Positions 1-64,000 of a stretch of DNA of 64,000 nt are shown here, one piece after another; positions within the stretch are counted from its first letter, which is position 1; each line of letters begins with the position of its first letter. The DNA comes from Sipunculus nudus (lineage: Eukaryota > Annelida > Sipuncula > Golfingiida > Sipunculidae), in NCBI GenBank assembly GCA_026874595.1, contig CM049311.1:78814453-78878452 (forward strand). Direction: 5' to 3'. Position numbers and translations under genes: made by a program. A model generated the notes under the pieces. The model was not told where the DNA came from and searched no databases. It saw only the letters and a program-made list of their open reading frames with translations.

Positions 1-17
1 TTCACTGTTATAATAAT

Positions 18-135
18 AGGGCCTGGTATCGGTCCGCCTCATCCGGTACAATACGTATCACGATACAGTTAATTCGACAACGATACGTATTGACGATACG
101 CTTCATTTCTCTTTGTTTATCATTTCTTAAAAAAA
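18..135. repeat. hAT-like dispersed repeat, left-end fragment
   Basis: The stretch is rich in GATACG/CGTATC words. The piece around ACGTATTGACGATACG, followed by a TTTATCATTTCTTA-like run, reappears near 57,450-57,500. A matching opposite end is present near 3365-3462 and 57,990-58,086. Ends built of GATAC/ATCGATA words resemble hAT-type non-autonomous elements, but I could not find an 8-bp target duplication, so the superfamily is inference. Confidence 0.4.
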
Positions 136-147
136 TCTCTGTTTCTT

Positions 148-150
<3 letters not shown>

Positions 151-190
<40 letters not shown>
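151..190. repeat. (TA)20 microsatellite
   Basis: An uninterrupted TA dinucleotide tract of 40 bases lies just inside the hAT-like left end. The related copy near 57,540 also has a short TA tract at the same relative place, so the tract is probably part of the element. Confidence 0.95.
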
Positions 191-194
<4 letters not shown>

Positions 195-304
195 ATTTTA
201 ATATACCACATATTCCGTATGCTATGCACCCAAGTTATTAAATAAATAAACAGACCAGTTGATATTAATTACCAAAATCTGGATCTTCTTTGAGCCCTTT
301 GCAT

Positions 305-420
305 CCCCCCCCCCCTGCACAAACAGTTTAATTACTTTTGATGGGAAAGATCATTGGCTTTATTTTTTTTTTGTCATGAAATTACACAGCTTTGTAAATT
401 TCTGTGAATATGAATCCATT

Positions 421-457
<37 letters not shown>
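305..457. repeat. C11 tract and (GA)n microsatellite
   Basis: A run of 11 C at 305-315 is followed by a (GA)n tract at about 424-457. The open frames crossing the GA tract encode only RERE or LSLS strings and are not genes. Confidence 0.95.
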
Positions 458-461
<4 letters not shown>

Positions 462-1333
462 TTTATTCGACATAAAAGTAAAGCATCCATACAAAATATA
501 TTCAGTATCTTTGTCAATATTTTTGTTTTTATTATGTCTAGGGACTGTTGTTAAGGATTTAATCCGCCGACACAACAGCCCCCTGTGCATGAAACATGGA
601 AGGAGAGAAATTGTACATAAATATGGAGGTTAAATGATTATAGATTCTTAATATTTGAGACTTTATGATTTAATGAGAAAATTTGTAAAAAAAATACTGG
701 GTGGATTTACAACTTGAATTACTGAAATTATAGTTTTTTATTGATTAAAACAAATATTTACGACTTAGACTAATTTTTGTTACAGATGTAGCAGTTTATC
801 TGAAGGCATTTGTCTTTATAATAATTTATAAAATGTTGTTTGATGTAGCAAATCAAACCTTGTAGACTATGAGTGAACATTTTGTCAACAATGATTAAGT
901 CGGTTTCTTTTATGACTTTTGATGTTATGTTTCTCAGACAGCTGTCTGCCATCTTAGGTCTGGTTTTATTTGTAACAAGGGTATCTTTATGTCTTGTGTT
1001 ATGTTCGTGTGTCATGTCCTAGTTGAAAAATTTAATGTTTGTAAATATTTTGATAGTGATTCATGGCAGTTATTATAGTAAAATTTTAATATATAAACTC
1101 TGATGATGTCATTAATTTTAAGGATTTTTAATAATTTAAAAATCGGACTATGGGCATTGTATTTGCTATTTGTGATCATTCTTATAGCTTTTTTTGGAGT
1201 TAGTCAATCTCCTGTGTGAACAGAATTTGTCCACAGGCTTTAACCATTTATTTTACGTCTGATGTGAAACGTGGGAGTTTCAAGTAACCTATGACTGGCT
1301 GCGAAATTAAAAAAAAACAGAGATAAAATGATA
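458..1333. other. AT-rich DNA without recognisable features
   Basis: No open frame with protein-like composition, no RNA gene and no internal repeat was recognised here. Confidence 0.6.
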
Positions 1334-1767
1334 TACAGTGAAACCCCTCTGGGGAGGACAGTCACGGGACTGGACAATTTGTTCGTTGTAGCGGGGTGTC
1401 CGCCCCAGAGGGGGTCGGGCTAAGGGGGTCCGGCTGCGGCAACATGTCGGAGACCTAAGTATGGGATTTTATCAACCATTAAAAACCGGTATTTTTCTTT
1501 TAATATTAAACCTTAAATATATGTTACATGTGAATAAAATTTAATGCTACCGGTTGTTGTGTTTTATTTATTTATTTTATTTTTATTTTATATTTGAATG
1601 AGGCTTTTCATATTAACTGGAACATTATCGTCATTACCTATTATTAGAATAATATTTTAACATTAATTGACATCAACAGGACTTACTCGTCTCGACATAT
1701 ACATTTCTGCACTGGGTCTGTAAAATTTCTAAATTACCCACTCTCCGTGATAATTAGCCGTGACAAA

Positions 1768-1800
1768 CACGACTCAGTTAGGGCCCCCTACTGAGTCGTG
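1768..1800. other. perfect 11-bp inverted repeat (hairpin)
   Basis: CACGACTCAGT (1768-1778) and its exact reverse complement (1790-1800) flank an 11-base GC-rich loop. It lies inside the pogo-like element. A related CGACTCAGTAGG word recurs near 5483. No function can be assigned. Confidence 0.6.
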
Positions 1801-2808
1801 ACACAAAGCTAAATTCAGAACCGCCCTGCAAGTCCACGCCAAGCTTTATAACCGTATCTCCGCATACAGTCAGCAGGCAGACCGCAGACAGAAATCTCCC
1901 ATACATGCAGATCAATATACGAATATATAGGGTTATAACGGAATATTTCACACACATGGTAGGTGTCGTTGGAGAGATAAGAAACTTATTAAAAGGTCTA
2001 GTGGGTTTATTTGAAGTGACACGATACTTGTAAGCATTGAGGCGTTGTCAAAAATGACGAAAATATTTGCATCCTCATGGGGCCTTATAATGCGATCCTC
2101 AGAGTTAGATGCTTAGGCACTCTGGCAAGCCAGTAATCTGGCCGTGATAATAGGCCTAAAAGAATCGCTTATGACATAAATTAATTTCCGACATCTCATT
2201 CAAGTTTTGTGAAAATCTTTATGGAGCGTAAGCCAATATGATAAATAAATGCATGATATCATATACGCCTTATAATTGGTAGTTGGGATTGTTTTTCGTG
2301 ATGCAAATGTTACAGGATCGGGGATTGGTTGATATCGCTGAGCCCTCACCCCAGGTGAAAGGTCAGGAGTCGTGACTGTTATCGTCCGGGTGTGTAACAG
2401 ATACGTCATTATCCTTGCTTCTGGGCCAGTGATAGAATAATGTTGCCCAAATACATAATAAATATGTTGCTACATATGTTCCTTCACATAGCTCGGCACA
2501 ATAGAATCTTGGTTAATTCCGTCATTTTTTGGGGGGACTGCTATTGATAAAATGATACATAAATGAATGTTCCAGCTGAAAAATAAGGTAACTTGAGTAA
2601 AACTAGCTTCGGTCTGATAGTCATGGCAGTATGCCTAAATCATGAGAATATTTAAGTGATATATAAGGCGTGCCATATTTGCAATTTCAAAGCATTTCTG
2701 CCGACTTCGATCGGGACGGCCGCTTGGGTGTCCGTTCGCCGGGATGATTTTTGCCATCGGGCGGACAAAAAAGTGTCCATTGTCCCGAATAGCGGGGGTG
2801 TCCGCCCT

Positions 2809-2962
2809 AAAGGCCCGGCCACACCGAAAGCTGCGCTGCGCTGTGCTGTGCAGCCCGTCAAAACAAAGCTGAAAAAAAAGTTCAACTTTCTCCGCTTTGC
2901 AGCGCCGCAAAAATGCTCAGCCGTTTATTTGCAGCGCAGCGTTCGGTGTGGCCGGGCCTTAA
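2809..2962. mobile_element. nested miniature inverted-repeat element
   Basis: About 154 bp bounded by inverted ends of about 25 bp that begin AAGGCCCGGCCACACCGAA and end with the reciprocal TTCGGTGTGGCCGGGCCTT. The flanks CTAA and TTAA suggest a degraded TTAA target. Both arms continue into GCTGCG/CGCAGC words. It interrupts the subterminal part of the pogo-like element, so it inserted later. Superfamily not determined. Confidence 0.6.
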
Positions 2963-3364
2963 TGGGGTTTAAAAATTAGTAAAAACGCTCCGTCGGTCTA
3001 AAAAAAGTGTCCGTTAGGCGGGATGTTCGCCTGCAGCCCGGGGTTTTACTGTATCATAAAGCGAATAAGTGTAACACACACATATATATAGGATATAGAC
3101 GTGAATGTACCTTGTTCCTAGTAGCAATAGGTGATGTGAATATCGATTTCATTAATAAAGAGGAAAGTCAGTATCATTTTCCTATTATCGCTTACATGCA
3201 CCTGTTTTAATTGGAAGTATACTGACGTGCATGCGTATAAACATTTCTAATAAAGTCATTAAAGGCAAAACAACAAATATACAGTGCATTTAGCTTTATA
3301 AATCGTCAAGGTTATATTTAAACTTCGAGTCATATCCCTGTTCGTTAGCAATCAATGTTTTACA

Positions 3365-3462
3365 TCGATACGACTGATACAGCATGCAACCCATTTCGGT
3401 TATCGTATCGACGTTGCGTATCGATTCGTATCGATATATCGATATATTGATACAGCCCTATA
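3365..3462. repeat. hAT-like dispersed repeat, right-end fragment
   Basis: GATACGAC...CAGCATGC followed by dense TATCGATA words and ending ATATTGATACAGCCCTA matches 57,990-58,086 almost word for word. With the fragment at 18-135 it may be one old element split by the pogo-like insertion and other DNA. Confidence 0.5.
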
Positions 3463-5729
3463 AAATACAATAATGAAGTGAATAAAGCGCCAATACCACA
3501 TTGGTCCATCCGTTTAACGAACGTTACACTAGCGAAATATATTTTAAAATGCCGCACTCGGCATCATTTTTGTAAGCCAAAACTTACAACTTATTCATGA
3601 AAAATGCTGTATAATTGTATATTGTGTTGCCTTCATATTTGCGAGTATAAATTTTCTCGGTTTCACTTTTCAGTGTTTGTAATGGTTCCTTTTTCGCGTT
3701 TTCAACATACAATAATCTACACAGAGTATACCCATTTGATGAGGATATATATGAAATATGAAAAATGAAATAAGCATGAAACTTGGCACGATAGTTGACC
3801 AGACCATACTCAATAGTTTCAGGCTAAGCGGAATTCGCTCTATCTTGGTAAATATTTAAGATGGCGGCCAAGATGGCCGCCGGATTATAAATATCAATAC
3901 ATATGGTTATATTTGTCCTAGAATGCATTGCAAGTGCACTATTTCTATGTTTTGGGGTCGAGAAATTCATTTATGAAGGTTTAATGTCTATATAATGACT
4001 CTGTGAATGAATTTGCTTTTGTTTGTATTGAAATTGTGATAGATTTGGCTTTGTTTAATAGCACATCGAAGTATGTTGGTGCTTGGATTTTAGAACATTT
4101 TTTACTGTAATATTTCATATTTCTTCCTTTTAATATATATACCTTTATTTGCATTCCAACAGATGTCATTGCTTTCACGAGGTTATGGATACAAAAAACT
4201 TATCTGTTAATATTTTGAATAAAATTAGGAACTTAATATGTCCGTAAACACTATTCATTAGGTTGATTTAAACCCGTGTCGGTGTTTTACCCGTAACTTC
4301 CGATTTCTTCTACTTCCTATTATATACTTTCGAACGCAACCATCCTAGCCATGGAGAGTGGCTTGTAATAATAATTGTAAAAAAATATATCAAATAAATT
4401 AAAGAATCCTTATTAAATAAAGTTTATTTTGTTTATAATTTTTATTATATGACTAATGTTTACTAATGACATACATGTAAGAAGCTCATATCTGTCCACT
4501 GCATAGATTCTATACCTCCCGTGAACGTGCTGTAATACTGCTAAAAGTGCCCTTTTGATCAGCACATGCAACATTAAACTTGGCAAATTTGGTTAATACT
4601 GCACTTTCAATTGAAGTGTCAATTGCTGGGCTAGGTTTTTATATGAAAATTTCAGATTTCTACTTTTTGGATTACCCTTAATACACATGGTAATGAAGCT
4701 ATAAACTATAACAACTGTTTTGTATAGGTGATGGATGAAAGAAACTTGGCTGTCTTTTCTAATACCAAATAAATTTCTTGGTATATCCGTGAAGTTTAGT
4801 TAGGATTTTTAAAAATCTACAAACATGATATTTAATTTTACAATCAACATGGCATTCATGTAAACCTCTGTAAGTTCAATCTAGAAATATCAAATAGTTG
4901 TGCTGAAACTGAATATACATGTATTGGTTTCAACGGAAAGACTTTTATTCATAATTTATTTAGACTACATGCATGCATGACAGGCTACGCACAAATGTAG
5001 AAGATCACACCTGTTTACTTTATACATTTAATGCTTCTTTTGTCATGAGATGATGGTGCAGCAGTCGGACTGTTTACTGACAGGAAGACAAATCCAACAC
5101 ATTTAGAGGTGCACAACATGTTTCTTTATGCTAACGTTGTACTATGTTTATGAATGCAAGACATAATCAACACACATAAAGATACCTTTTGCAGATCGCT
5201 TATTTTGAGATATAACTTCAGACTCTATACGTTTGTATGAAAGAATCAACAATGTGTCAATAAAATATCACGGCCTTTGCTGTGATGTTATCATTGTGAA
5301 ATGGAACGGTGGTACCTAACCAACCAGTTGGCATTACTTTACATGATGTGTTGGTGTCAACAAATTCTTTCATTTTCTAACTTAATGCATAATTTAGAAT
5401 CATGGTGAACATGCATATATTATTTAAAATATTAACCACATGTATCAAACTTCCGGAGTCGCTGCTGTCATAGCTTTGAAAACCCGACTCAGTAGGCAAT
5501 CGGATATTTTTCTGGTAAGCTGGCGCCAGTAATTTGGTCGTAATGCCAGAGGGTCGATTTGACTCTAGTGCTGCTACGGTGAAAGCTAGCTGACCGTTTC
5601 TGAATGTATGCTAAGAAAATGGAAGAGTAAGTCGAATTCAGACCTAAAGGTTGAAAACATATATAAACACCCTCATGTTACAGACATTATTCTGTTTTCG
5701 TCATCTTGATTTCATCAAAATTCAGTACG
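3463..5729. other. intergenic DNA, no gene recognised
   Basis: AT-rich sequence with no protein-like open frame. The only structure noted is the GGCGGCC/GGCCGCC palindrome near 3864-3882, annotated separately. A CTGGTAAGCTGGCGCCAGTA stretch near 5512 weakly resembles 2118-2150. Confidence 0.6.
3858..3882 (+). promoter_or_regulatory. YY1-like motif within a palindrome
   Basis: AAGATGGCGGC (3858-3868) equals the well-known YY1 core and is followed at once by CAAGATGGCCGCC, so GGCGGCC and GGCCGCC form an inverted repeat. Weaker CCATCTTGG words recur near 8527 and 8857 and in the duplicated copies of that segment. With no gene nearby, a regulatory role is speculative. Confidence 0.25.
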
Positions 5730-5940
5730 AAGTTTGGTTTGAGTTTTCATTTACGTGAATGGTGCTTGTCACATTTCCGTGCCGTCTGCTTATCCATAAT
5801 GCAGAATGCTTAGGAAACTTGCATTTCACACGAATCGCTTTATTAAGTGAACATACATTAAAGGGAGTTGCGTATTTCTAAATAGTATTATTGAATATTG
5901 TTACGAAGACAATTTGCTCAGGGGAAAATACTAGGCCGAT

Positions 5941-5982
5941 CCGGGATACGAACCAAAATCTGGCGTTCCAACCGCTTCGCCA
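5941..5982 (-). promoter_or_regulatory. tRNA-like A and B boxes, first terminal repeat
   Basis: On the minus strand TGGCGAAGCGG (5972-5982) resembles a polymerase III A box and GGTTCGTATCC (5944-5954) a B box. The gap between them is shorter than in tRNA genes, so this copy appears internally deleted. Confidence 0.4.
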
Positions 5983-6227
5983 GAAAATCAAGCTTCCTTA
6001 GCGGGACAGTTCGGTCCGCTTTTATGTCAACCACATCCCCTCTTTAGAGCATTCTGCTATAAGAACAATACTATCCCAGGAGTCACACCTTCGGTGAACT
6101 AGTTGGCAGTAATTTCCTAATTATTTCAAAAAACCATACCCCGGGCCACAAAAATTGCCGTCATGTTGGACGAGCCCCTATTTGTTACGAAGACAATTTG
6201 CTCAGAGAAAAATACTGAGCTGATCCG

Positions 6228-6281
6228 TGATTCAAACCCATGTTGGTGGCGTACATGTCCGGCGTTCCAACCGCTTCGCTA
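6228..6281 (-). promoter_or_regulatory. tRNA-like A and B boxes, second terminal repeat
   Basis: On the minus strand TAGCGAAGCGG (6271-6281) and GGTTTGAATCA (6228-6238) are about 32 bases apart, the spacing of a real tRNA gene. A folded tRNA is not evident, so this is a tRNA-derived promoter and not a tRNA gene. Confidence 0.45.
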
Positions 6282-6344
6282 GAAGAACAAGCTTTCCTAG
6301 CGAAACAGTTCGGTCCGCTTTTATGTTACCCCGTAACAATATTA

Positions 6345-6950
6345 TTATCACTGAATAGAGCAATTTATTACATCAAAGTTTGTAATATTGAAGGCAACTG
6401 TTTTATAACCTGTACCTGAATATTTGGCATGACAAGAGTGGTTTCTCTTGGTATAACACACAATTCTGACTTACTACCTATCGGTTATTTTTATCTTATG
6501 TGCAATGCACAGTCCGGTCTAAAATGTTTTATCGTATGCATATGATGATAAATTATTTCAAATAATGTAGTAAATATGTTTTTTTTTTCTAATAATACGT
6601 TAAAGTACTACATTTATGAAAAATGTGCACTATGTAAGCAAATGGAGTATTTTAATACAACAACGTGAAATATAAAATCAATGACAGCTTATTGTTAAAG
6701 TTCATCTACTATATTACCAAAGTAGCAAGTGTGCAAACTGTATAATTATCTACAAGTTTGCTGATTCTGATTCGATCATCTCTCGATATCTCAATCGCTT
6801 AGCAACGAAATCTCGACAGAAACAAAGAGATTCGCTCTTATGACTCAACGACAGCTTATGACTTTATTTATTAACATAACGTATTTATCATATACACAAC
6901 CTCCTTCTCATTCAACAGAAAGTGATACTTACAGACCTGAACCTTTCCTT
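6345..6950. other. anonymous AT-rich segment
   Basis: This stretch lies within the part of U0 that is missing from the tandem copies. No gene, repeat or RNA was recognised. Confidence 0.5.
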
Positions 6951-7009
6951 TTGGAAGAAAGTGTGACTTACAGCATAACGTTGCGACCCCACTGTATATG
7001 TACTGATTA

Positions 7010-7429
7010 CACGGACTCGGACTCGAGTGGCCTGACTATGGCTTGTACTCGGACTCGAGTGGCCTGACTCTGGCTTGTACTCGGACTCGGGTGGCCTGAC
7101 TCTGGCTTGCACTCCGACTAGGACTCGAGTGGCCTGACTCTGGCTTGCACTCAGGCTTGGACTCGAGGGGCCCGATTCTGGCTTGAACTCGGACTTGAAT
7201 GGCCTGACTCTGGCTTGTACTCGGACTTCAGTGGCCTGACTCTGGCTTGTACTCGGACTCGAGTAGCCTGACTCTGGCTTGTACTCAGACTCGAGTGGAT
7301 TTACTCTGGCTTGAACTCGTACTCATGTGGCCTGACTCTGGCTTACACTCAGATTTTAAGTCGAGTTGCCTGACTCTGGCTTGTACACGGACTCGTGTGA
7401 GCTGACTCTGGCTTGTACTCGGAGTTTGG
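7010..7429. repeat. 32/38-bp satellite, block S0
   Basis: Tandem monomers of the GGACTCGAGTGGCCTGACTC family. The block is the same as the last 420 bases of block S1 (9280-9699), at an offset of 2270. It begins abruptly after a word shared with 7861-7913, as expected if the remainder of a unit was deleted here. Confidence 0.9.
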
Positions 7430-8904
7430 TTTGAGTTTTCATTTACGTGAATGGTGCTTGTCACATTTCCGTGCTGTCTGCTTATCCATAATGCAGAATG
7501 CTTAGGAAACTTGCATTTCACACGAATCGCTTTATTAAGTGAACATACATTAAAGGGAGTTGCGTATTTCTAAAAAGTATTATTGAATATTGTTACGAAG
7601 ACAATTTGCTCAGGGGAAAATACTAGGCCGATCCGGGATACGAACCAAAATCTGGCGTTCCAACCGCTTCGCCAGAAAATCAAGCTTCCTTAGCGGGACA
7701 GTTCGGTCCGCTTTTATGTCAACCCGTAGCACATCCCCTCTTTAGAGCATTCTGCTATAGGAACAATACTATCCCAGGAGTCACACCTTCGGTGAACTAG
7801 TTGGCGGTAATTTCCTAATTACTTCAAAAAACCTTACCCCGGGCCACAAAAATTGAGTAGAAGAAAGTGTGACTTACAGCATAACGTTGCGAGCCTGTGT
7901 ATATGTACTGATTATGTCTCCATGCAAACAAGCTGCACCGTAATCTTAGAGAAAAAAAAGTCATTGAATCTATTCACCAGATAGGTGTAAGTTTCAACAT
8001 GTGTGTGTATCCGATCATGCACGGATTTTGTCTGGGAACAAATCATAAACAAATTAAATTTATTTACATAGAATGTTCAACTAGTGATGTAGTAAATACA
8101 AGGTATTCTTCAGGACTTGGATGGCGGCTTTCGGCAGGGAAGGGCGGAATCAAAGGAAACGGAGAAAACCACCGACCTTGGGTGGGCTACTACAACACAC
8201 TCTCAAACATCACTGGAGATACGACCTGGGTCGCCAGTGAAGAGAGCCGAGCCTGTTACCAGTCGACTATCCTGTTCATTATATTGGAGAGACATAATAT
8301 TAAATATTGTCACCGTTCGATGTGCTCGTATAAAAGACAATATAATTTTTATCGCCATTTCAATACCGACAAAACCAGAATTTCTTCACAGAGTCATTAT
8401 GCACACTTGAAATTGTAATAAATGAATTTCAGTACCCCCCCCCCCCCCCCTTGACATAGAAAGAGTGCTTTTGCAATGCATGCTAGGACAAATATAACAG
8501 GATGTGTTGATATTTTGTAATCAGGCAGCCATCTTGGTCGCCAATTTTGATTATGACCAGGATAGGGTTGAATACCGCTTGGCCCTGTACCTGAAATTAT
8601 TAAGTAATGGTTTGACATTTATAATACCAAGTTTGTTCTATCTTTCATCTTATGCACAACTTCTACAAATGTGCAGCTTAACCGCCGGTCCAATTGGGGA
8701 ATTTATCAAAATCATGATAACAAAACAGTTAATGAATACCTTGAGAGGTTTTAAACCTCTAAAAAATGAATTCTTAGCCCCCCAAAAATGGTAATAGAGT
8801 ACTTACAATGCTTTCTTGGGACATTTTAAGTCAAGTTATTGACTTTTTTAATCTTGGCCACCATCTTGGATTTTGGCTAAGATAATTTATTTTCGTTTAG
8901 CCCT
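7430..8904. repeat. 2.27-kb unit, non-satellite part, copy 1 (U1)
   Basis: This is the first of three consecutive copies of a 1.47-kb non-satellite segment. It includes a truncated copy of the TRIM-like element (first terminal repeat plus internal part, about 7592-7855), a C16 tract (8435-8450) and CCATCTTGG words near 8527 and 8857. Open frames of 139, 97 and 96 codons are shared by all copies, but only because the duplication is recent. None resembles a known protein family and none has gene-like context. Confidence 0.85.
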
Positions 8905-9699
8905 CTATCTCCGGACGTGAGTCGCCTGACTCTGGCTTGTACTCGGACTCGTGTGGCCTGACTCTGGCTTGTACTCGGACTCGGGTGGCCTGACTCTGGC
9001 TTGCACTCCGACTAGGACTCGAGTGGCCTGACTCTGGCTTGCACTCAGACTTGGACTCGAGGGGCCTGACTCTGGCTTGCACTCAAACATTGACTCAAGT
9101 GGCCCGACTCTAGCTTGAACTCGGACTTGAATGGCCTGACTCTGGCTTTTACTCGGACTTGAGTGGCCTGACTCTGGCTTGTACTCGGACTCGAGTGGCC
9201 TGACTCTGGCTTGTACTCGGACTCGAGTGGCCTGACTCTGGCCTGTAATCGGACTCGAGTGGACTTTCTGTGGCTTGTACACGGACTCGGACTCGAGTGG
9301 CCTGACTATGGCTTGTACTCGGACTCGAGTGGCCTGACTCTGGCTTGTACTCGGACTCGGGTGGCCTGACTCTGGCTTGCACTCCGACTAGGACTCGAGT
9401 GGCCTGACTCTGGCTTGCACTCAGGCTTGGACTCGAGGGGCCCGATTCTGGCTTGAACTCGGACTTGAATGGCCTGACTCTGGCTTGTACTCGGACTTCA
9501 GTGGCCTGACTCTGGCTTGTACTCGGACTCGAGTAGCCTGACTCTGGCTTGTACTCAGACTCGAGTGGATTTACTCTGGCTTGAACTCGTACTCATGTGG
9601 CCTGACTCTGGCTTACACTCAGATTTTAAGTCGAGTTGCCTGACTCTGGCTTGTACACGGACTCGTGTGAGCTGACTCTGGCTTGTACTCGGAGTTTGG
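8905..9699. repeat. 32/38-bp satellite, block S1
   Basis: About 795 bases of the same satellite between U1 and U2. All three minus-strand frames are largely open (up to 125 codons) and read QARVRPLESE/YKPESGHSS-type strings. This is a property of the monomer and not evidence of a gene. Confidence 0.9.
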
Positions 9700-11171
9700 T
9701 TTGAGTTTTCATTTACGTGAATGGTGCTTGTCACATTTCCGTGCTGTCTGCTTATCCATAATGCAGAATGCTTAGGAAACTTGCATTTCACACGAATCGC
9801 TTTATTAAGTGAACATACATTAAAGGGAGTTGCGTATTTCTAAAAAGTATTATTGAATATTGTTACGAAGACAATTTGCTCAGGGGAAAATACTAGGCCG
9901 ATCCGGGATACGAACCAAAATCTGGCGTTCCAACCGCTTCGCCAGAAAATCAAGCTTCCTTAGCGGGACAGTTCGGTCCGCTTTTATGTCAACCCGTAGC
10001 ACATCCCCTCTTTAGAGCATTCTGCTATAGGAACAATACTATCCCAGGAGTCACACCTTCGGTGAACTAGTTGGCGGTAATTTCCTAATTACTTCAAAAA
10101 ACCTTACCCCGGGCCACAAAAATTGAGTAGAAGAAAGTGTGACTTACAGCATAACGTTGCGAGCCTGTGTATATGTACTGATTATGTCTCCATGCAAACA
10201 AGCTGCACCGTAATCTTAGAGAAAAAAAAGTCATTGAATCTATTCACCAGATAGGTGTAAGTTTCAACATGTGTGTGTATCCGATCATGCACGGATTTTG
10301 TCTGGGAACAAATCATAAACAAATTAAATTTATTTACATAGAATGTTCAACTAGTGATGTAGTAAATACAAGGTATTCTTCAGGACTTGGATGGCGGCTT
10401 TCGGCAGGGAAGGGCGGAATCAAAGGAAACGGAGAAAACCACCGACCTTGGGTGGGCTACTACAACACACTCTCAAACATCACTGGAGATACGACCTGGG
10501 TCGCCAGTGAAGAGAGCCGAGCCTGTTACCAGTCGACTATCCTGTTCATTATATTGGAGAGACATAATATTAAATATTGTCACCGTTCGATGTGCTCGTA
10601 TAAAAGACAATATAATTTTTATCGCCATTTCAATACCGACAAAACCAGAATTTCTTCACAGAGTCATTATGCACACTTGAAATTGTAATAAATGAATTTC
10701 AGTACCCCCCCCCCCCCTTGACATAGAAAGAGTGCTTTTGCAATGCATGCTAGGACAAATATAACAGGATGTGTTGATATTTTGTAATCAGGCAGCCATC
10801 TTGGTCGCCAATTTTGATTATGACCAGGATAGGGTTGAATACCGCTTGGCCCTGTACCTGAAATTATTAAGTAATGGTTTGACATTTATAATACCAAGTT
10901 TGTTCTATCTTTCATCTTATGCACAACTTCTACAAATGTGCAGCTTAACCGCCGGTCCAATTGGGGAATTTATCAAAATCATGATAACAAAACAGTTAAT
11001 GAATACCTTGAGAGGTTTTAAACCTCTAAAAAATGAATTCTTAGCCCCCCAAAAATGGTAATAGAGTACTTACAATGCTTTCTTGGGACATTTTAAGTCA
11101 AGTTATTGACTTTTTTAATCTTGGCCACCATCTTGGATTTTGGCTAAGATAATTTATTTTCGTTTAGCCCT
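9700..11171. repeat. 2.27-kb unit, non-satellite part, copy 2 (U2)
   Basis: Offset 2270 from copy 1. Every open frame compared translates identically to copy 1. The only difference seen is the poly-C tract (C13 at 10,705-10,717 against C16), which exactly accounts for the 3-base shift of later features. Confidence 0.85.
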
Positions 11172-11966
11172 CTATCTCCGGACGTGAGTCGCCTGACTCT
11201 GGCTTGTACTCGGACTCGTGTGGCCTGACTCTGGCTTGTACTCGGACTCGGGTGGCCTGACTCTGGCTTGCACTCCGACTAGGACTCGAGTGGCCTGACT
11301 CTGGCTTGCACTCAGACTTGGACTCGAGGGGCCTGACTCTGGCTTGCACTCAAACATTGACTCAAGTGGCCCGACTCTAGCTTGAACTCGGACTTGAATG
11401 GCCTGACTCTGGCTTTTACTCGGACTTGAGTGGCCTGACTCTGGCTTGTACTCGGACTCGAGTGGCCTGACTCTGGCTTGTACTCGGACTCGAGTGGCCT
11501 GACTCTGGCCTGTAATCGGACTCGAGTGGACTTTCTGTGGCTTGTACACGGACTCGGACTCGAGTGGCCTGACTATGGCTTGTACTCGGACTCGAGTGGC
11601 CTGACTCTGGCTTGTACTCGGACTCGGGTGGCCTGACTCTGGCTTGCACTCCGACTAGGACTCGAGTGGCCTGACTCTGGCTTGCACTCAGGCTTGGACT
11701 CGAGGGGCCCGATTCTGGCTTGAACTCGGACTTGAATGGCCTGACTCTGGCTTGTACTCGGACTTCAGTGGCCTGACTCTGGCTTGTACTCGGACTCGAG
11801 TAGCCTGACTCTGGCTTGTACTCAGACTCGAGTGGATTTACTCTGGCTTGAACTCGTACTCATGTGGCCTGACTCTGGCTTACACTCAGATTTTAAGTCG
11901 AGTTGCCTGACTCTGGCTTGTACACGGACTCGTGTGAGCTGACTCTGGCTTGTACTCGGAGTTTGG
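11172..11966. repeat. 32/38-bp satellite, block S2
   Basis: Matches block S1 at an offset of 2267, including the shared 125- and 77-codon minus-strand frames. Confidence 0.9.
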
Positions 11967-13449
11967 TTTGAGTTTTCATTTACGTGAATGGTGCTTGTCA
12001 CATTTCCGTGCTGTCTGCTTATCCATAATGCAGAATGCTTAGGAAACTTGCATTTCACACGAATCGCTTTATTAAGTGAACATACATTAAAGGGAGTTGC
12101 GTATTTCTAAAAAGTATTATTGAATATTGTTACGAAGACAATTTGCTCAGGGGAAAATACTAGGCCGATCCGGGATACGAACCAAAATCTGGCGTTCCAA
12201 CCGCTTCGCCAGAAAATCAAGCTTCCTTAGCGGGACAGTCCGGTCCGCTTTTATGTCAACCCGTAGCACATCCCCTCTTTAGAGCATTCTGCTATAGGAA
12301 CAATACTATCCCAGGAGTCACACCTTCGGTGAACTAGTTGGCGGTAATTTCCTAATTACTTCAAAAAACCTTACCCCGGGCCACAAAAATTGAGTAGAAG
12401 AAAGTGTGACTTACAGCATAACGTTGCGAGCCTGTGTATATGTACTGATTATGTCTCCATGCAAACAAGCTGCACCGTAATCTTAGAGAAAAAAAAGTCA
12501 TTGAATCTATTCACCAGATAGGTGTAAGTTTCAACATGTGTGTGTATCCGATCATGCACGGATTTTGTCTGGGAACAAATCATAAACAAATTAAATTTAT
12601 TTACATAGAATGTTCAACTAGTGATGTAGTAAATACAAGGTATTCTTCAGGACTTGGATGGCGGCTTTCGGCAGGGGAAGGCGGAATCAAAGGAAACGGA
12701 GAAAACCACCGACCTTGGATGGGCTACTACAACACACTCTCAAACATCACTGGAGATACGACCTTGGTCGCCAGTGAAGAGAGCCGAGCCTGTTACCAGT
12801 CGACTATCCTGTTCATTATATTGGAGAGACATAATATCAAATATTGTCACCGTTCGATGTGCTCGTATAAAAGGCAATATAATTTTTATCGCCATTTCAA
12901 TACCGACAAAACCAGAATTCCTTCACAGAGTCATTATGCAGACTTGAAATTATAATAAATGAATTTCAGTACCCCCCCCCCCCCCCCCTCCCCCCTTGAC
13001 ATAGAAAGAGTGCTTTTGCAATGCATGCTAGGACAAATATAGCAGGATGTGTTGATATTTTGTAATCAGGCAGCCATCTTGGTCGCCAATTTTGATTATG
13101 ACCAGGATAGGGTTGAATACCGCTTGGCCCTGTACCTGAAATTATTAAGTAATGGTTTGACATTTATAATACCAAGTTTGTTCTATCTTTCATCTTATGC
13201 ACAACTTCTACAAATGTGCAGCTTAACCGCCGGTCCAATTGGGGAATTTATCAAAATCATGATAACAAAACAGTTGATGAATACCTTGAGAGGTTTTAAA
13301 CCTCTAAAAAATGAATTCTTAGCCCCCCAAAAATGGTAATAGAGTACTTACAATGCTTTCTTGGGATATTTTAAGTCAAGTTATTGACTTTTTTAATCTG
13401 GGCCACCATCTTGGATTTTGGCTAAGATAATTTATTTTCGTTTAGCCCT
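11967..13449. repeat. 2.27-kb unit, non-satellite part, copy 3 (U3)
   Basis: Third copy. It differs from the first two by scattered substitutions, five of them amino-acid changes in the shared 139-codon frame. The C tract is 17 C, T, 6 C at 12,972-12,995. Its length otherwise equals the other copies, so no other indel has accumulated. Confidence 0.85.
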
Positions 13450-16400
13450 CTATCTCCGGACGTGAGTCGCCTGACTCTGGCTTGTACTCGGACTCAAGTG
13501 GCCTGACTCTGGCTTGTACTCGGACTCGGGTGGCCTGACTCTGGCTTGCACTCCGACTAGGACTCGAGTAGCCTGACTCTGGCTTGCACTCAGACTTGGA
13601 CTCGAGGGGCCTGACTCTGGCTTGCACTCAGACATTGACTCAAGTGGCTCGACTCTGGCCTGAACTCGGACTTGAATGGCCTGACTCTGGCTTGTACTCG
13701 GACTTGAGTGGCCTGACTCTGGCTTGTACTCGGACTCGAGTGGATTTACTCTGGCTTCTACTCGGACTCGTGTGTCCTGACTCAGGCCTGTACTCAGATT
13801 TTGAGTCGAGTTGCCTGACTCTGGCTTGAACACGGACTCGAGTGGACTGACTCTGGTCTGTACTCGGACTCGGGTGGCCTGACTCTGGCTTGCACTCAGA
13901 CTTTGAGTCGAGTTGCCTGACTCTGGCTTGTACACGGACTCGTGTGGCCTAACTCTGGCCTGTACTCGGACTCGAGTGCCCTGACTCTGGCCTCTACTCG
14001 GAATCGAGTGGACTTACTCTGGCATGTATACGGACTCGTGTGGCCTGACTCTGGTCTGTACTCGGACTCGAGTGGCCTGACTCTGGCCTGTACTCGGACT
14101 CGAGTGGACTGACTCTGGCCTCTACTCGGAGTGGACCTAGTGTTGCTTTTACTCGGACGCGAGTGGCCTGACTCTGGCCTGTACTCGGACTCGTGTGGCC
14201 TGACTCTGGCTTGCACTCAGATTTTGAGTCGAGTTGCCTGACTCTGGCTTGTACACGGACTCGTGTGGCCTGACTCTGGCTTGTACTCGGACTCGTGTGT
14301 CCTGACTCAGGCCTGTACTCAGATTTTGAGTCGAGTTGCCTGACTCGGGCTTGTACACAGACTCGAGTGGACTGACTCTGGTCTGTACTCGGACTCGGGT
14401 GGCCTGACTCTGGCTTGCACTCAGATTTTGAGTCGAGTTGCCTGACTCTGTCTTGTACACGGACTCGTGTGGCCTAACTCTGGCCTGTACTCGGACTCGA
14501 GTGGCCTGACTCTGGCCTCTACTCGGAATCGAGTGGACTTACTCTAGCCTGTACACGGACTCGTGTGGCCTGACTCTGGTCTGTACTCGGACTCGAGTGG
14601 CCTGACTCTGGCCTGTACTCGGACTCGAGTGGACTGACTCTGGCCTCTACTCGGAATCGAGTGGACCTAGTGTTGCTTTTACTCGGACGCGAGTGGCCTG
14701 ACTCTGGCCTGTACTCGGACTCGTGTGGCCTGACTCTGGCTTGCACTCAGATTTTGAGTCGAGTTGCCTGACTCTGGCTTGTACACGGACTCGTGTGGCC
14801 TGACTCTGGCCTGTACTCAGACTCGAGTGGACTGACTCTGGTCTGTACTCAGACTCGTGTGGCCTGACTCTGGCCTGTACTCGGACTCGAGTGGACTGAC
14901 AGGGCTTGTACACGGACTCGGACGCGAGTGGCCTGACTATGGCTTGTACTCAGACTCGAGTGCCCTGACTCTGGCTTTTACTCGGACTCGGGTGGCCTGA
15001 CTCTGGCTTGTACTCGGACTCGTGTGTCCTGACTCAGGCCTGTACTCAGATTTTGAGTCGAGTTGCCTGACTCGGGCTTGTACACGGACTCGAGTGGACT
15101 GACTCTGGTCTGTTCTCGGACTCGGGTGGCCTGACTCTGGCTTGCACTCAGATTTTGAGTCGAGTTGCCTGACTCTGTCTTGTACACGGACTCGTGTGGC
15201 CTAACTCTGGCCTGTACTCGGACTCGAGTGGCCCGACTCTGGCCTCTACTCGGAATCGAGTGGACTTACTCAAGCCTGTACACGGACTCGTGTGGCCTGA
15301 CTCTGGTCTGTACTCGGACTCGAGTGGCCTGACTCTGGCCTGTACTCGGACTCGAGTGGACTGACTCTGGCCTCTACTCGGAATCGAGTGGACCTAGTGT
15401 TGCTTTTACTCGGACGCGAGTGGCCTGACTCTGGCCTGTACTCGGACTCGTGTGGCCTGACTCTGGCTTGCACTCAGATTTTGAGTCGAGTTGCCTGACT
15501 CTGGCTTGTACACGGACTCGTGTGGCCTGACTCTGGCCTGTACTCAGACTCGAGTGGACTGACTCTGGCCTGTACTCAGACTCGTGTGGCCTGACTCTGG
15601 CCTGTACTCGGACTCGAGTGGACTGACAGAGCTTGTACACGGACTCGGACGCGAGTGGCCTGACTATGGCTTGTACTCAGACTCGAGTGCCCTGACTCTG
15701 GCTTTTACTCGGACTCGGGTGGCCTGACTCTGGCTTGCACTCCGACTAGGACTCGGGTGGCCTGACTCTGGCTTGTACTCGGACTCGAGTAGCCTGACTC
15801 TGGCTTGTACTCGGCTCGAGTGGATTTACTCATTCTTGTACTAGGACTCGTGTGGCCTGATTCTGGCTTGCACTAAGATTTTAAGTCGAGTTGCCTGACT
15901 CTGGCTTGTACACGGAATCGTGTGGGCTGACTCTGGCTTGTACTCGGACTGGAGGGGACTTACTGTGGCTTGTACACGGACTCGGACTCGAGTGGCATGA
16001 CTATGGCTTGTACTCAGACTCGAGTGGACTTACTCTGGCTTGCTTTCGGACTCGAATGGCCTGACTCTGGCTTGTACTTGGACTCGAGTGGCCTGACTAT
16101 GGCTTGTACTCAGACTCAAGTGGCCTGACTCTGGCTCGCTTTCGAACTCAAGTGGCCTTACTCTTGCTTGTACTCGGACTCGAGTAGCATGACTCTGACT
16201 TATACTCGGACTCGAGTGGCCTGACTCTGGTCTGTACTCGGACTCGGGTGGCCTGACTCTGGCTTGCACTCAGACTTTGAGTCGAGTTGCCTGACTCTGG
16301 CTTGTACACGGACTCGTGTGGCCTAACTCTGGCCTGTACTCGGACTCGAGTGGCCTGACTCTGGCCTCTACTCGGAATCGAGTGGACTTACTCTGTCATG

Positions 16401-19400
16401 TATACGGACTCACGGGCCTGACTCTGGTCTGTACTCGGACTCGAGTGGCCTGACTCTGGCCTGTACTCGGACTCGAGTGGACTGACTCTGGCCTCTACTC
16501 GGAATCGAGTGGACCTAGTGTTGCTTTTACTCGGACGCGAGTGGCCTGACTCTGGCCTGTACTCGGACTCGTGTGGCCTGACTCTGGCTTGCACTCAGAT
16601 TTTGAGTCGAGTTGCCTGACTCTGGCTTGTACACGGACTCGTGTGGCCTGACTCTGGCTTGTACTCGGACTCGTGTGTCCTGACTCAGGCCTATACTCAG
16701 ATTTTGAGTCGAGTTGCCTGACTCGGGCTTGTACACGGACTCGAGTGGACTGACTCTGGTCTGTACTCGGACTCGGGTGGCCTGACTCTGGCTTGCACTC
16801 AGATTTTGAGTCGAGTTGCCTGACTCTGTCTTGTACACGGACTCGTGTGGCCTAACTCTGGCCTGTACTCGGACTCGAGTGGCCTGACTCTGGCCTCTAC
16901 TCGGAATCGAGTGGACTTACTCTAGCCTGTACACGGACTCGTGTGGCCTGACTCTGGTCTGTACTCGGACTCGAGTGGCCTGACTCTGGCCTGTACTCGG
17001 ACTCGAGTGGACTGACTCTGGCCTCTACTCGGAATCGAGTGGACCTAGTGTTGCTTTTACTCGGACGCGAGTGGCCTGACTCTGGCCTGTACTCGGACTC
17101 GTGTGGCCTGACTCTGGCTTGCACTCAGATTTTGAGTCGAGTTGCCTGACTCTGGCTTGTACACGGACTCGTGTGGCCTGACTCTGGCCTGTACTCAGAC
17201 TCGAGTGGACTGACTCTGGCCTGTACTCAGACTCGTGTGGCCTGACTCTGGCCTGTACTCGGACTCGAGTGGACTGACAGGGCTTGTACACGGACTCGGA
17301 CGCGAGTGGCCTGACTATGGCTTGTACTCAGACTCGAGTGCCCTGACTCTGGCTTTTACTCGGACTCGGGTGGCCTGACTCTGGCTTGCACTCCGACTAG
17401 GACTCGGGTGGCCTGACTCTGGCTTGCACTCAGGCTTGGACTCGAGGGGCCCGACTCTGGCTTGAACTCGGACTTGAATGGCCTGACTCTGGCTTGTACT
17501 CGGACTTCAGTGGCCTGACTCTGGCTTGTACTCGGACTCGAGTAGCCTGACTCTGGCTTGTACTCGGACTCGAGTGGATTTACTCATTCTTGTACTAGGA
17601 CTCGTGTGGCCTGATTCTGGCTTGCACTAAGATTTTAAGTCGAGTTGCCTGACTCTGGCTTGTACACGGACTCGTGTGGGCTGACTCTGGCTTGCACTCG
17701 GACTGGAGGGGACTTACTGTGGCTTGTACACGGACTCGGACTCGAGTGGCATGACTATGGCTTGTACTCAGACTCGAGTGGACTTACTCTGGCTTGCTTT
17801 CGGACTCGAATGGCCTGACTCTGGCTTGTACTTGGACTCGAGTGGCCTGACTATGGCTTGTACTCAGACTCAAGTGGCCTGACTCTGGCTCGCTTTCGAA
17901 CTCAAGTGGCCTTACTCTTGCTTGTACTCGGACTCGAGTAGCATGACTCTGACTTATACTCGGACTCGAGTGGCCTGACTATGGCCTGTACTCGGACTCG
18001 AGTGGACTTACTGTGGCTTGTACACGGACTCGGACTCGAGTGGCCTGACTATGGCTTGTACTCAGACTCGAGTGGACTTACTCTGGCTTGCTTTCGGACT
18101 CGAATGGCCTGACTCTTGCTTGTACTTGGACTCGAGTGGCCTGACTATGGCTTGTACTCAGACTCGAGTGGCCTGACTCTGGCTCGCTTTCGGACTCGAG
18201 TGCCCTGACTCTGGCTTGTACTCGGACTCGGGTGGCCTGACTCTGGCTTGCACTCCGACTAGGACTCGAGTGGCCTGACTCTGGCTTGCACTCAGGCTTG
18301 GACTCAAGGGGCCCGACTCTGGCTTGAACTCGGACTTGAATGGCCTGACTCTGGCTTGTACTCGGACTTCAGTGGCCTGACTCTGGCTTGTACTCGGACT
18401 CGAGTAGCCTGACTCTGGCTTGTACTCGGACTCGAGTTGATTTACTCTGTCTTGTACTAGGACTCGTGTGGCCTGACTCTGGCTTGCACTAAGATTTTAA
18501 GTCGAGTTGCCTGACTCTGGCTTGTACACGGACTCGTGTGGGCTGACTCTGGCTTGTACTTGGACTCGAGTGGCCTGACTATGGCTTGTACTCAGACTCA
18601 AGTGGCCTGACTCTGGCTCGCTTTCGAACTCAAGTGGCCTTACTCTTGCTTGTACTCGGACTCGAGTTGCATGACTCTGACTTATACTCGGACTCGAGTG
18701 GCCTGACTATGGCCTGTACTCGGATTCGAGTGGACTTACTGTGGCTTGTACACGGACTCGGACTCGAGTGGCCTGACTATGGCCTGTACTCAGACCCGAG
18801 TGGACTTACTCTGGCTTGCTTTCGGACTCGAATGGCCTGACTCTTGCTTGTACTTGGACTCGAGTGGCCTGACAATGGCTTGTACTCAGACTCGAGTGGC
18901 CTGACTCTGGCTCGCTTTCGGACTCAAGAGGCCTTACTCTTGCTTGTACTCGGACTCGAGTTGCCTGACTCTGACTTGTACTCGGAATCGAGTGGCCTGA
19001 CTTTGGCCTGTACTCGGACTCGAGTGGACTTACTGTGGCTTGTACACGGACTCGGACTCGAGTGGCCTGACTATATGGCCTGTACTCAGACTCGAGTGGA
19101 CTTACTCTGGCTTGCTTTCGGACTCGAATGGCCTGACTCTTGCTTGTACTTGGACTCGAGTGGCCTGACTATGGCTTGTACTCAGACTCGAATAGCCTGA
19201 CTCTGGCTCGCTTTCGGACTCAAGTGGCCTTTCTCTTGCTTGTACTCGGACTTGAGTTGCTTGACTCTGACTTGCACTCGGACTGGAGTGGCCTGACTCT
19301 GGCTTGCACTCCGACTTTTACTCGAGTAGCCTGACTCTGGCTTGCACTCGGACTGGAGTGGCCTGACTCTGGCTTGCACTCAGACTCGGACTGGAGTGGC

Positions 19401-20268
19401 CTGACTCTGGCTTGCACTCAGACTTTGACTCGAAAAGCCTGACTCTGGCTTGCACGCAGACTTTGCCTCGAGTGGCCTGACTCTGGCTCGCACTCAGACT
19501 TAGAATCGAGTGGTCTGACTCTGTCTTGCACTCGGTCCTGGACTCGAGTGGCCTAACGCTGGCTTGCACTCGGACCTGGACTCGAGTGTATCGACGCTGG
19601 CTTGTACTCGGACTCGGGTGGCCTGACTCTGGCTTGCACTCCGTCTTTTACTCGAGTGGCCTGACTCTGGTTTGCACTCGGAGTGGAGTTGCCTGACTCT
19701 GACTTGCACTCAGACTCGGACTTGAGTGGCCTGACTCATGCTTACACTCAGACTTTCACTCGAGTTTCCTGATTTTGGCTTGCACTCAGACTTTGACTCG
19801 AGAGGCCTGACTCTGGCTTGCACGCAGACTTTGCCTCGAGTGGCCTGACTCTGGCTCGCACTCAGACTTGGACTCGAGTGGTCTGACTCTGTCTTGCACT
19901 CGGTCCTGGACTCGAGTGGCCTAACGCTGGCTTGCACTCGGACCTGGACTCGAGTGTCCCGACGCTGGCTTGTACTCGGATTCGGGTGGCCTGACTCTAG
20001 CTTGCACTCAGACTTTGACTCGAGAGGCCTGACTCTGGCTTGCACTCGGATTCGGATTCGAGAGGCCTAACTCTGTCGTGCACCCGGATTCGAGTAGCCT
20101 TACTCTGGCTTGCACTCAGATTCGAGTGACCTGACTATGGCTCGCACTCCAACTTGGACTTGAGTGGCCTAACGCTAGCTTGCACTCGGACCTGGACTCG
20201 AGTGGCTTGACGCTTGCTTGCACCCGGACTCGAGTGGCCTGACTCTGTCTTGCACACGATTTCGGATA
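13450..20268. repeat. 32/38-bp satellite, main array S3
   Basis: About 6.8 kb of unbroken satellite. Two monomer lengths dominate. The 32-bp form contains CGGACTCGAGTGGCCTGACT. The 38-bp form has six extra bases before CTCGAG or GAGTCGAG, for example TCCGACTAGGACTCGAG. The core holds an ACTCGAGT palindrome. Towards the right end (from about 19.2 kb) monomers diverge to GCACTCAGACTTTGACTCGAG types, and the array stops near TGCACACGATTTCGGATAG. Both monomer lengths leave remainder 2 on division by 3, so each minus-strand frame rotates through the monomer. Confidence 0.95.
13840..18600. repeat. higher-order repeats within S3 (2378 bp and 727 bp)
   Basis: Blocks near 13,840-16,218 recur from 16,218 with a constant offset of 2378 (for example 14,216 to 16,594 and 14,746 to 17,124). 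Inside, a 727-bp block recurs (14,746 to 15,473 and 14,913 to 15,640). A roughly 135-bp insertion near 17,410-17,545 breaks the second large copy. This nesting indicates several rounds of unequal exchange or segmental amplification. Confidence 0.75.
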
Positions 20269-20550
20269 GTGTAGACTCGACTACACCATTACCTCCCCCG
20301 CCCATATTGTCTCAGAATACTGAGCATGTGTCAGTAAATACCGTTTTTAAAAGTTATACACAACACAGTTCTTGATATACTGCCATTCGTATTTTTTTCC
20401 ATGTAATAGAACACCTCACGAATTTATATTAAATAATAACTGCTATGATATTAAGTGTAATCATTGCGTTTTCCTTATTTACATTGTAATCCTTGATTGA
20501 GCCTTCTGTATATCGTAGTTGAAACATTTAAAAGTATAAGTGAGAAAGGT
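20269..20550. other. non-satellite DNA beyond the array
   Basis: AT-rich sequence without a recognisable gene or repeat. Confidence 0.5.
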
Positions 20551-20552
20551 TT

Positions 20553-21640
20553 TTAGCTCAGCTGACAGAAAGTAGCGATCTGACCGTCTGTATATGTCTG
20601 TCCTTCCGTCCGTCGTTCCGGCTGTTCGTTTGTTCGTGAACACAGCACACATCTTAAACGTTGGCCCCGGAATCTTCTAATTTAAGATACTATGAATTCC
20701 CCGGACAACTGAAATTAGGTCACTGGGACATATATTTTCTGAGTTACGGGGCCTGTTTGAGCATCCCCGAAGAATTCAAATTTTGATACAAAAGCCTTAG
20801 TCAGGCCAGTGTCTGAATAACTAACGCATTGAAGCCATGATTCCTGCCATGCATATACATTTTTAGATTTCGACTAACTATTTTATCAATCCTGACGACT
20901 GAATGCGCTTCATCTTTTTTTCTATTTTACGCATGTTTTCTCTATACATATTTTGGGACCGTCAAATGAAGATTTCATATCAGCTTCTCAGCCACAGTTT
21001 CATCTTGTGTCCTGTGACCCTTTATATTTATTTATAATTCTTGACTATTTTAATGAGTTCCCGAAAACTGGTGGCTCCACCTGAATGTTTTTTTTTTCCT
21101 AGCATTCTTCTATGATTTTTTAGAGTGCCAAAAAAAGCAACGATGTCAGTGTCTAAGATGTGGTTTCATCTACCGTCCTGAATTCTGGTTTGTTCATTGA
21201 TCATAACCTGTTGCATCAGTTCCTGGAGACTGGTGGTGCCATCTGTATATATTTTATTTTTTCACACTTTTTTTCTTATTCTTTTTGGGTCAGCCAAATG
21301 GAAAAAATCATATCACTTTCTCAGCTGTCACTTCATCTAGTGTCTTGAAACTTCATATATATGCATTGATCATGACTAGTTTTATTAGTGCCTGGATACT
21401 GATGGTGCCACCTGTATCCTTTTCTGTTCTTCGTGCATTTTACTTCGATTATTGAGACTGTCATATTACAGCAGTTATATCAGTTTCTCCGTGGATACCA
21501 AAGAGTAGTTCACAGTCACCTTTATTCCATGAGTTATAGAGCGAAAAAGCAAAAGCCAAATTTCTTCAATACAAGACACAAATCACAACTCCACGTGCTG
21601 ACAGGCCCCACCATGTCCTCTGCGCAAACAGAAAAGTAGG
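20553..21640 (+). repeat. mollusc-type GTCCGTC-headed dispersed element, partial
   Basis: It starts TTTTTAGCTCAGCTGAC and then has GTCTGTCCTTCCGTCCGTCG words, like the head at 24,655. Degenerate units of about 160-170 bp follow, each with a TGATCAT...AGTNCCTGGANACTGGTGGTGCCA-like core, near 21,045, 21,200 and 21,370. No closing end was found. Attribution to a mollusc-wide repeat class is from general knowledge and was not checked. Confidence 0.5.
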
Positions 21641-22813
21641 TCGCTGTGACGTTACCCATATCCTCCAAGTTATTGAGTGAAAACTCTGGTGGCCACATTC
21701 CGTAAAATAACAGAACAAGAATAGAAACCGCAAGGCCCCCAAATTTTAAACTTCACATTCTATCTGGCCCAGGTAGGTCTTTTGTGGCAGGTCATTGTGA
21801 CTTATGTTTTCTGTGTAATTGAGCGAACGCCAACGTCAATCGAAATAAGATGTCAAAACGTATAAATATCCAGACATGTTCTGGTAAACTCTGGTAAACT
21901 GCTTGCAAATCCCGACTTTCGTCATTTATGACCCATATTTCTGCTATGGTCTTACGGATTGTGTCCGATTCAGCTTAGCGTCATGGCAAATGGGCCACAT
22001 GTTATACAATGACAGAACAAACATACTCTAATTGCTGTTGTTTCTATTTCTGAGGCCTACTATCATGATTTAAAACATTTACGGGTGTTCTTTGTATTTT
22101 GTCGGGAAGATTGCTCGTTCTATTTCGTCTGAGTGCAGATTAACAATTAAACTTTTGTTGAAGTGGTAGATGTCCCACTGTAACAATACCAAAAGTTCAG
22201 AAAATTACCACATCGACATCTTCACCTGCGCGGCAACCCTTCAACCCTGTTGTTAGTCCTACAGCGTTGTCAAGCAGTAAAAGTTAACAACACAAAACCC
22301 ATGCCGACCTAATTGATATTGAGACTTGTTAGTGATCGGCGAACGAGTTATAATTGTTCTCTTGAGAATATAAAATGTGGTGTGAGCTTCCGCTAAGCGG
22401 TGTCTCAATGGCTGACCTTAAGGAACCTAAAGAAGAAAGCATTGTTCTCACTTGTCTTCCAGCAAGTTTCTAACAAAACAGTGTGCGGCAAAGGAGCATT
22501 CCCTCGGCGTCATAAATTCCTCATTAAGGCCACGGGAAAAATTGTTCTACGCAATTGCTATTCCTGTTTTTCGCTCCTTTGAGCCTTCGAGCCCCAGGTA
22601 CTCGATCGGTAATTAATCTAAACATATTCATGTAGAGATAATTAAAAAATATATATTTTATTGCTTATATAATTAACAGTTCAACATCTGAAATTATTTT
22701 TTGTTTTCTGAAAGTTGACAAAATCATGCAATATTGTCTCGAAATGAAAATAAACAAAATGTCCTTAAGCATTTAGGAAGGCAGAAAAAAAAATTTTGGT
22801 CAGGCCTATTCAT

Positions 22814-22816
<3 letters not shown>
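21641..22816. other. intergenic DNA, no gene recognised
   Basis: A 60-codon plus-strand frame near 22,400 has unremarkable composition and no supporting signals. A short direct repeat (CTCTGGTAAACTCTGGTAAACT-like, near 21,880) is the only structure noted. Confidence 0.5.

Positions 22817-22845
<29 letters not shown>
22817..22845. repeat. (CT)n microsatellite
   Basis: Uninterrupted CT dinucleotides over about 29 bases. Confidence 0.95.
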
Positions 22846-22848
<3 letters not shown>

Positions 22849-23224
22849 CTTTTATTTCTAAACTGCATTAATTTGTTAATATTTGTTTGGTTTTTGTTAT
22901 TATGAACTATATTCTTAAGAAGGTGTACAGGGATTCCCTGGAGATTTTGTGAGAAAGTAATCCCGGATGCAAGAAGCATTAACAATAAGTTTTTGCGTTA
23001 TCCAGATTCATACGCTGATTTCAGAGTCTTGTCTGTTGACTCAATACATAGACACCCGCTTTATCACCGTTACTATATCGCCTGATGAAGAAGACACCAT
23101 TAGTACTAACATTATGAATTCATGTATTTGTCACGTTTCGTATTCACTTTGAAAGGTGTTTAAAATAGCGCGCCCGGAATAGGTGAGAGCCAAAATTAAA
23201 TAAATCAAGGCGGTCCCCAGTGTG

Positions 23225-24300
23225 ATATCAGTGCATTTCACAAATTATTGTAAAAGACATTTAGGTTAAACTTAAGTTATGTATTATTAAAAATATAGAT
23301 TTGAATAATTGTTTTTATAAGGAAATCGCTCTCCCTTTAATTTCACTAATTATTGTAAAACACATTTAAATTATACTTAAGTTATGTATTATGAAAAATA
23401 TTGATTTAAATGAATGTTTTTATAAGGAAATCGCTCTCCCTTTAATTTCACAAATTATTGTAAAACACATTTTAGTTATGCTTAAGTTATGTATTTATAG
23501 TATATATTGATTTGAATAATTGTTTATATAAGGAAATCACTCTCCCTTTAGTTTCACAAATTATTGTAAAACACATTTTAGTAATGCTTAAGTTATGTAT
23601 AATGAAAAACATAGATTTGAATAATTGTTTTTATAAGGAAATCGCTCTCCCTTTAATTTCACTAATTATTGTAAAACACATTTAAATTATACTTAAGTTA
23701 TGTATTATGAAAAATATTGATTTAAATGAATGTTTTTATAAGGAAATCGCTATCCCTTTAATTTCACTAATTATTTTAAAACACATTTTAGTTATGCTTT
23801 AGTTATGTATTTATGAAAAATATTGATTTGAATAATTGTTTATATAAGGAAATCACTCTCCCTTTAGTTTCACAAATTATTGTAAAACACATTTTAGTAA
23901 TGCTTAAGTTATGTATAATGAAAAACATAAGATTTGAATAATTGTTTTTATAAGGAAATCGCTCTCCCTTTAGTTTCACAAATTATTATAAACACATTCA
24001 AGTTATACTTAAGTTATGTATTATGAAAAATATTGATTTGAATCATTGTTTTTATATATGGAAATCGCTCTCCCTATGGTTTCAAAAATTATTGTAAAAC
24101 ACATTTTAGTTATGCTTAAGTTATGTTTTATGAAAAATATTGATTTGAATAATTGTTTTTATAAGGAAATTGCTCTCCTTTTACTTTCACAAATCATTAT
24201 AAAACACATTTAAGTTATACTTAAGTTATGTATTATAAAAACTATTGATTTAAATAATTGTTTTTATAAGAAGATCGCTCTCCCTTTAGTATTATATCTA
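23225..24300. repeat. tandem array of about ten 105-bp AT-rich units
   Basis: Each unit contains TTTCACAAATTATTGTAAAA, then ACTTAAGTTATGTATTATGA, then ATAAGGAAATCGCTCTCCCT. The CTCTCCC word recurs near 23,330, 23,434, 23,541, 23,645, 23,751, 23,858, 23,961, 24,068, 24,173 and 24,278, a spacing of 103-107 bases. Alternate units share variants (CACTCTCCC with TTTATATAAGG), which suggests a two- or three-unit higher-order period. No coding potential. Confidence 0.9.
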
Positions 24301-24654
24301 ATGTACAAGAAACAAATGTCAGTACCTTTTTCAGGAATTTCATTCACACGGACACGTGACCATACCATCAGTAGGTACTGGTTATATCACTATAAGTGTA
24401 ACATGATACGTATTGTTCTTGAATTATCAGCTCGGCCAAAGGTTGTTTTACACTCATATAAGACCTAATAAAGTATACATTATTTCAAACTTTATGTTGT
24501 GTTCTTTCTGTTGGTGCTCACACTGTAAAAAGTGAGGACGAGTTTCGTGTTTCTATAAAAAAAACGCCCGCTTGTCCTACTTTTCGAATAATGTCTCTGG
24601 TGATTTGCCATTTCACCGGGAAATAGGCGTTTCAGCAATGTGTTACACATGCAT
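24301..24654. other. intergenic DNA, no feature recognised
   Basis: Short stretch between the 105-bp array and the next dispersed element. Nothing identifiable. Confidence 0.5.
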
Positions 24655-25273
24655 TTTTAGCTCAGCTGACTATAAGTCATCTGAGCTATAGTCGTGGTCC
24701 TTTGTCCGTCGTCCGGCCGTCCGTCCGTTAACAGGGCACGTTTTAAAACCGTTGGACCTACGAATCCAAAATTCTGCATACCAATAGATGTCCCCAAAAT
24801 CTCCTACCATACCAAAAATTGGGTCATTAGGACTTCATTCCTTCGAGATATTAAGGAAAAACCTCCGTTTTTCATAAAAAAAAGCCATTGTTACACTTTA
24901 AAGCTGCCTAATATCAAAACCACTGATCTGTTTTTGATCATATTTAGTATTCATATTTTTCCATACATTTTCTGTGCACATACCAAAAATTAGGTTAGTA
25001 TTGGGTATTATTTTGAAGTTATGGGCCCAAATATAATGCAGTTTCTTAAAAATCAGGAAATATATTTGCTCACTTAACATGATAATTGCTGAAGCTGGAG
25101 ACTTTTTTTCAGGAATATAGCTTTTATTCAAGTTTTCATACACCATGTCAAGTGTTGTTTACATCTGGCCCACCTAGTAATACAGTCTTCACTTGCATTA
25201 TGTAACCCACCCCAGGCAGCTTGCCTTGGCTTAGCTTGGCCACTACTAGCAGGCTTCCCCTCTGCCCTGCACT

Positions 25274-25296
25274 CCCCCCCCCCCCCCCCCCCCCCC
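25274..25296. repeat. C23 homopolymer
   Basis: A run of 23 C, a likely site of sequencing-length uncertainty. Confidence 0.95.
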
Positions 25297-25988
25297 AGCT
25301 GGTGCAAAAACTAGATGAATGTTATAATTTTCTGTATTTTATTTTATTTTAGCTATGCTACATTTTAGATTTTGTATTGTACCACCAGGGTTACAATGAT
25401 TAAAGTGCACATTTAATTGTGTCCACAAAGTGATGTATTGCTATGAAAGTGTGGATGTTCATCCGAGTGCTCATTAAAGATTTTAATTTGTTTGACTTAT
25501 AACTCATGGTTGTATCAGTTGTTACATGATACTGGCTAAATAATCAAAATTTATATTGCTGATCCTTTATTTCAGTTCATAAAATTAAACATTCCCAACT
25601 CCAGTTTGCTCCTGGTATAATATATTGGGTGTTTTGATCCTTGGATTAATTTTAACACATGTATTAGTTTCATAGTTGAGAATACTTTTCTTTTTTCCTG
25701 ATACCATTTAAAAAATTAAAATATTTAAATTTTTCCTGTTAGTGCTGTGGATTTAATTTTCACAGCATGTACACATTAGCATTTCATCTGTTAAAATCTG
25801 AAATTTGAAACTAATTGATCAAAAACTGTAGATTTTATTCAAGTTTCCAGGTACCAAGTCTTCATTGTTTACATCAGGTCAGTATAAATGCAGTGTACTG
25901 GGCAGTTACATAAAACCTTCGGTTCTGACCTACTGCCACTGTGAGTGTCTGGGTCAGGCTGGGTCAGGCAGTAATTACCACAGAGCCT

Positions 25989-25989
25989 C

Positions 25990-26021
<32 letters not shown>

Positions 26022-26092
26022 ACTGGCAGTCCAGCTCTCTCTTTCTCTCTCCCTCTTTCTCTCTCTCTCTCTCCTCTGCTTTTTCTCTTTCT

Positions 26093-26174
<82 letters not shown>
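25989..26174. repeat. CT-rich microsatellite with pure (CT)n
   Basis: Interrupted CTCTTT/CTCT repeats from about 25,989 pass into a pure CT tract from 26,101 to 26,174. The long open frames on both strands here encode only SLSL or RERE strings. Confidence 0.95.
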
Positions 26175-26179
<5 letters not shown>

Positions 26180-26695
26180 TTATTGCCTCCCTTCCTCCCT
26201 CCATCCCATTCTGTTGACAGGTACTATAAACTAAATACATTAGCTATAAATGTTGATGCAATTTAGAAATGTGATTCAACTGAAATATTCACAATCACAT
26301 GTATGTTATACTGTAAATTTATAGTAACATTCGTAAACCTGGATAAAAATTATGTAATGAAAAAAAAAAGGAATAAATGCAAATATTGTTAATTTTTTAT
26401 TGGCTCAGTAGAATGGGGAAAAAATTATTTGCTTTGTTTCTCCATCTTTCTGCCTGTTTTAAATATTTTATGTTCATGAATAAACTTTTTTTATAAGCAC
26501 TGTTGAATTAAATTTCATATCCTGTATGTATATGAAACGGGTGTTGTAACCCTCACCATCCCCTTCTTCATCCCACTGAGGCTTTGCTCCTTGGCACTGT
26601 GAACAATAGTTCTATGGCTATAGCATAAAATTTAATAATTAAAGAAAATATCTACAGAGAGACAGAGGCGTTGTAACTCTGTTCATAACACAACA

Positions 26696-26711
26696 CCCCC
26701 CCCCCCCCCCC
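26696..26711. repeat. C16 homopolymer
   Basis: A run of 16 C within the dispersed element. Confidence 0.95.
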
Positions 26712-27544
26712 ATCAAGTCATTGCACCTGTAGAGTGGGGACGTGATGGCAACTGTATACATATCATAAAATTGATAAAAAAGGTTTGGATCTCATCAGAC
26801 AAATGTGTAAACTGTTGACCTGTCAACAGCTTATCAAAAATTTAACCAATGGAAAGGCATGGTCAGATCTCAAATATTATTTGCAACATTTTCTTCAATC
26901 ATATAAACCAACCATGGCCCAACTTACCTCTTCCTCTCAAACTTTATCTACATTTCATCATATTTTTAATATTTTAACCTTCTAGGTGGTTCAGTACTGT
27001 TGACCATTTGTCCATAGGTACTTATGTACATGCCAGAAATTATGTCAATATTGTGTAATATGTAGACGTGAGGGTCATCAAAATAATGTACCTTGTCATG
27101 ACCGATCTTGTCAAGATATCATGTCATACAGTCACAAATTCATAAATCCCCTCATCAGCAAAGTTAATCATAACCTTGTATATGTCAAATTGAAAGCTTG
27201 CAGTTTTCCATACACTATAGATCCTTCAACAAATGGCCTTATCATCATTATACCACTGCTTAGTATACTGTCATTGCATTCATATTTGCTCAAATAAATT
27301 GTTTTTTTTTTCGACCCCTCCCAAATAAATAAAAAATAAACCACTATATTGTACTCCATATTAATCAATCAGTCAGATTATTTCATATATCATTTACTCA
27401 CATATTACATTATATTCCTTTATAAAAGCCCAACATGACCATGATATTCATAAGCTTTTTCTACTCAATATAGTATAACAATGGTGATACATTTATAGTC
27501 CAATCATGATCAGCTGAGCGCCGTGACCCATGGGTCCCTTGTTT

Positions 27545-27942
27545 GGAAATATGTTTTAAAACACAGGTAATTTTCATATCAAATATGTTTTAGGAAACAC
27601 GTTTCAAAATGAAACATGTTTAGTCGTCAAAATATTTATAAAATATGTATTGACACCCATGTTTCAAGCGTTTAAACATCAGTGGCTTGAAACCCCTGGT
27701 TGTTTTACTTTTGAAACACATAGAACAAGTTTTAAAAGTATAGACTCAGGTTCTATACATGATCTTTTTCATTCAAAATGTTCAAGATGCGTGGTGCATA
27801 TTTTGCAGCTGTTTTAATATGTTTTTATTGCGCTATGATGTAAATCAGCATATATTCGAAATTATGTACCATTTTACACACGGTGTGAAACAAGCTCGTA
27901 TAAGCAAAACAAAGTCAACTGTATACATGAAATGACAACTAT
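27545..27942. other. AT-rich DNA with repeated ATGTTT words
   Basis: Several AAATATGTTT / GAAACATGTTT words give weak internal symmetry near 27,545-27,630. No gene recognised. Confidence 0.4.
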
Positions 27943-28728
27943 TGTTACAGGTGCTCTTTTTATTGTGTGACAAGGGCGTAACTCGTGTTGTTGTTACATT
28001 TTATGTTTAATCCGTACTGGTTGAAATCTCGTTGTCATGAGAGCCTTGGGTTTTCACGCCTGGTCGTGGGTCACGCAATGGCCCTGGTATGTGGAAGTAC
28101 GCACAGCGATGTCTTCTCGATAATTCCTGAAATGCGTGTTGTGCAAGAACTTATAGACTGTTCGAGAAGTGGAAAATTCCCGGCATGGGGTGTGAAGGTA
28201 TATAAAGGGGCTGTGTTTTAGAACCAGAGGACAGACAGCAGAGCAGATTCCAGCAGACGTAGAAGCATGTGTCAGATTCTAAGACCTTATCCGAAGAATG
28301 CGGCAATTATACATTTTCAAAGACTTTCTTCTGGATTTTATACATTTGGACTTCAGTTTACTTTCTGGGTTGTTGAAAGAACTTTCCACAGGACTGTCAT
28401 TCTCCGAGAGTTTACATTTAAAGGACCTAACGTGGTGACGGTATTGGTATCCAGGTATTGTACCATTATCTTTCTGTGTGATTGTATTGACTTGTTGCTA
28501 TAACGCTGTTTTACTGTGTAATTGTATTGATTTGGTGTATTGTATTGTTGGGGTTGTTTTAGGAATAAATTATAGTTATTTGTTAACAAAAAAACACTGA
28601 CTTCTTTTTTCATTCCCCTAGACATTTCACGCTGCCTAGTGTTACAGAATCTGATTTGTTTTTTATCTCCATTACAAAATTTGTGTTCATTACGCATACG
28701 TGATCTGTTTTTATTAGGTTCCGTAACA
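27943..28728 (+). mobile_element. LTR-family terminal repeat, copy 1 (solo LTR)
   Basis: It begins TGTTACAGGTGC and ends CCGTAACA, the TG...CA form of retrotransposon LTRs. It is collinear with the copy at 34,691-35,550 along its whole length. A TATATAAAG box (28,199) is followed by GGGGCTGTGTTTTAGA, a plausible start of R. AATAAA (28,564) supplies a polyadenylation signal. The flanking bases (CTAT against TCTA) do not form a clear target duplication. No gag or pol frame lies between the copies. Confidence 0.7.
28199..28207 (+). promoter_or_regulatory. TATA box in LTR copy 1
   Basis: TATATAAAG sits upstream of the conserved GGGGCTGTGTTTTAGA. The second LTR has TATAAAAA in the same place (34,984), so the element is conserved in position. 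Confidence 0.6.
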
Positions 28729-30035
28729 TCTAATACTTATAAAAGGAATTCGGTTGACGTTTGTTCGCAATGTTCTCTAAAACCGCGTTGTGTACAATAT
28801 TGTGCCATACATCTTTTGAAAGGTTATAATCCCCGCAGTGACATAGGCGATATGAAAATAAATAATTTTTAATGTACATATAATTTTGAGTGATTTTTCC
28901 GTTTTTTACCGAGCCCAGCCGAACTGCCTTCGGCAATCACCGGAATGCGTGCATCGTGGTCACTTAACCTCTAACACTAAGGACTATTGTTCATATGAAT
29001 AATGCTTGCTTTCAATGATGGATTTTACCCACGTGGGTGGTCAGTAAAAGAGAAAAACACATGTTTCTCGCTTAATGAAATAGAGAATTCAACCCAGGAG
29101 GATTAATGACAAAACCTTATTCCAGGTCCCAATTTCAGGAACAGGGCTGGGGTGGGGTTGGGTGGTGGCAGGGGTTTCAGGCCTCAAAATTTATCTTATA
29201 CGATGAAAAGAAGGTTGCGGTGGTTGGAAATGGGATACGGACCCACTGCATGGAGTCCCGCTGGGTCCGCTTCTGCTACTTACGATGTATGCATATTTCT
29301 GTTTCCTTCTTCAGGAACAGTTTCCTTGCAACGTACATTTAATTAATCTTTCATGTGTTCCTCACATCAACCTATTCTTTATACGTCCAACGATAGAAAC
29401 CAGTCAAATATCAACGAAACACTGTATGCCTCCGCGTCTCATTCCGGTTCGCAATGTAAACCATCACTAACCAGGTCTTCAAAGTAAACATACCGGGGTA
29501 TGTTTTGCCACGAGCACAGCGCCACAAAATAACAGTAAAAAATATTTGTACATATCGTATTCCGAGAGTACTCCACTAAAAATCCATATTTTCTTTTAAC
29601 TTTTATAATAAAAAAATAAGCCAACATTCAATATCTAAGTAAATATATCTCCCAAAACTCGGTAAAAAGCCCGGTATACCGGGTTTATCAGCTAGTTATA
29701 TATAAAAGATGCTCTTTAAGCATTTGTTTAACTTAACTATTTTGATTTGGTGTTCAGTGAAAACAAGTTTTTTTATTACTAAAATTGAATCTTTTGAATA
29801 TAATTCTAGACTTAATGCAATTCATGAAAATAATTGATGATATATTAGGAACAATTTATATTTCTGCTTCTTCTCTCAAAGAAAAAATATAAAGATATCA
29901 AATTATAAAATGGGATTCTTTTCTGAAATGAACAGTATATAAACGCTAAAACGATTATATGTAAACTCACCATGATAAGGAATAATATATAAAATACTTT
30001 TGCCAACAAAAGTTATTTCAAAGTACATTTTTAGC
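28729..30035. other. intergenic DNA, no gene recognised
   Basis: There is a GGGGTGGGGTTGGGTGG-like G-rich patch near 29,148 and a CCCGGTATACCGGG palindrome near 29,669. Open frames of 60-78 codons have no family resemblance. Confidence 0.5.
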
Positions 30036-30558
30036 GGAAGATGGGTAATACATATCGGCTTGCCAAGTGGTCTTAGTTAACATGTCAGGTAATACATGAA
30101 TTCTATGTACACCTGATAACAAAGGGGACCTACTTTTATTGAGATCTGCCTACACTCTTAACCAAACTTTCCACAAAAAAAATATCGAGTTCAAATAGTT
30201 TAGCCCTATAATTATAGGTTTGCTTGCAATGAGTGACGCCTACGTTAAAGCCAATAACATCTACACTATATCAAAAGTGCAGAGAGTATTCATCATTATA
30301 AACTATGAACATGGTTTCTTTATCATAAATCATTTTCAAGCTTCAAATATTCTATACCAATACAATTATTTTACAAAGCCTAAGCCGTGTAAAAAAATAG
30401 AAAATATACAGTGGCGTAAATTTATCTTCCAGATTTGGGAGTATGGGCGACTCCTAAGCAAATTGAAAGAAATTGTTTTTGTGGTGATGTTTTGTACTTT
30501 AGCATCCACTTAACGTTAACTTAATAGTTTACCGAAACTGGACCTACGAAATGTTTTT
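30036..30558. repeat. 745-bp tandem duplication, first copy
   Basis: From GGAAGATGGGTAATACATAT to AAACTGGACCTAC this segment is repeated at 30,781-31,300 with small indels and substitutions. The offset is about 745 bases. The shared open frames contain no known domain. Confidence 0.85.
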
Positions 30559-30780
30559 CTCATTTTTTTTCTATAAACCCCTTAAATTCAAATACAGCAA
30601 CCGTATGGTGAAAGATAAATGATTTATTACATTTTTAAAGGGGTTGGCAATTTTGAACTCCAGCTCGGATTTGGCACTAACTTGACAGCGTAGAGATGTC
30701 TTCATTGGTTCCAATTCTCTACCCTGACAACCGAGTGGCACAAGAAAAAATCACAACTCGTTGATGAAAAATAATTAAGT

Positions 30781-31300
30781 GGAAGATGGGTAATACATAT
30801 GGGCTTGCCAAGTGGTCTTAATTAACATGTCAGGAAATACATGAATTCTATGTACACCTGATAACAAAGGGGACCTACTTTTATTGAGATCTGCCTACAC
30901 TCTTAACCAAAATTTCCACAAAATAAATAACGAGTTCAAATAGTTTAGCCCTATAAATATAGGGTTGCTTGCAATGAGTTACGCCTACGTTAAAGCCATG
31001 CATTCTACACTACATTGTTCTTTAAAAGTGCAGAAAGTATACATCATTATAAACTATGAACATGGTTTATTTATCATAAATCATTTTCAAGCTTCAAATA
31101 TTCTATACCAAAACAATCATTTTACAAAGCCTAAGCCGTGTAAAAAAAATAGAAAATATACAGTGGCGTAAATTTAACTTCCAGATTTGGGAGTGGGGGC
31201 GACTCCCAAGCAAATTGAAAGAAATTGTTTTTGTGGTGATTTTTTGTACTTTAGGATCCACTTAACGTTAACTTAATAGTTTACCGAAACTGGACCTACC
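30781..31300. repeat. 745-bp tandem duplication, second copy
   Basis: Homologous to 30,036-30,558. It diverges at ACCTACC just where the foldback-like element starts, so that element probably inserted at the edge of, or into, this copy. Confidence 0.85.
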
Positions 31301-31376
31301 ACGTGGCCACGAATTACTAATTCGTGCACAGAAATTACTAATTCTTGCGCACGAATTCTTGGTGCGAAAAAATAAA

Positions 31377-31550
31377 TTTCCAAGGTGGAAAATATATTTA
31401 TTAATTCGTGCGCACGAATTACTAATCAGTGCGCACGAATTACTAATCCGTGCGCTCGAATTACTAATTCGTGGCCACGAATTACTAATGCGTGCGCACG
31501 AACTACTAGGTATGAAAAATATATTTCCAAGGTGGGAAAATATTTATTTT
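31377..31550 (+). repeat. foldback-like element, left arm
   Basis: Five consecutive 21-bp units run from 31,403 to about 31,507 (variants CAGTGCGCACG, CCGTGCGCTCG, TCGTGGCCACG, GCGTGCGCACG), flanked by AAGGTGG spacers. On the plus strand they read a 7-residue period (HELLIRA-like). This is a by-product of the 21-base period. Confidence 0.85.
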
Positions 31551-31698
31551 AATAGGATAACAAAGTGGCCGATAAGGCTAATGCGACTGCTCTCCTGCAT
31601 ATAAATTAAAAGAGAGTGAAAAATTAACATGAATGTATGTATGTATATATAAATGATCAGATTGGAAAAGTGCACATATATTCATACACAATAAGATG

Positions 31699-31702
<4 letters not shown>

Positions 31703-31746
<44 letters not shown>
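31703..31746. repeat. (TA)n microsatellite
   Basis: An uninterrupted TA tract of about 43 bases. Confidence 0.95.
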
Positions 31747-31748
<2 letters not shown>

Positions 31749-32214
31749 TACATAATATACGTTAATACAGATTGACATTCCACATACACTGATACTTATA
31801 CATATATTATTACTGGTAGGCGTAATACAACAAAATTAACGTCTCAGTCCATATTGAACATATCAATTAGATTAAAACCATCAGTCTTTCTAAATGAAAA
31901 TATATATTGATTTAAGTAACTGGCACCTAGTCGTAACCGAGTATGGATAATTTCATGTTGACGATGATTGTCGCAATAATAACTGTATATTTCTCGGGAG
32001 GAAGGGTTTAAATAACCATTAACATTTTTTCTTAAAGGAATCGATTTAAGTAGACTGAATTATAGGAAACTGTTCCCCAGTTTGCAGTCTTTCCGTGTGA
32101 ACCTCGGTATCTTTAGCAAATGCGATTTGCGCGGACTGCATAGGGCTGAGCTTGAGACAGAGTTTGAGTTAATATATTAGCAGATAATCTGGAGCTAGTC
32201 AATTAATCATTTCA

Positions 32215-32640
32215 TAAAATGTTGATTGTATAGCCAGCTCTCTTCTTATTTTTATACTTGACCATTATAGCTCTTTTACCATAGCTCCAGTGCTGGAATT
32301 CGAGAGCGCTCCAGTACATGTTAAACATGCTTTCCGATGTATACTCTCCAGTTGGTATGACTGTCTGACAGAACAATTGTTAAATATTAAAACACAACAC
32401 TCCAGTACTAAACGTATTAAAGATTTGTACATACGATCTAAAACTTTCATAGAGAAAAGGAATTTATATTTTTTTCAAAATTTCCAGATGCTTTCAAACA
32501 TATCATGTTTATGTGTTCCTGTCAGGAAAACGAATCTCAAATATGACATGAGAAGTTCTGTGAAGTTCATTTCACCTAGTTTATGTGTAATTTACAACTT
32601 AGCATCATCGCCAAATGGCGATTGAGAACTGTAACTATTG
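32215..32640 (-). pseudogene. decayed non-LTR reverse transcriptase C-terminal fragment
   Basis: The minus strand encodes MYKSLIRLVLECCVLIFNNC followed by RQSYQLESIHRKACLTCTGA (about 32,310-32,450). This matches the conserved stretch after the reverse-transcriptase core of many non-LTR elements (YxSxIRPxLEYxxxVWxNC...LExIQxxAARxxTGA). Downstream, in another frame, KEL*WSSIKIRRELA resembles the LGWxSLxxRR that normally follows. Upstream, SYLRFVF...FSMKVLDR resembles the preceding helix. It is broken by stops and frame changes, has no start or catalytic core, and is not functional. Confidence 0.65.
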
Positions 32641-32964
32641 TTACTTTGTGAAGCAAAATAATTGTTAAAAATTTCAGCCTGATCGGCTTTGTCTATAATA
32701 ATGTTCCCAATATGCCCCAACGAGGATAAGGTAGGTTGTTGTTGTTTTTTTTACCAGAAAAAGCCTTAGAAATTTTCCACCATGCGCGGCAACTGGGTCT
32801 CAGAGTTTTATATTTACATTCTTTAAGTATCGCTTAAAGTCCTTTCTATTTTCAATAAACAGAGTTCGGAAGGCGCTGGGCTCCAAATCGACAACCGTGT
32901 GTGCCCGCTGAAACTGCCAGCCTGAGCCAAGACTGAGTCGATGTGTGCTTGCTTCTCATTGGCT

Positions 32965-33080
32965 TGTAATTCGTGCGCACGAATTAATAACTCGTGCGCA
33001 CGAATTAGTAGCCAATGAGCATTGAGCCAGCAACATAAGAGAGCTGTTCTCATTGGTCACTAATTCGTGCGCACGAATTA
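32965..33080 (-). repeat. inner palindromic units of the foldback-like right arm
   Basis: AATTCGTGCGCACGAATT units at about 32,970 and 33,060 are separated by a segment in which ATTGGCT and AGCCAATGAG form a further inverted repeat. They extend the right arm inwards and have no exact partner on the left. Confidence 0.7.
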
Positions 33081-33082
33081 AT

Positions 33083-33245
33083 AATTTTTTTTTTCCACCT
33101 TGGAAATATGTTTTTCACACCTAGTTATTCGTGCGCACGGATTAGTAATTCGTGGCCACGAATTAGTAATTCGTGCGCACGGATTAGTAGTTCGTGCGCA
33201 CGGATTAGTAATTCGTGCGCACGAATTAATAAATATTTTTTACCA
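33083..33245 (-). repeat. foldback-like element, right arm
   Basis: A CCACCTTGGAAATATGTTTT spacer is followed by five 21-bp palindromic units (33,125-33,232) and AATAAATATTTTTTACCATG, in the reverse orientation to the left arm. Confidence 0.85.
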
Positions 33246-34644
33246 TGTCGTCTCCCGGGCTCCGTAGCTCTTCGAGCATAAATGGTATAATATTTTATTA
33301 TATTCATATTTCAGGTGCATAGGAATGCGCTCTCTGATTAAAGTTTTGACAATACAGCGGATGTCTCTGAGTCGGGATGAGGTTAAACAAGGCTTAATTA
33401 AAAGAAATAAATCATTGCTGTAAATCTATTAGCAATAAACAATGGTTACTGTCAGTGGTGTCTCCATTAGTGTGGAACATGCCCCCCCCCCCCCCCGTAT
33501 CCGACATTGTATATAATACTGAGGAAAAAATTTCCATGAAAATTATTGTATGAAGGATTTCAGGTTTAGGAATAGAAGTATCAAATACGTCTTGTATTTG
33601 TATATACCCTTGTGTTTGTTATGTCGTAAGTTAATCGACACAGCATATTGTCGCGGTGAACAGGCACCAAATTAAAGACATGTTTCAGATGTCTATGAGA
33701 TATAATGACGCCACTACGCGACCCGGAAGTTGTTTCAAGATGTACCGCGGAGGCCTGTTCACAAACACGTCCTATTTCTTCAGCCAGCGTGAAGATTATG
33801 TGTTGGCCTAAATTATCATTTAAGAATTGAGGGATCTCCACTGTAACTGATACCAACGTAACTGTCTGTTACATCATTCTTCAAGGCAGGTTTTTCGTCG
33901 TAAAGATTCAGCCATATAAAAAATGTGAATTGTTGCCATGGATACGGAACCGGTAAGACATTTTTATGATTTTTTCAGTAGTTTATTCAGCAACTTTCTT
34001 CGCCTACTCTGTTTTTTTTTCCTAGCTCCGAAAGGTCTTCCACTAAAAATATCGTGACGCCTTTCAACAATATCTTTGTCAGCATGAACAGTACCAAACG
34101 TTTACTCAGTTAATGGGTAGTAGTCCTGGAGCCAATATTAGAATTTTTAGTTTTGCTGCACCCCGTCATTATTTTAGTTTGATGCCATTTTCTGTTTAAG
34201 TTATTCATAGAGATCAGATTTCAAAACATTCCCCCTCTGGCAAAGTGTCCAAAAGGGTTGTATTCGGCAATTTTATAAACTAACCTTGGTACATATATTT
34301 TTGAAAATATTGGTTAATGTTATTTTGAATATGAGGAGGCAGGATTAGTCATAATCATCAATTTGATGAGCCAAATAGATAAAAAAATGTTATTTTTGTC
34401 ATCCAACTTATTTCAAGCCCTTAAGTTTTCAATTTTAAGATACTTAAAGTAAGTAAATAAGTGATTATTGGTTTGTATGTAGGGTATACGTCAGCTTTTG
34501 CGGCCGAGTAAAAACGTTGATATACATTCTATAAACGGCATGGGGCAATATGTTTGTGATGCTTTAATTCGACTAAATGAAGTTAAAAATGCAAATTTTT
34601 TAGTTTCAATATGAATTGTAAAAAGGAATTTACAAAAAAATAAA
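33246..34644. other. intergenic DNA with C15 tract
   Basis: A C15 tract lies at 33,482-33,496. One 91-codon minus-strand frame (33,581-33,856) has balanced amino-acid composition and is listed separately. Nothing else recognisable. Confidence 0.5.
33581..33856 (-). CDS. unrecognised 91-codon open frame
   Basis: The frame starts MVSVTVEIPQFLNDNLGQHI and contains RVCEQASAVHLETTSGSRSG and HLKHVFNLVPVHRDN. Its composition is more protein-like and its GC content higher than the surrounding DNA, so it could be a decayed exon or element fragment. I recognise no domain, and there are no splice sites or neighbours that support it. A chance frame is the simpler view. Confidence 0.15.
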   Translation of the reverse strand: MVSVTVEIPQFLNDNLGQHIIFTLAEEIGRVCEQASAVHLETTSGSRSGVIISHRHLKHVFNLVPVHRDNMLCRLTYDITNTRVYTNTRRI

Positions 34645-34690
34645 CAAGTGGCCCATGGGCCATGAAGCTCAGCTAAGTTTGATTGGGTGC
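34645..34690 (-). repeat. end of a GTCCGTC-type dispersed element, reverse orientation
   Basis: AAACAAGTGGCCCATGGGCC followed by ATGAAGCTCAGCT is the reverse complement of the type of end seen at 27,505-27,542. The LTR at 34,691 inserted directly beside it. Confidence 0.5.
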
Positions 34691-35550
34691 TGTTACAGGT
34701 GCAATATTTATTGTGTGACACGGGCGGAACTTGTGTTGTAGTGCCCGCGTCTAGCTGCGCATTGCATTCTCAGTTGAATCCCTACTGGTTGAACTCTCAT
34801 TGTTATGCTAGCTTGGGGCTTTCTCGCCTGGCCGAGCCGGGTCGGGCTCACGTGTGGACCCTGGTATGTAGAGACACAGCGATGTTTTTCTAGATGATTC
34901 CTGTAACGCGTGTTTACTGTGTGTTGTGTTGGATTCTTTAGACTGTTCGAGAAGTGGAATATTCTCGGCTTGGGGCGAGAAGTTATAAAAAGGGGGCTGT
35001 GTTTTAGAGCCGGGAGAGAGGTGAAAGAATATTCCAGCGGACACAGACGTGTGTATGTCAGTTTGTGGAACCTGTCCGATTATCCAGTAATTTCAGGGAT
35101 TCTACTGTTACTAACTCTATACAATTTAATGCTGCCTGCCTCAAGTTTACTTTCTGGATTGTTACAAGAGCTTAACATTAGACTGTTTTTCTTCGAGAGG
35201 ATTTGTGTGGAATTTTCATCTGGCATATACATTTATAAGGACCTATCGTTTTGACAGTGGTGGTATCCAGGTACTGTGCACTTTGTTTATTTTACTGTGT
35301 GATTGTATTGATTTGCTGTTATACTGCTGTTAAACTGGTACATTGTATTGAATTAGTGTATTGTAATGTTAGGGTTGTTTTATGAATAAATTATGGTAAT
35401 TTTTTAACAAAAAAAAAACACTGACTTCTTTATTCATTCACTTTATTCATTTCACGCTGCCTAGTGTTACAGAATCTGATTTGTTTATCTCCCTGACAAA
35501 ATTTATGTTCATCACGCACACGTGATCTGTCGATATTAGGTTCCGTAACA
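34691..35550 (+). mobile_element. solo LTR, copy 2, with GTGC target duplication
   Basis: It begins TGTTACAGGTGC and ends TTCCGTAACA. The 4 bases GTGC lie on both sides (34,687-34,690 and 35,551-35,554), so this LTR is a complete insertion unit. It carries TATAAAAA (34,984), AATAAA (35,385) and the same GGGGCTGTGTTTTAGA and TCACGCTGCCTAGTGTTACA blocks as copy 1, but is 74 bases longer. No primer-binding site or coding region adjoins. A Ty3/gypsy-type origin is plausible from the 4-bp duplication but unproven. Confidence 0.8.
34984..34991 (+). promoter_or_regulatory. TATA box in LTR copy 2
   Basis: TATAAAAA is placed as in copy 1, just before GGGGGCTGTGTTTTAGA. Confidence 0.6.
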
Positions 35551-35574
35551 GTGCTTATTTCTTTTATTAATGTT

Positions 35575-36165
35575 ATATATTGCTTTTGTCACCCGCTCCG
35601 TGGATGCGGGGGATATGGTTTTGGGTTTGTCTGTCTGTCTGTCTGTCTCTCTGTCCGTCCATGAGGTTTCGTTTCCGAGCGATAACTTTCCTAAATATTA
35701 TCCGATTTCATTCAAATTTGGGGTCAGTGATTGCTTTCATGCTTACCTTGGTTGGGATTGGTTTTGGAGTGTCTGGCTTCTGTCTGTCTGTCTGTATGTC
35801 TGTCACTTTGTCTGTCCGTCTGTCAGATTTTCGTTTCCCTGCTATAACTTTCCTAAATATCATGTGATGTCATTCAAATTTTAGTCAGTAATTGCTCTCA
35901 TGCTTACCTTGGTTTAGATTTGTTTTGAAGTGTCTGGCTTATGTCCCTCGGTCTGTCTGTCACTCTGTCAGGTTTTTGTTTCTGTGGGATAACTTTCCTA
36001 GATGTTATCCGATTTCATTCAAATTTTGGTCTGTGATTGCTCTCATGCATACCCTGGTTGGGATTTATTTTGGAGTGTCTGGCTTCTGTCTGTCTGTCAC
36101 TCTGTCTGTCTGTCCTTTATCAAGCATGAAAAACAACAACATCCCAAAGTGGGGGACATTAATTC
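35575..36165 (+). repeat. CTGT-rich tandem repeat, about 150-bp units
   Basis: Each unit has a GTCTGTCTGTCTGTC block, then ATAACTTTCCTAAATATTAT, then CATTCAAATTT and GCTTACCTTGGTTGGGAT. The ATAACTTTCCTA word recurs at about 35,683, 35,844 and 35,990. This resembles the head of the mollusc-type dispersed elements. The open frames read SVCLSVCL strings and are not genes. Confidence 0.8.
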
Positions 36166-36664
36166 AAAGAATTTGCTTATTGAGAATAGCTTCTGGCTAA
36201 TGTTACGATGTTGAAAAAAGGACGGAAAATAAAAATGTCAGGGTTGATAGGAAACCTGCCGAGGACACCCCTGGATTTCACAATAGAAGGTTCCATGGAA
36301 AATGGATACAATTTGTACCCTGTCTGTCTTGGTGCAAAAAATCAAGTTTCACCATGACCTAATTTTTGGTTTCCAAAGAGATTTTTCTTTAGAAGATTCT
36401 TGAATTAACAGACATGATTTGTGCCTGTCTGACATTCATGATGCTCATATGACATCTTTTTCCTATAGGTCGCAGAATATAGGTCGTCATGACCTAATGT
36501 CATGCTTCCAAAGACAACTGCCTAGTGCACATTGGATGTCATGATAGAAGATTCTAGGCCTATTAGATACAATTTGAACCCCATCTGACTGTCTGGGTGC
36601 TCAAAACCATTTTTTCATAACCAATATTTTTATAAAAATGTTTTTCCTATAGGTTGCAGAATAT

Positions 36665-36679
36665 AGGTCACCATGACCT
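36665..36679. promoter_or_regulatory. perfect IR3 (ERE-type) palindrome
   Basis: AGGTCACCATGACCT: two inverted AGGTCA half-sites separated by 3 bases. Confidence 0.55.
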
Positions 36680-37134
36680 ACTTTTTAAGATTTTCTAGGA
36701 CATTTCCCTAGGACCTTCCTGAATTTATTGTTAGAAGGTTTTAGGCCTAATGGATACAATTTCTGCACTGGCTGACTGTCTGGGTGGTTATATGACATCG
36801 TGTTTATAGTTCTCAAAATAAAGGTCAAGGAGACCTTATTTCAAGTTCCCATGAACATTTGCCATGGACATCTCAGAATGTTAGATCAAAAGATGCTAGG
36901 TCTAACGTTTACGATTTGTGACCCGTCTTACTTTCTGGGTGCCCAAAATCATGTTTTCGGCCTGTAGGTGGCAAAATGAAGGTCACCATTACCTAATTTC
37001 AGGTTTCCAGGGAGTTTTGCCTAAAACCTCCAGGATATTGTATTAGATGATTCTAGGCCTTACATCTTCGATTTGTGCATATCTAACATTCAGGGTGCCC
37101 ATGTGACATCTTTTTCCTAAAGGTTGCAGAATAT

Positions 37135-37149
37135 AGGTCACAGTGACCT
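37135..37149. promoter_or_regulatory. perfect IR3 palindrome, vitellogenin-ERE sequence
   Basis: AGGTCACAGTGACCT, identical to the classical vertebrate vitellogenin ERE core including the CAG spacer. Confidence 0.6.
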
Positions 37150-37291
37150 AATTTTAGGTTTCCAAAAATATTTGCCTAGAACCTCCCTAAATGTTACGTA
37201 AGAGGATTTTAGGCCAATTGGATGAAAATGTGCCCCGTCTGACTCTTTGGGTGCTCAAAATCATGTTTTTGGCCTATAGGTCGCACAATGT

Positions 37292-37306
37292 AGGTCACCA
37301 TGACCT
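37292..37306. promoter_or_regulatory. perfect IR3 (ERE-type) palindrome
   Basis: AGGTCACCATGACCT, CCA-spacer class. Confidence 0.55.
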
Positions 37307-37608
37307 AGTTTCAGGTTTCAATGGAGATTTCCAAGACCCATCAAGAATGTTGCGTTAGAAGATTCTAGGCCAAACAGATACAATTTGTGCCCATCTGACA
37401 TTCAGGGTTTTCTTATAACATCTATTTCCTTTAGGTCAAAGAATATAGGTTACAGTATCCTAATTTCAGGTTTCCAAAAACATTTGCCTAAGACTTCCCT
37501 AAATGTTACGTTGGTGCTTTCTAGGCATAATGGATACAACTTGTGCCCTGTCTGACAGTCTTGGTGCTCAAAATCGTGTTTTCGGCACGTAGGTCACAAA
37601 ATATAGCT

Positions 37609-37623
37609 AGGTCACCATGACCT
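37609..37623. promoter_or_regulatory. perfect IR3 (ERE-type) palindrome
   Basis: AGGTCACCATGACCT, CCA-spacer class. Confidence 0.55.
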
Positions 37624-37757
37624 AATTCCAGGTTTCCAAGGAGCTGGAATTTTCCAGGATATTGTGTTAGAAGATTCTAGGCCTGCCGAATTCGATTTGT
37701 GTCATCTGACATTTCGGGTGCTCATATTACATCTTTATCCTATAGGTCGCAGAATAT

Positions 37758-37772
37758 AGGTCACAGTGACCT
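37758..37772. promoter_or_regulatory. perfect IR3 palindrome, vitellogenin-ERE sequence
   Basis: AGGTCACAGTGACCT, the second exact copy of the vitellogenin-type core. Confidence 0.6.
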
Positions 37773-38217
37773 TATTTTAGGTTTTAAGAAATATTTGCTT
37801 ACGACCTCCCTAAATGCCATGTAACAAGATTCTAGGTCAATTGGATACAATTTGTCCCCAATCTGACTGTCTGGGTGCTGAAAAGCATGTTTTCGGCCCG
37901 TAGGTCACAAATATATGTCACCATGCATGACCTAATTTCAGGTTTCCATGGAGATTTTTACCAAAATCTTCCCAGGATGTTGCGTTAGAAGATTCTTGGC
38001 ATAACAGATACGATTTGTGCAAATCTGGCATTCAGGGTGTTCTTATGACATCTTTTTCCTATGGCCGCAGTGACCTAATTTCAGGTTTCCAAAAACATTT
38101 GTCTAGACCTCTCTAAATGTTACGTTGAAGCATTCTAGGCATTATGGATACAATTTGTGCCCCGTCTGATAGTCTTGCTGCTTAAAATCGTATTTTCGGC
38201 CCGTAGGTCACAAACAT

Positions 38218-38232
38218 AGGTCACCATGACCT
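38218..38232. promoter_or_regulatory. perfect IR3 (ERE-type) palindrome
   Basis: AGGTCACCATGACCT, CCA-spacer class. It is the last unit of the array. Confidence 0.55.
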
Positions 38233-38345
38233 AATTTTAGGTTTCCAAGAAGATTTGCCTGTAACTTTCCAGGATTTTGTGCTAAAAGATTCTATGCCTA
38301 CCAGATTCGATTTGTGCCCATCTGACATTCAGAGTCCTCATATGC

Positions 38346-39479
38346 CATCAAGTGTCAACATAAACACAGCGCGTGGGACTTGGTACATCGCTGAGCCAAA
38401 ACACCTGCCAATCGAGAGATGCCCTGACTGACTTTGCCCACAAAATGTAATACATGTTCCCGCAGGCTGAAACATCGTGTGCTTAGGCTCTCAATAGGAC
38501 CTCCGGTCACGCGGCCTTTTTTATGGTAAACAAACACACATAGACTGTGTTTACTAACACACAGAGCCGCTTGCAAGTTACTGAGACCATGTGCTGAGAT
38601 GGTTTTGGTGGGAAACTTTTGTATAAACCAAAACTAAATTGAAAGTGTGAAAGGACAGGAATAATATTGCCCCTGATTATGTCCCTTCAATTAAAACACT
38701 TTTTCTATATATTTTGTTGAAACCTCCAGACACCTGGCAAAGAGTTTCTATATTTATTAGGCAATGAGTATTCCACGAGACTGGTATAGATTACTTTTGT
38801 TTCCGCTTTCCAGTCCTTTTACATTTTGGTAAAAAATAGAATGTTGCATGAATATATTTTAATGGTTTTCGTTTAAAACATTTAAAGTTGATATTTTATT
38901 CTCAATATATATGTTTTAAGGTCTGGAATTCAACAGAATCCAAGCCCAAATCCTGATTTAGATTGTGAACATACAGAAAAACAACTAATGAACAAGCAGC
39001 TCATTCATTTGAATAAATTAAAAAACTATACGCCTGTTCATATCTCAGACAAAGTCATGAGTTGGATCAGGGAGCTGGATGGTTTGAATGGAGAGGCATT
39101 AATTGTTATTTGGAAATCGAGACTTTGGTGACATGATCGGGGCTGGTCAAACCTAGATCTCGATCAGAATTTGGTCAGGATGATAACTGCAACAATCTAA
39201 TTTGATGAAACTAAACGTTGTCAGAAATTTCAAGACACAAATGATTTTTTTACATAAATTGTGTAAGCCAAGTTTAAAAGACGGGTTTGACGTACTTGTC
39301 AGTATGCATAGCGACTGATTGAGACAGATGCAGGTGAAGGTAATCCATTAATTATTCCTATTCAATGACTATTTCACTTTGCTGGATATATGAGAGAAAA
39401 TGCCTCTTCTTAAGTCTCAAACCGTATTTTTTTAACACTTGGAAACAAGGGAAAAGAACTTCACTAAAACTGCATTACT

Positions 39480-39480
<1 letters not shown>
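38346..39480. other. intergenic DNA, no gene recognised
   Basis: A 73-codon minus-strand frame (38,355-38,576) has no recognisable motif. The rest is AT-rich. Confidence 0.5.

Positions 39481-39484
<4 letters not shown>

Positions 39485-39523
<39 letters not shown>
39485..39523. repeat. (TA)n tract at the 3' end of retrotransposon A
   Basis: The TA tract directly abuts ATTACCAGGATGGCCCATTC, the minus-strand 3' end of the CR1-like element. Microsatellite-like 3' tails are usual for CR1/L2-type elements, so the tract probably belongs to the element. Confidence 0.8.
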
Positions 39524-39525
<2 letters not shown>

Positions 39526-39785
39526 CCAGGATGGCCCATTCAGCATGTTCAGCTGTTTTTCGATGGGGTCCTGGAAATATCACAGAGAAATATACAATGA
39601 CAAAGATATATACATTACATACTCATATTAAAATATTACATTGAAAATAAAATAAAATGTTTAAAACAACGATCTAAACATACACATATTTAAAACATAT
39701 AGATTGCTACATATGACACAAATGTAATCATATACAATTATAAAGGTCGAGTAACTAAAAGTCTGAGTTTAAAACATCGAAATTG

Positions 39786-42640
39786 TCATAAAAAGGATTT
39801 ATATAGTTGTTTAAAACGCTTAACATCAGTTACGTGTCTTAAATTATTGGGAAGTTGATTCCAGTAATGCGGGCCTGAGTAAAGAAAGCTTGATTTAAAT
39901 CTATGAGTTCTCGGTTTTATAATGGCAAGATTGCCACTGGTCGTGTGTCGTGTATTGTATGGGTTACGTGCATATTCGAGACCATGTCTAAAAGTAGGAG
40001 GTGCATCACCAAATAAACATTTAAAAACTAAAAGATTTACAAAATAGCGATATCTCTGTTCCACGGTCATCCAACCTAACTGAGTTATTAATGATGCTGG
40101 AGAAGTATTTATATCGAAGTTTTTTGTAACAATACGGGCAGCTTTATTTTGGAGTCTCTGGATTTTTGACTTGTACGTTTTCGAGCATCCACCCCAAACA
40201 GAAATACAGTAATCAATATGGCTTTGAATAAGAGAATGATATATAAGTTTTAGAGTTGTTGTTTGAAGAAACTTGCTAAGTCGGTAAAGGACATGTAATT
40301 TTGTGATAATTTTATCGTTAATATAATCTACATGATCATTCCATTTTAAGCGGGAGTCGACGATTAAACCCAAAAGTTTCGTGTTATTTTCGGGAATTAA
40401 TGTAACATTATTAATGTTAATGTTTTTGGTAAAATTAGAGTTATGGCTAAATATCACAATACTCGATTTAACAGGGTTGATACATAAATGATTTACTCTG
40501 AATCATTTTTGGGCCATGTCAATCTTGCTTTGTTAATGGCTGATTGCATTATCGGCGGAATCAGCACAGGTAAGCAGTGTGATATCGTCAGCATAAAGTA
40601 TACACTTGTTATTCATAAAGCTCGGGAAATCATTCATATAAATAAGAAATAGTATAGGCCCTAGTACTGTGCCTTGGGGAGTACCGATGTTTACGGTAGA
40701 AGTTTTCGAAATTGAACCACAGGAGGAAACGAACTGGCGCCTGTCGGATAAATAAGAACTGAACCACGCGAGCTCTACATTTTCTATTCCATACTTCTGG
40801 AGTTTTTCGAGCAGTATAGAATGATCGAGGCTATCAAAACCCTTCCTTATGTCCATAAAGCACGCAGCTGTAATGTTATTATTATCAAGGTTAGTAAGAC
40901 ATTCATCGACTAGCGTATATGTAAGGCTAAATGAGTTGATCGATTTGGTAGGTATGCGAACTGTTTATCAGTAAACATTTGATTTTTATTAAGGTGTGCG
41001 ACAACATGGCATTTTACAAAATGTTCTAAAATTTTCGGGACATGTCCAGTGACAGAAATAGGACGATAATTGGTAGGGTCACACTTGGTACCAGAACCCT
41101 TGTAAATTGGAGTGATACGCGCAGTTTTCCAGTCCTGAGGAACAATGCCAGTTGGAAGAGAAAGATTAAACAGATGAGCCAAGCATGGAGAAATCACAGA
41201 TGAAGCTATTTTAAGAAAGAATCCAGACATCCCTAACACATCATCCTTTAATGTTGCATCTAATTCCATTGAACGAGAATGGACAAAACGCGTAGAAACA
41301 CGAGGAAAATAGAACGTTTTTTGCAGAAGAATTGATAATAAACGAATTTGTTTCAATTTTCCCTTGGAAATCTTCGTTTATAAGTTTTCCCACAGAACTA
41401 AAGAAATCGTTGAATTTATCACAGTCGATATCAGTATTTGTTTTTTGCGTGTTCTTATTTGAAGGGATTACTTGCTTTAGCGCCTTCCAAATTGTACTAG
41501 GTTTAGAGACGTTTGAACGGATTAGGTCAGAATAGTATCGAGAGCGATTTTTGCGAATTTCACGAGTAACGGTATTACGAAGACGTCTATATTCATTCCA
41601 GTCAGAAGCACTGTTTGTCCGTCTTGCTTTTTTATTCGCAAATTCACGTGCATATATTAAATTTAGTATTTTATCAGTCACCCATCTATTGGGGGTAGAT
41701 TTTACTCGTCGTTTATAGAACGGAGCATTATTATTGCAGATTTTTACAAATTCAGATTGCCAAATCTTCCATGCCAAATTAAGATCAGTCATGTTAGGAA
41801 TTAAAGATGACATGAAAAAAGATGAACATATTTCTTGAATGAATTTATCCTTGTTAAAAAGTCTTAAGTTACGACAGTGTACATATTTTTGATTCTTCTT
41901 TCATCATTTTGTTTCTTTAAAATTGTTGCCGTTAAAAAGTGATCACTCAGGGTCAACTGGTAAACTTTAGAACTGTAATGCATTTCAGGATTGGATGTAT
42001 AAATAAGGTCTATCAGTGTTTTTGAATGTTTGGTAATACGAGTAGGTGTAGTAATTAGTTGTTTCATCCCAAATAACCGTTCTGCTAAATCAAGTTTACT
42101 TGATTTTTACCTGTTAGGCTGCAAGTAATCAATATTAAAATCTCCTAACAAAATGACATACTTAGAGATCTTAAAAGCTTGACCAATAACATCTAGCAAA
42201 TCATCAATATATTCACTTGATGCATTCGGAGGCCTGTAAACGGATCTTATTAAAATAGTTTTCATTCCGAGAGAAATTTTCACCCATACACTTTCAATGC
42301 TACCAGACACTGGCTGAAATACTTGCGGTTTTAGGGATGTTAAAATATACATAATTACACCTCCGCCATGTCGGTGTCTGTCGTGTCTAAAATGCACATA
42401 ATGTTCTATGGACACCTCAGAATCAAGTACATGCTTGTCAAGCCAAGACTCGGTTAAAGCTAAAACATGTGGCCTGAAACGAAAGCACATTTGGCGAATC
42501 TCATCAACTTTCGGTATTAAACTGCGTACATTAAGATGCGCCAAAATTGTACCCTTAGCTTCTAATAAGCTTGGCAACTCATCAGCTAATGAGTACACGT
42601 TATTTATTATCGGAAGCTTTGGGTCGTTATTGAGTACGGT
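39786..42640 (-). pseudogene. ORF2 of retrotransposon A: endonuclease/reverse transcriptase
   Basis: In life this enzyme nicks chromosomal DNA and reverse-transcribes the element RNA. The pieces, in minus-strand order, are as follows. 42,598-42,107 is the APE-type endonuclease, with LNVRS, TESWL and GDFN. 42,067-41,864 has its C-terminal SDH motif. 41,813-41,241 is the linker. 41,356-40,910 is the start of the RT, with TARITPIYKG and NYRPISV. 40,856-40,533 is the RT palm, with MDIRKGFDSLDH, GTPQGTVLGP and YADD. 40,457-39,786 is the C-terminal region, with HIDYCISVWGG and LQNKAARIVTK. The catalytic motifs survive, but the frame shifts between pieces and a stop precedes the last one. Confidence 0.85.
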
Positions 42641-42671
42641 AGGTAGGTTGAATGACGTGGAGTTTTCATCG

Positions 42672-44125
42672 CTAAACTAACTCAATTGATTCTGTACCAT
42701 TATGAATATGATAAGATTTGGCAAGCAAGTCTATGAGATGTGCAAAATTGCTCTGCAGAACTCTACATCCCCGTTTGTTCAAGTGTACCCCATCCCGACC
42801 AATGTGTGAACAATCAATATTGATATTGTCAAGATATGACCATTTGTTATTTATACACATAACCTGTATGGCAGCGTTAACTAATCTAATTTTCCTGGCT
42901 TCATATGATGCACACTTCCTAGCTACAACGGAACTGAATATGATATTTTTAACATTTGCGTTATTTTTCAAGATTTCTTCTAGTTTTCTGAGAGTCTTAA
43001 TGATGTCATGAGCAGATTCACGTTCTATGTGATTTGTGCCAACATGTACTAGCACCGCATCATCAGAGACGTTAACTGCATTTCTCAGAGTCTGATCGAT
43101 TGTGTAACATTTGGAGTTTTTACGAATAGAAACATGTGTGGTCTTTTGTATTGCATTGATGTCAAGTCTCTTCGTCATGGAATCACCAAGAATAGTGAGA
43201 CCCAAGGACGATTTTGAACGAAGATGTTCTGTAGTCGTCGGGTTTCCACACTGGGCGATAATTGGTGTAGAAATGTGTGATGTATTCACTGGCTGAGGAG
43301 CACTGACTAGCTCACATTCCTTGAAAGAGACATCACCTTCATTATCAGATAAAGACGATTCTGATGTAGAACACGTTGTGTCATCAAGACATATATCACC
43401 AGGCCCATCGTCGTCGGAAGGTATGATGTTTGATGCGTCCGAAGTGCAATCAATGGTGATATATGATTGACAGGAGTTCGATGATTCATGGTGATGGGTT
43501 CCATTCACCATTTGCTGTTTAAGGTGGGAGTTTTCCTCTCTAAGTCTGTCACATTCATGAGTTTTATGGGATAATGCCTTATGAAGATCTGAATGTAATA
43601 CCAAGAGCTGTTCAAGTTTGATGTTTATTGCGTTTACCGTTTCTGGAAGAACACGACAAGTGGGGCAAGTCCAAACGGTAGGGTATTCACTTTCTAGGTC
43701 GCCAGTGCAGTTCCAGTGGAACCACTTAACACATAAAGTACATTGCACCATAGATTGGTCACTATGTTTATTGCTGTAGATACACTTATTAGAACATTTC
43801 TTTGCTCTGGAGTCGAGGTATTGTCATTAGATTTACTCAGAATATTCAGAGCAGCACTGGCAGTATTTTGGTTCGATCCCACCGTACTCGAATCACTTGT
43901 GGATCTAGATAATACAGGAGATGATGATGTCTGGTCAGCGGAGATTAATACTTGACCAGCTGTCGACGGGACACTAGTTAAGGATTTTCGTTTTATCGAG
44001 CTGCGAGTATTCTTTGACTTTCGTTGACTGGCTGCAGAAGAATTATCATTTGTTCTAGGGCACACGGACTGCTTTGCTAATGCCTGCTTCCTTTCACTCA
44101 CGGCGTTGGCAATTCCGTTTGCCAT
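42672..44125 (-). pseudogene. ORF1 of retrotransposon A: PHD finger + coiled coil + SGNH esterase
   Basis: Two frames make up ORF1. 44,125-43,694 encodes a Ser/Thr-rich N-terminus starting MANGIANAVSERKQ. 43,751-42,672 (359 codons, open a little upstream) encodes the rest: a PHD-type zinc finger (KCSNKC...CTLC...FHWNC...CPTC), a coiled coil (about LEQLLVLHSDLHKALSHKTH) and an SGNH hydrolase with GDS, GTNH and DGVHLN blocks. A one-base frame change near 43,790 separates them. Here PHD and esterase lie in one frame, which shows that element B's split ORF1 is derived. Confidence 0.8.
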
Positions 44126-44249
44126 GAACCAACTATCACAATTTCTAACCTCATCTGGAACATTATTTAATTGTGAAAGTTTACTACGGATATCTCGTAG
44201 ACATTTGTTTTATTGTAAATATGTTGGTTTCATGTAAAGTCATTTTATT

Positions 44250-44365
44250 TACTTTGCCATCCACTCAGCTTTGATTTTCTCACAAAGATCACCATGGGCT
44301 TTTAATAGTGAGGGCTCAACGGAGTCTCTTTTGAGTCTTGCAGCGCGAATGAGCGAGTTGTTCAT
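44250..44365 (-). CDS. 38-codon open frame upstream of retrotransposon A
   Basis: MNNSLIRAARLKRDSVEPSL...KIKAEWMAK, with a stop at 44,250. It sits in a GC- and CpG-richer stretch just upstream of ORF1 on the same strand. It could be an upstream frame in the retrotransposon 5' UTR, or the edge of an exon (a GTAAAT donor-like word overlaps its last codons). I recognise no family and the call is weak. Confidence 0.2.
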
Positions 44366-44470
44366 GATCCCCCGTTCAGGCCCTAACGAGCCAACACGTA
44401 TTGTGATTGACGCGTGAATGACGTCGTGGAGGTAAATATGCGGGATTAGGCGTCACAGGTGTTGTCAACA

Positions 44471-47400
44471 GGCTGGAATCCACGACGCAATAATTCCTTT
44501 GTGATGTGTATAACACCACAAATGTCCTTATATCTGATTGAAGTCTAAAATACACGGGTTATACCCTCATGGATAACATTTGGTTGATGTTTTAACTGAT
44601 GTATCAGATATCATAAGTCTAAATAATAAATATCTTGATATCAGAATAAACAGACCAGCATTACTTATCATTCGGTCAATGTTGAGAAATATTTTGTATA
44701 AACTTTAAATAAATAAAGGATTGAATAGTAACATTTTCAGCTCATGGTCATACCTGACAGATGACACTATTTTTATGGTTTATTTGGTTTGCAAATAATT
44801 CTTTATTATTTATGATTCTTTTGTTTCCCCAGCAAAGACTATCAATTGTCCCTTTTTTATTGTAAATCCTTAAATATCCATCATCTTTTGCATGACCTGA
44901 ATATCTGGGAACTGGTGACACACCACATTGCTTAACAATCAGTAAGCCATCGCACAGGAGCTTATCTCCTGTATAAATAATTTATTCAAACGTATCACTA
45001 AATTTTCAAACCAATAGTAAAATTCTGAAGGATTGATTGGACCATATATTTTCATGTGGCTCGTGACTCCTAATTCATGGTTGAAAAATGGTAATTTATC
45101 ATTCTTGAGCTATACTGCTAGTTATATGAGCTCAAATATCTGTTTCCTTGCAAAATGTGCATGTCACTGACGATTTGTAAAGAAATCCCTCTATCCTTTC
45201 AAACGGCCGGAAGGAGATTAAAAAAAGGACCAGCCACGACACTAAGTCCGAGTGAAAGTCACCAGAGCCAAAAGAAATAAAACCAGTTTATATGAAAGAA
45301 TCATTCATTTGTTACCTTTCAACTAATATATCTTCTTTATATGGTTAATAGTTTTACCTGAGACACTTCTAGGAACAGATGACAGTTTTTAATGTAAAAT
45401 TACAGAAAATAGGATCTCCTATAAATTCCCAACCTAGCTCGCTATGTACAACGTGACTGAAATAACAGTTGTATTACATGAATCCATATTATTATCTGAC
45501 TTAGGTATCTAACTCTTCAATAAGTCTAAACGTTTCATCTTATAAAAAGCTATTTTCATACCTACTGTCAAGTCTAAGTGTCAAGTGTCTAATTCTGAAA
45601 TGGGTGGAACTCATGAACCCAACTCTAAACAAGGGGTAGTAAACAGATCCTTTAGTTATCAGATCACCTGGCTACCAATGCTTCAGTCTTTTACACAAAT
45701 TACTATAAAATAAAGAAAACGTTTGATCATTTAAAAACTATAAGTTAATGGTTAAGGCTAATCATATTTCGTCATTCAATTTTAAACTTTGCTCTCTGCT
45801 TGGTTTCGCAAATTTTTTCACTTAAAACCTCCTGAAAATTGTTAAAAATCCGGTCCCATTCTAAATGCTTACTTACACTTTTATTTGAAATATCGAAATT
45901 TCAAGTCAAAGATTTGATAAACTATTCAAACGAAAATTAAAAATACAAATAAGATTTTGTTTCAGTGGAATAATCACACTTTAATTTTACTGACCTGTGG
46001 GACACATTACAAAATTAATACTTTTAATAAAAACGTGTATATCCCATATGTGCATATTTTAAATTTAAACGCACTATGTTTTAAGTTATAAATCCGAAAT
46101 GTTATACACTTGCCATTTCATTGGTTTCTCTCCATCAAATTTTATGTTAATTGTTATTTATTAACATGTAATATTATGACTTATTTTATCACCTTTATTT
46201 TTGCAATATGACATTTAAACTTGCCCGTGCTCTCTGTGTCGAAAGGTAATGCAATGCTTCCGGTTTCAATAATGAAGTTAATGTGCATTTATATAATTGT
46301 ATTTAAAGTTTTTAATTTTAAAAAGAGAAGCTTAAATGTACTATATTTTTATGGCTGTAAACAGAAATCTTAAAGTCCAGCAATATATATTAAAGACTTA
46401 CCTCCTCGTATTATCTGCAGATGCCGTTACAACTGTAAATTTTCAAACTGACTTTAATTTTTTTAATTTAAAATAAAAAATTAGGGGTTTAAGTAAAAAT
46501 ATTTAATTTAAACTGGATTTCAATCAAATTTAGAAAAATAAAAATGAATCCCCCATGCCGTTTCAGTGGAATAGGCCCACCGAAATTTTAATATGCTTCA
46601 GCTCAAAAAGCTTATTAATACTCAAAATATAAATGTTATTCGATATATTTAATTGAATAAACTATCTTCAAATAGTGAATTTTAAATTCAGACGAGACTA
46701 AGGAATGACTTGGAACCTGATAATATTATTCGACTAAGTTGATCAAATTGATGATTAGAGCTTATCTTGCCACTATAAACCCAAAATAGCAGAGCTTTTT
46801 AAATTTATATGCCCTTTTTATATTTTCAACTTTTAATTTAAAATTTGAAGGTTAAAAGTTTAAATTAGGCGAAGTAAATGATTTCATTGCATTTAACACT
46901 ATACATTTCCACATATTATTTTCAAAATGTGAGACCTAAACCTTAACCCGTTATATTCTTTAAAATATCTGTACCGAGGTTAGTTAATAAAATTGCTGAT
47001 TCCAGGCCTTTTGGACACTTTCAAGAGGGGTAATTATTTGAAATATGATCTCTATGGATAACTTTAACAGAAGCTAGCATTAAACTTTATAATGACGTGG
47101 GTGCAGCAAACTTGAAATTTAGGCCCTTTATGAAAATTGGCCCTAGGACTACAGGAGTTACACAAGGAAATAGGTTTACTCAAACACAGATTAATGATTA
47201 GTCTCAACAGACTTGTCGCTAGGATATATTAACAGGAGTGAATTCTTGATAAACTGACAAGTGTCGATTGAAACCGGACCTGTGATTCATTATGCAGACT
47301 AGTTATCAATATTTTTGTTGTTAATCGGGTCCCACGGTCACGCAACCCGCGATAAATTGTCAGAGATAACATATGTAGCATGAAGAAAAACATAATTGCG

Positions 47401-47729
47401 ATGTTTTACCTCCACCTGCCTTAAGGAAGGTGGGTGGAGAGAGTGGTTCGAAGTAGCAGGTGCCAAAAGCCTAACAAACAGGTTTTATACAACTGAAACG
47501 TTAACGAACACCTCGGCAGATGTGAGCAGACGTAGCATTTAGTGCATATGAAGTTACGATTAGCGGACGTTTGAACAGCATGCTGTTCTGTTCTGTGTGA
47601 TCTGCCTGAGTGACCATATGACGCAATTTCTTCAATAAGTCTGCATTACGCTTCCTATACGAGGAAATCACGAATTTAACGGCGAAGCATTATACTTAAT
47701 CATCTAGAGATTTCCATTATATACATAGT
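44471..47729. other. long AT-rich stretch, no gene recognised
   Basis: More than 3 kb without an open frame over 60 codons on either strand, without microsatellites and without a visible repeat relation to the rest of the window. Confidence 0.6.
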
Positions 47730-48894
47730 AGCTGCTCCCGTGGAAAATCCACGGCTCTATCTGATGCATATTAATGTAGGGGCTGATAGGAACTAAACAA
47801 CGCATATTTTAATCCTAAGGTTTTTGCAGAAACATTTTGTCATGTGTTTCACCTATATGATATAAAGATTACTTCTGCTAGAATTCTCCAGGAACACTCT
47901 CTCCCAAAACATTTCTATTCCAGAAATCACACCAAAAAAATTTTTTTATCCTGATAACAACATACGTCCGACAGCTTCATGGCTTGGAAAATATCGTAGA
48001 TACAACGATTGTATAAAGGAGCATTCTACTGTGAAATTATAAGAAAGATGCTTTGTATTAGTTGAAGCCAGGCGACATCGTGAAACACGATGTTTATTCA
48101 GTGTAGTCATTTGAGGGTACAGTCTAAGGCATGTTAATAGACACATGCGTTATTTGTATACACCCGCATACGTCGTTGAAGTCTCTTGTACGCGAAACGT
48201 ATAGCTTCCAATGTAAAAAAAAAAGATAAGCCCAAATATATTCCAACAGTATTAAATTTTTTGTTTAAGTACTGTAAATTGTCATGGAATAAGCAGGTTT
48301 TGATGCAAAATGGACAACTCTCCCAGATAAAAAGAAAGCAGGTAGACATATTTCGATGAAAGCATTTAGCAAGGAAACTACTTCAGCCTTGGTTCGTTGC
48401 ATTGTCTTTCAGCAAATTAACTCAAAATGTAATATACAAATTTTGCTGAAAACTTGTAGAGGGATAGAGTAAAACTGCATCCGTAATCCATTACATTTTT
48501 GGAGGTAATCGGAATCACCATAATAATTTTTTTAAGTGTCATAATCACAATTCCACAAAAGAATAATAATAAGGGATATTCCTTTGTCCCCGAGTAAAGC
48601 CGCCCATTCGTATACAGTAGTTCTGCTTCTCGCCTGGTGAACCCATGTTTCTTAACTATGACAATGTTTTACATGAAACGTGCACGTATAAACGAACGAC
48701 TGATTAGTAGATTCTGGCGGGGATTTCAAAGTTTCCAAGAGACAGAGGATATTTTTTTTCAAACAACTCATAAATCAGCCGAAGTATTAAAACAATGGTT
48801 GTCATGGAAAGATGCTTCTGAATGTATAAAAATTAACATACCTGTAAACCTATAAAACGGTGATCGTGTAAAGGGTCTCAGCTTTGTGTGTCCA
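47730..48894. repeat. low-copy ~1-kb repeat family, copy a
   Basis: It starts with the hairpin word CCGTGGAAAATCCACGG (about 47,739) and is collinear, with divergence, with 62,795-63,700. Shared words are GATATAAAGATTACTT, TTGGTTCGTT, GCCGCCCATTCGTAT and TTCTGC...GGTGAACCCATG. The later part (48,430-48,880) is again similar to 49,050-49,620. Short frames here have no protein resemblance. Confidence 0.65.
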
Positions 48895-49701
48895 CTCAAC
48901 GGAAAGTGCTCCCTATTAAAAGAATCATGTGGACATGTGTTCCGCGCTTGAATTTAAAATCTTTACTTCCTTTTGACAGGGTAAACTGCCTTAACAGGCA
49001 ATATAATGGAAATGGGATTCACTTGGGATTACAGGTCGTCTCCTGAAAAACCGTGACAGGCGAAAATGTTTTTGCTTAACATTTGTAAAGGTTTAGGGTA
49101 AAGGCATATCAATAGTCGATTTCATTTTGGGGGTAATAAGAATCACAACAATATATATTTTCTTATAAACCATTATGACAAAGGACCATTCCTTTCTCCC
49201 CGTGTGGAAGCCACCTATTCGTATTTATTTGTTCTGCCACTCGCAATGTGAACTCGTGTTACTAAAGCATGACGGTGTTCACACATAAAACGCATACACG
49301 TGAACACATGACTGATATTAAAGGAGATTCTGATGGAGGTCTGTACGCCATGGCTACAGATTCTAGTTTGTTATCAATTTAAAGATGTACTGGTAAAATT
49401 TTTCATGTTTCACCGTCCCTACAGACAACGGATCTTAACATGTATATGTAAACCCTCGACCCCACCCACACCCAACCCGAATGATAATTAAGTTGTTGGG
49501 TTTCTTTTGAAAAAAAAAAACTTCATAAAAACATGAATTGGCCGAACTTTTGAAACCATGGTTATCATGGAAAGATATTTTAAATGTATATAAATCAACA
49601 TACCTGTAACCCACAAGAAATTTGTCAAACGATAGTCACACATCTCTGGAATCAGTGCCCAGTGTTGACCAAACTGAAAAGCTCCGCATTGAAAGCGGAG
49701 T
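48895..49701. repeat. low-copy ~1-kb repeat family, copy b, left part
   Basis: ACAGGTCGTCTCCTGAAAAA and GAAGCCACCTATTCGTAT relate it to copy a and to 56,960-57,000. The sequence is interrupted at 49,702 by the 7-kb inverted-end element. Its continuation, with AAAATCTTTACTTCCTTTTG, lies beyond 56,774. The uninterrupted arrangement survives at about 48,903-48,985. Confidence 0.6.
49697..49701. other. 5-bp target duplication, left
   Basis: GGAGT immediately precedes the TGTTACGACCC end. The same 5 bases follow the other end at 56,769-56,773. Confidence 0.7.
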
Positions 49702-49865
49702 TGTTACGACCCATTATGTAATAACCGGCCCATAATGTAATAACGGCCCATATTGTAATAAAAACGACCCATAATGTTATAAACATACCCTACCCATAAT
49801 GTAGTAATACGAGAAGTGGGAAAAACGGCCAATATTGTTATAACACATGTTTAAGCTCAAGAATA
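49702..49865 (+). repeat. left inverted end with tandem subrepeats
   Basis: Successive ACGACCCAT...TAATAA, CGGCCCATAATGTAATAA and CGGCCCATATTGTAATAA units run to about 49,800, then degenerate GGCCAATATTGTTATAA words follow. Confidence 0.85.
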
Positions 49866-50119
49866 ATCCCAAATCTAACAGGCGAAATGTCGTTTGAGAA
49901 TACCTTCTAAAATGACAGCCATTTTGGTTTCTCATTAGTATTAGTGCAGTCATAACGGAAATCCAGTGAATCAGTCAACATTTATGTTGTCTACGTAAAT
50001 TTGACATGAATTTAATCATAATCTTCTAAACTTCATTTTTTACAATATCTTTCCTTTCTGCACCTTTTAGCCCCCACCATGCTGATTTCAGTAAAGGTGA
50101 GGTAAAGTCAGTACAATGT

Positions 50120-50294
50120 TACTCATTTATTATCACGGTATTGGCCATTATTATAATATTGGCCGTTTTTACAACAAAATAGGCCATTTCTACTACAATT
50201 ATGACTATTGTTACGATATGGGACGGTTACGGTTATTACAATATGAGTGTGAATCATGAACGTAATAAAAACCGTCCCATATTGTAATAACGGC

Positions 50295-50297
<3 letters not shown>
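50120..50297. repeat. internal copies of the subterminal words
   Basis: TATTGGCCATTATTATAATA, GATATGGGACGGTTACGG and CCGTCCCATATTGTAATAAC occur in both orientations. With 49,702-49,865 they could outline a smaller nested element. Confidence 0.6.

Positions 50298-50378
<81 letters not shown>
50297..50378. repeat. (AT)n followed by (AG)n
   Basis: A pure AT tract (50,297-50,340) abuts a pure AG tract (50,341-50,378). Confidence 0.95.
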
Positions 50379-50380
<2 letters not shown>

Positions 50381-51170
50381 CTAAACCCCTAACAACAGGC
50401 CAACGGAATGGGGTGAGGCATATTGCTCAGATTCATTTCGTAAATGGCGACATTTCTGTATTTCTTTGAGGCCACGACATTTACATAATGATATGAATTG
50501 TAATTAGCAAAAATAGTAAATAGCAATATAGCGCATGACTAAGTAACTGTGAAGCAAACTTTACTCCTTTCCCACAAATTTACTAATACCGATCATTTGT
50601 GGGTAACCGGGGGGGGGGGGGGGGCTGGTGTTAGACCGTGAGGAGTGGGGTTGGGGTAGCGGGTAGGGTGGATCGAGAAGGCTGAGGGAGGCTTCACTTG
50701 CGATCCCTCGGCGATTGTAAACATCTGGTTTTACATGAATTGTACAAATAATTGTTATAATTACTGGGAGGCACTCTCCATGGCTCAGCTGGTGGCGTTC
50801 GGTCTTTATAGGTCTTTATAGTTGTTCGTCGATCCTTTAGGTAGACAAAATAACTGTCAGTCTTATAGTGCTTCAGTATAACATATCAAGATAGGTCTTG
50901 AAAAAGTTTTGTTTTGTTTTTATACTACACTACTGAGTTAAACCTTATCTGTAGAACGTTTCTGAGTTTGAAGGAATAAGGTATATATTTTTTTGTGGAT
51001 ACAACCGCTTCTTTAACTAATCTTAACCTGTTTGCATATTTGCATAAATCTATTTCGCACTGACATTTAAATTTTCTTTTTATATTTTAAACAAGAATTA
51101 AAATAAAATGTTTACAAAATTAGAGTTTTGAAGGTTTATCTGATAAAATTGTCAACATATTTACATTTTG

Positions 51171-51224
<54 letters not shown>

Positions 51225-51346
51225 AGTATATTAGCTTTAATGGACTCCTAAATCCTAGAAATTTACCCTGGAGAAGGTGTTTTCTGCAAACCAAAATTAC
51301 ATTCAATACCTGTTTTTTGTTGGGTTTTATACAGACGCCAACAACC

Positions 51347-51421
<75 letters not shown>

Positions 51422-51624
51422 TTTTAAAAATTATCCTGTAAATACTTTATCATCACATTTAGACACTGATTCAACAAAAGGATAAACGTGAATCATTGCC
51501 ATATTTCGCTGATATAAGCTTGGTCACAGTTTTAAACAGTTAGTTATTATGTATATCCATTGGTTTTTCATACTTGTATGTTCACTTACACATTCGTGTC
51601 ACTAGAAGTCAATATTTGAATTGC
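50379..51624. other. AT-rich interior with G16 and two (TA)n tracts
   Basis: A G16 run lies at 50,609-50,624. TA tracts lie at about 51,174-51,222 and 51,348-51,418. The 99-codon frame through the TA tracts reads YIYI strings and is not a gene. A short direct duplication GGTCTTTATAGGTCTTTATA is near 50,800. Confidence 0.7.
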
Positions 51625-51627
51625 CTA

Positions 51628-51657
51628 ATTTATTTATTTATTTATTTATTTATTTAT
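51628..51657 (-). repeat. (TTTA)n 3' tail of retrotransposon B
   Basis: About seven TTTA repeats directly abut the conserved 3' end. They read AAAT on the element's sense strand. Confidence 0.85.
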
Positions 51658-51997
51658 AATACATATTTAACCAGGATAGCCTATTCAGCAAAAGCTGTTT
51701 TTCAATAGGGTCCTGGTCTAGATGATATAGATAAGTACACAGATAAAAAAGCAAATATGAAAGAACTGAAACTAAAATACATGCATACATAAAAAACAGT
51801 TATACATACATGGTTTAAAATGATCATAGAAAAAAAATTCTTAAATGATATACACGAATATTGAGTAAATAAATTTAAATAAGAGGCCTGACTAAAAATT
51901 AAAACATGTAAGATCGTGATTTCACAATAAATATATTACATAATGACACAGTAATATAGGTAATGAATACAAAGACGAAAAGGCACCTGTGAACAAG

Positions 51998-54979
51998 CTA
52001 TGAAAAATTATATGGCATAAATTGCTTGTACAATGATTTAAACTGGCAGAGACTGGTTGCAGATTTGACACTTACAGGTAAAGAATTCCAGTGGATGGGA
52101 CCAGCATATGCAAGACTTGCTTTGAAGGATTCTCTGTTTGGTTTAGGTAATGATAAATTGAAGCCCTGAGAAAAACGAGTATTATATGCACTATTAACAC
52201 GGCTGAACGTATGCGTAAGAGAGGGAGGGACATTACCAGACAAACATTTAAAGACCATTAAAGAAACAAAATATTGGTATCTCTGTTTAACATTCATCCA
52301 ATCCAATTTTGCAATCAATGATGTAGAGGATATATTGGTATCATAAGTTTTAGTAACGATTCTAGCAGCTCTATTTTGAAGTTTTTGGAGTTGTAATAAA
52401 TACGTTTTGGAGGAATTACCCCAGACAGATATACAATAATCAATGTGACTCTGAATTAAGGCATTGTAAAGTGTGTTTAAGCTAAAGACATCTAAGGTTT
52501 TACTTAATCTGAAAAGGAGACCTAGTTTTGATACTATTTTGTCGCACACCAGTTGAATATGTTTTTTCCATGTAAGACCAGCGTCGATGATAACACCTAA
52601 AAGCTTTGTGTGGTCAACCGGCATCACTGTAATGTTATCCATGGAGATGTTCAGTTGATTTCCATTGGTTTTAGACTTGGGGCCAAATAATATGAATGAT
52701 GATTTTTGGGGATTTATACTCAGTCGATTCTCTCTAAACCATTTAAGTGCAATTTCGAGATTTACTTGTAATGACTCTATAGCTTTAGCGGCTGAATTCG
52801 CTGAAGAATAAATTGAAATATCATCAGCATAAATGACGCATTTCTCACTGAGGAACATTGGAAGATCATTTAGATAAAAAAGGAAAAATATAGGTCCAAG
52901 GACAGTGCCCTGTGGGGTACCTATGTCCAAGGTGCGTGGTTCTGAAAGCAATCCATTAGAATAAACCACTTGCTTACGATTAGACAGGTAGTTTTCGAAC
53001 CACATAAGCGGTATACCTTTTATGCCATAGTCGCTCATTTTTGTAAGTAAGACAGTATGATCAAGGCTATCAAAACCTTTTTTTACATCGAGGAAACATG
53101 CGGCGGTAACATTATTGTTATTAAGACTGATTAAGCATTCGTCAATTATGCTGTGCAAGGCAAATGAAGTTGAACGATTAGGAAGATAAGCGAATTGTTT
53201 ATCCGAAAACAGATTATTACTTTCAAAAAACGTGATGAGGCGCGATTTAACGAATTGTTCTATTATTTTTGGCACATGGCCTATAACTGAGATCGGTCGG
53301 TAGTTATTTGGATCATCCTTACATCCAGATCCTTTGTATATAGGAGTGATCCTAGCGGTCTTCCAATCTGCTGGAAACTCGCCGGTTTGAAGTGAGATGT
53401 TAAATATGTGGGCTAATGGAGCTGAAATATAAGGTGCGGCTATCTTAAGGATAAATCCTGACATTCCCAGTATATCTTCTTTCATACTGGAGTTTACTTT
53501 CAACAACTGTGATAAAACAAATTGACTCGAAACTGAATTAAAATCAAAAGATTCCAAATTCGGGTTACCAATATGATCGCAGGTAAATATTGTTTTCGGA
53601 AATTTATCGTTAATATTTTTTCCAACAGAAGTAAAGTAATGGTTAAATTTATCAGGGTCAATCTTTCCGCTTTCTTTATTCGAGGAGGTTTTCGAAGGCA
53701 GTATGTGTTTTAAAGCTTTCCACACACAACCAGGGTTGGAGCCATTTTTTTGTATCAGCGTGGCATAATACTGGCTACGAGTGGATCTGATAAGATTTGT
53801 AACATAATTTCGCTGATGTCGGTACGCAGACCAGTCATTACTGTGATTTGTTCTTAATGCGTTCCGATGTGCATAATCACGCAAGTGAATCTCATTAAGT
53901 AAATCATTATTGAACCATTTATTTTCGCGAGCTTTGGTGCGACGTCGAATAAAAGGCGCGTTGTTATTGGAAATTCTCAGAAATTCATAGCGCCACATTT
54001 CCCAGGCTAAGTTTACATCAGAAAGTTGCATAATTCTTGAAAAAAAATTGGATTTCGATAATTCATCGATAAATTTGTATTCATTGAATTTACGAAGGGT
54101 ACGGTAATATCCGGATTTTGTAACTGTGACCCTAGGTGGTCTATTCAAAACGGTAGTCACAAGAAAATGATCACTTATACATAAAGGATGAACTTTCACA
54201 TTTGAATGCATGCTAGGATGTGAAGAAAATATCAAGTCGATCATTGTAGAGGTGAGCTGAGTAATACGAGTAGGCTCTGTTACAAGTTGTTTAAGACCTA
54301 AGATTTTTTCGAGCAAGTCCAGTTTACTAGCAATATAAGTTTCAGAGCGTAAGCAGTCTACATTGAAATCGCCAAGTAATACAACACGTTTGAATGAGTT
54401 AAGGGCAGAAGCAAGTAAATCGAGTAATTCATCAATGTAACTGGAACTGGAATTAGGCGTTCTATATATAGAACCGATTAAGACCGGTTTTCTCCCCAAA
54501 ATTATTTTAACCCATACACATTCAACGACATTTGAGTTTAAAGTGACCAACTCCGGTTTTAACGACGATAACACATACGTGAGAACTCCTCCGCCATGCC
54601 GATTCCTGTCTGATCTAAAAATCGTATAATCATCAATTTGTATCTCTGAATCAAAAACGTGGTTATCTAACCATGATTCTGTTAATGATAAAACATGAGG
54701 GTTTAAACTAGAACACAAGAGGCGAATCTCCTCTATTTTGGGTAGCAAACTACGAACGTTAAGATGACCTAATATGGTACCCTGGTTAGCTAGTCGATAT
54801 TGCTTAAAATCAGAATATATACTTGGGTTTTGAGACAAAATAGAAGGAAGAGAGGGTGGAATTTCATTATCGGGTGTAACTGGTTTGGTGCTAGGTAATG
54901 CTTGATAAATATCTGATAAGTGAGAGCTTGTTTGTTCTGTAATACAAACGTTAGGACTTATAACCTGATCAGAGTACAC
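51998..54979 (-). CDS. ORF2 of retrotransposon B: endonuclease/reverse transcriptase
   Basis: 993 residues, no internal stop. APE-type endonuclease at about 65-275: LNVRS (73-77), catalytic TESWL (100-104), HGGG (128-131), GDFN (203-206) and SDH (269-271). Reverse transcriptase at about 535-800: TARITPIYKG (541-550), NYRPISV (559-565), palm motif LDVKKGFDSLDH (630-641), GTPQGTVLGP (687-696) and catalytic YADD (717-720). The C-terminal region has HIDYCISVWGN and LQNRAARIVTK. All catalytic residues I know are present. It follows the esterase frame by about 33 bases. The first Met was taken as the start, and an ORF1-linked start is possible. It would act in target-primed reverse transcription in the nucleus. 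Confidence 0.92.
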   Translation of the reverse strand: MYSDQVISPNVCITEQTSSHLSDIYQALPSTKPVTPDNEIPPSLPSILSQNPSIYSDFKQYRLANQGTILGHLNVRSLLPKIEEIRLLCSSLNPHVLSLTESWLDNHVFDSEIQIDDYTIFRSDRNRHGGGVLTYVLSSLKPELVTLNSNVVECVWVKIILGRKPVLIGSIYRTPNSSSSYIDELLDLLASALNSFKRVVLLGDFNVDCLRSETYIASKLDLLEKILGLKQLVTEPTRITQLTSTMIDLIFSSHPSMHSNVKVHPLCISDHFLVTTVLNRPPRVTVTKSGYYRTLRKFNEYKFIDELSKSNFFSRIMQLSDVNLAWEMWRYEFLRISNNNAPFIRRRTKARENKWFNNDLLNEIHLRDYAHRNALRTNHSNDWSAYRHQRNYVTNLIRSTRSQYYATLIQKNGSNPGCVWKALKHILPSKTSSNKESGKIDPDKFNHYFTSVGKNINDKFPKTIFTCDHIGNPNLESFDFNSVSSQFVLSQLLKVNSSMKEDILGMSGFILKIAAPYISAPLAHIFNISLQTGEFPADWKTARITPIYKGSGCKDDPNNYRPISVIGHVPKIIEQFVKSRLITFFESNNLFSDKQFAYLPNRSTSFALHSIIDECLISLNNNNVTAACFLDVKKGFDSLDHTVLLTKMSDYGIKGIPLMWFENYLSNRKQVVYSNGLLSEPRTLDIGTPQGTVLGPIFFLFYLNDLPMFLSEKCVIYADDISIYSSANSAAKAIESLQVNLEIALKWFRENRLSINPQKSSFILFGPKSKTNGNQLNISMDNITVMPVDHTKLLGVIIDAGLTWKKHIQLVCDKIVSKLGLLFRLSKTLDVFSLNTLYNALIQSHIDYCISVWGNSSKTYLLQLQKLQNRAARIVTKTYDTNISSTSLIAKLDWMNVKQRYQYFVSLMVFKCLSGNVPPSLTHTFSRVNSAYNTRFSQGFNLSLPKPNRESFKASLAYAGPIHWNSLPVSVKSATSLCQFKSLYKQFMPYNFS

Positions 54980-55011
54980 ATATACTGAATTCCTTAGTAA
55001 ATAATCATCTG

Positions 55012-55752
55012 TTATATGGATGTTTTTGTTTGATCTCCGTGAAAATTTTGAGATTCCATTAGGCTGTCTTCACTAGTGTACATCGATTTTTGAAAATATC
55101 GAACGCTAGAGGCGATTTGTCCGGTCATTGCAATTGTGCCGAATTTACTAAAATGTATACCATCATATCGATAGTAAGACCTTTTCAAAGGTGGTGAGCA
55201 GTCACAAAATATGATATTCTCAAGGGATTCACATCTCTTTCTCAGTTCATTGTTTATAATGGTGATTTTTCTATTTACAATGCTGTCATGTAAATATTTA
55301 GGGATTGCCAAACTGACAATTTTACAGTTGGTGCTGCTTCTAGTGTTTTGCAGCATGTCAGTATATTTGTTAACAAAGGTTAGGGTGTCATCACGATAAA
55401 CGTTGTTTGTGCCTACTTGAACCACTAAACAATCATCATTTGACAAATCTTTTGCAGTTTTTGGTAGTTTGGACAAAGCATTATCAAGTGTGAGCCCACT
55501 AGTACTTAACACAGAAATTTTCTTGTCACATAAATGGTTAGCCACACTGGAATAGGAGTCTCTCACTAAGGAATCACCAAATATTAAGACACGACTTTTT
55601 GATTGAATATCAATAAGTCCATTTGTATTGACATAAGCGGAAGAACTTGACTCTGCTGAGCTTTGTAGACCAAGGTCTTCTGTAGGTGTTGCTTTGTTAG
55701 TGTCACCATTTTTTTTGTTTCTCTGCGTGATAAGGTACAGGGAAGGTCTCGT
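55012..55752 (-). CDS. SGNH esterase domain of ORF1, retrotransposon B
   Basis: An open frame from about 55,752 to 55,012. The hydrolase blocks are VLIFGDSLVRDS (GDS nucleophile), the STSGLTL glycine, VGTNN, and YDGIHFSKFG (the Asp/His pair), so the catalytic set looks complete. No ATG lies near the start of the frame; the region before GDS is a Ser-rich linker. It overlaps the PHD frame by about 50 bases at the A8 run (55,709-55,716). In element A the two domains share one frame, so this is probably the second half of one ORF1 protein, cut off by a one-base length change in the A run, or read by frameshifting. Confidence 0.8.
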   Translation of the reverse strand, partial: TRPSLYLITQRNKKNGDTNKATPTEDLGLQSSAESSSSAYVNTNGLIDIQSKSRVLIFGDSLVRDSYSSVANHLCDKKISVLSTSGLTLDNALSKLPKTAKDLSNDDCLVVQVGTNNVYRDDTLTFVNKYTDMLQNTRSSTNCKIVSLAIPKYLHDSIVNRKITIINNELRKRCESLENIIFCDCSPPLKRSYYRYDGIHFSKFGTIAMTGQIASSVRYFQKSMYTSEDSLMESQNFHGDQTKTSI

Positions 55753-56509
55753 TCAAAGATGGCCAGTCGTCACAAGAAGTGTTCGCTCTATTAGCAGAAG
55801 AATTATCACGTTTTCTGATAGTCCCAGTAGAGTGACGTCTTGAGTGGGATGATACAACTTCAGACCAGGCTTGTTTGTTTGATGAATCCTGCAGAGTTGT
55901 CGACATGTTAGGTCTCTCACTGGAGGTTTTGGATATACTATGGTTCAATTCTGCACATTTACAGGATTTGTCAGACAATTCTCGGAGGAGTTTTTCAGTA
56001 GTTGACTGTACTTTAAGACATTCTTGTAATTCTTCTTTCATTAATTTGTTTTCCTGTCTGAGGGACTGAAGTTCACAAAGAATATGTTTAAGTTGCGTTG
56101 GGATGTTTCGGCAGTTTTTACAATTCCATATCAGGCCTTCATCCCCAGGCTGTATGTTCATACATGTCAAGTGAAACCAGTTGTTACAAGAACAACACCT
56201 GATCATCTCTCCCTGTGAGATATTGTTGTGTTTACAGTTGCGAATATCACATATTAGATTGTTTTGTGAGTCATCTGTTGACGTATCAATGGTAATATCG
56301 CTGCTCTTGCACTGAGGAGAGGGGTTGTCAACATTTTGTGACGGAGCAGAGATTTGGTTATTTTTGTTGCCATAAACGTTTGGCCATTTTTTATTTGCAC
56401 ACTGTGAACAGTATAGATCATCATCGATTCTTATTCGAACACTGGCATTTTTCTTATTACAGTTCACACATTTGCTATGTTTGTTTGGCTTTGTCATGAT
56501 TGAAGTCAC
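55703..56509 (-). CDS. ORF1 N-terminal part: PHD zinc finger and coiled coil, retrotransposon B
   Basis: 268 residues. An N-terminal zinc-binding pair CVNC (14-17) and CSQC (34-37) is followed by a PHD finger (about 87-133: CDIRNC, CCSC, WFHLTC, NCKNC). A coiled-coil stretch (about 140-185, LQSLRQENKLMKEELQECLK) and a basic Ser/Arg tail (SHSRRHSTGTIRKRDNSS) come next. The frame ends KQKKW-stop just after the A8 run. PHD plus esterase ORF1 proteins are known from CR1-like elements and are thought to bind RNA or chromatin. Start: first Met; Met5 is equally possible. Confidence 0.8.
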   Translation of the reverse strand: MTSIMTKPNKHSKCVNCNKKNASVRIRIDDDLYCSQCANKKWPNVYGNKNNQISAPSQNVDNPSPQCKSSDITIDTSTDDSQNNLICDIRNCKHNNISQGEMIRCCSCNNWFHLTCMNIQPGDEGLIWNCKNCRNIPTQLKHILCELQSLRQENKLMKEELQECLKVQSTTEKLLRELSDKSCKCAELNHSISKTSSERPNMSTTLQDSSNKQAWSEVVSSHSRRHSTGTIRKRDNSSANRANTSCDDWPSLNETFPVPYHAEKQKKW

Positions 56510-56559
56510 GGGGAAGACGATTTGCGTGAAGTTAATTTGCGTGAAATTTTAATTTTAAA

Positions 56560-56768
56560 ATAATTGCCGTTTTATCCACCTGCGATTTTATTACAATATG
56601 GGTCGTTTAACCAACTTGCGATTTTATTACAATATGGGCAGGGTATGATTATTACAATATGGGCCGTTTTTATTACATTATGGGCCGTTATTACATTATG
56701 GGTCGTTTTTATTACAATATGGGCCGTTATTACATTTTGGGCCGGTTATTACATTATGGGTCGTAACA
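56560..56768 (-). repeat. right inverted end with tandem subrepeats
   Basis: Two 43-bp GCGATTTTATTACAATATGG units are followed by TTATTACAATATGGGCCGTT-type units, ending ATTATGGGTCGTAACA. The last 100 bases are the inverted counterpart of 49,702-49,800. Confidence 0.85.
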
Positions 56769-56773
56769 GGAGT
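56769..56773. other. 5-bp target duplication, right
   Basis: GGAGT, identical to 49,697-49,701. Confidence 0.7.
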
Positions 56774-57010
56774 AATGTGGTCTTTGGATTAAAAATCTTT
56801 ACTTCCTTTTGAGAAAGAAAAATCGTTTAGAGGTCTTACAATTGATATGGGGGATCAATGGGGATTATAGTGGACCCGCATGACCGCATATTGCACGGAA
56901 ATGCCTTTTGGGCAGGACATGCGCTCTCGCCACGGTCTAAACAGGCCAGTGAAAATCCATGAGGCGCCACCTGAAAAAGCGTCACAGGCGTGGAGGACCT
57001 TGCAGCTCAA
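56774..57010. repeat. low-copy ~1-kb repeat family, copy b, right part
   Basis: AATCTTTACTTCCTTTTGAG and CCTGAAAAAGCGTCACAGGC match 48,960-49,080, restoring the sequence interrupted at 49,701. Confidence 0.6.
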
Positions 57011-57416
57011 CAGAAATAGGAGCACCTAATTGGGAAAATATTAAAATTATTAATTATTCAGTTTAATAGGGCATAATCCCTTAAAATAAAACAAACTTGT
57101 CCTAAAGGAGCACACCACCGATACGTCTGCCGAATTTGGAGAGTCAATCAGAACGGAAGCAAGTAAACCGTGGTCTAGAAAAACCCAACTCCGCAATAAT
57201 TATATGGATTTTATTACACATCTTACATCACTTACAGTAACACTTTCATTTACAGACTGTTACTCTACCAATGTACTAGTGCAAATCCTAACAAATGCCT
57301 TGTGCTCTCGGGGATGCACTTAAAAGATATGAATAAAAAAAATAACGTGTACGATTCTACGTCTATGAAATAAGACCATGTGAAAATGAGTGCTTATATC
57401 GGTTAGCCTATTAAGG
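57011..57416. other. intergenic DNA, no feature recognised
   Basis: AT-rich, no open frame of note. Confidence 0.5.
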
Positions 57417-58086
57417 TGCAATAAATACTGCGATACACTTAAAGCGATATCGAAAACGTATTGACGATTATTCATTGTGTATCATTTTCTTATTAAAACA
57501 TGTGTGGATAAAGTTTTCGTTAACAAAACGAGACCAATATATATATATATATAATTATATAAATGTATGAGTGTTTGTGTGGTACATATATACATGCATA
57601 TGTATACACATGTATATATTCATATATATGATATAAAAACAATCAGAGTTCAAATAATGGATGATAAAGTGAAATAGATGCTCTGATGAGCACACAAAAT
57701 GAAAAAAAACAAGCAATGCATATGTTAATGGTAGAAATATATAAAATGAACATAAATGTCAACAGTAATAAACGAGCATCGTTCGCAATATCCGCGTCTA
57801 TCATCGCGCCGGCGGGTCATAAAAGCACTGACAGGTGTATATACATCCCTCATCTAGACAATCATACAACAATACATCGAATCTTATTTAAGTCCATAAA
57901 AGCCAACAAAAGAAACAAATGTAGCTGAAGTTTATAAACAGTTCATATTTAAGTGAGGTTGTATTAGTATTTTTAGCAGTAATTGTGTTTCATTGATACG
58001 ACGAAACAGCATGCTAAGCGTATCGATGACCGTATCGATGAAGCGTATCGATATCTATCGATATATCGGTATATTGATACAACCCT
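57417..58086. repeat. hAT-like dispersed repeat, full-length copy
   Basis: The left part (GCGATATCGAAAACGTATTG...TGTGTATCATTTTCTTA) matches 60-130. The right part (CAGCATGCTAAGCGTATCGA through TCGATATATCGGTATATTGA) matches 3383-3455. The ends are rich in ATCGATA and loosely complementary. An 80-codon frame inside has no transposase character. Non-autonomous hAT is the best guess, from the CAGGG/CCCTG-ATCGATA style. Confidence 0.45.
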
Positions 58087-60976
58087 GGTAAAAATGCTTA
58101 CCCGCGAGGCATGGTGCTGGCCCTAACAATATTTTGCAAGGTCTCCTTTAAATGTACCGAAAATTCCGACGGTCCATCACTAATTACGAGCTTTTGGTAT
58201 CAAAGGAATGTTGCTCATAGCTACAATTTCTTTTCGGTTGACCCATAAACCAGATTTCCAGAGCTTAAGATCCAAGCTTTCCAGTCATGTGTAAATTTGG
58301 AAGTATGGAAGCAAGTGAGAAGATAAGAAGACGACTATAAAAATGGAGAAATGTACCACGTGTCCTGTCCAGCTAGATGTCCCGTAATTAATTGAAAATA
58401 TATCTTAAGCAACTCCTTTCATGCATCATATACCCAGCTGCAATAAATTTCTTAACCGAGCCTGACGTTCATCACACTTATTATTCTGCCAGGGTAATAA
58501 TGTATTTCTCCTGGTTTAAGGACTTGGTTAGTTGGTAATTTTACTCTCAAAGCTATGGAAGTATCTTGATAAGATTGATAAATTTATTTAGAATGGTATA
58601 GGTAACCAGGCTCATTATTGTTCAAATTCTTTTTTACCATTGTGAAATGTGTTTATCCCGGCCGATCGCAAGAGTTATTTCCTTGTATTAGGCGTCTCTG
58701 TGCTGATGTACAGAGCCAACCTTTGATGCAACCATGCAACATTTTCCTTTTGGCTTTCAATCATATATATTTCCTATGCCTGTTTAGCACACACCAAAAT
58801 TAGTTCAGGGTTTCCGCCGAGGTACGTAAGTGGTCTCCTGTCTTATTACCAATGACGTCAGTTCTGTCATATGATGTATAGTAATGATGATATGAATTTC
58901 TTTGTTAACAAACAGTTAAGGGAGGGCACAACGCCCTGGCACAGGTAAACACGTGCTAGTAGACGTCATGCAGAAGTGTAGGGAACAAAATAATTTGTGA
59001 CCAAAATGTGGCACTGCTTTTTGTCATTAGAGTGGCCTAATCACCAATCTGACCTTTGTTAACTAAAGATTATCCCTTGGAATTTTTTTTTAATGCCAGA
59101 AAACGTGGATGTCATCGCACACAGACTGCTTGTTTTGTTTATATCAACGTGTTTGATAGGGGCCCGATAAAATAGCGACAATTTTAACAAGGGCATCTGC
59201 GGGCAAGAAAATAAGCCAGAACTTTACAAATGGCGATTAGCTACAAATGAACTTTCTACCTCCGTATATATGCAACCTACCACATTAGATTACATGTTTT
59301 TCCCTTTTATCAACATTGCTGTATTTACAAACAAGATGTTTATAAACAAGTTTACGCAGGCCGTATAAGAACCTTTCATAACCAGAATTACCCTAACATC
59401 ATTAATATATACACAGAGGAAGCCAGAAATCACATAAGTTCCTTTTTAAATAGGAGAGTGAATATAGAATAATATTTCATAAAGTAGAATTTTAAATAAG
59501 TATATTTACTGAACACTGTTATTCATAAATAATTAAAAATGGTAAAATATACAATAGTGTTTATCAGTGTTATTCTTTTCTATGACATGATGTCATATCC
59601 TTTAACATAAATTATCACATATTGACAGAAAGCGATGGCAAACTTGTGTGTATTTATATGTTACTTACGTTATTTGTACTTTGGGCCATGAAACCTTTCT
59701 ACAATAAATTTTTGTTGTTGTTGTTGTGAATAGGCAGCTTTAAGCGTATTTTGCCGTATTGCATTCTATGTCCCAGACGGAGGGGGCGCAGAGGGCAGGT
59801 TCCCCTTCTGAAAGTGGCACAGTTCTGCAACATTTATAATGTTCCTCTATTCTTTATGGTTTATTAACTTATCATTTGAATCAAGAATCGTTTCCTGTGA
59901 AATCCGCTCTGTAGTGACTATTTATAGAGTCAGTAAAAAGTACGTACTTGTGAAATATTAATAAGAACTGGCAATTAACGGGAATATGCTTATACATTTG
60001 AGGAATAATTCAAATTTACTTAAACTGTCGTCCAATTCATGTGGACCATAAAGTTTTCCATTCCGGATACCGAGTTCCTCGACATCTGAGATCCAAGAAT
60101 GCATGTGCTGCATGCTCATACGTTTAATAGATTCGGTAATCATAATTCGGTATAATGAGTATTAAATAATTATAATAATTATTAAATTATCATAATAAAC
60201 ATTAGTTAATTATATGTGTATTTGAATACTGGAGAGGAAGACCAAAAATCAAACGGCATTTGAACAAGCAGGCAAACCATTTCATCCACACTGAATATAT
60301 CCAACTAAAATGCACCCTTTATTTCTTATAATCAGTATCGCTTTTTCCTTTGAATACACGTATATGCAGATATATACACATATTTTCAAAGTTACATCTG
60401 CAAATAACAAATTAAAGTCAATACTACTATGTATTAAAATAACCTGTAAAATAATTAGCAAAATACATAATAAGGCTAAACTAGTCAAAGCATCAGAGAT
60501 TCCTTCTCACAATATTAATACAAGAAGACAATTATTTTTTAATTATTTCAGGATAATTTTCTTTAGAAATATCAAGAAAACCCATAGCACAACTACATCA
60601 TAAAACGGTAAAACCAAGCGTTAAGTGCCTAAAGAAAATTTAGCTCTATTTTTATATTTTTTTCATATATACTACTTAGTCAAATTTTCCGGAGGATTTG
60701 GTAAATATGTGAAAATAAAGTATGGACACACGTTGACAACCATTTGAATTAAATTAATTAAACATTTGGGCAGCATTAAATATTATACAGTGAGAGACGG
60801 ACTACTGAGACTTCTGGTAATCTCCCAAAAACATCTTCTACTGCCTGTCAAACGTGAGTCCTTATTTGTCAGTGGTGAATATACCGCTACTCTTAACTTA
60901 CCTCTCAATATTGGAGTTTGACTTGGGAGAAGCAGGTCCTCTTTCTTAACTCCGCCAGTCCTAAAAAGACGATATG

Positions 60977-61056
60977 GTGATATCTAGACAGGAACACAGA
61001 TATTTTAATGTCTTAATGATATCTAGACAGGAACATAGAAATTCTAATGTCTTAAT
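60977..61056. repeat. 40-bp tandem duplication
   Basis: TGATATCTAGACAGGAACA(C/T)AGA(T/A)ATT(T/C)TAATGTCTTAA occurs twice in a row. Confidence 0.9.
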
Positions 61057-61129
61057 GACCGGTTATGAATTCTGAATGTTAACTTGCCGGTTATGAAAGC
61101 ATAGCACGCTCTGTTTCCTTTTTGCAGGC

Positions 61130-61440
61130 GGATTGCTGGTGTGTGCTCATGCTCCCATCATTAAGGTCTTGGTATCAGTGCTGCGTTTTCTGGGTCTGAA
61201 CTGGGAGGGCGTGCTGGATTTCTTCGCGCTTGGCTTTGTGTCTCTTTTACAAATATCTTCACAGACTTCGCTTATATTTCTGCTTACAACATCTGAAGGT
61301 CAGATACCTGGAAACAAACTTCTTCTCAGCTTCTGTCGTTGATAAGGCAGCCGATGCTGGCCCGGCTTGTTGGAATCTACGTGATCGGCTCGAGTTCTGG
61401 CAGTCATATTGGTCATTGAGCTGGAGCCTTCATTGACACC
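61130..61440 (+). other. GC-richer, exon-like segment
   Basis: A pyrimidine tract and CAG (TGTTTCCTTTTTGCAG, ending at about 61,129) resemble a 3' splice site. An open plus-strand frame of hydrophobic character (LLVCAHAPIIKVLVSVLRFL) follows to 61,342, and a second frame continues to 61,436. Composition differs from the flanks. No known domain is recognised, so it may be an old repeat or a lone exon. Confidence 0.2.
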
Positions 61441-62794
61441 AATGATTCCTATAACTTTGCGAAAGATCAAATGTATTCTGTTTGAGAAAGATAGTTCCCT
61501 GATTGGCGACTTAAAGACGGACAGACATACAAGGAGATCACTACAGGGCTCCGCTTGAAAAGGGGGCTATAATAAAAAAACTATCAATACTTTTATTACT
61601 TTTATTACAGGTCCATCGCCTATCCTTTGAAAAGCAAAAAACAGATTCATTAATAAAAATTCCATCGTATGTTATTTCAAATAATAAAAATATAACAGCT
61701 ATTCTGCAGACTCTGTATTTTATGTATTCAAACTCAACATCGGAGGACCACAATTTCTCCTGGGTTAAAATTTGCCGAAAGATAATTTCCTACTGTTAGT
61801 TTGAATCATGTAAAAACAACGAATCAATGAACACAGGAAATGCTTTGTATAAATGCTTGACAATTATAAAATCCACATTAGGTCACTAAAGTAATTCCTT
61901 CAATGTAGAAATACGACTCCATATGGTAACGAGTAATTATACAAACTATGAGGTTTCTCTCAGGCCTTTGTCTCATGTCTTTATCAATGATATTTTTTAA
62001 GTACTTGGGATGAGAAAACAGACCAGTAATCAATCCGCATTGTCGGTGATTGTCGAAGCGAGTAATATGAAACGAGATTTATTTAATTAAATGAGCGTCA
62101 TCGACATTAAACTAGAAAAAAATTAAATTGAATATAACATAATCACTCAAGTATATTGCGAGTGGAATGATTGAATTTATAGTACCCGGTTCCCAGTTAC
62201 TGATGACTAGAATAACCTTTCATTTTCTCATGAAACTGTGGTGACTGTTTATGAGAGCAAATTAATGCAACGGTTTGGTTTAAATTATTAGATAACAATA
62301 TAAATATGATTTATATTATGTGACCATTAATCCATGAAATTCATAAAATAAATTACAAAATCAACTCGAATTACAAAAAAAAATCTAATCTTTTTATACT
62401 TTTTTTTCAAACCACTAACAGCCATTTTTCTCTGTGGATATTTCAATTTACAGGCACGTGCTATTTTTTGCCATATATCAGAGCAAAGTGCGAATTAATG
62501 GACTGAGAAAATATTTCATTTTATTTTTATAAGTGCCAATTGAAGTGTCTTCTATTAAACTACACAAATCCATTCAAGATATAGTTGTGTTGCACAGTTT
62601 TACTACTACCAGGCAGCACTACCTCTACAGCTCAAAGACATATATTGCTGAAAACAGGGCACTATTATTATGTGCATATACAATATTTATTAAAAGTCTG
62701 CCCCGCATAACAAATCTGTTCCATTGCAAGCACGGATATCTATATCTATATAATTAATACGCAGTTAGGTTTTTTTTCTAGACAAAGGTTTACT

Positions 62795-63700
62795 TGCATC
62801 CGTGGAAAATCCACGGTTCTATATGTGATAAAAAGTTTTGTAATGAGCTGGTAAGGACCGAATGTCGCATATTTTATCATGTGTTTTTCGCAAGGACTGT
62901 TGTTTATGATATAAAGATCACTTGTTCTAGGATCCTCCTTGAAACCCCCTCCCCTAAAAAGTAAAAAAAAACGGCAAATTATACTATTCAAGATATCGAA
63001 CAAGGTTGTAGGTTATATAGGCTATACGAATTTGGCGTAAGAATGTTTTTTTCTTCCGATTAACTACATTGGCACGACGTCATCACTGCCAGATTGATGG
63101 CGTTTTGTATATATAAGCCATCTTTACTGTGAAAATAAGTAAAAGAAATTATATGACCCTATATAGAAAAGTGAAAATTAATGAAAGATAATTTATAAAT
63201 TGAAGCGTAAAGGACATCACGAAACCTATGTTTTAGTTGTCAATTTATGGAAGTTTTGGGAAATAAAAACAAACACATATATGCCATTGAAAACTCTTGC
63301 AAGCAACAAAAGGACAGGCTCAGGCAAAACAGTTTTTAATTCTTGTCCTGAGCCTTGGTGATTGTCATCAAGTCGATCGGAAACTGATGATGCTCTTTGA
63401 TAAACGGCAGGTTTACATTTTTCGGTGCAAGTCCGTGGCAAACAAATAAATTCGACCTTGGTTCGTTTATTTGTCTTAAGTAAAATTAATGCAAAAAAAT
63501 ATATCCCGATTTTTTTAAGAAAATTTACACAGGGTTACTGGAAAACCGTATGAACAATTCATAAGATTTTTCAGAATCAACATAATATAGATTTTTCTTG
63601 TCTACCATTATGACAAAAGAAGAAATCCTTTTAGAAGCCGCCCATTCGTATGAATTTGTCCTGCCATATGATGGGTGTTACTTTATAAACACAAAAGACA
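62795..63700. repeat. low-copy ~1-kb repeat family, copy c
   Basis: It starts with the same CCGTGGAAAATCCACGG hairpin (about 62,801) as copy a, then CGCATATTTTATCATGTGTT, GATATAAAGATCACTTGTTC, ACCTTGGTTCGTTTATTTGT and GAAGCCGCCCATTCGTATGA in the same order. Confidence 0.65.
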
Positions 63701-64000
63701 TAACAGATATCCTTACACTATCTATATTATGACTAATTTTTGTGGCACTAAATCGTCGTCACGGCAACGCCTCGGAAAAGCACGTTCTTTGTATTAAGAA
63801 GAATGCCATGTGTGTCCTCAGTTTGGCATTTTCCATGTTCCCATAGATTTTGAGGAATTTGACACAAATTCACAAAAGGTCTATCGCAGCGCCATCTATC
63901 ACAAACTACGTAACTGTGTGTACCCATGAGGTAAACTCGGCCCATGGTCAGACCGTCCCTCGGCGTGTACCTATAGACCCGTTCTAGCACAAGGACGGGT
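63701..64000. other. window end, no gene recognised
   Basis: An 80-codon minus-strand frame (63,748-63,990) has balanced composition but no recognisable motif. It may continue beyond the window. Confidence 0.4.

Follow-up and report, generated by a model that had tools for sequence, protein, structure and literature searches.

Within a 64,000-nucleotide stretch of Sipunculus nudus DNA (the window), perfect inverted repeats resembling estrogen response elements (EREs) recur at regular intervals in a tandem array, which raises the question of what keeps them there. A preliminary description, made from the sequence alone, had offered three options, a receptor sink, a spread enhancer or a coincidental property of the repeat. 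The last fits best, and the first two are of low probability. In our reading, which we hold at a probability of roughly 0.8, the array is the central tandem block of a non-autonomous Helentron (HINE), and a conserved box in each unit is kept by an action on the box or the element and not by a receptor dimer.

Palindromes and array in the window

Pattern matching identified six exact AGGTCANNNTGACCT sites inside an array of 13 units, each of them conforming to the formal ERE pattern, AGGTCA n3 TGACCT. All six had been placed correctly in the preliminary description, which had also noted that two of them carry the second spacer form, CAG. Its near-matches at 36481 and 36980 are indeed one change away; the one at 37447 has three changes and falls outside the two-mismatch list, and a one-change site at 36822 had been missed. 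The palindromes, found by pattern match and without an assigned strand, are:

36665..36679, exact palindrome, CCA spacer
37135..37149, exact palindrome, CAG spacer
37292..37306, exact palindrome, CCA spacer
37609..37623, exact palindrome, CCA spacer
37758..37772, exact palindrome, CAG spacer
38218..38232, exact palindrome, CCA spacer
36481..36495, one-change palindrome
36822..36836, one-change palindrome, absent from the preliminary description
36980..36994, one-change palindrome

Allowing up to two mismatches, 14 matches were observed in the window, compared with a mean of 2.4 and a maximum of 8 in shuffled windows (n=100). Of these, four fall in a second, older copy of this kind of element (20717-21803); one, at 54756, is located elsewhere. 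A chance origin of the run was rejected, as the window shuffles and the genome-wide reversed control given below were both far lower. TRF reported array periods of 155 and 312, and the alternation of CCA- and CAG-type units described previously, with a dimer of about 315 bp, was seen with a dimer of ~312 bp (TRF, MAFFT). The array is slightly wider than the 36240..38345 first proposed, extending from about 36232 to 38349.

The element that contains the array

The window array is the interior of a dispersed mobile element and not a free satellite. A common left end, starting (A)ACAAGTGGCCCATGGGCC, stands before the array in eight of nine sister loci; L048 gave no match to it. Seven of the eight extend beyond this end, and there the sequence differs, by eye; L049 begins inside the end. 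The other end, which follows the array and in its full form consists of ACGG repeats and GCTATAGCTCAGATGACTTACAGTCAGCTGAGCTAAAAA, is present in seven of the nine loci, with L048 cut within the stem-loop and L050 without most of the microsatellite; it is absent from L054, and L049 runs off its locus. A stand-alone satellite was rejected, since the sister loci have common ends. The window copy starts at 34643, contains two inserts and lacks the opposite end; its parts are listed here, with unit sequences of the array given on the + strand throughout:

34643..34690, minus strand, outer end of the element, its 3' end (RF) in HINE orientation (sister-end profile; inverted repeats in the end consensus)
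34691..35547, no strand assigned, insert 1, another dispersed repeat (the element resumes beyond it; matches to loci L035, L031 and L030)
35584..36180, no strand assigned, insert 2, a segment with a 145-bp TGTC-rich tandem repeat (TRF; matches to L034; the element resumes at 36180-36181)
36181..36231, minus strand, inner RF part adjoining the array (end profile positions 80-149 at 36180-36248, E 6e-12)
36232..38349, minus strand, array, 13 tandem units of ~155 bp whose two types alternate, flanked on either side by partial units (TRF, MAFFT, nhmmer)
38350..38691, no strand assigned, unrelated dispersed repeat abutting the array (matches to L033)

A profile built from seven sister ends matches the window at 34643-34719 (E 7e-13), where the outer end includes a 14-bp palindrome, TGGCCCATGGGCCA, at 34649-34662 and the subterminal inverted repeat (subTIR) GCTCAGCT at 34667-34674. 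After insert 1 the element resumes at ~35548-35583 (profile E 0.011; BLAST to L050 at 35551-35582, E 5e-5), and a profile search to the right of the array gave no match to the microsatellite and stem-loop end (LF). By eye, TGTTAC may form a terminal inverted repeat of insert 1, and a duplication of 4-5 bases was noted.

As judged from sequence, both termini resemble those of HINEs such as the bivalve pearl and Cg_HINE elements. The two end consensuses contain subTIRs, GCTCAGCT and AGCTGAGC, that are exact over 8 bp, where published ones measure 11-15 bp. In the LF consensus, the stem TAGCTCAG/CTGAGCTA is an inverted repeat complementary to the 5' subTIR, and in the consensus of the 3' end the TGGCCCATGGGCCA palindrome stands 6 bases from the terminus. 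The LF of the sisters also carries an ACGG microsatellite (GTCC on the other strand), an end that the window copy is without, and a run of T at its boundary on the HINE strand; stem and microsatellite are absent or incomplete in some copies. Between the ends, in the window (MAFFT) as in the sister loci, lies the central satellite-like array. Read on the other strand, the order of subTIR, inverted repeat, GTCC microsatellite, array, subTIR and palindrome is that published for HINEs.

Genome counts cover the 1.43-Gb assembly of 153 contigs, in which we identified 13,608 exact palindromes compared with 93 for the pattern read backwards. The LF-end 16-mer TCAGCTGAGCTAAAAA occurs 34,471 times in exact form, 17,359 times on one strand and 17,112 on the other (control 0), and a 321-base array query gave at least 170 genome matches. 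The listed places of this 16-mer are on the + strand only, though L017 and L021 hold minus copies, and no conclusion on strand was drawn from them. Twenty 10-kb stretches were taken at fixed positions on C1-C4 (hereafter position-chosen); they gave 16 end-profile matches at E < 1e-7, spread over 12 of the stretches, and one exact palindrome. Profiles in which the palindrome was masked assigned 26 of 29 palindromes, sampled from 20 stretches within the initial 2.3 Mb of contig C1, to monomers of this repeat, and left three outside. The earlier proposal of a dispersed repeat carrying many perfect IR3 sites is thus borne out. One mobile-element superfamily can give rise to 'regularly spaced EREs' in such a genome, so that computational searches for EREs in these animals would be overwhelmed by copies of the element. 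Two core patterns had no matches in viral contigs, a set from which records of the window's own genome were possibly left out.

Among the matches listed for the family B 19-mer and for the one palindromic 19-mer counted, both described below, neighbouring copies on contig C1 tended to lie on the same strand (19/22, null 13.1, p 0.002; 53/89, null 44.1, p 0.035). The tendency is weak and post hoc, with p 0.055 and 0.12 after thinning copies to 50 kb; it would be of interest if tied to replication direction.

The common terminus, the subTIRs, the stem-loop and palindrome ends, the GTCC/ACGG microsatellite and the very high copy number lead to the HINE reading, and the element is a new example of an already known kind. 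Its spread would have proceeded by rolling-circle replication with the Rep/helicase of an autonomous Helentron.

A similar layout is known from Cg_HINE, a group of non-autonomous Helentrons that carry Cg170-type arrays in Crassostrea gigas and in the passages cited have a 5' subTIR with an inverted repeat, a GTCY/GTCC-type microsatellite, a central array, and a 3' subTIR and palindrome (PMC7492417, PMC8268682). According to the same passages, the oyster satellitome is dominated by monomers of 160-180 bp, and some Cg_HINE families have two conserved segments in common within otherwise differing monomers (PMC7492417, PMC8268682). A perfect IR3 of AGGTCA, as in the Sipunculus core box, goes unmentioned there for Cg_HINE, and the two are likened by description. 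The pearl family, DTC84 and BIV160 of bivalves are likewise described as repeats of ~160 bp, found also inside mobile elements, with two conserved motifs in otherwise diverged monomers and, in DTC84, a conserved palindrome near the repeat junction (PMC5139131). Identity with BIV160 by name was not confirmed in a comparison by primers and description, in which its two printed primers (PMC5139131) showed, by eye, no clear match here. Arthropod DINE-1/HINE elements are described with subTIRs, an inverted repeat near the 5' subTIR, a 3' stem-loop, T-rich boundaries, a microsatellite and tandem repeats, but occur in other hosts and have subTIRs of 12-15 bp as opposed to the 8 bp exact here (PMC4067079). 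The open-licence papers searched yielded nothing joining estrogen response element, satellite DNA and mollusc, or Helitron, nuclear receptor, binding sites and bivalve, and the five core strings were not found in print in it.

Conservation of the core box with and without the palindrome

Monomers of the window's own family (family A) were taken from the window and the nine sister loci, and 114 remained after 18 of 132 were dropped at <80% coverage. In the per-column alignment of units that the preliminary description had proposed, the palindrome columns are 94.4% conserved compared with 86.2% for the rest of the unit, and the palindrome is intact in 70 monomers; the lack of any such excess, named there as evidence against a receptor site, was thus not what we observed. 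A held-out set of 76 monomers, leaving out the window and the stretches that had brought the loci in, gave 94.9% and 85.6%, with 47 palindromes intact. The suggestion that flanks have diverged more than palindromes therefore holds on average, but the best held-out window not overlapping the palindrome reaches 94.0%. The palindrome is the left part of a core box of ~50 bp in each unit, which continues into CCTAATTTCAGGTTTCCAAGGAGA. The difference stays when CpG columns are left out (p 0.007, with columns treated as independent).

The half-sites are better conserved than the spacer in the held-out set (94.9% and 83.3%), which is the pattern a dimer site would show. This, together with the excess of exact sites over the reversed control, favors the view that a nuclear receptor (ER, ERR or some other IR3 binder) truly uses the palindromes, which would then be kept by binding and serve as spread enhancers or as a sink. 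The rank of the palindrome window points the same way: it is first of 143 in family A, in the held-out set too, when the homologous window of family B comes only 11th of 162. Against this view, no significant link was seen between losses of the two half-sites (p 0.29). Nuclear receptors are animal genes, and 67 zf-C4 exon matches were found in the genome. The first zinc finger at C3:3612660-3612830 equals that of ERR gamma chain 8ifo_A in 33 of 34 residues, and no ER first finger was recognised among 33 of the 67 translations. The DNA-binding domain of a snail ER binds GGTCAnnnTGACC in EMSA without ligand (PMC3778743). This and the ERR-like finger count in favor of true receptor sites, the lack of a recognised ER finger among those 33 against them.

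The strongest evidence against retention by a receptor comes from sister family B, with a period of ~335 bp, in which the homologous 15-mer GGGTAACAGAGACCT forms no palindrome and differs from AGGTCACAGTGACCT by three changes in two half-sites, none of them compensated. Exact copies of the family B 19-mer GGGTAACAGAGACCTAATT number 34,357 (control 0), compared with 3,357 of AGGTCACAGTGACCTAATT, the sole palindromic 19-mer counted. Position-chosen stretches provided 30 family B monomers, reduced to 26 by dropping three of L027 and one short monomer; 17 have the exact 15-mer, seven a near form and two the palindrome or something close to it. The 12 homologous columns are nonetheless 95.2% conserved compared with 84.5% for the rest, so that a core without an intact palindrome is no less conserved. 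In a third family (C), AAGTCGCAAAGACCC or AAGTCCTATTGACCC stands at the place of the core and other parts of the unit differ much. Terminal modules, the only units that the following two samples see, had the exact palindrome in one of 16 cases when found by the end of the element alone in position-chosen stretches, and in none of 20 at the first 20 of 100 listed TCAGCTGAGCTAAAAA places. The latter sample is one region (C1:96-270 kb), mostly of the third family and including L094 without a recognisable core, and among the matches listed the region holds five exact palindromes elsewhere than in the sampled modules.

The core box is hence conserved with or without the palindrome, and the ERE form belongs to some lineages. 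That the site is kept because it is palindromic was rejected on the equally conserved, broken family B core and the scarcity of exact forms in terminal modules. Since the same core is equally conserved in palindrome-less sister repeats, it is probably not kept for receptor binding, and we regard receptor-retained sites as improbable. Binding of the palindrome by a receptor in vitro is plausible on the comparisons above, but is probably not what keeps the box.

In a tree built from 34 terminal modules after removal of their cores, in which supports are mixed, four of six GGGTAAC-type rows group together (94/96) among palindromic rows, and the other two, L035_9118 and L044_5191, fall outside their clade. 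Palindromic rows are spread over several lineages, though many of these rows had been picked for their palindrome. The tree is compatible with an older palindrome lost in the GGGTAAC-type lineage, and the ERE form may predate the divergence of the two families, with a loss in the family whose core is the more abundant. A related idea, to which we give little credence, is that the ancestral unit carried a real ER/ERR-type site tying the element to receptor-expressing cells, for instance the germ line, and that palindromic families still use it while one family lost it and spread otherwise. Were this true and the 29-palindrome sample typical, the palindromic families would hold most of the ~13,600 perfect sites, a receptor sink of unusual size. 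Palindromic and non-palindromic sister families form a natural control for receptor use of element-borne sites. The ISX element of Drosophila miranda is a Helitron. In the passages cited it offers a precedent for a mobile element that spreads protein-binding sites, with function and selection reported, whereas in Sipunculus the family whose core is more abundant has a broken site (PMC4384637).

Helentrons are thought to pass through single strands. A hairpin formed by the palindrome in a single-stranded rolling-circle intermediate could act in pausing, template switching or array expansion, and the family A core folds into a 7-bp stem with a 3-base loop at -5.2 kcal/mol (ViennaRNA; DNA parameter set assumed). 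The family B core hardly folds (-0.4 kcal/mol), yet is abundant and present in arrays, and we consider a hairpin function very unlikely.

As the box is recognisable in three families, palindromic or not, its keeper acts on the box or on the element and not through a receptor dimer. This could be a cis-acting site that serves in copying or in maintaining the array; it could also be slow mutation together with homogenisation. The latter overlaps with the more doubtful, though by no means negligible, alternative that the box is unselected, either as a slowly mutating segment or because few masters and array homogenisation mimic conservation; our preferred reading leaves the cause open, and the odds given to the readings do not sum to one. 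In line with an unselected box, monomers within one element are not independent, and the conservation differences amount to 8-11 points and are not absolute. Against it, the box is conspicuous in both family A and family B and can still be recognised in the divergent family C, and the family A difference survives the removal of CpG columns with the proviso given above.

Other repeats in the window

A second, older HINE copy was observed at ~20550-22003, on the + strand in HINE orientation, with an LF at 20542-20658 (E 2e-9), a weak RF at 21963-22003 (E 3e-4) and decayed ERE-like cores at 20717, 21507, 21638 and 21789. A third copy at 24650-27543 has both ends (LF 24650-24739, RF 27449-27543) and AAGTCCTAATGACCC at the place of the core. 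Retrotransposon remains at 51998-56509 include an ORF of 992 aa with RVT_1 and endonuclease domains, adjoined by ORFs with GDSL and PHD matches below the cut-off, and another endonuclease fragment is located at 42107-42598.

TRF also identified a large 32-bp tandem array at 13457-20252 and further ones at 7015-7423, 8912-9693 and 11179-11960. The last two have identical TRF figures and lie 2,267 bases apart, and ORFs of 139 aa recur at 7999, 10269 and 12536, which points to a repeated block of ~2.27 kb. In addition, two arrays of a 21-bp unit, at 31308-31508 and 32967-33232, show the palindrome CGTGCGCACG in most of their TRF consensuses.
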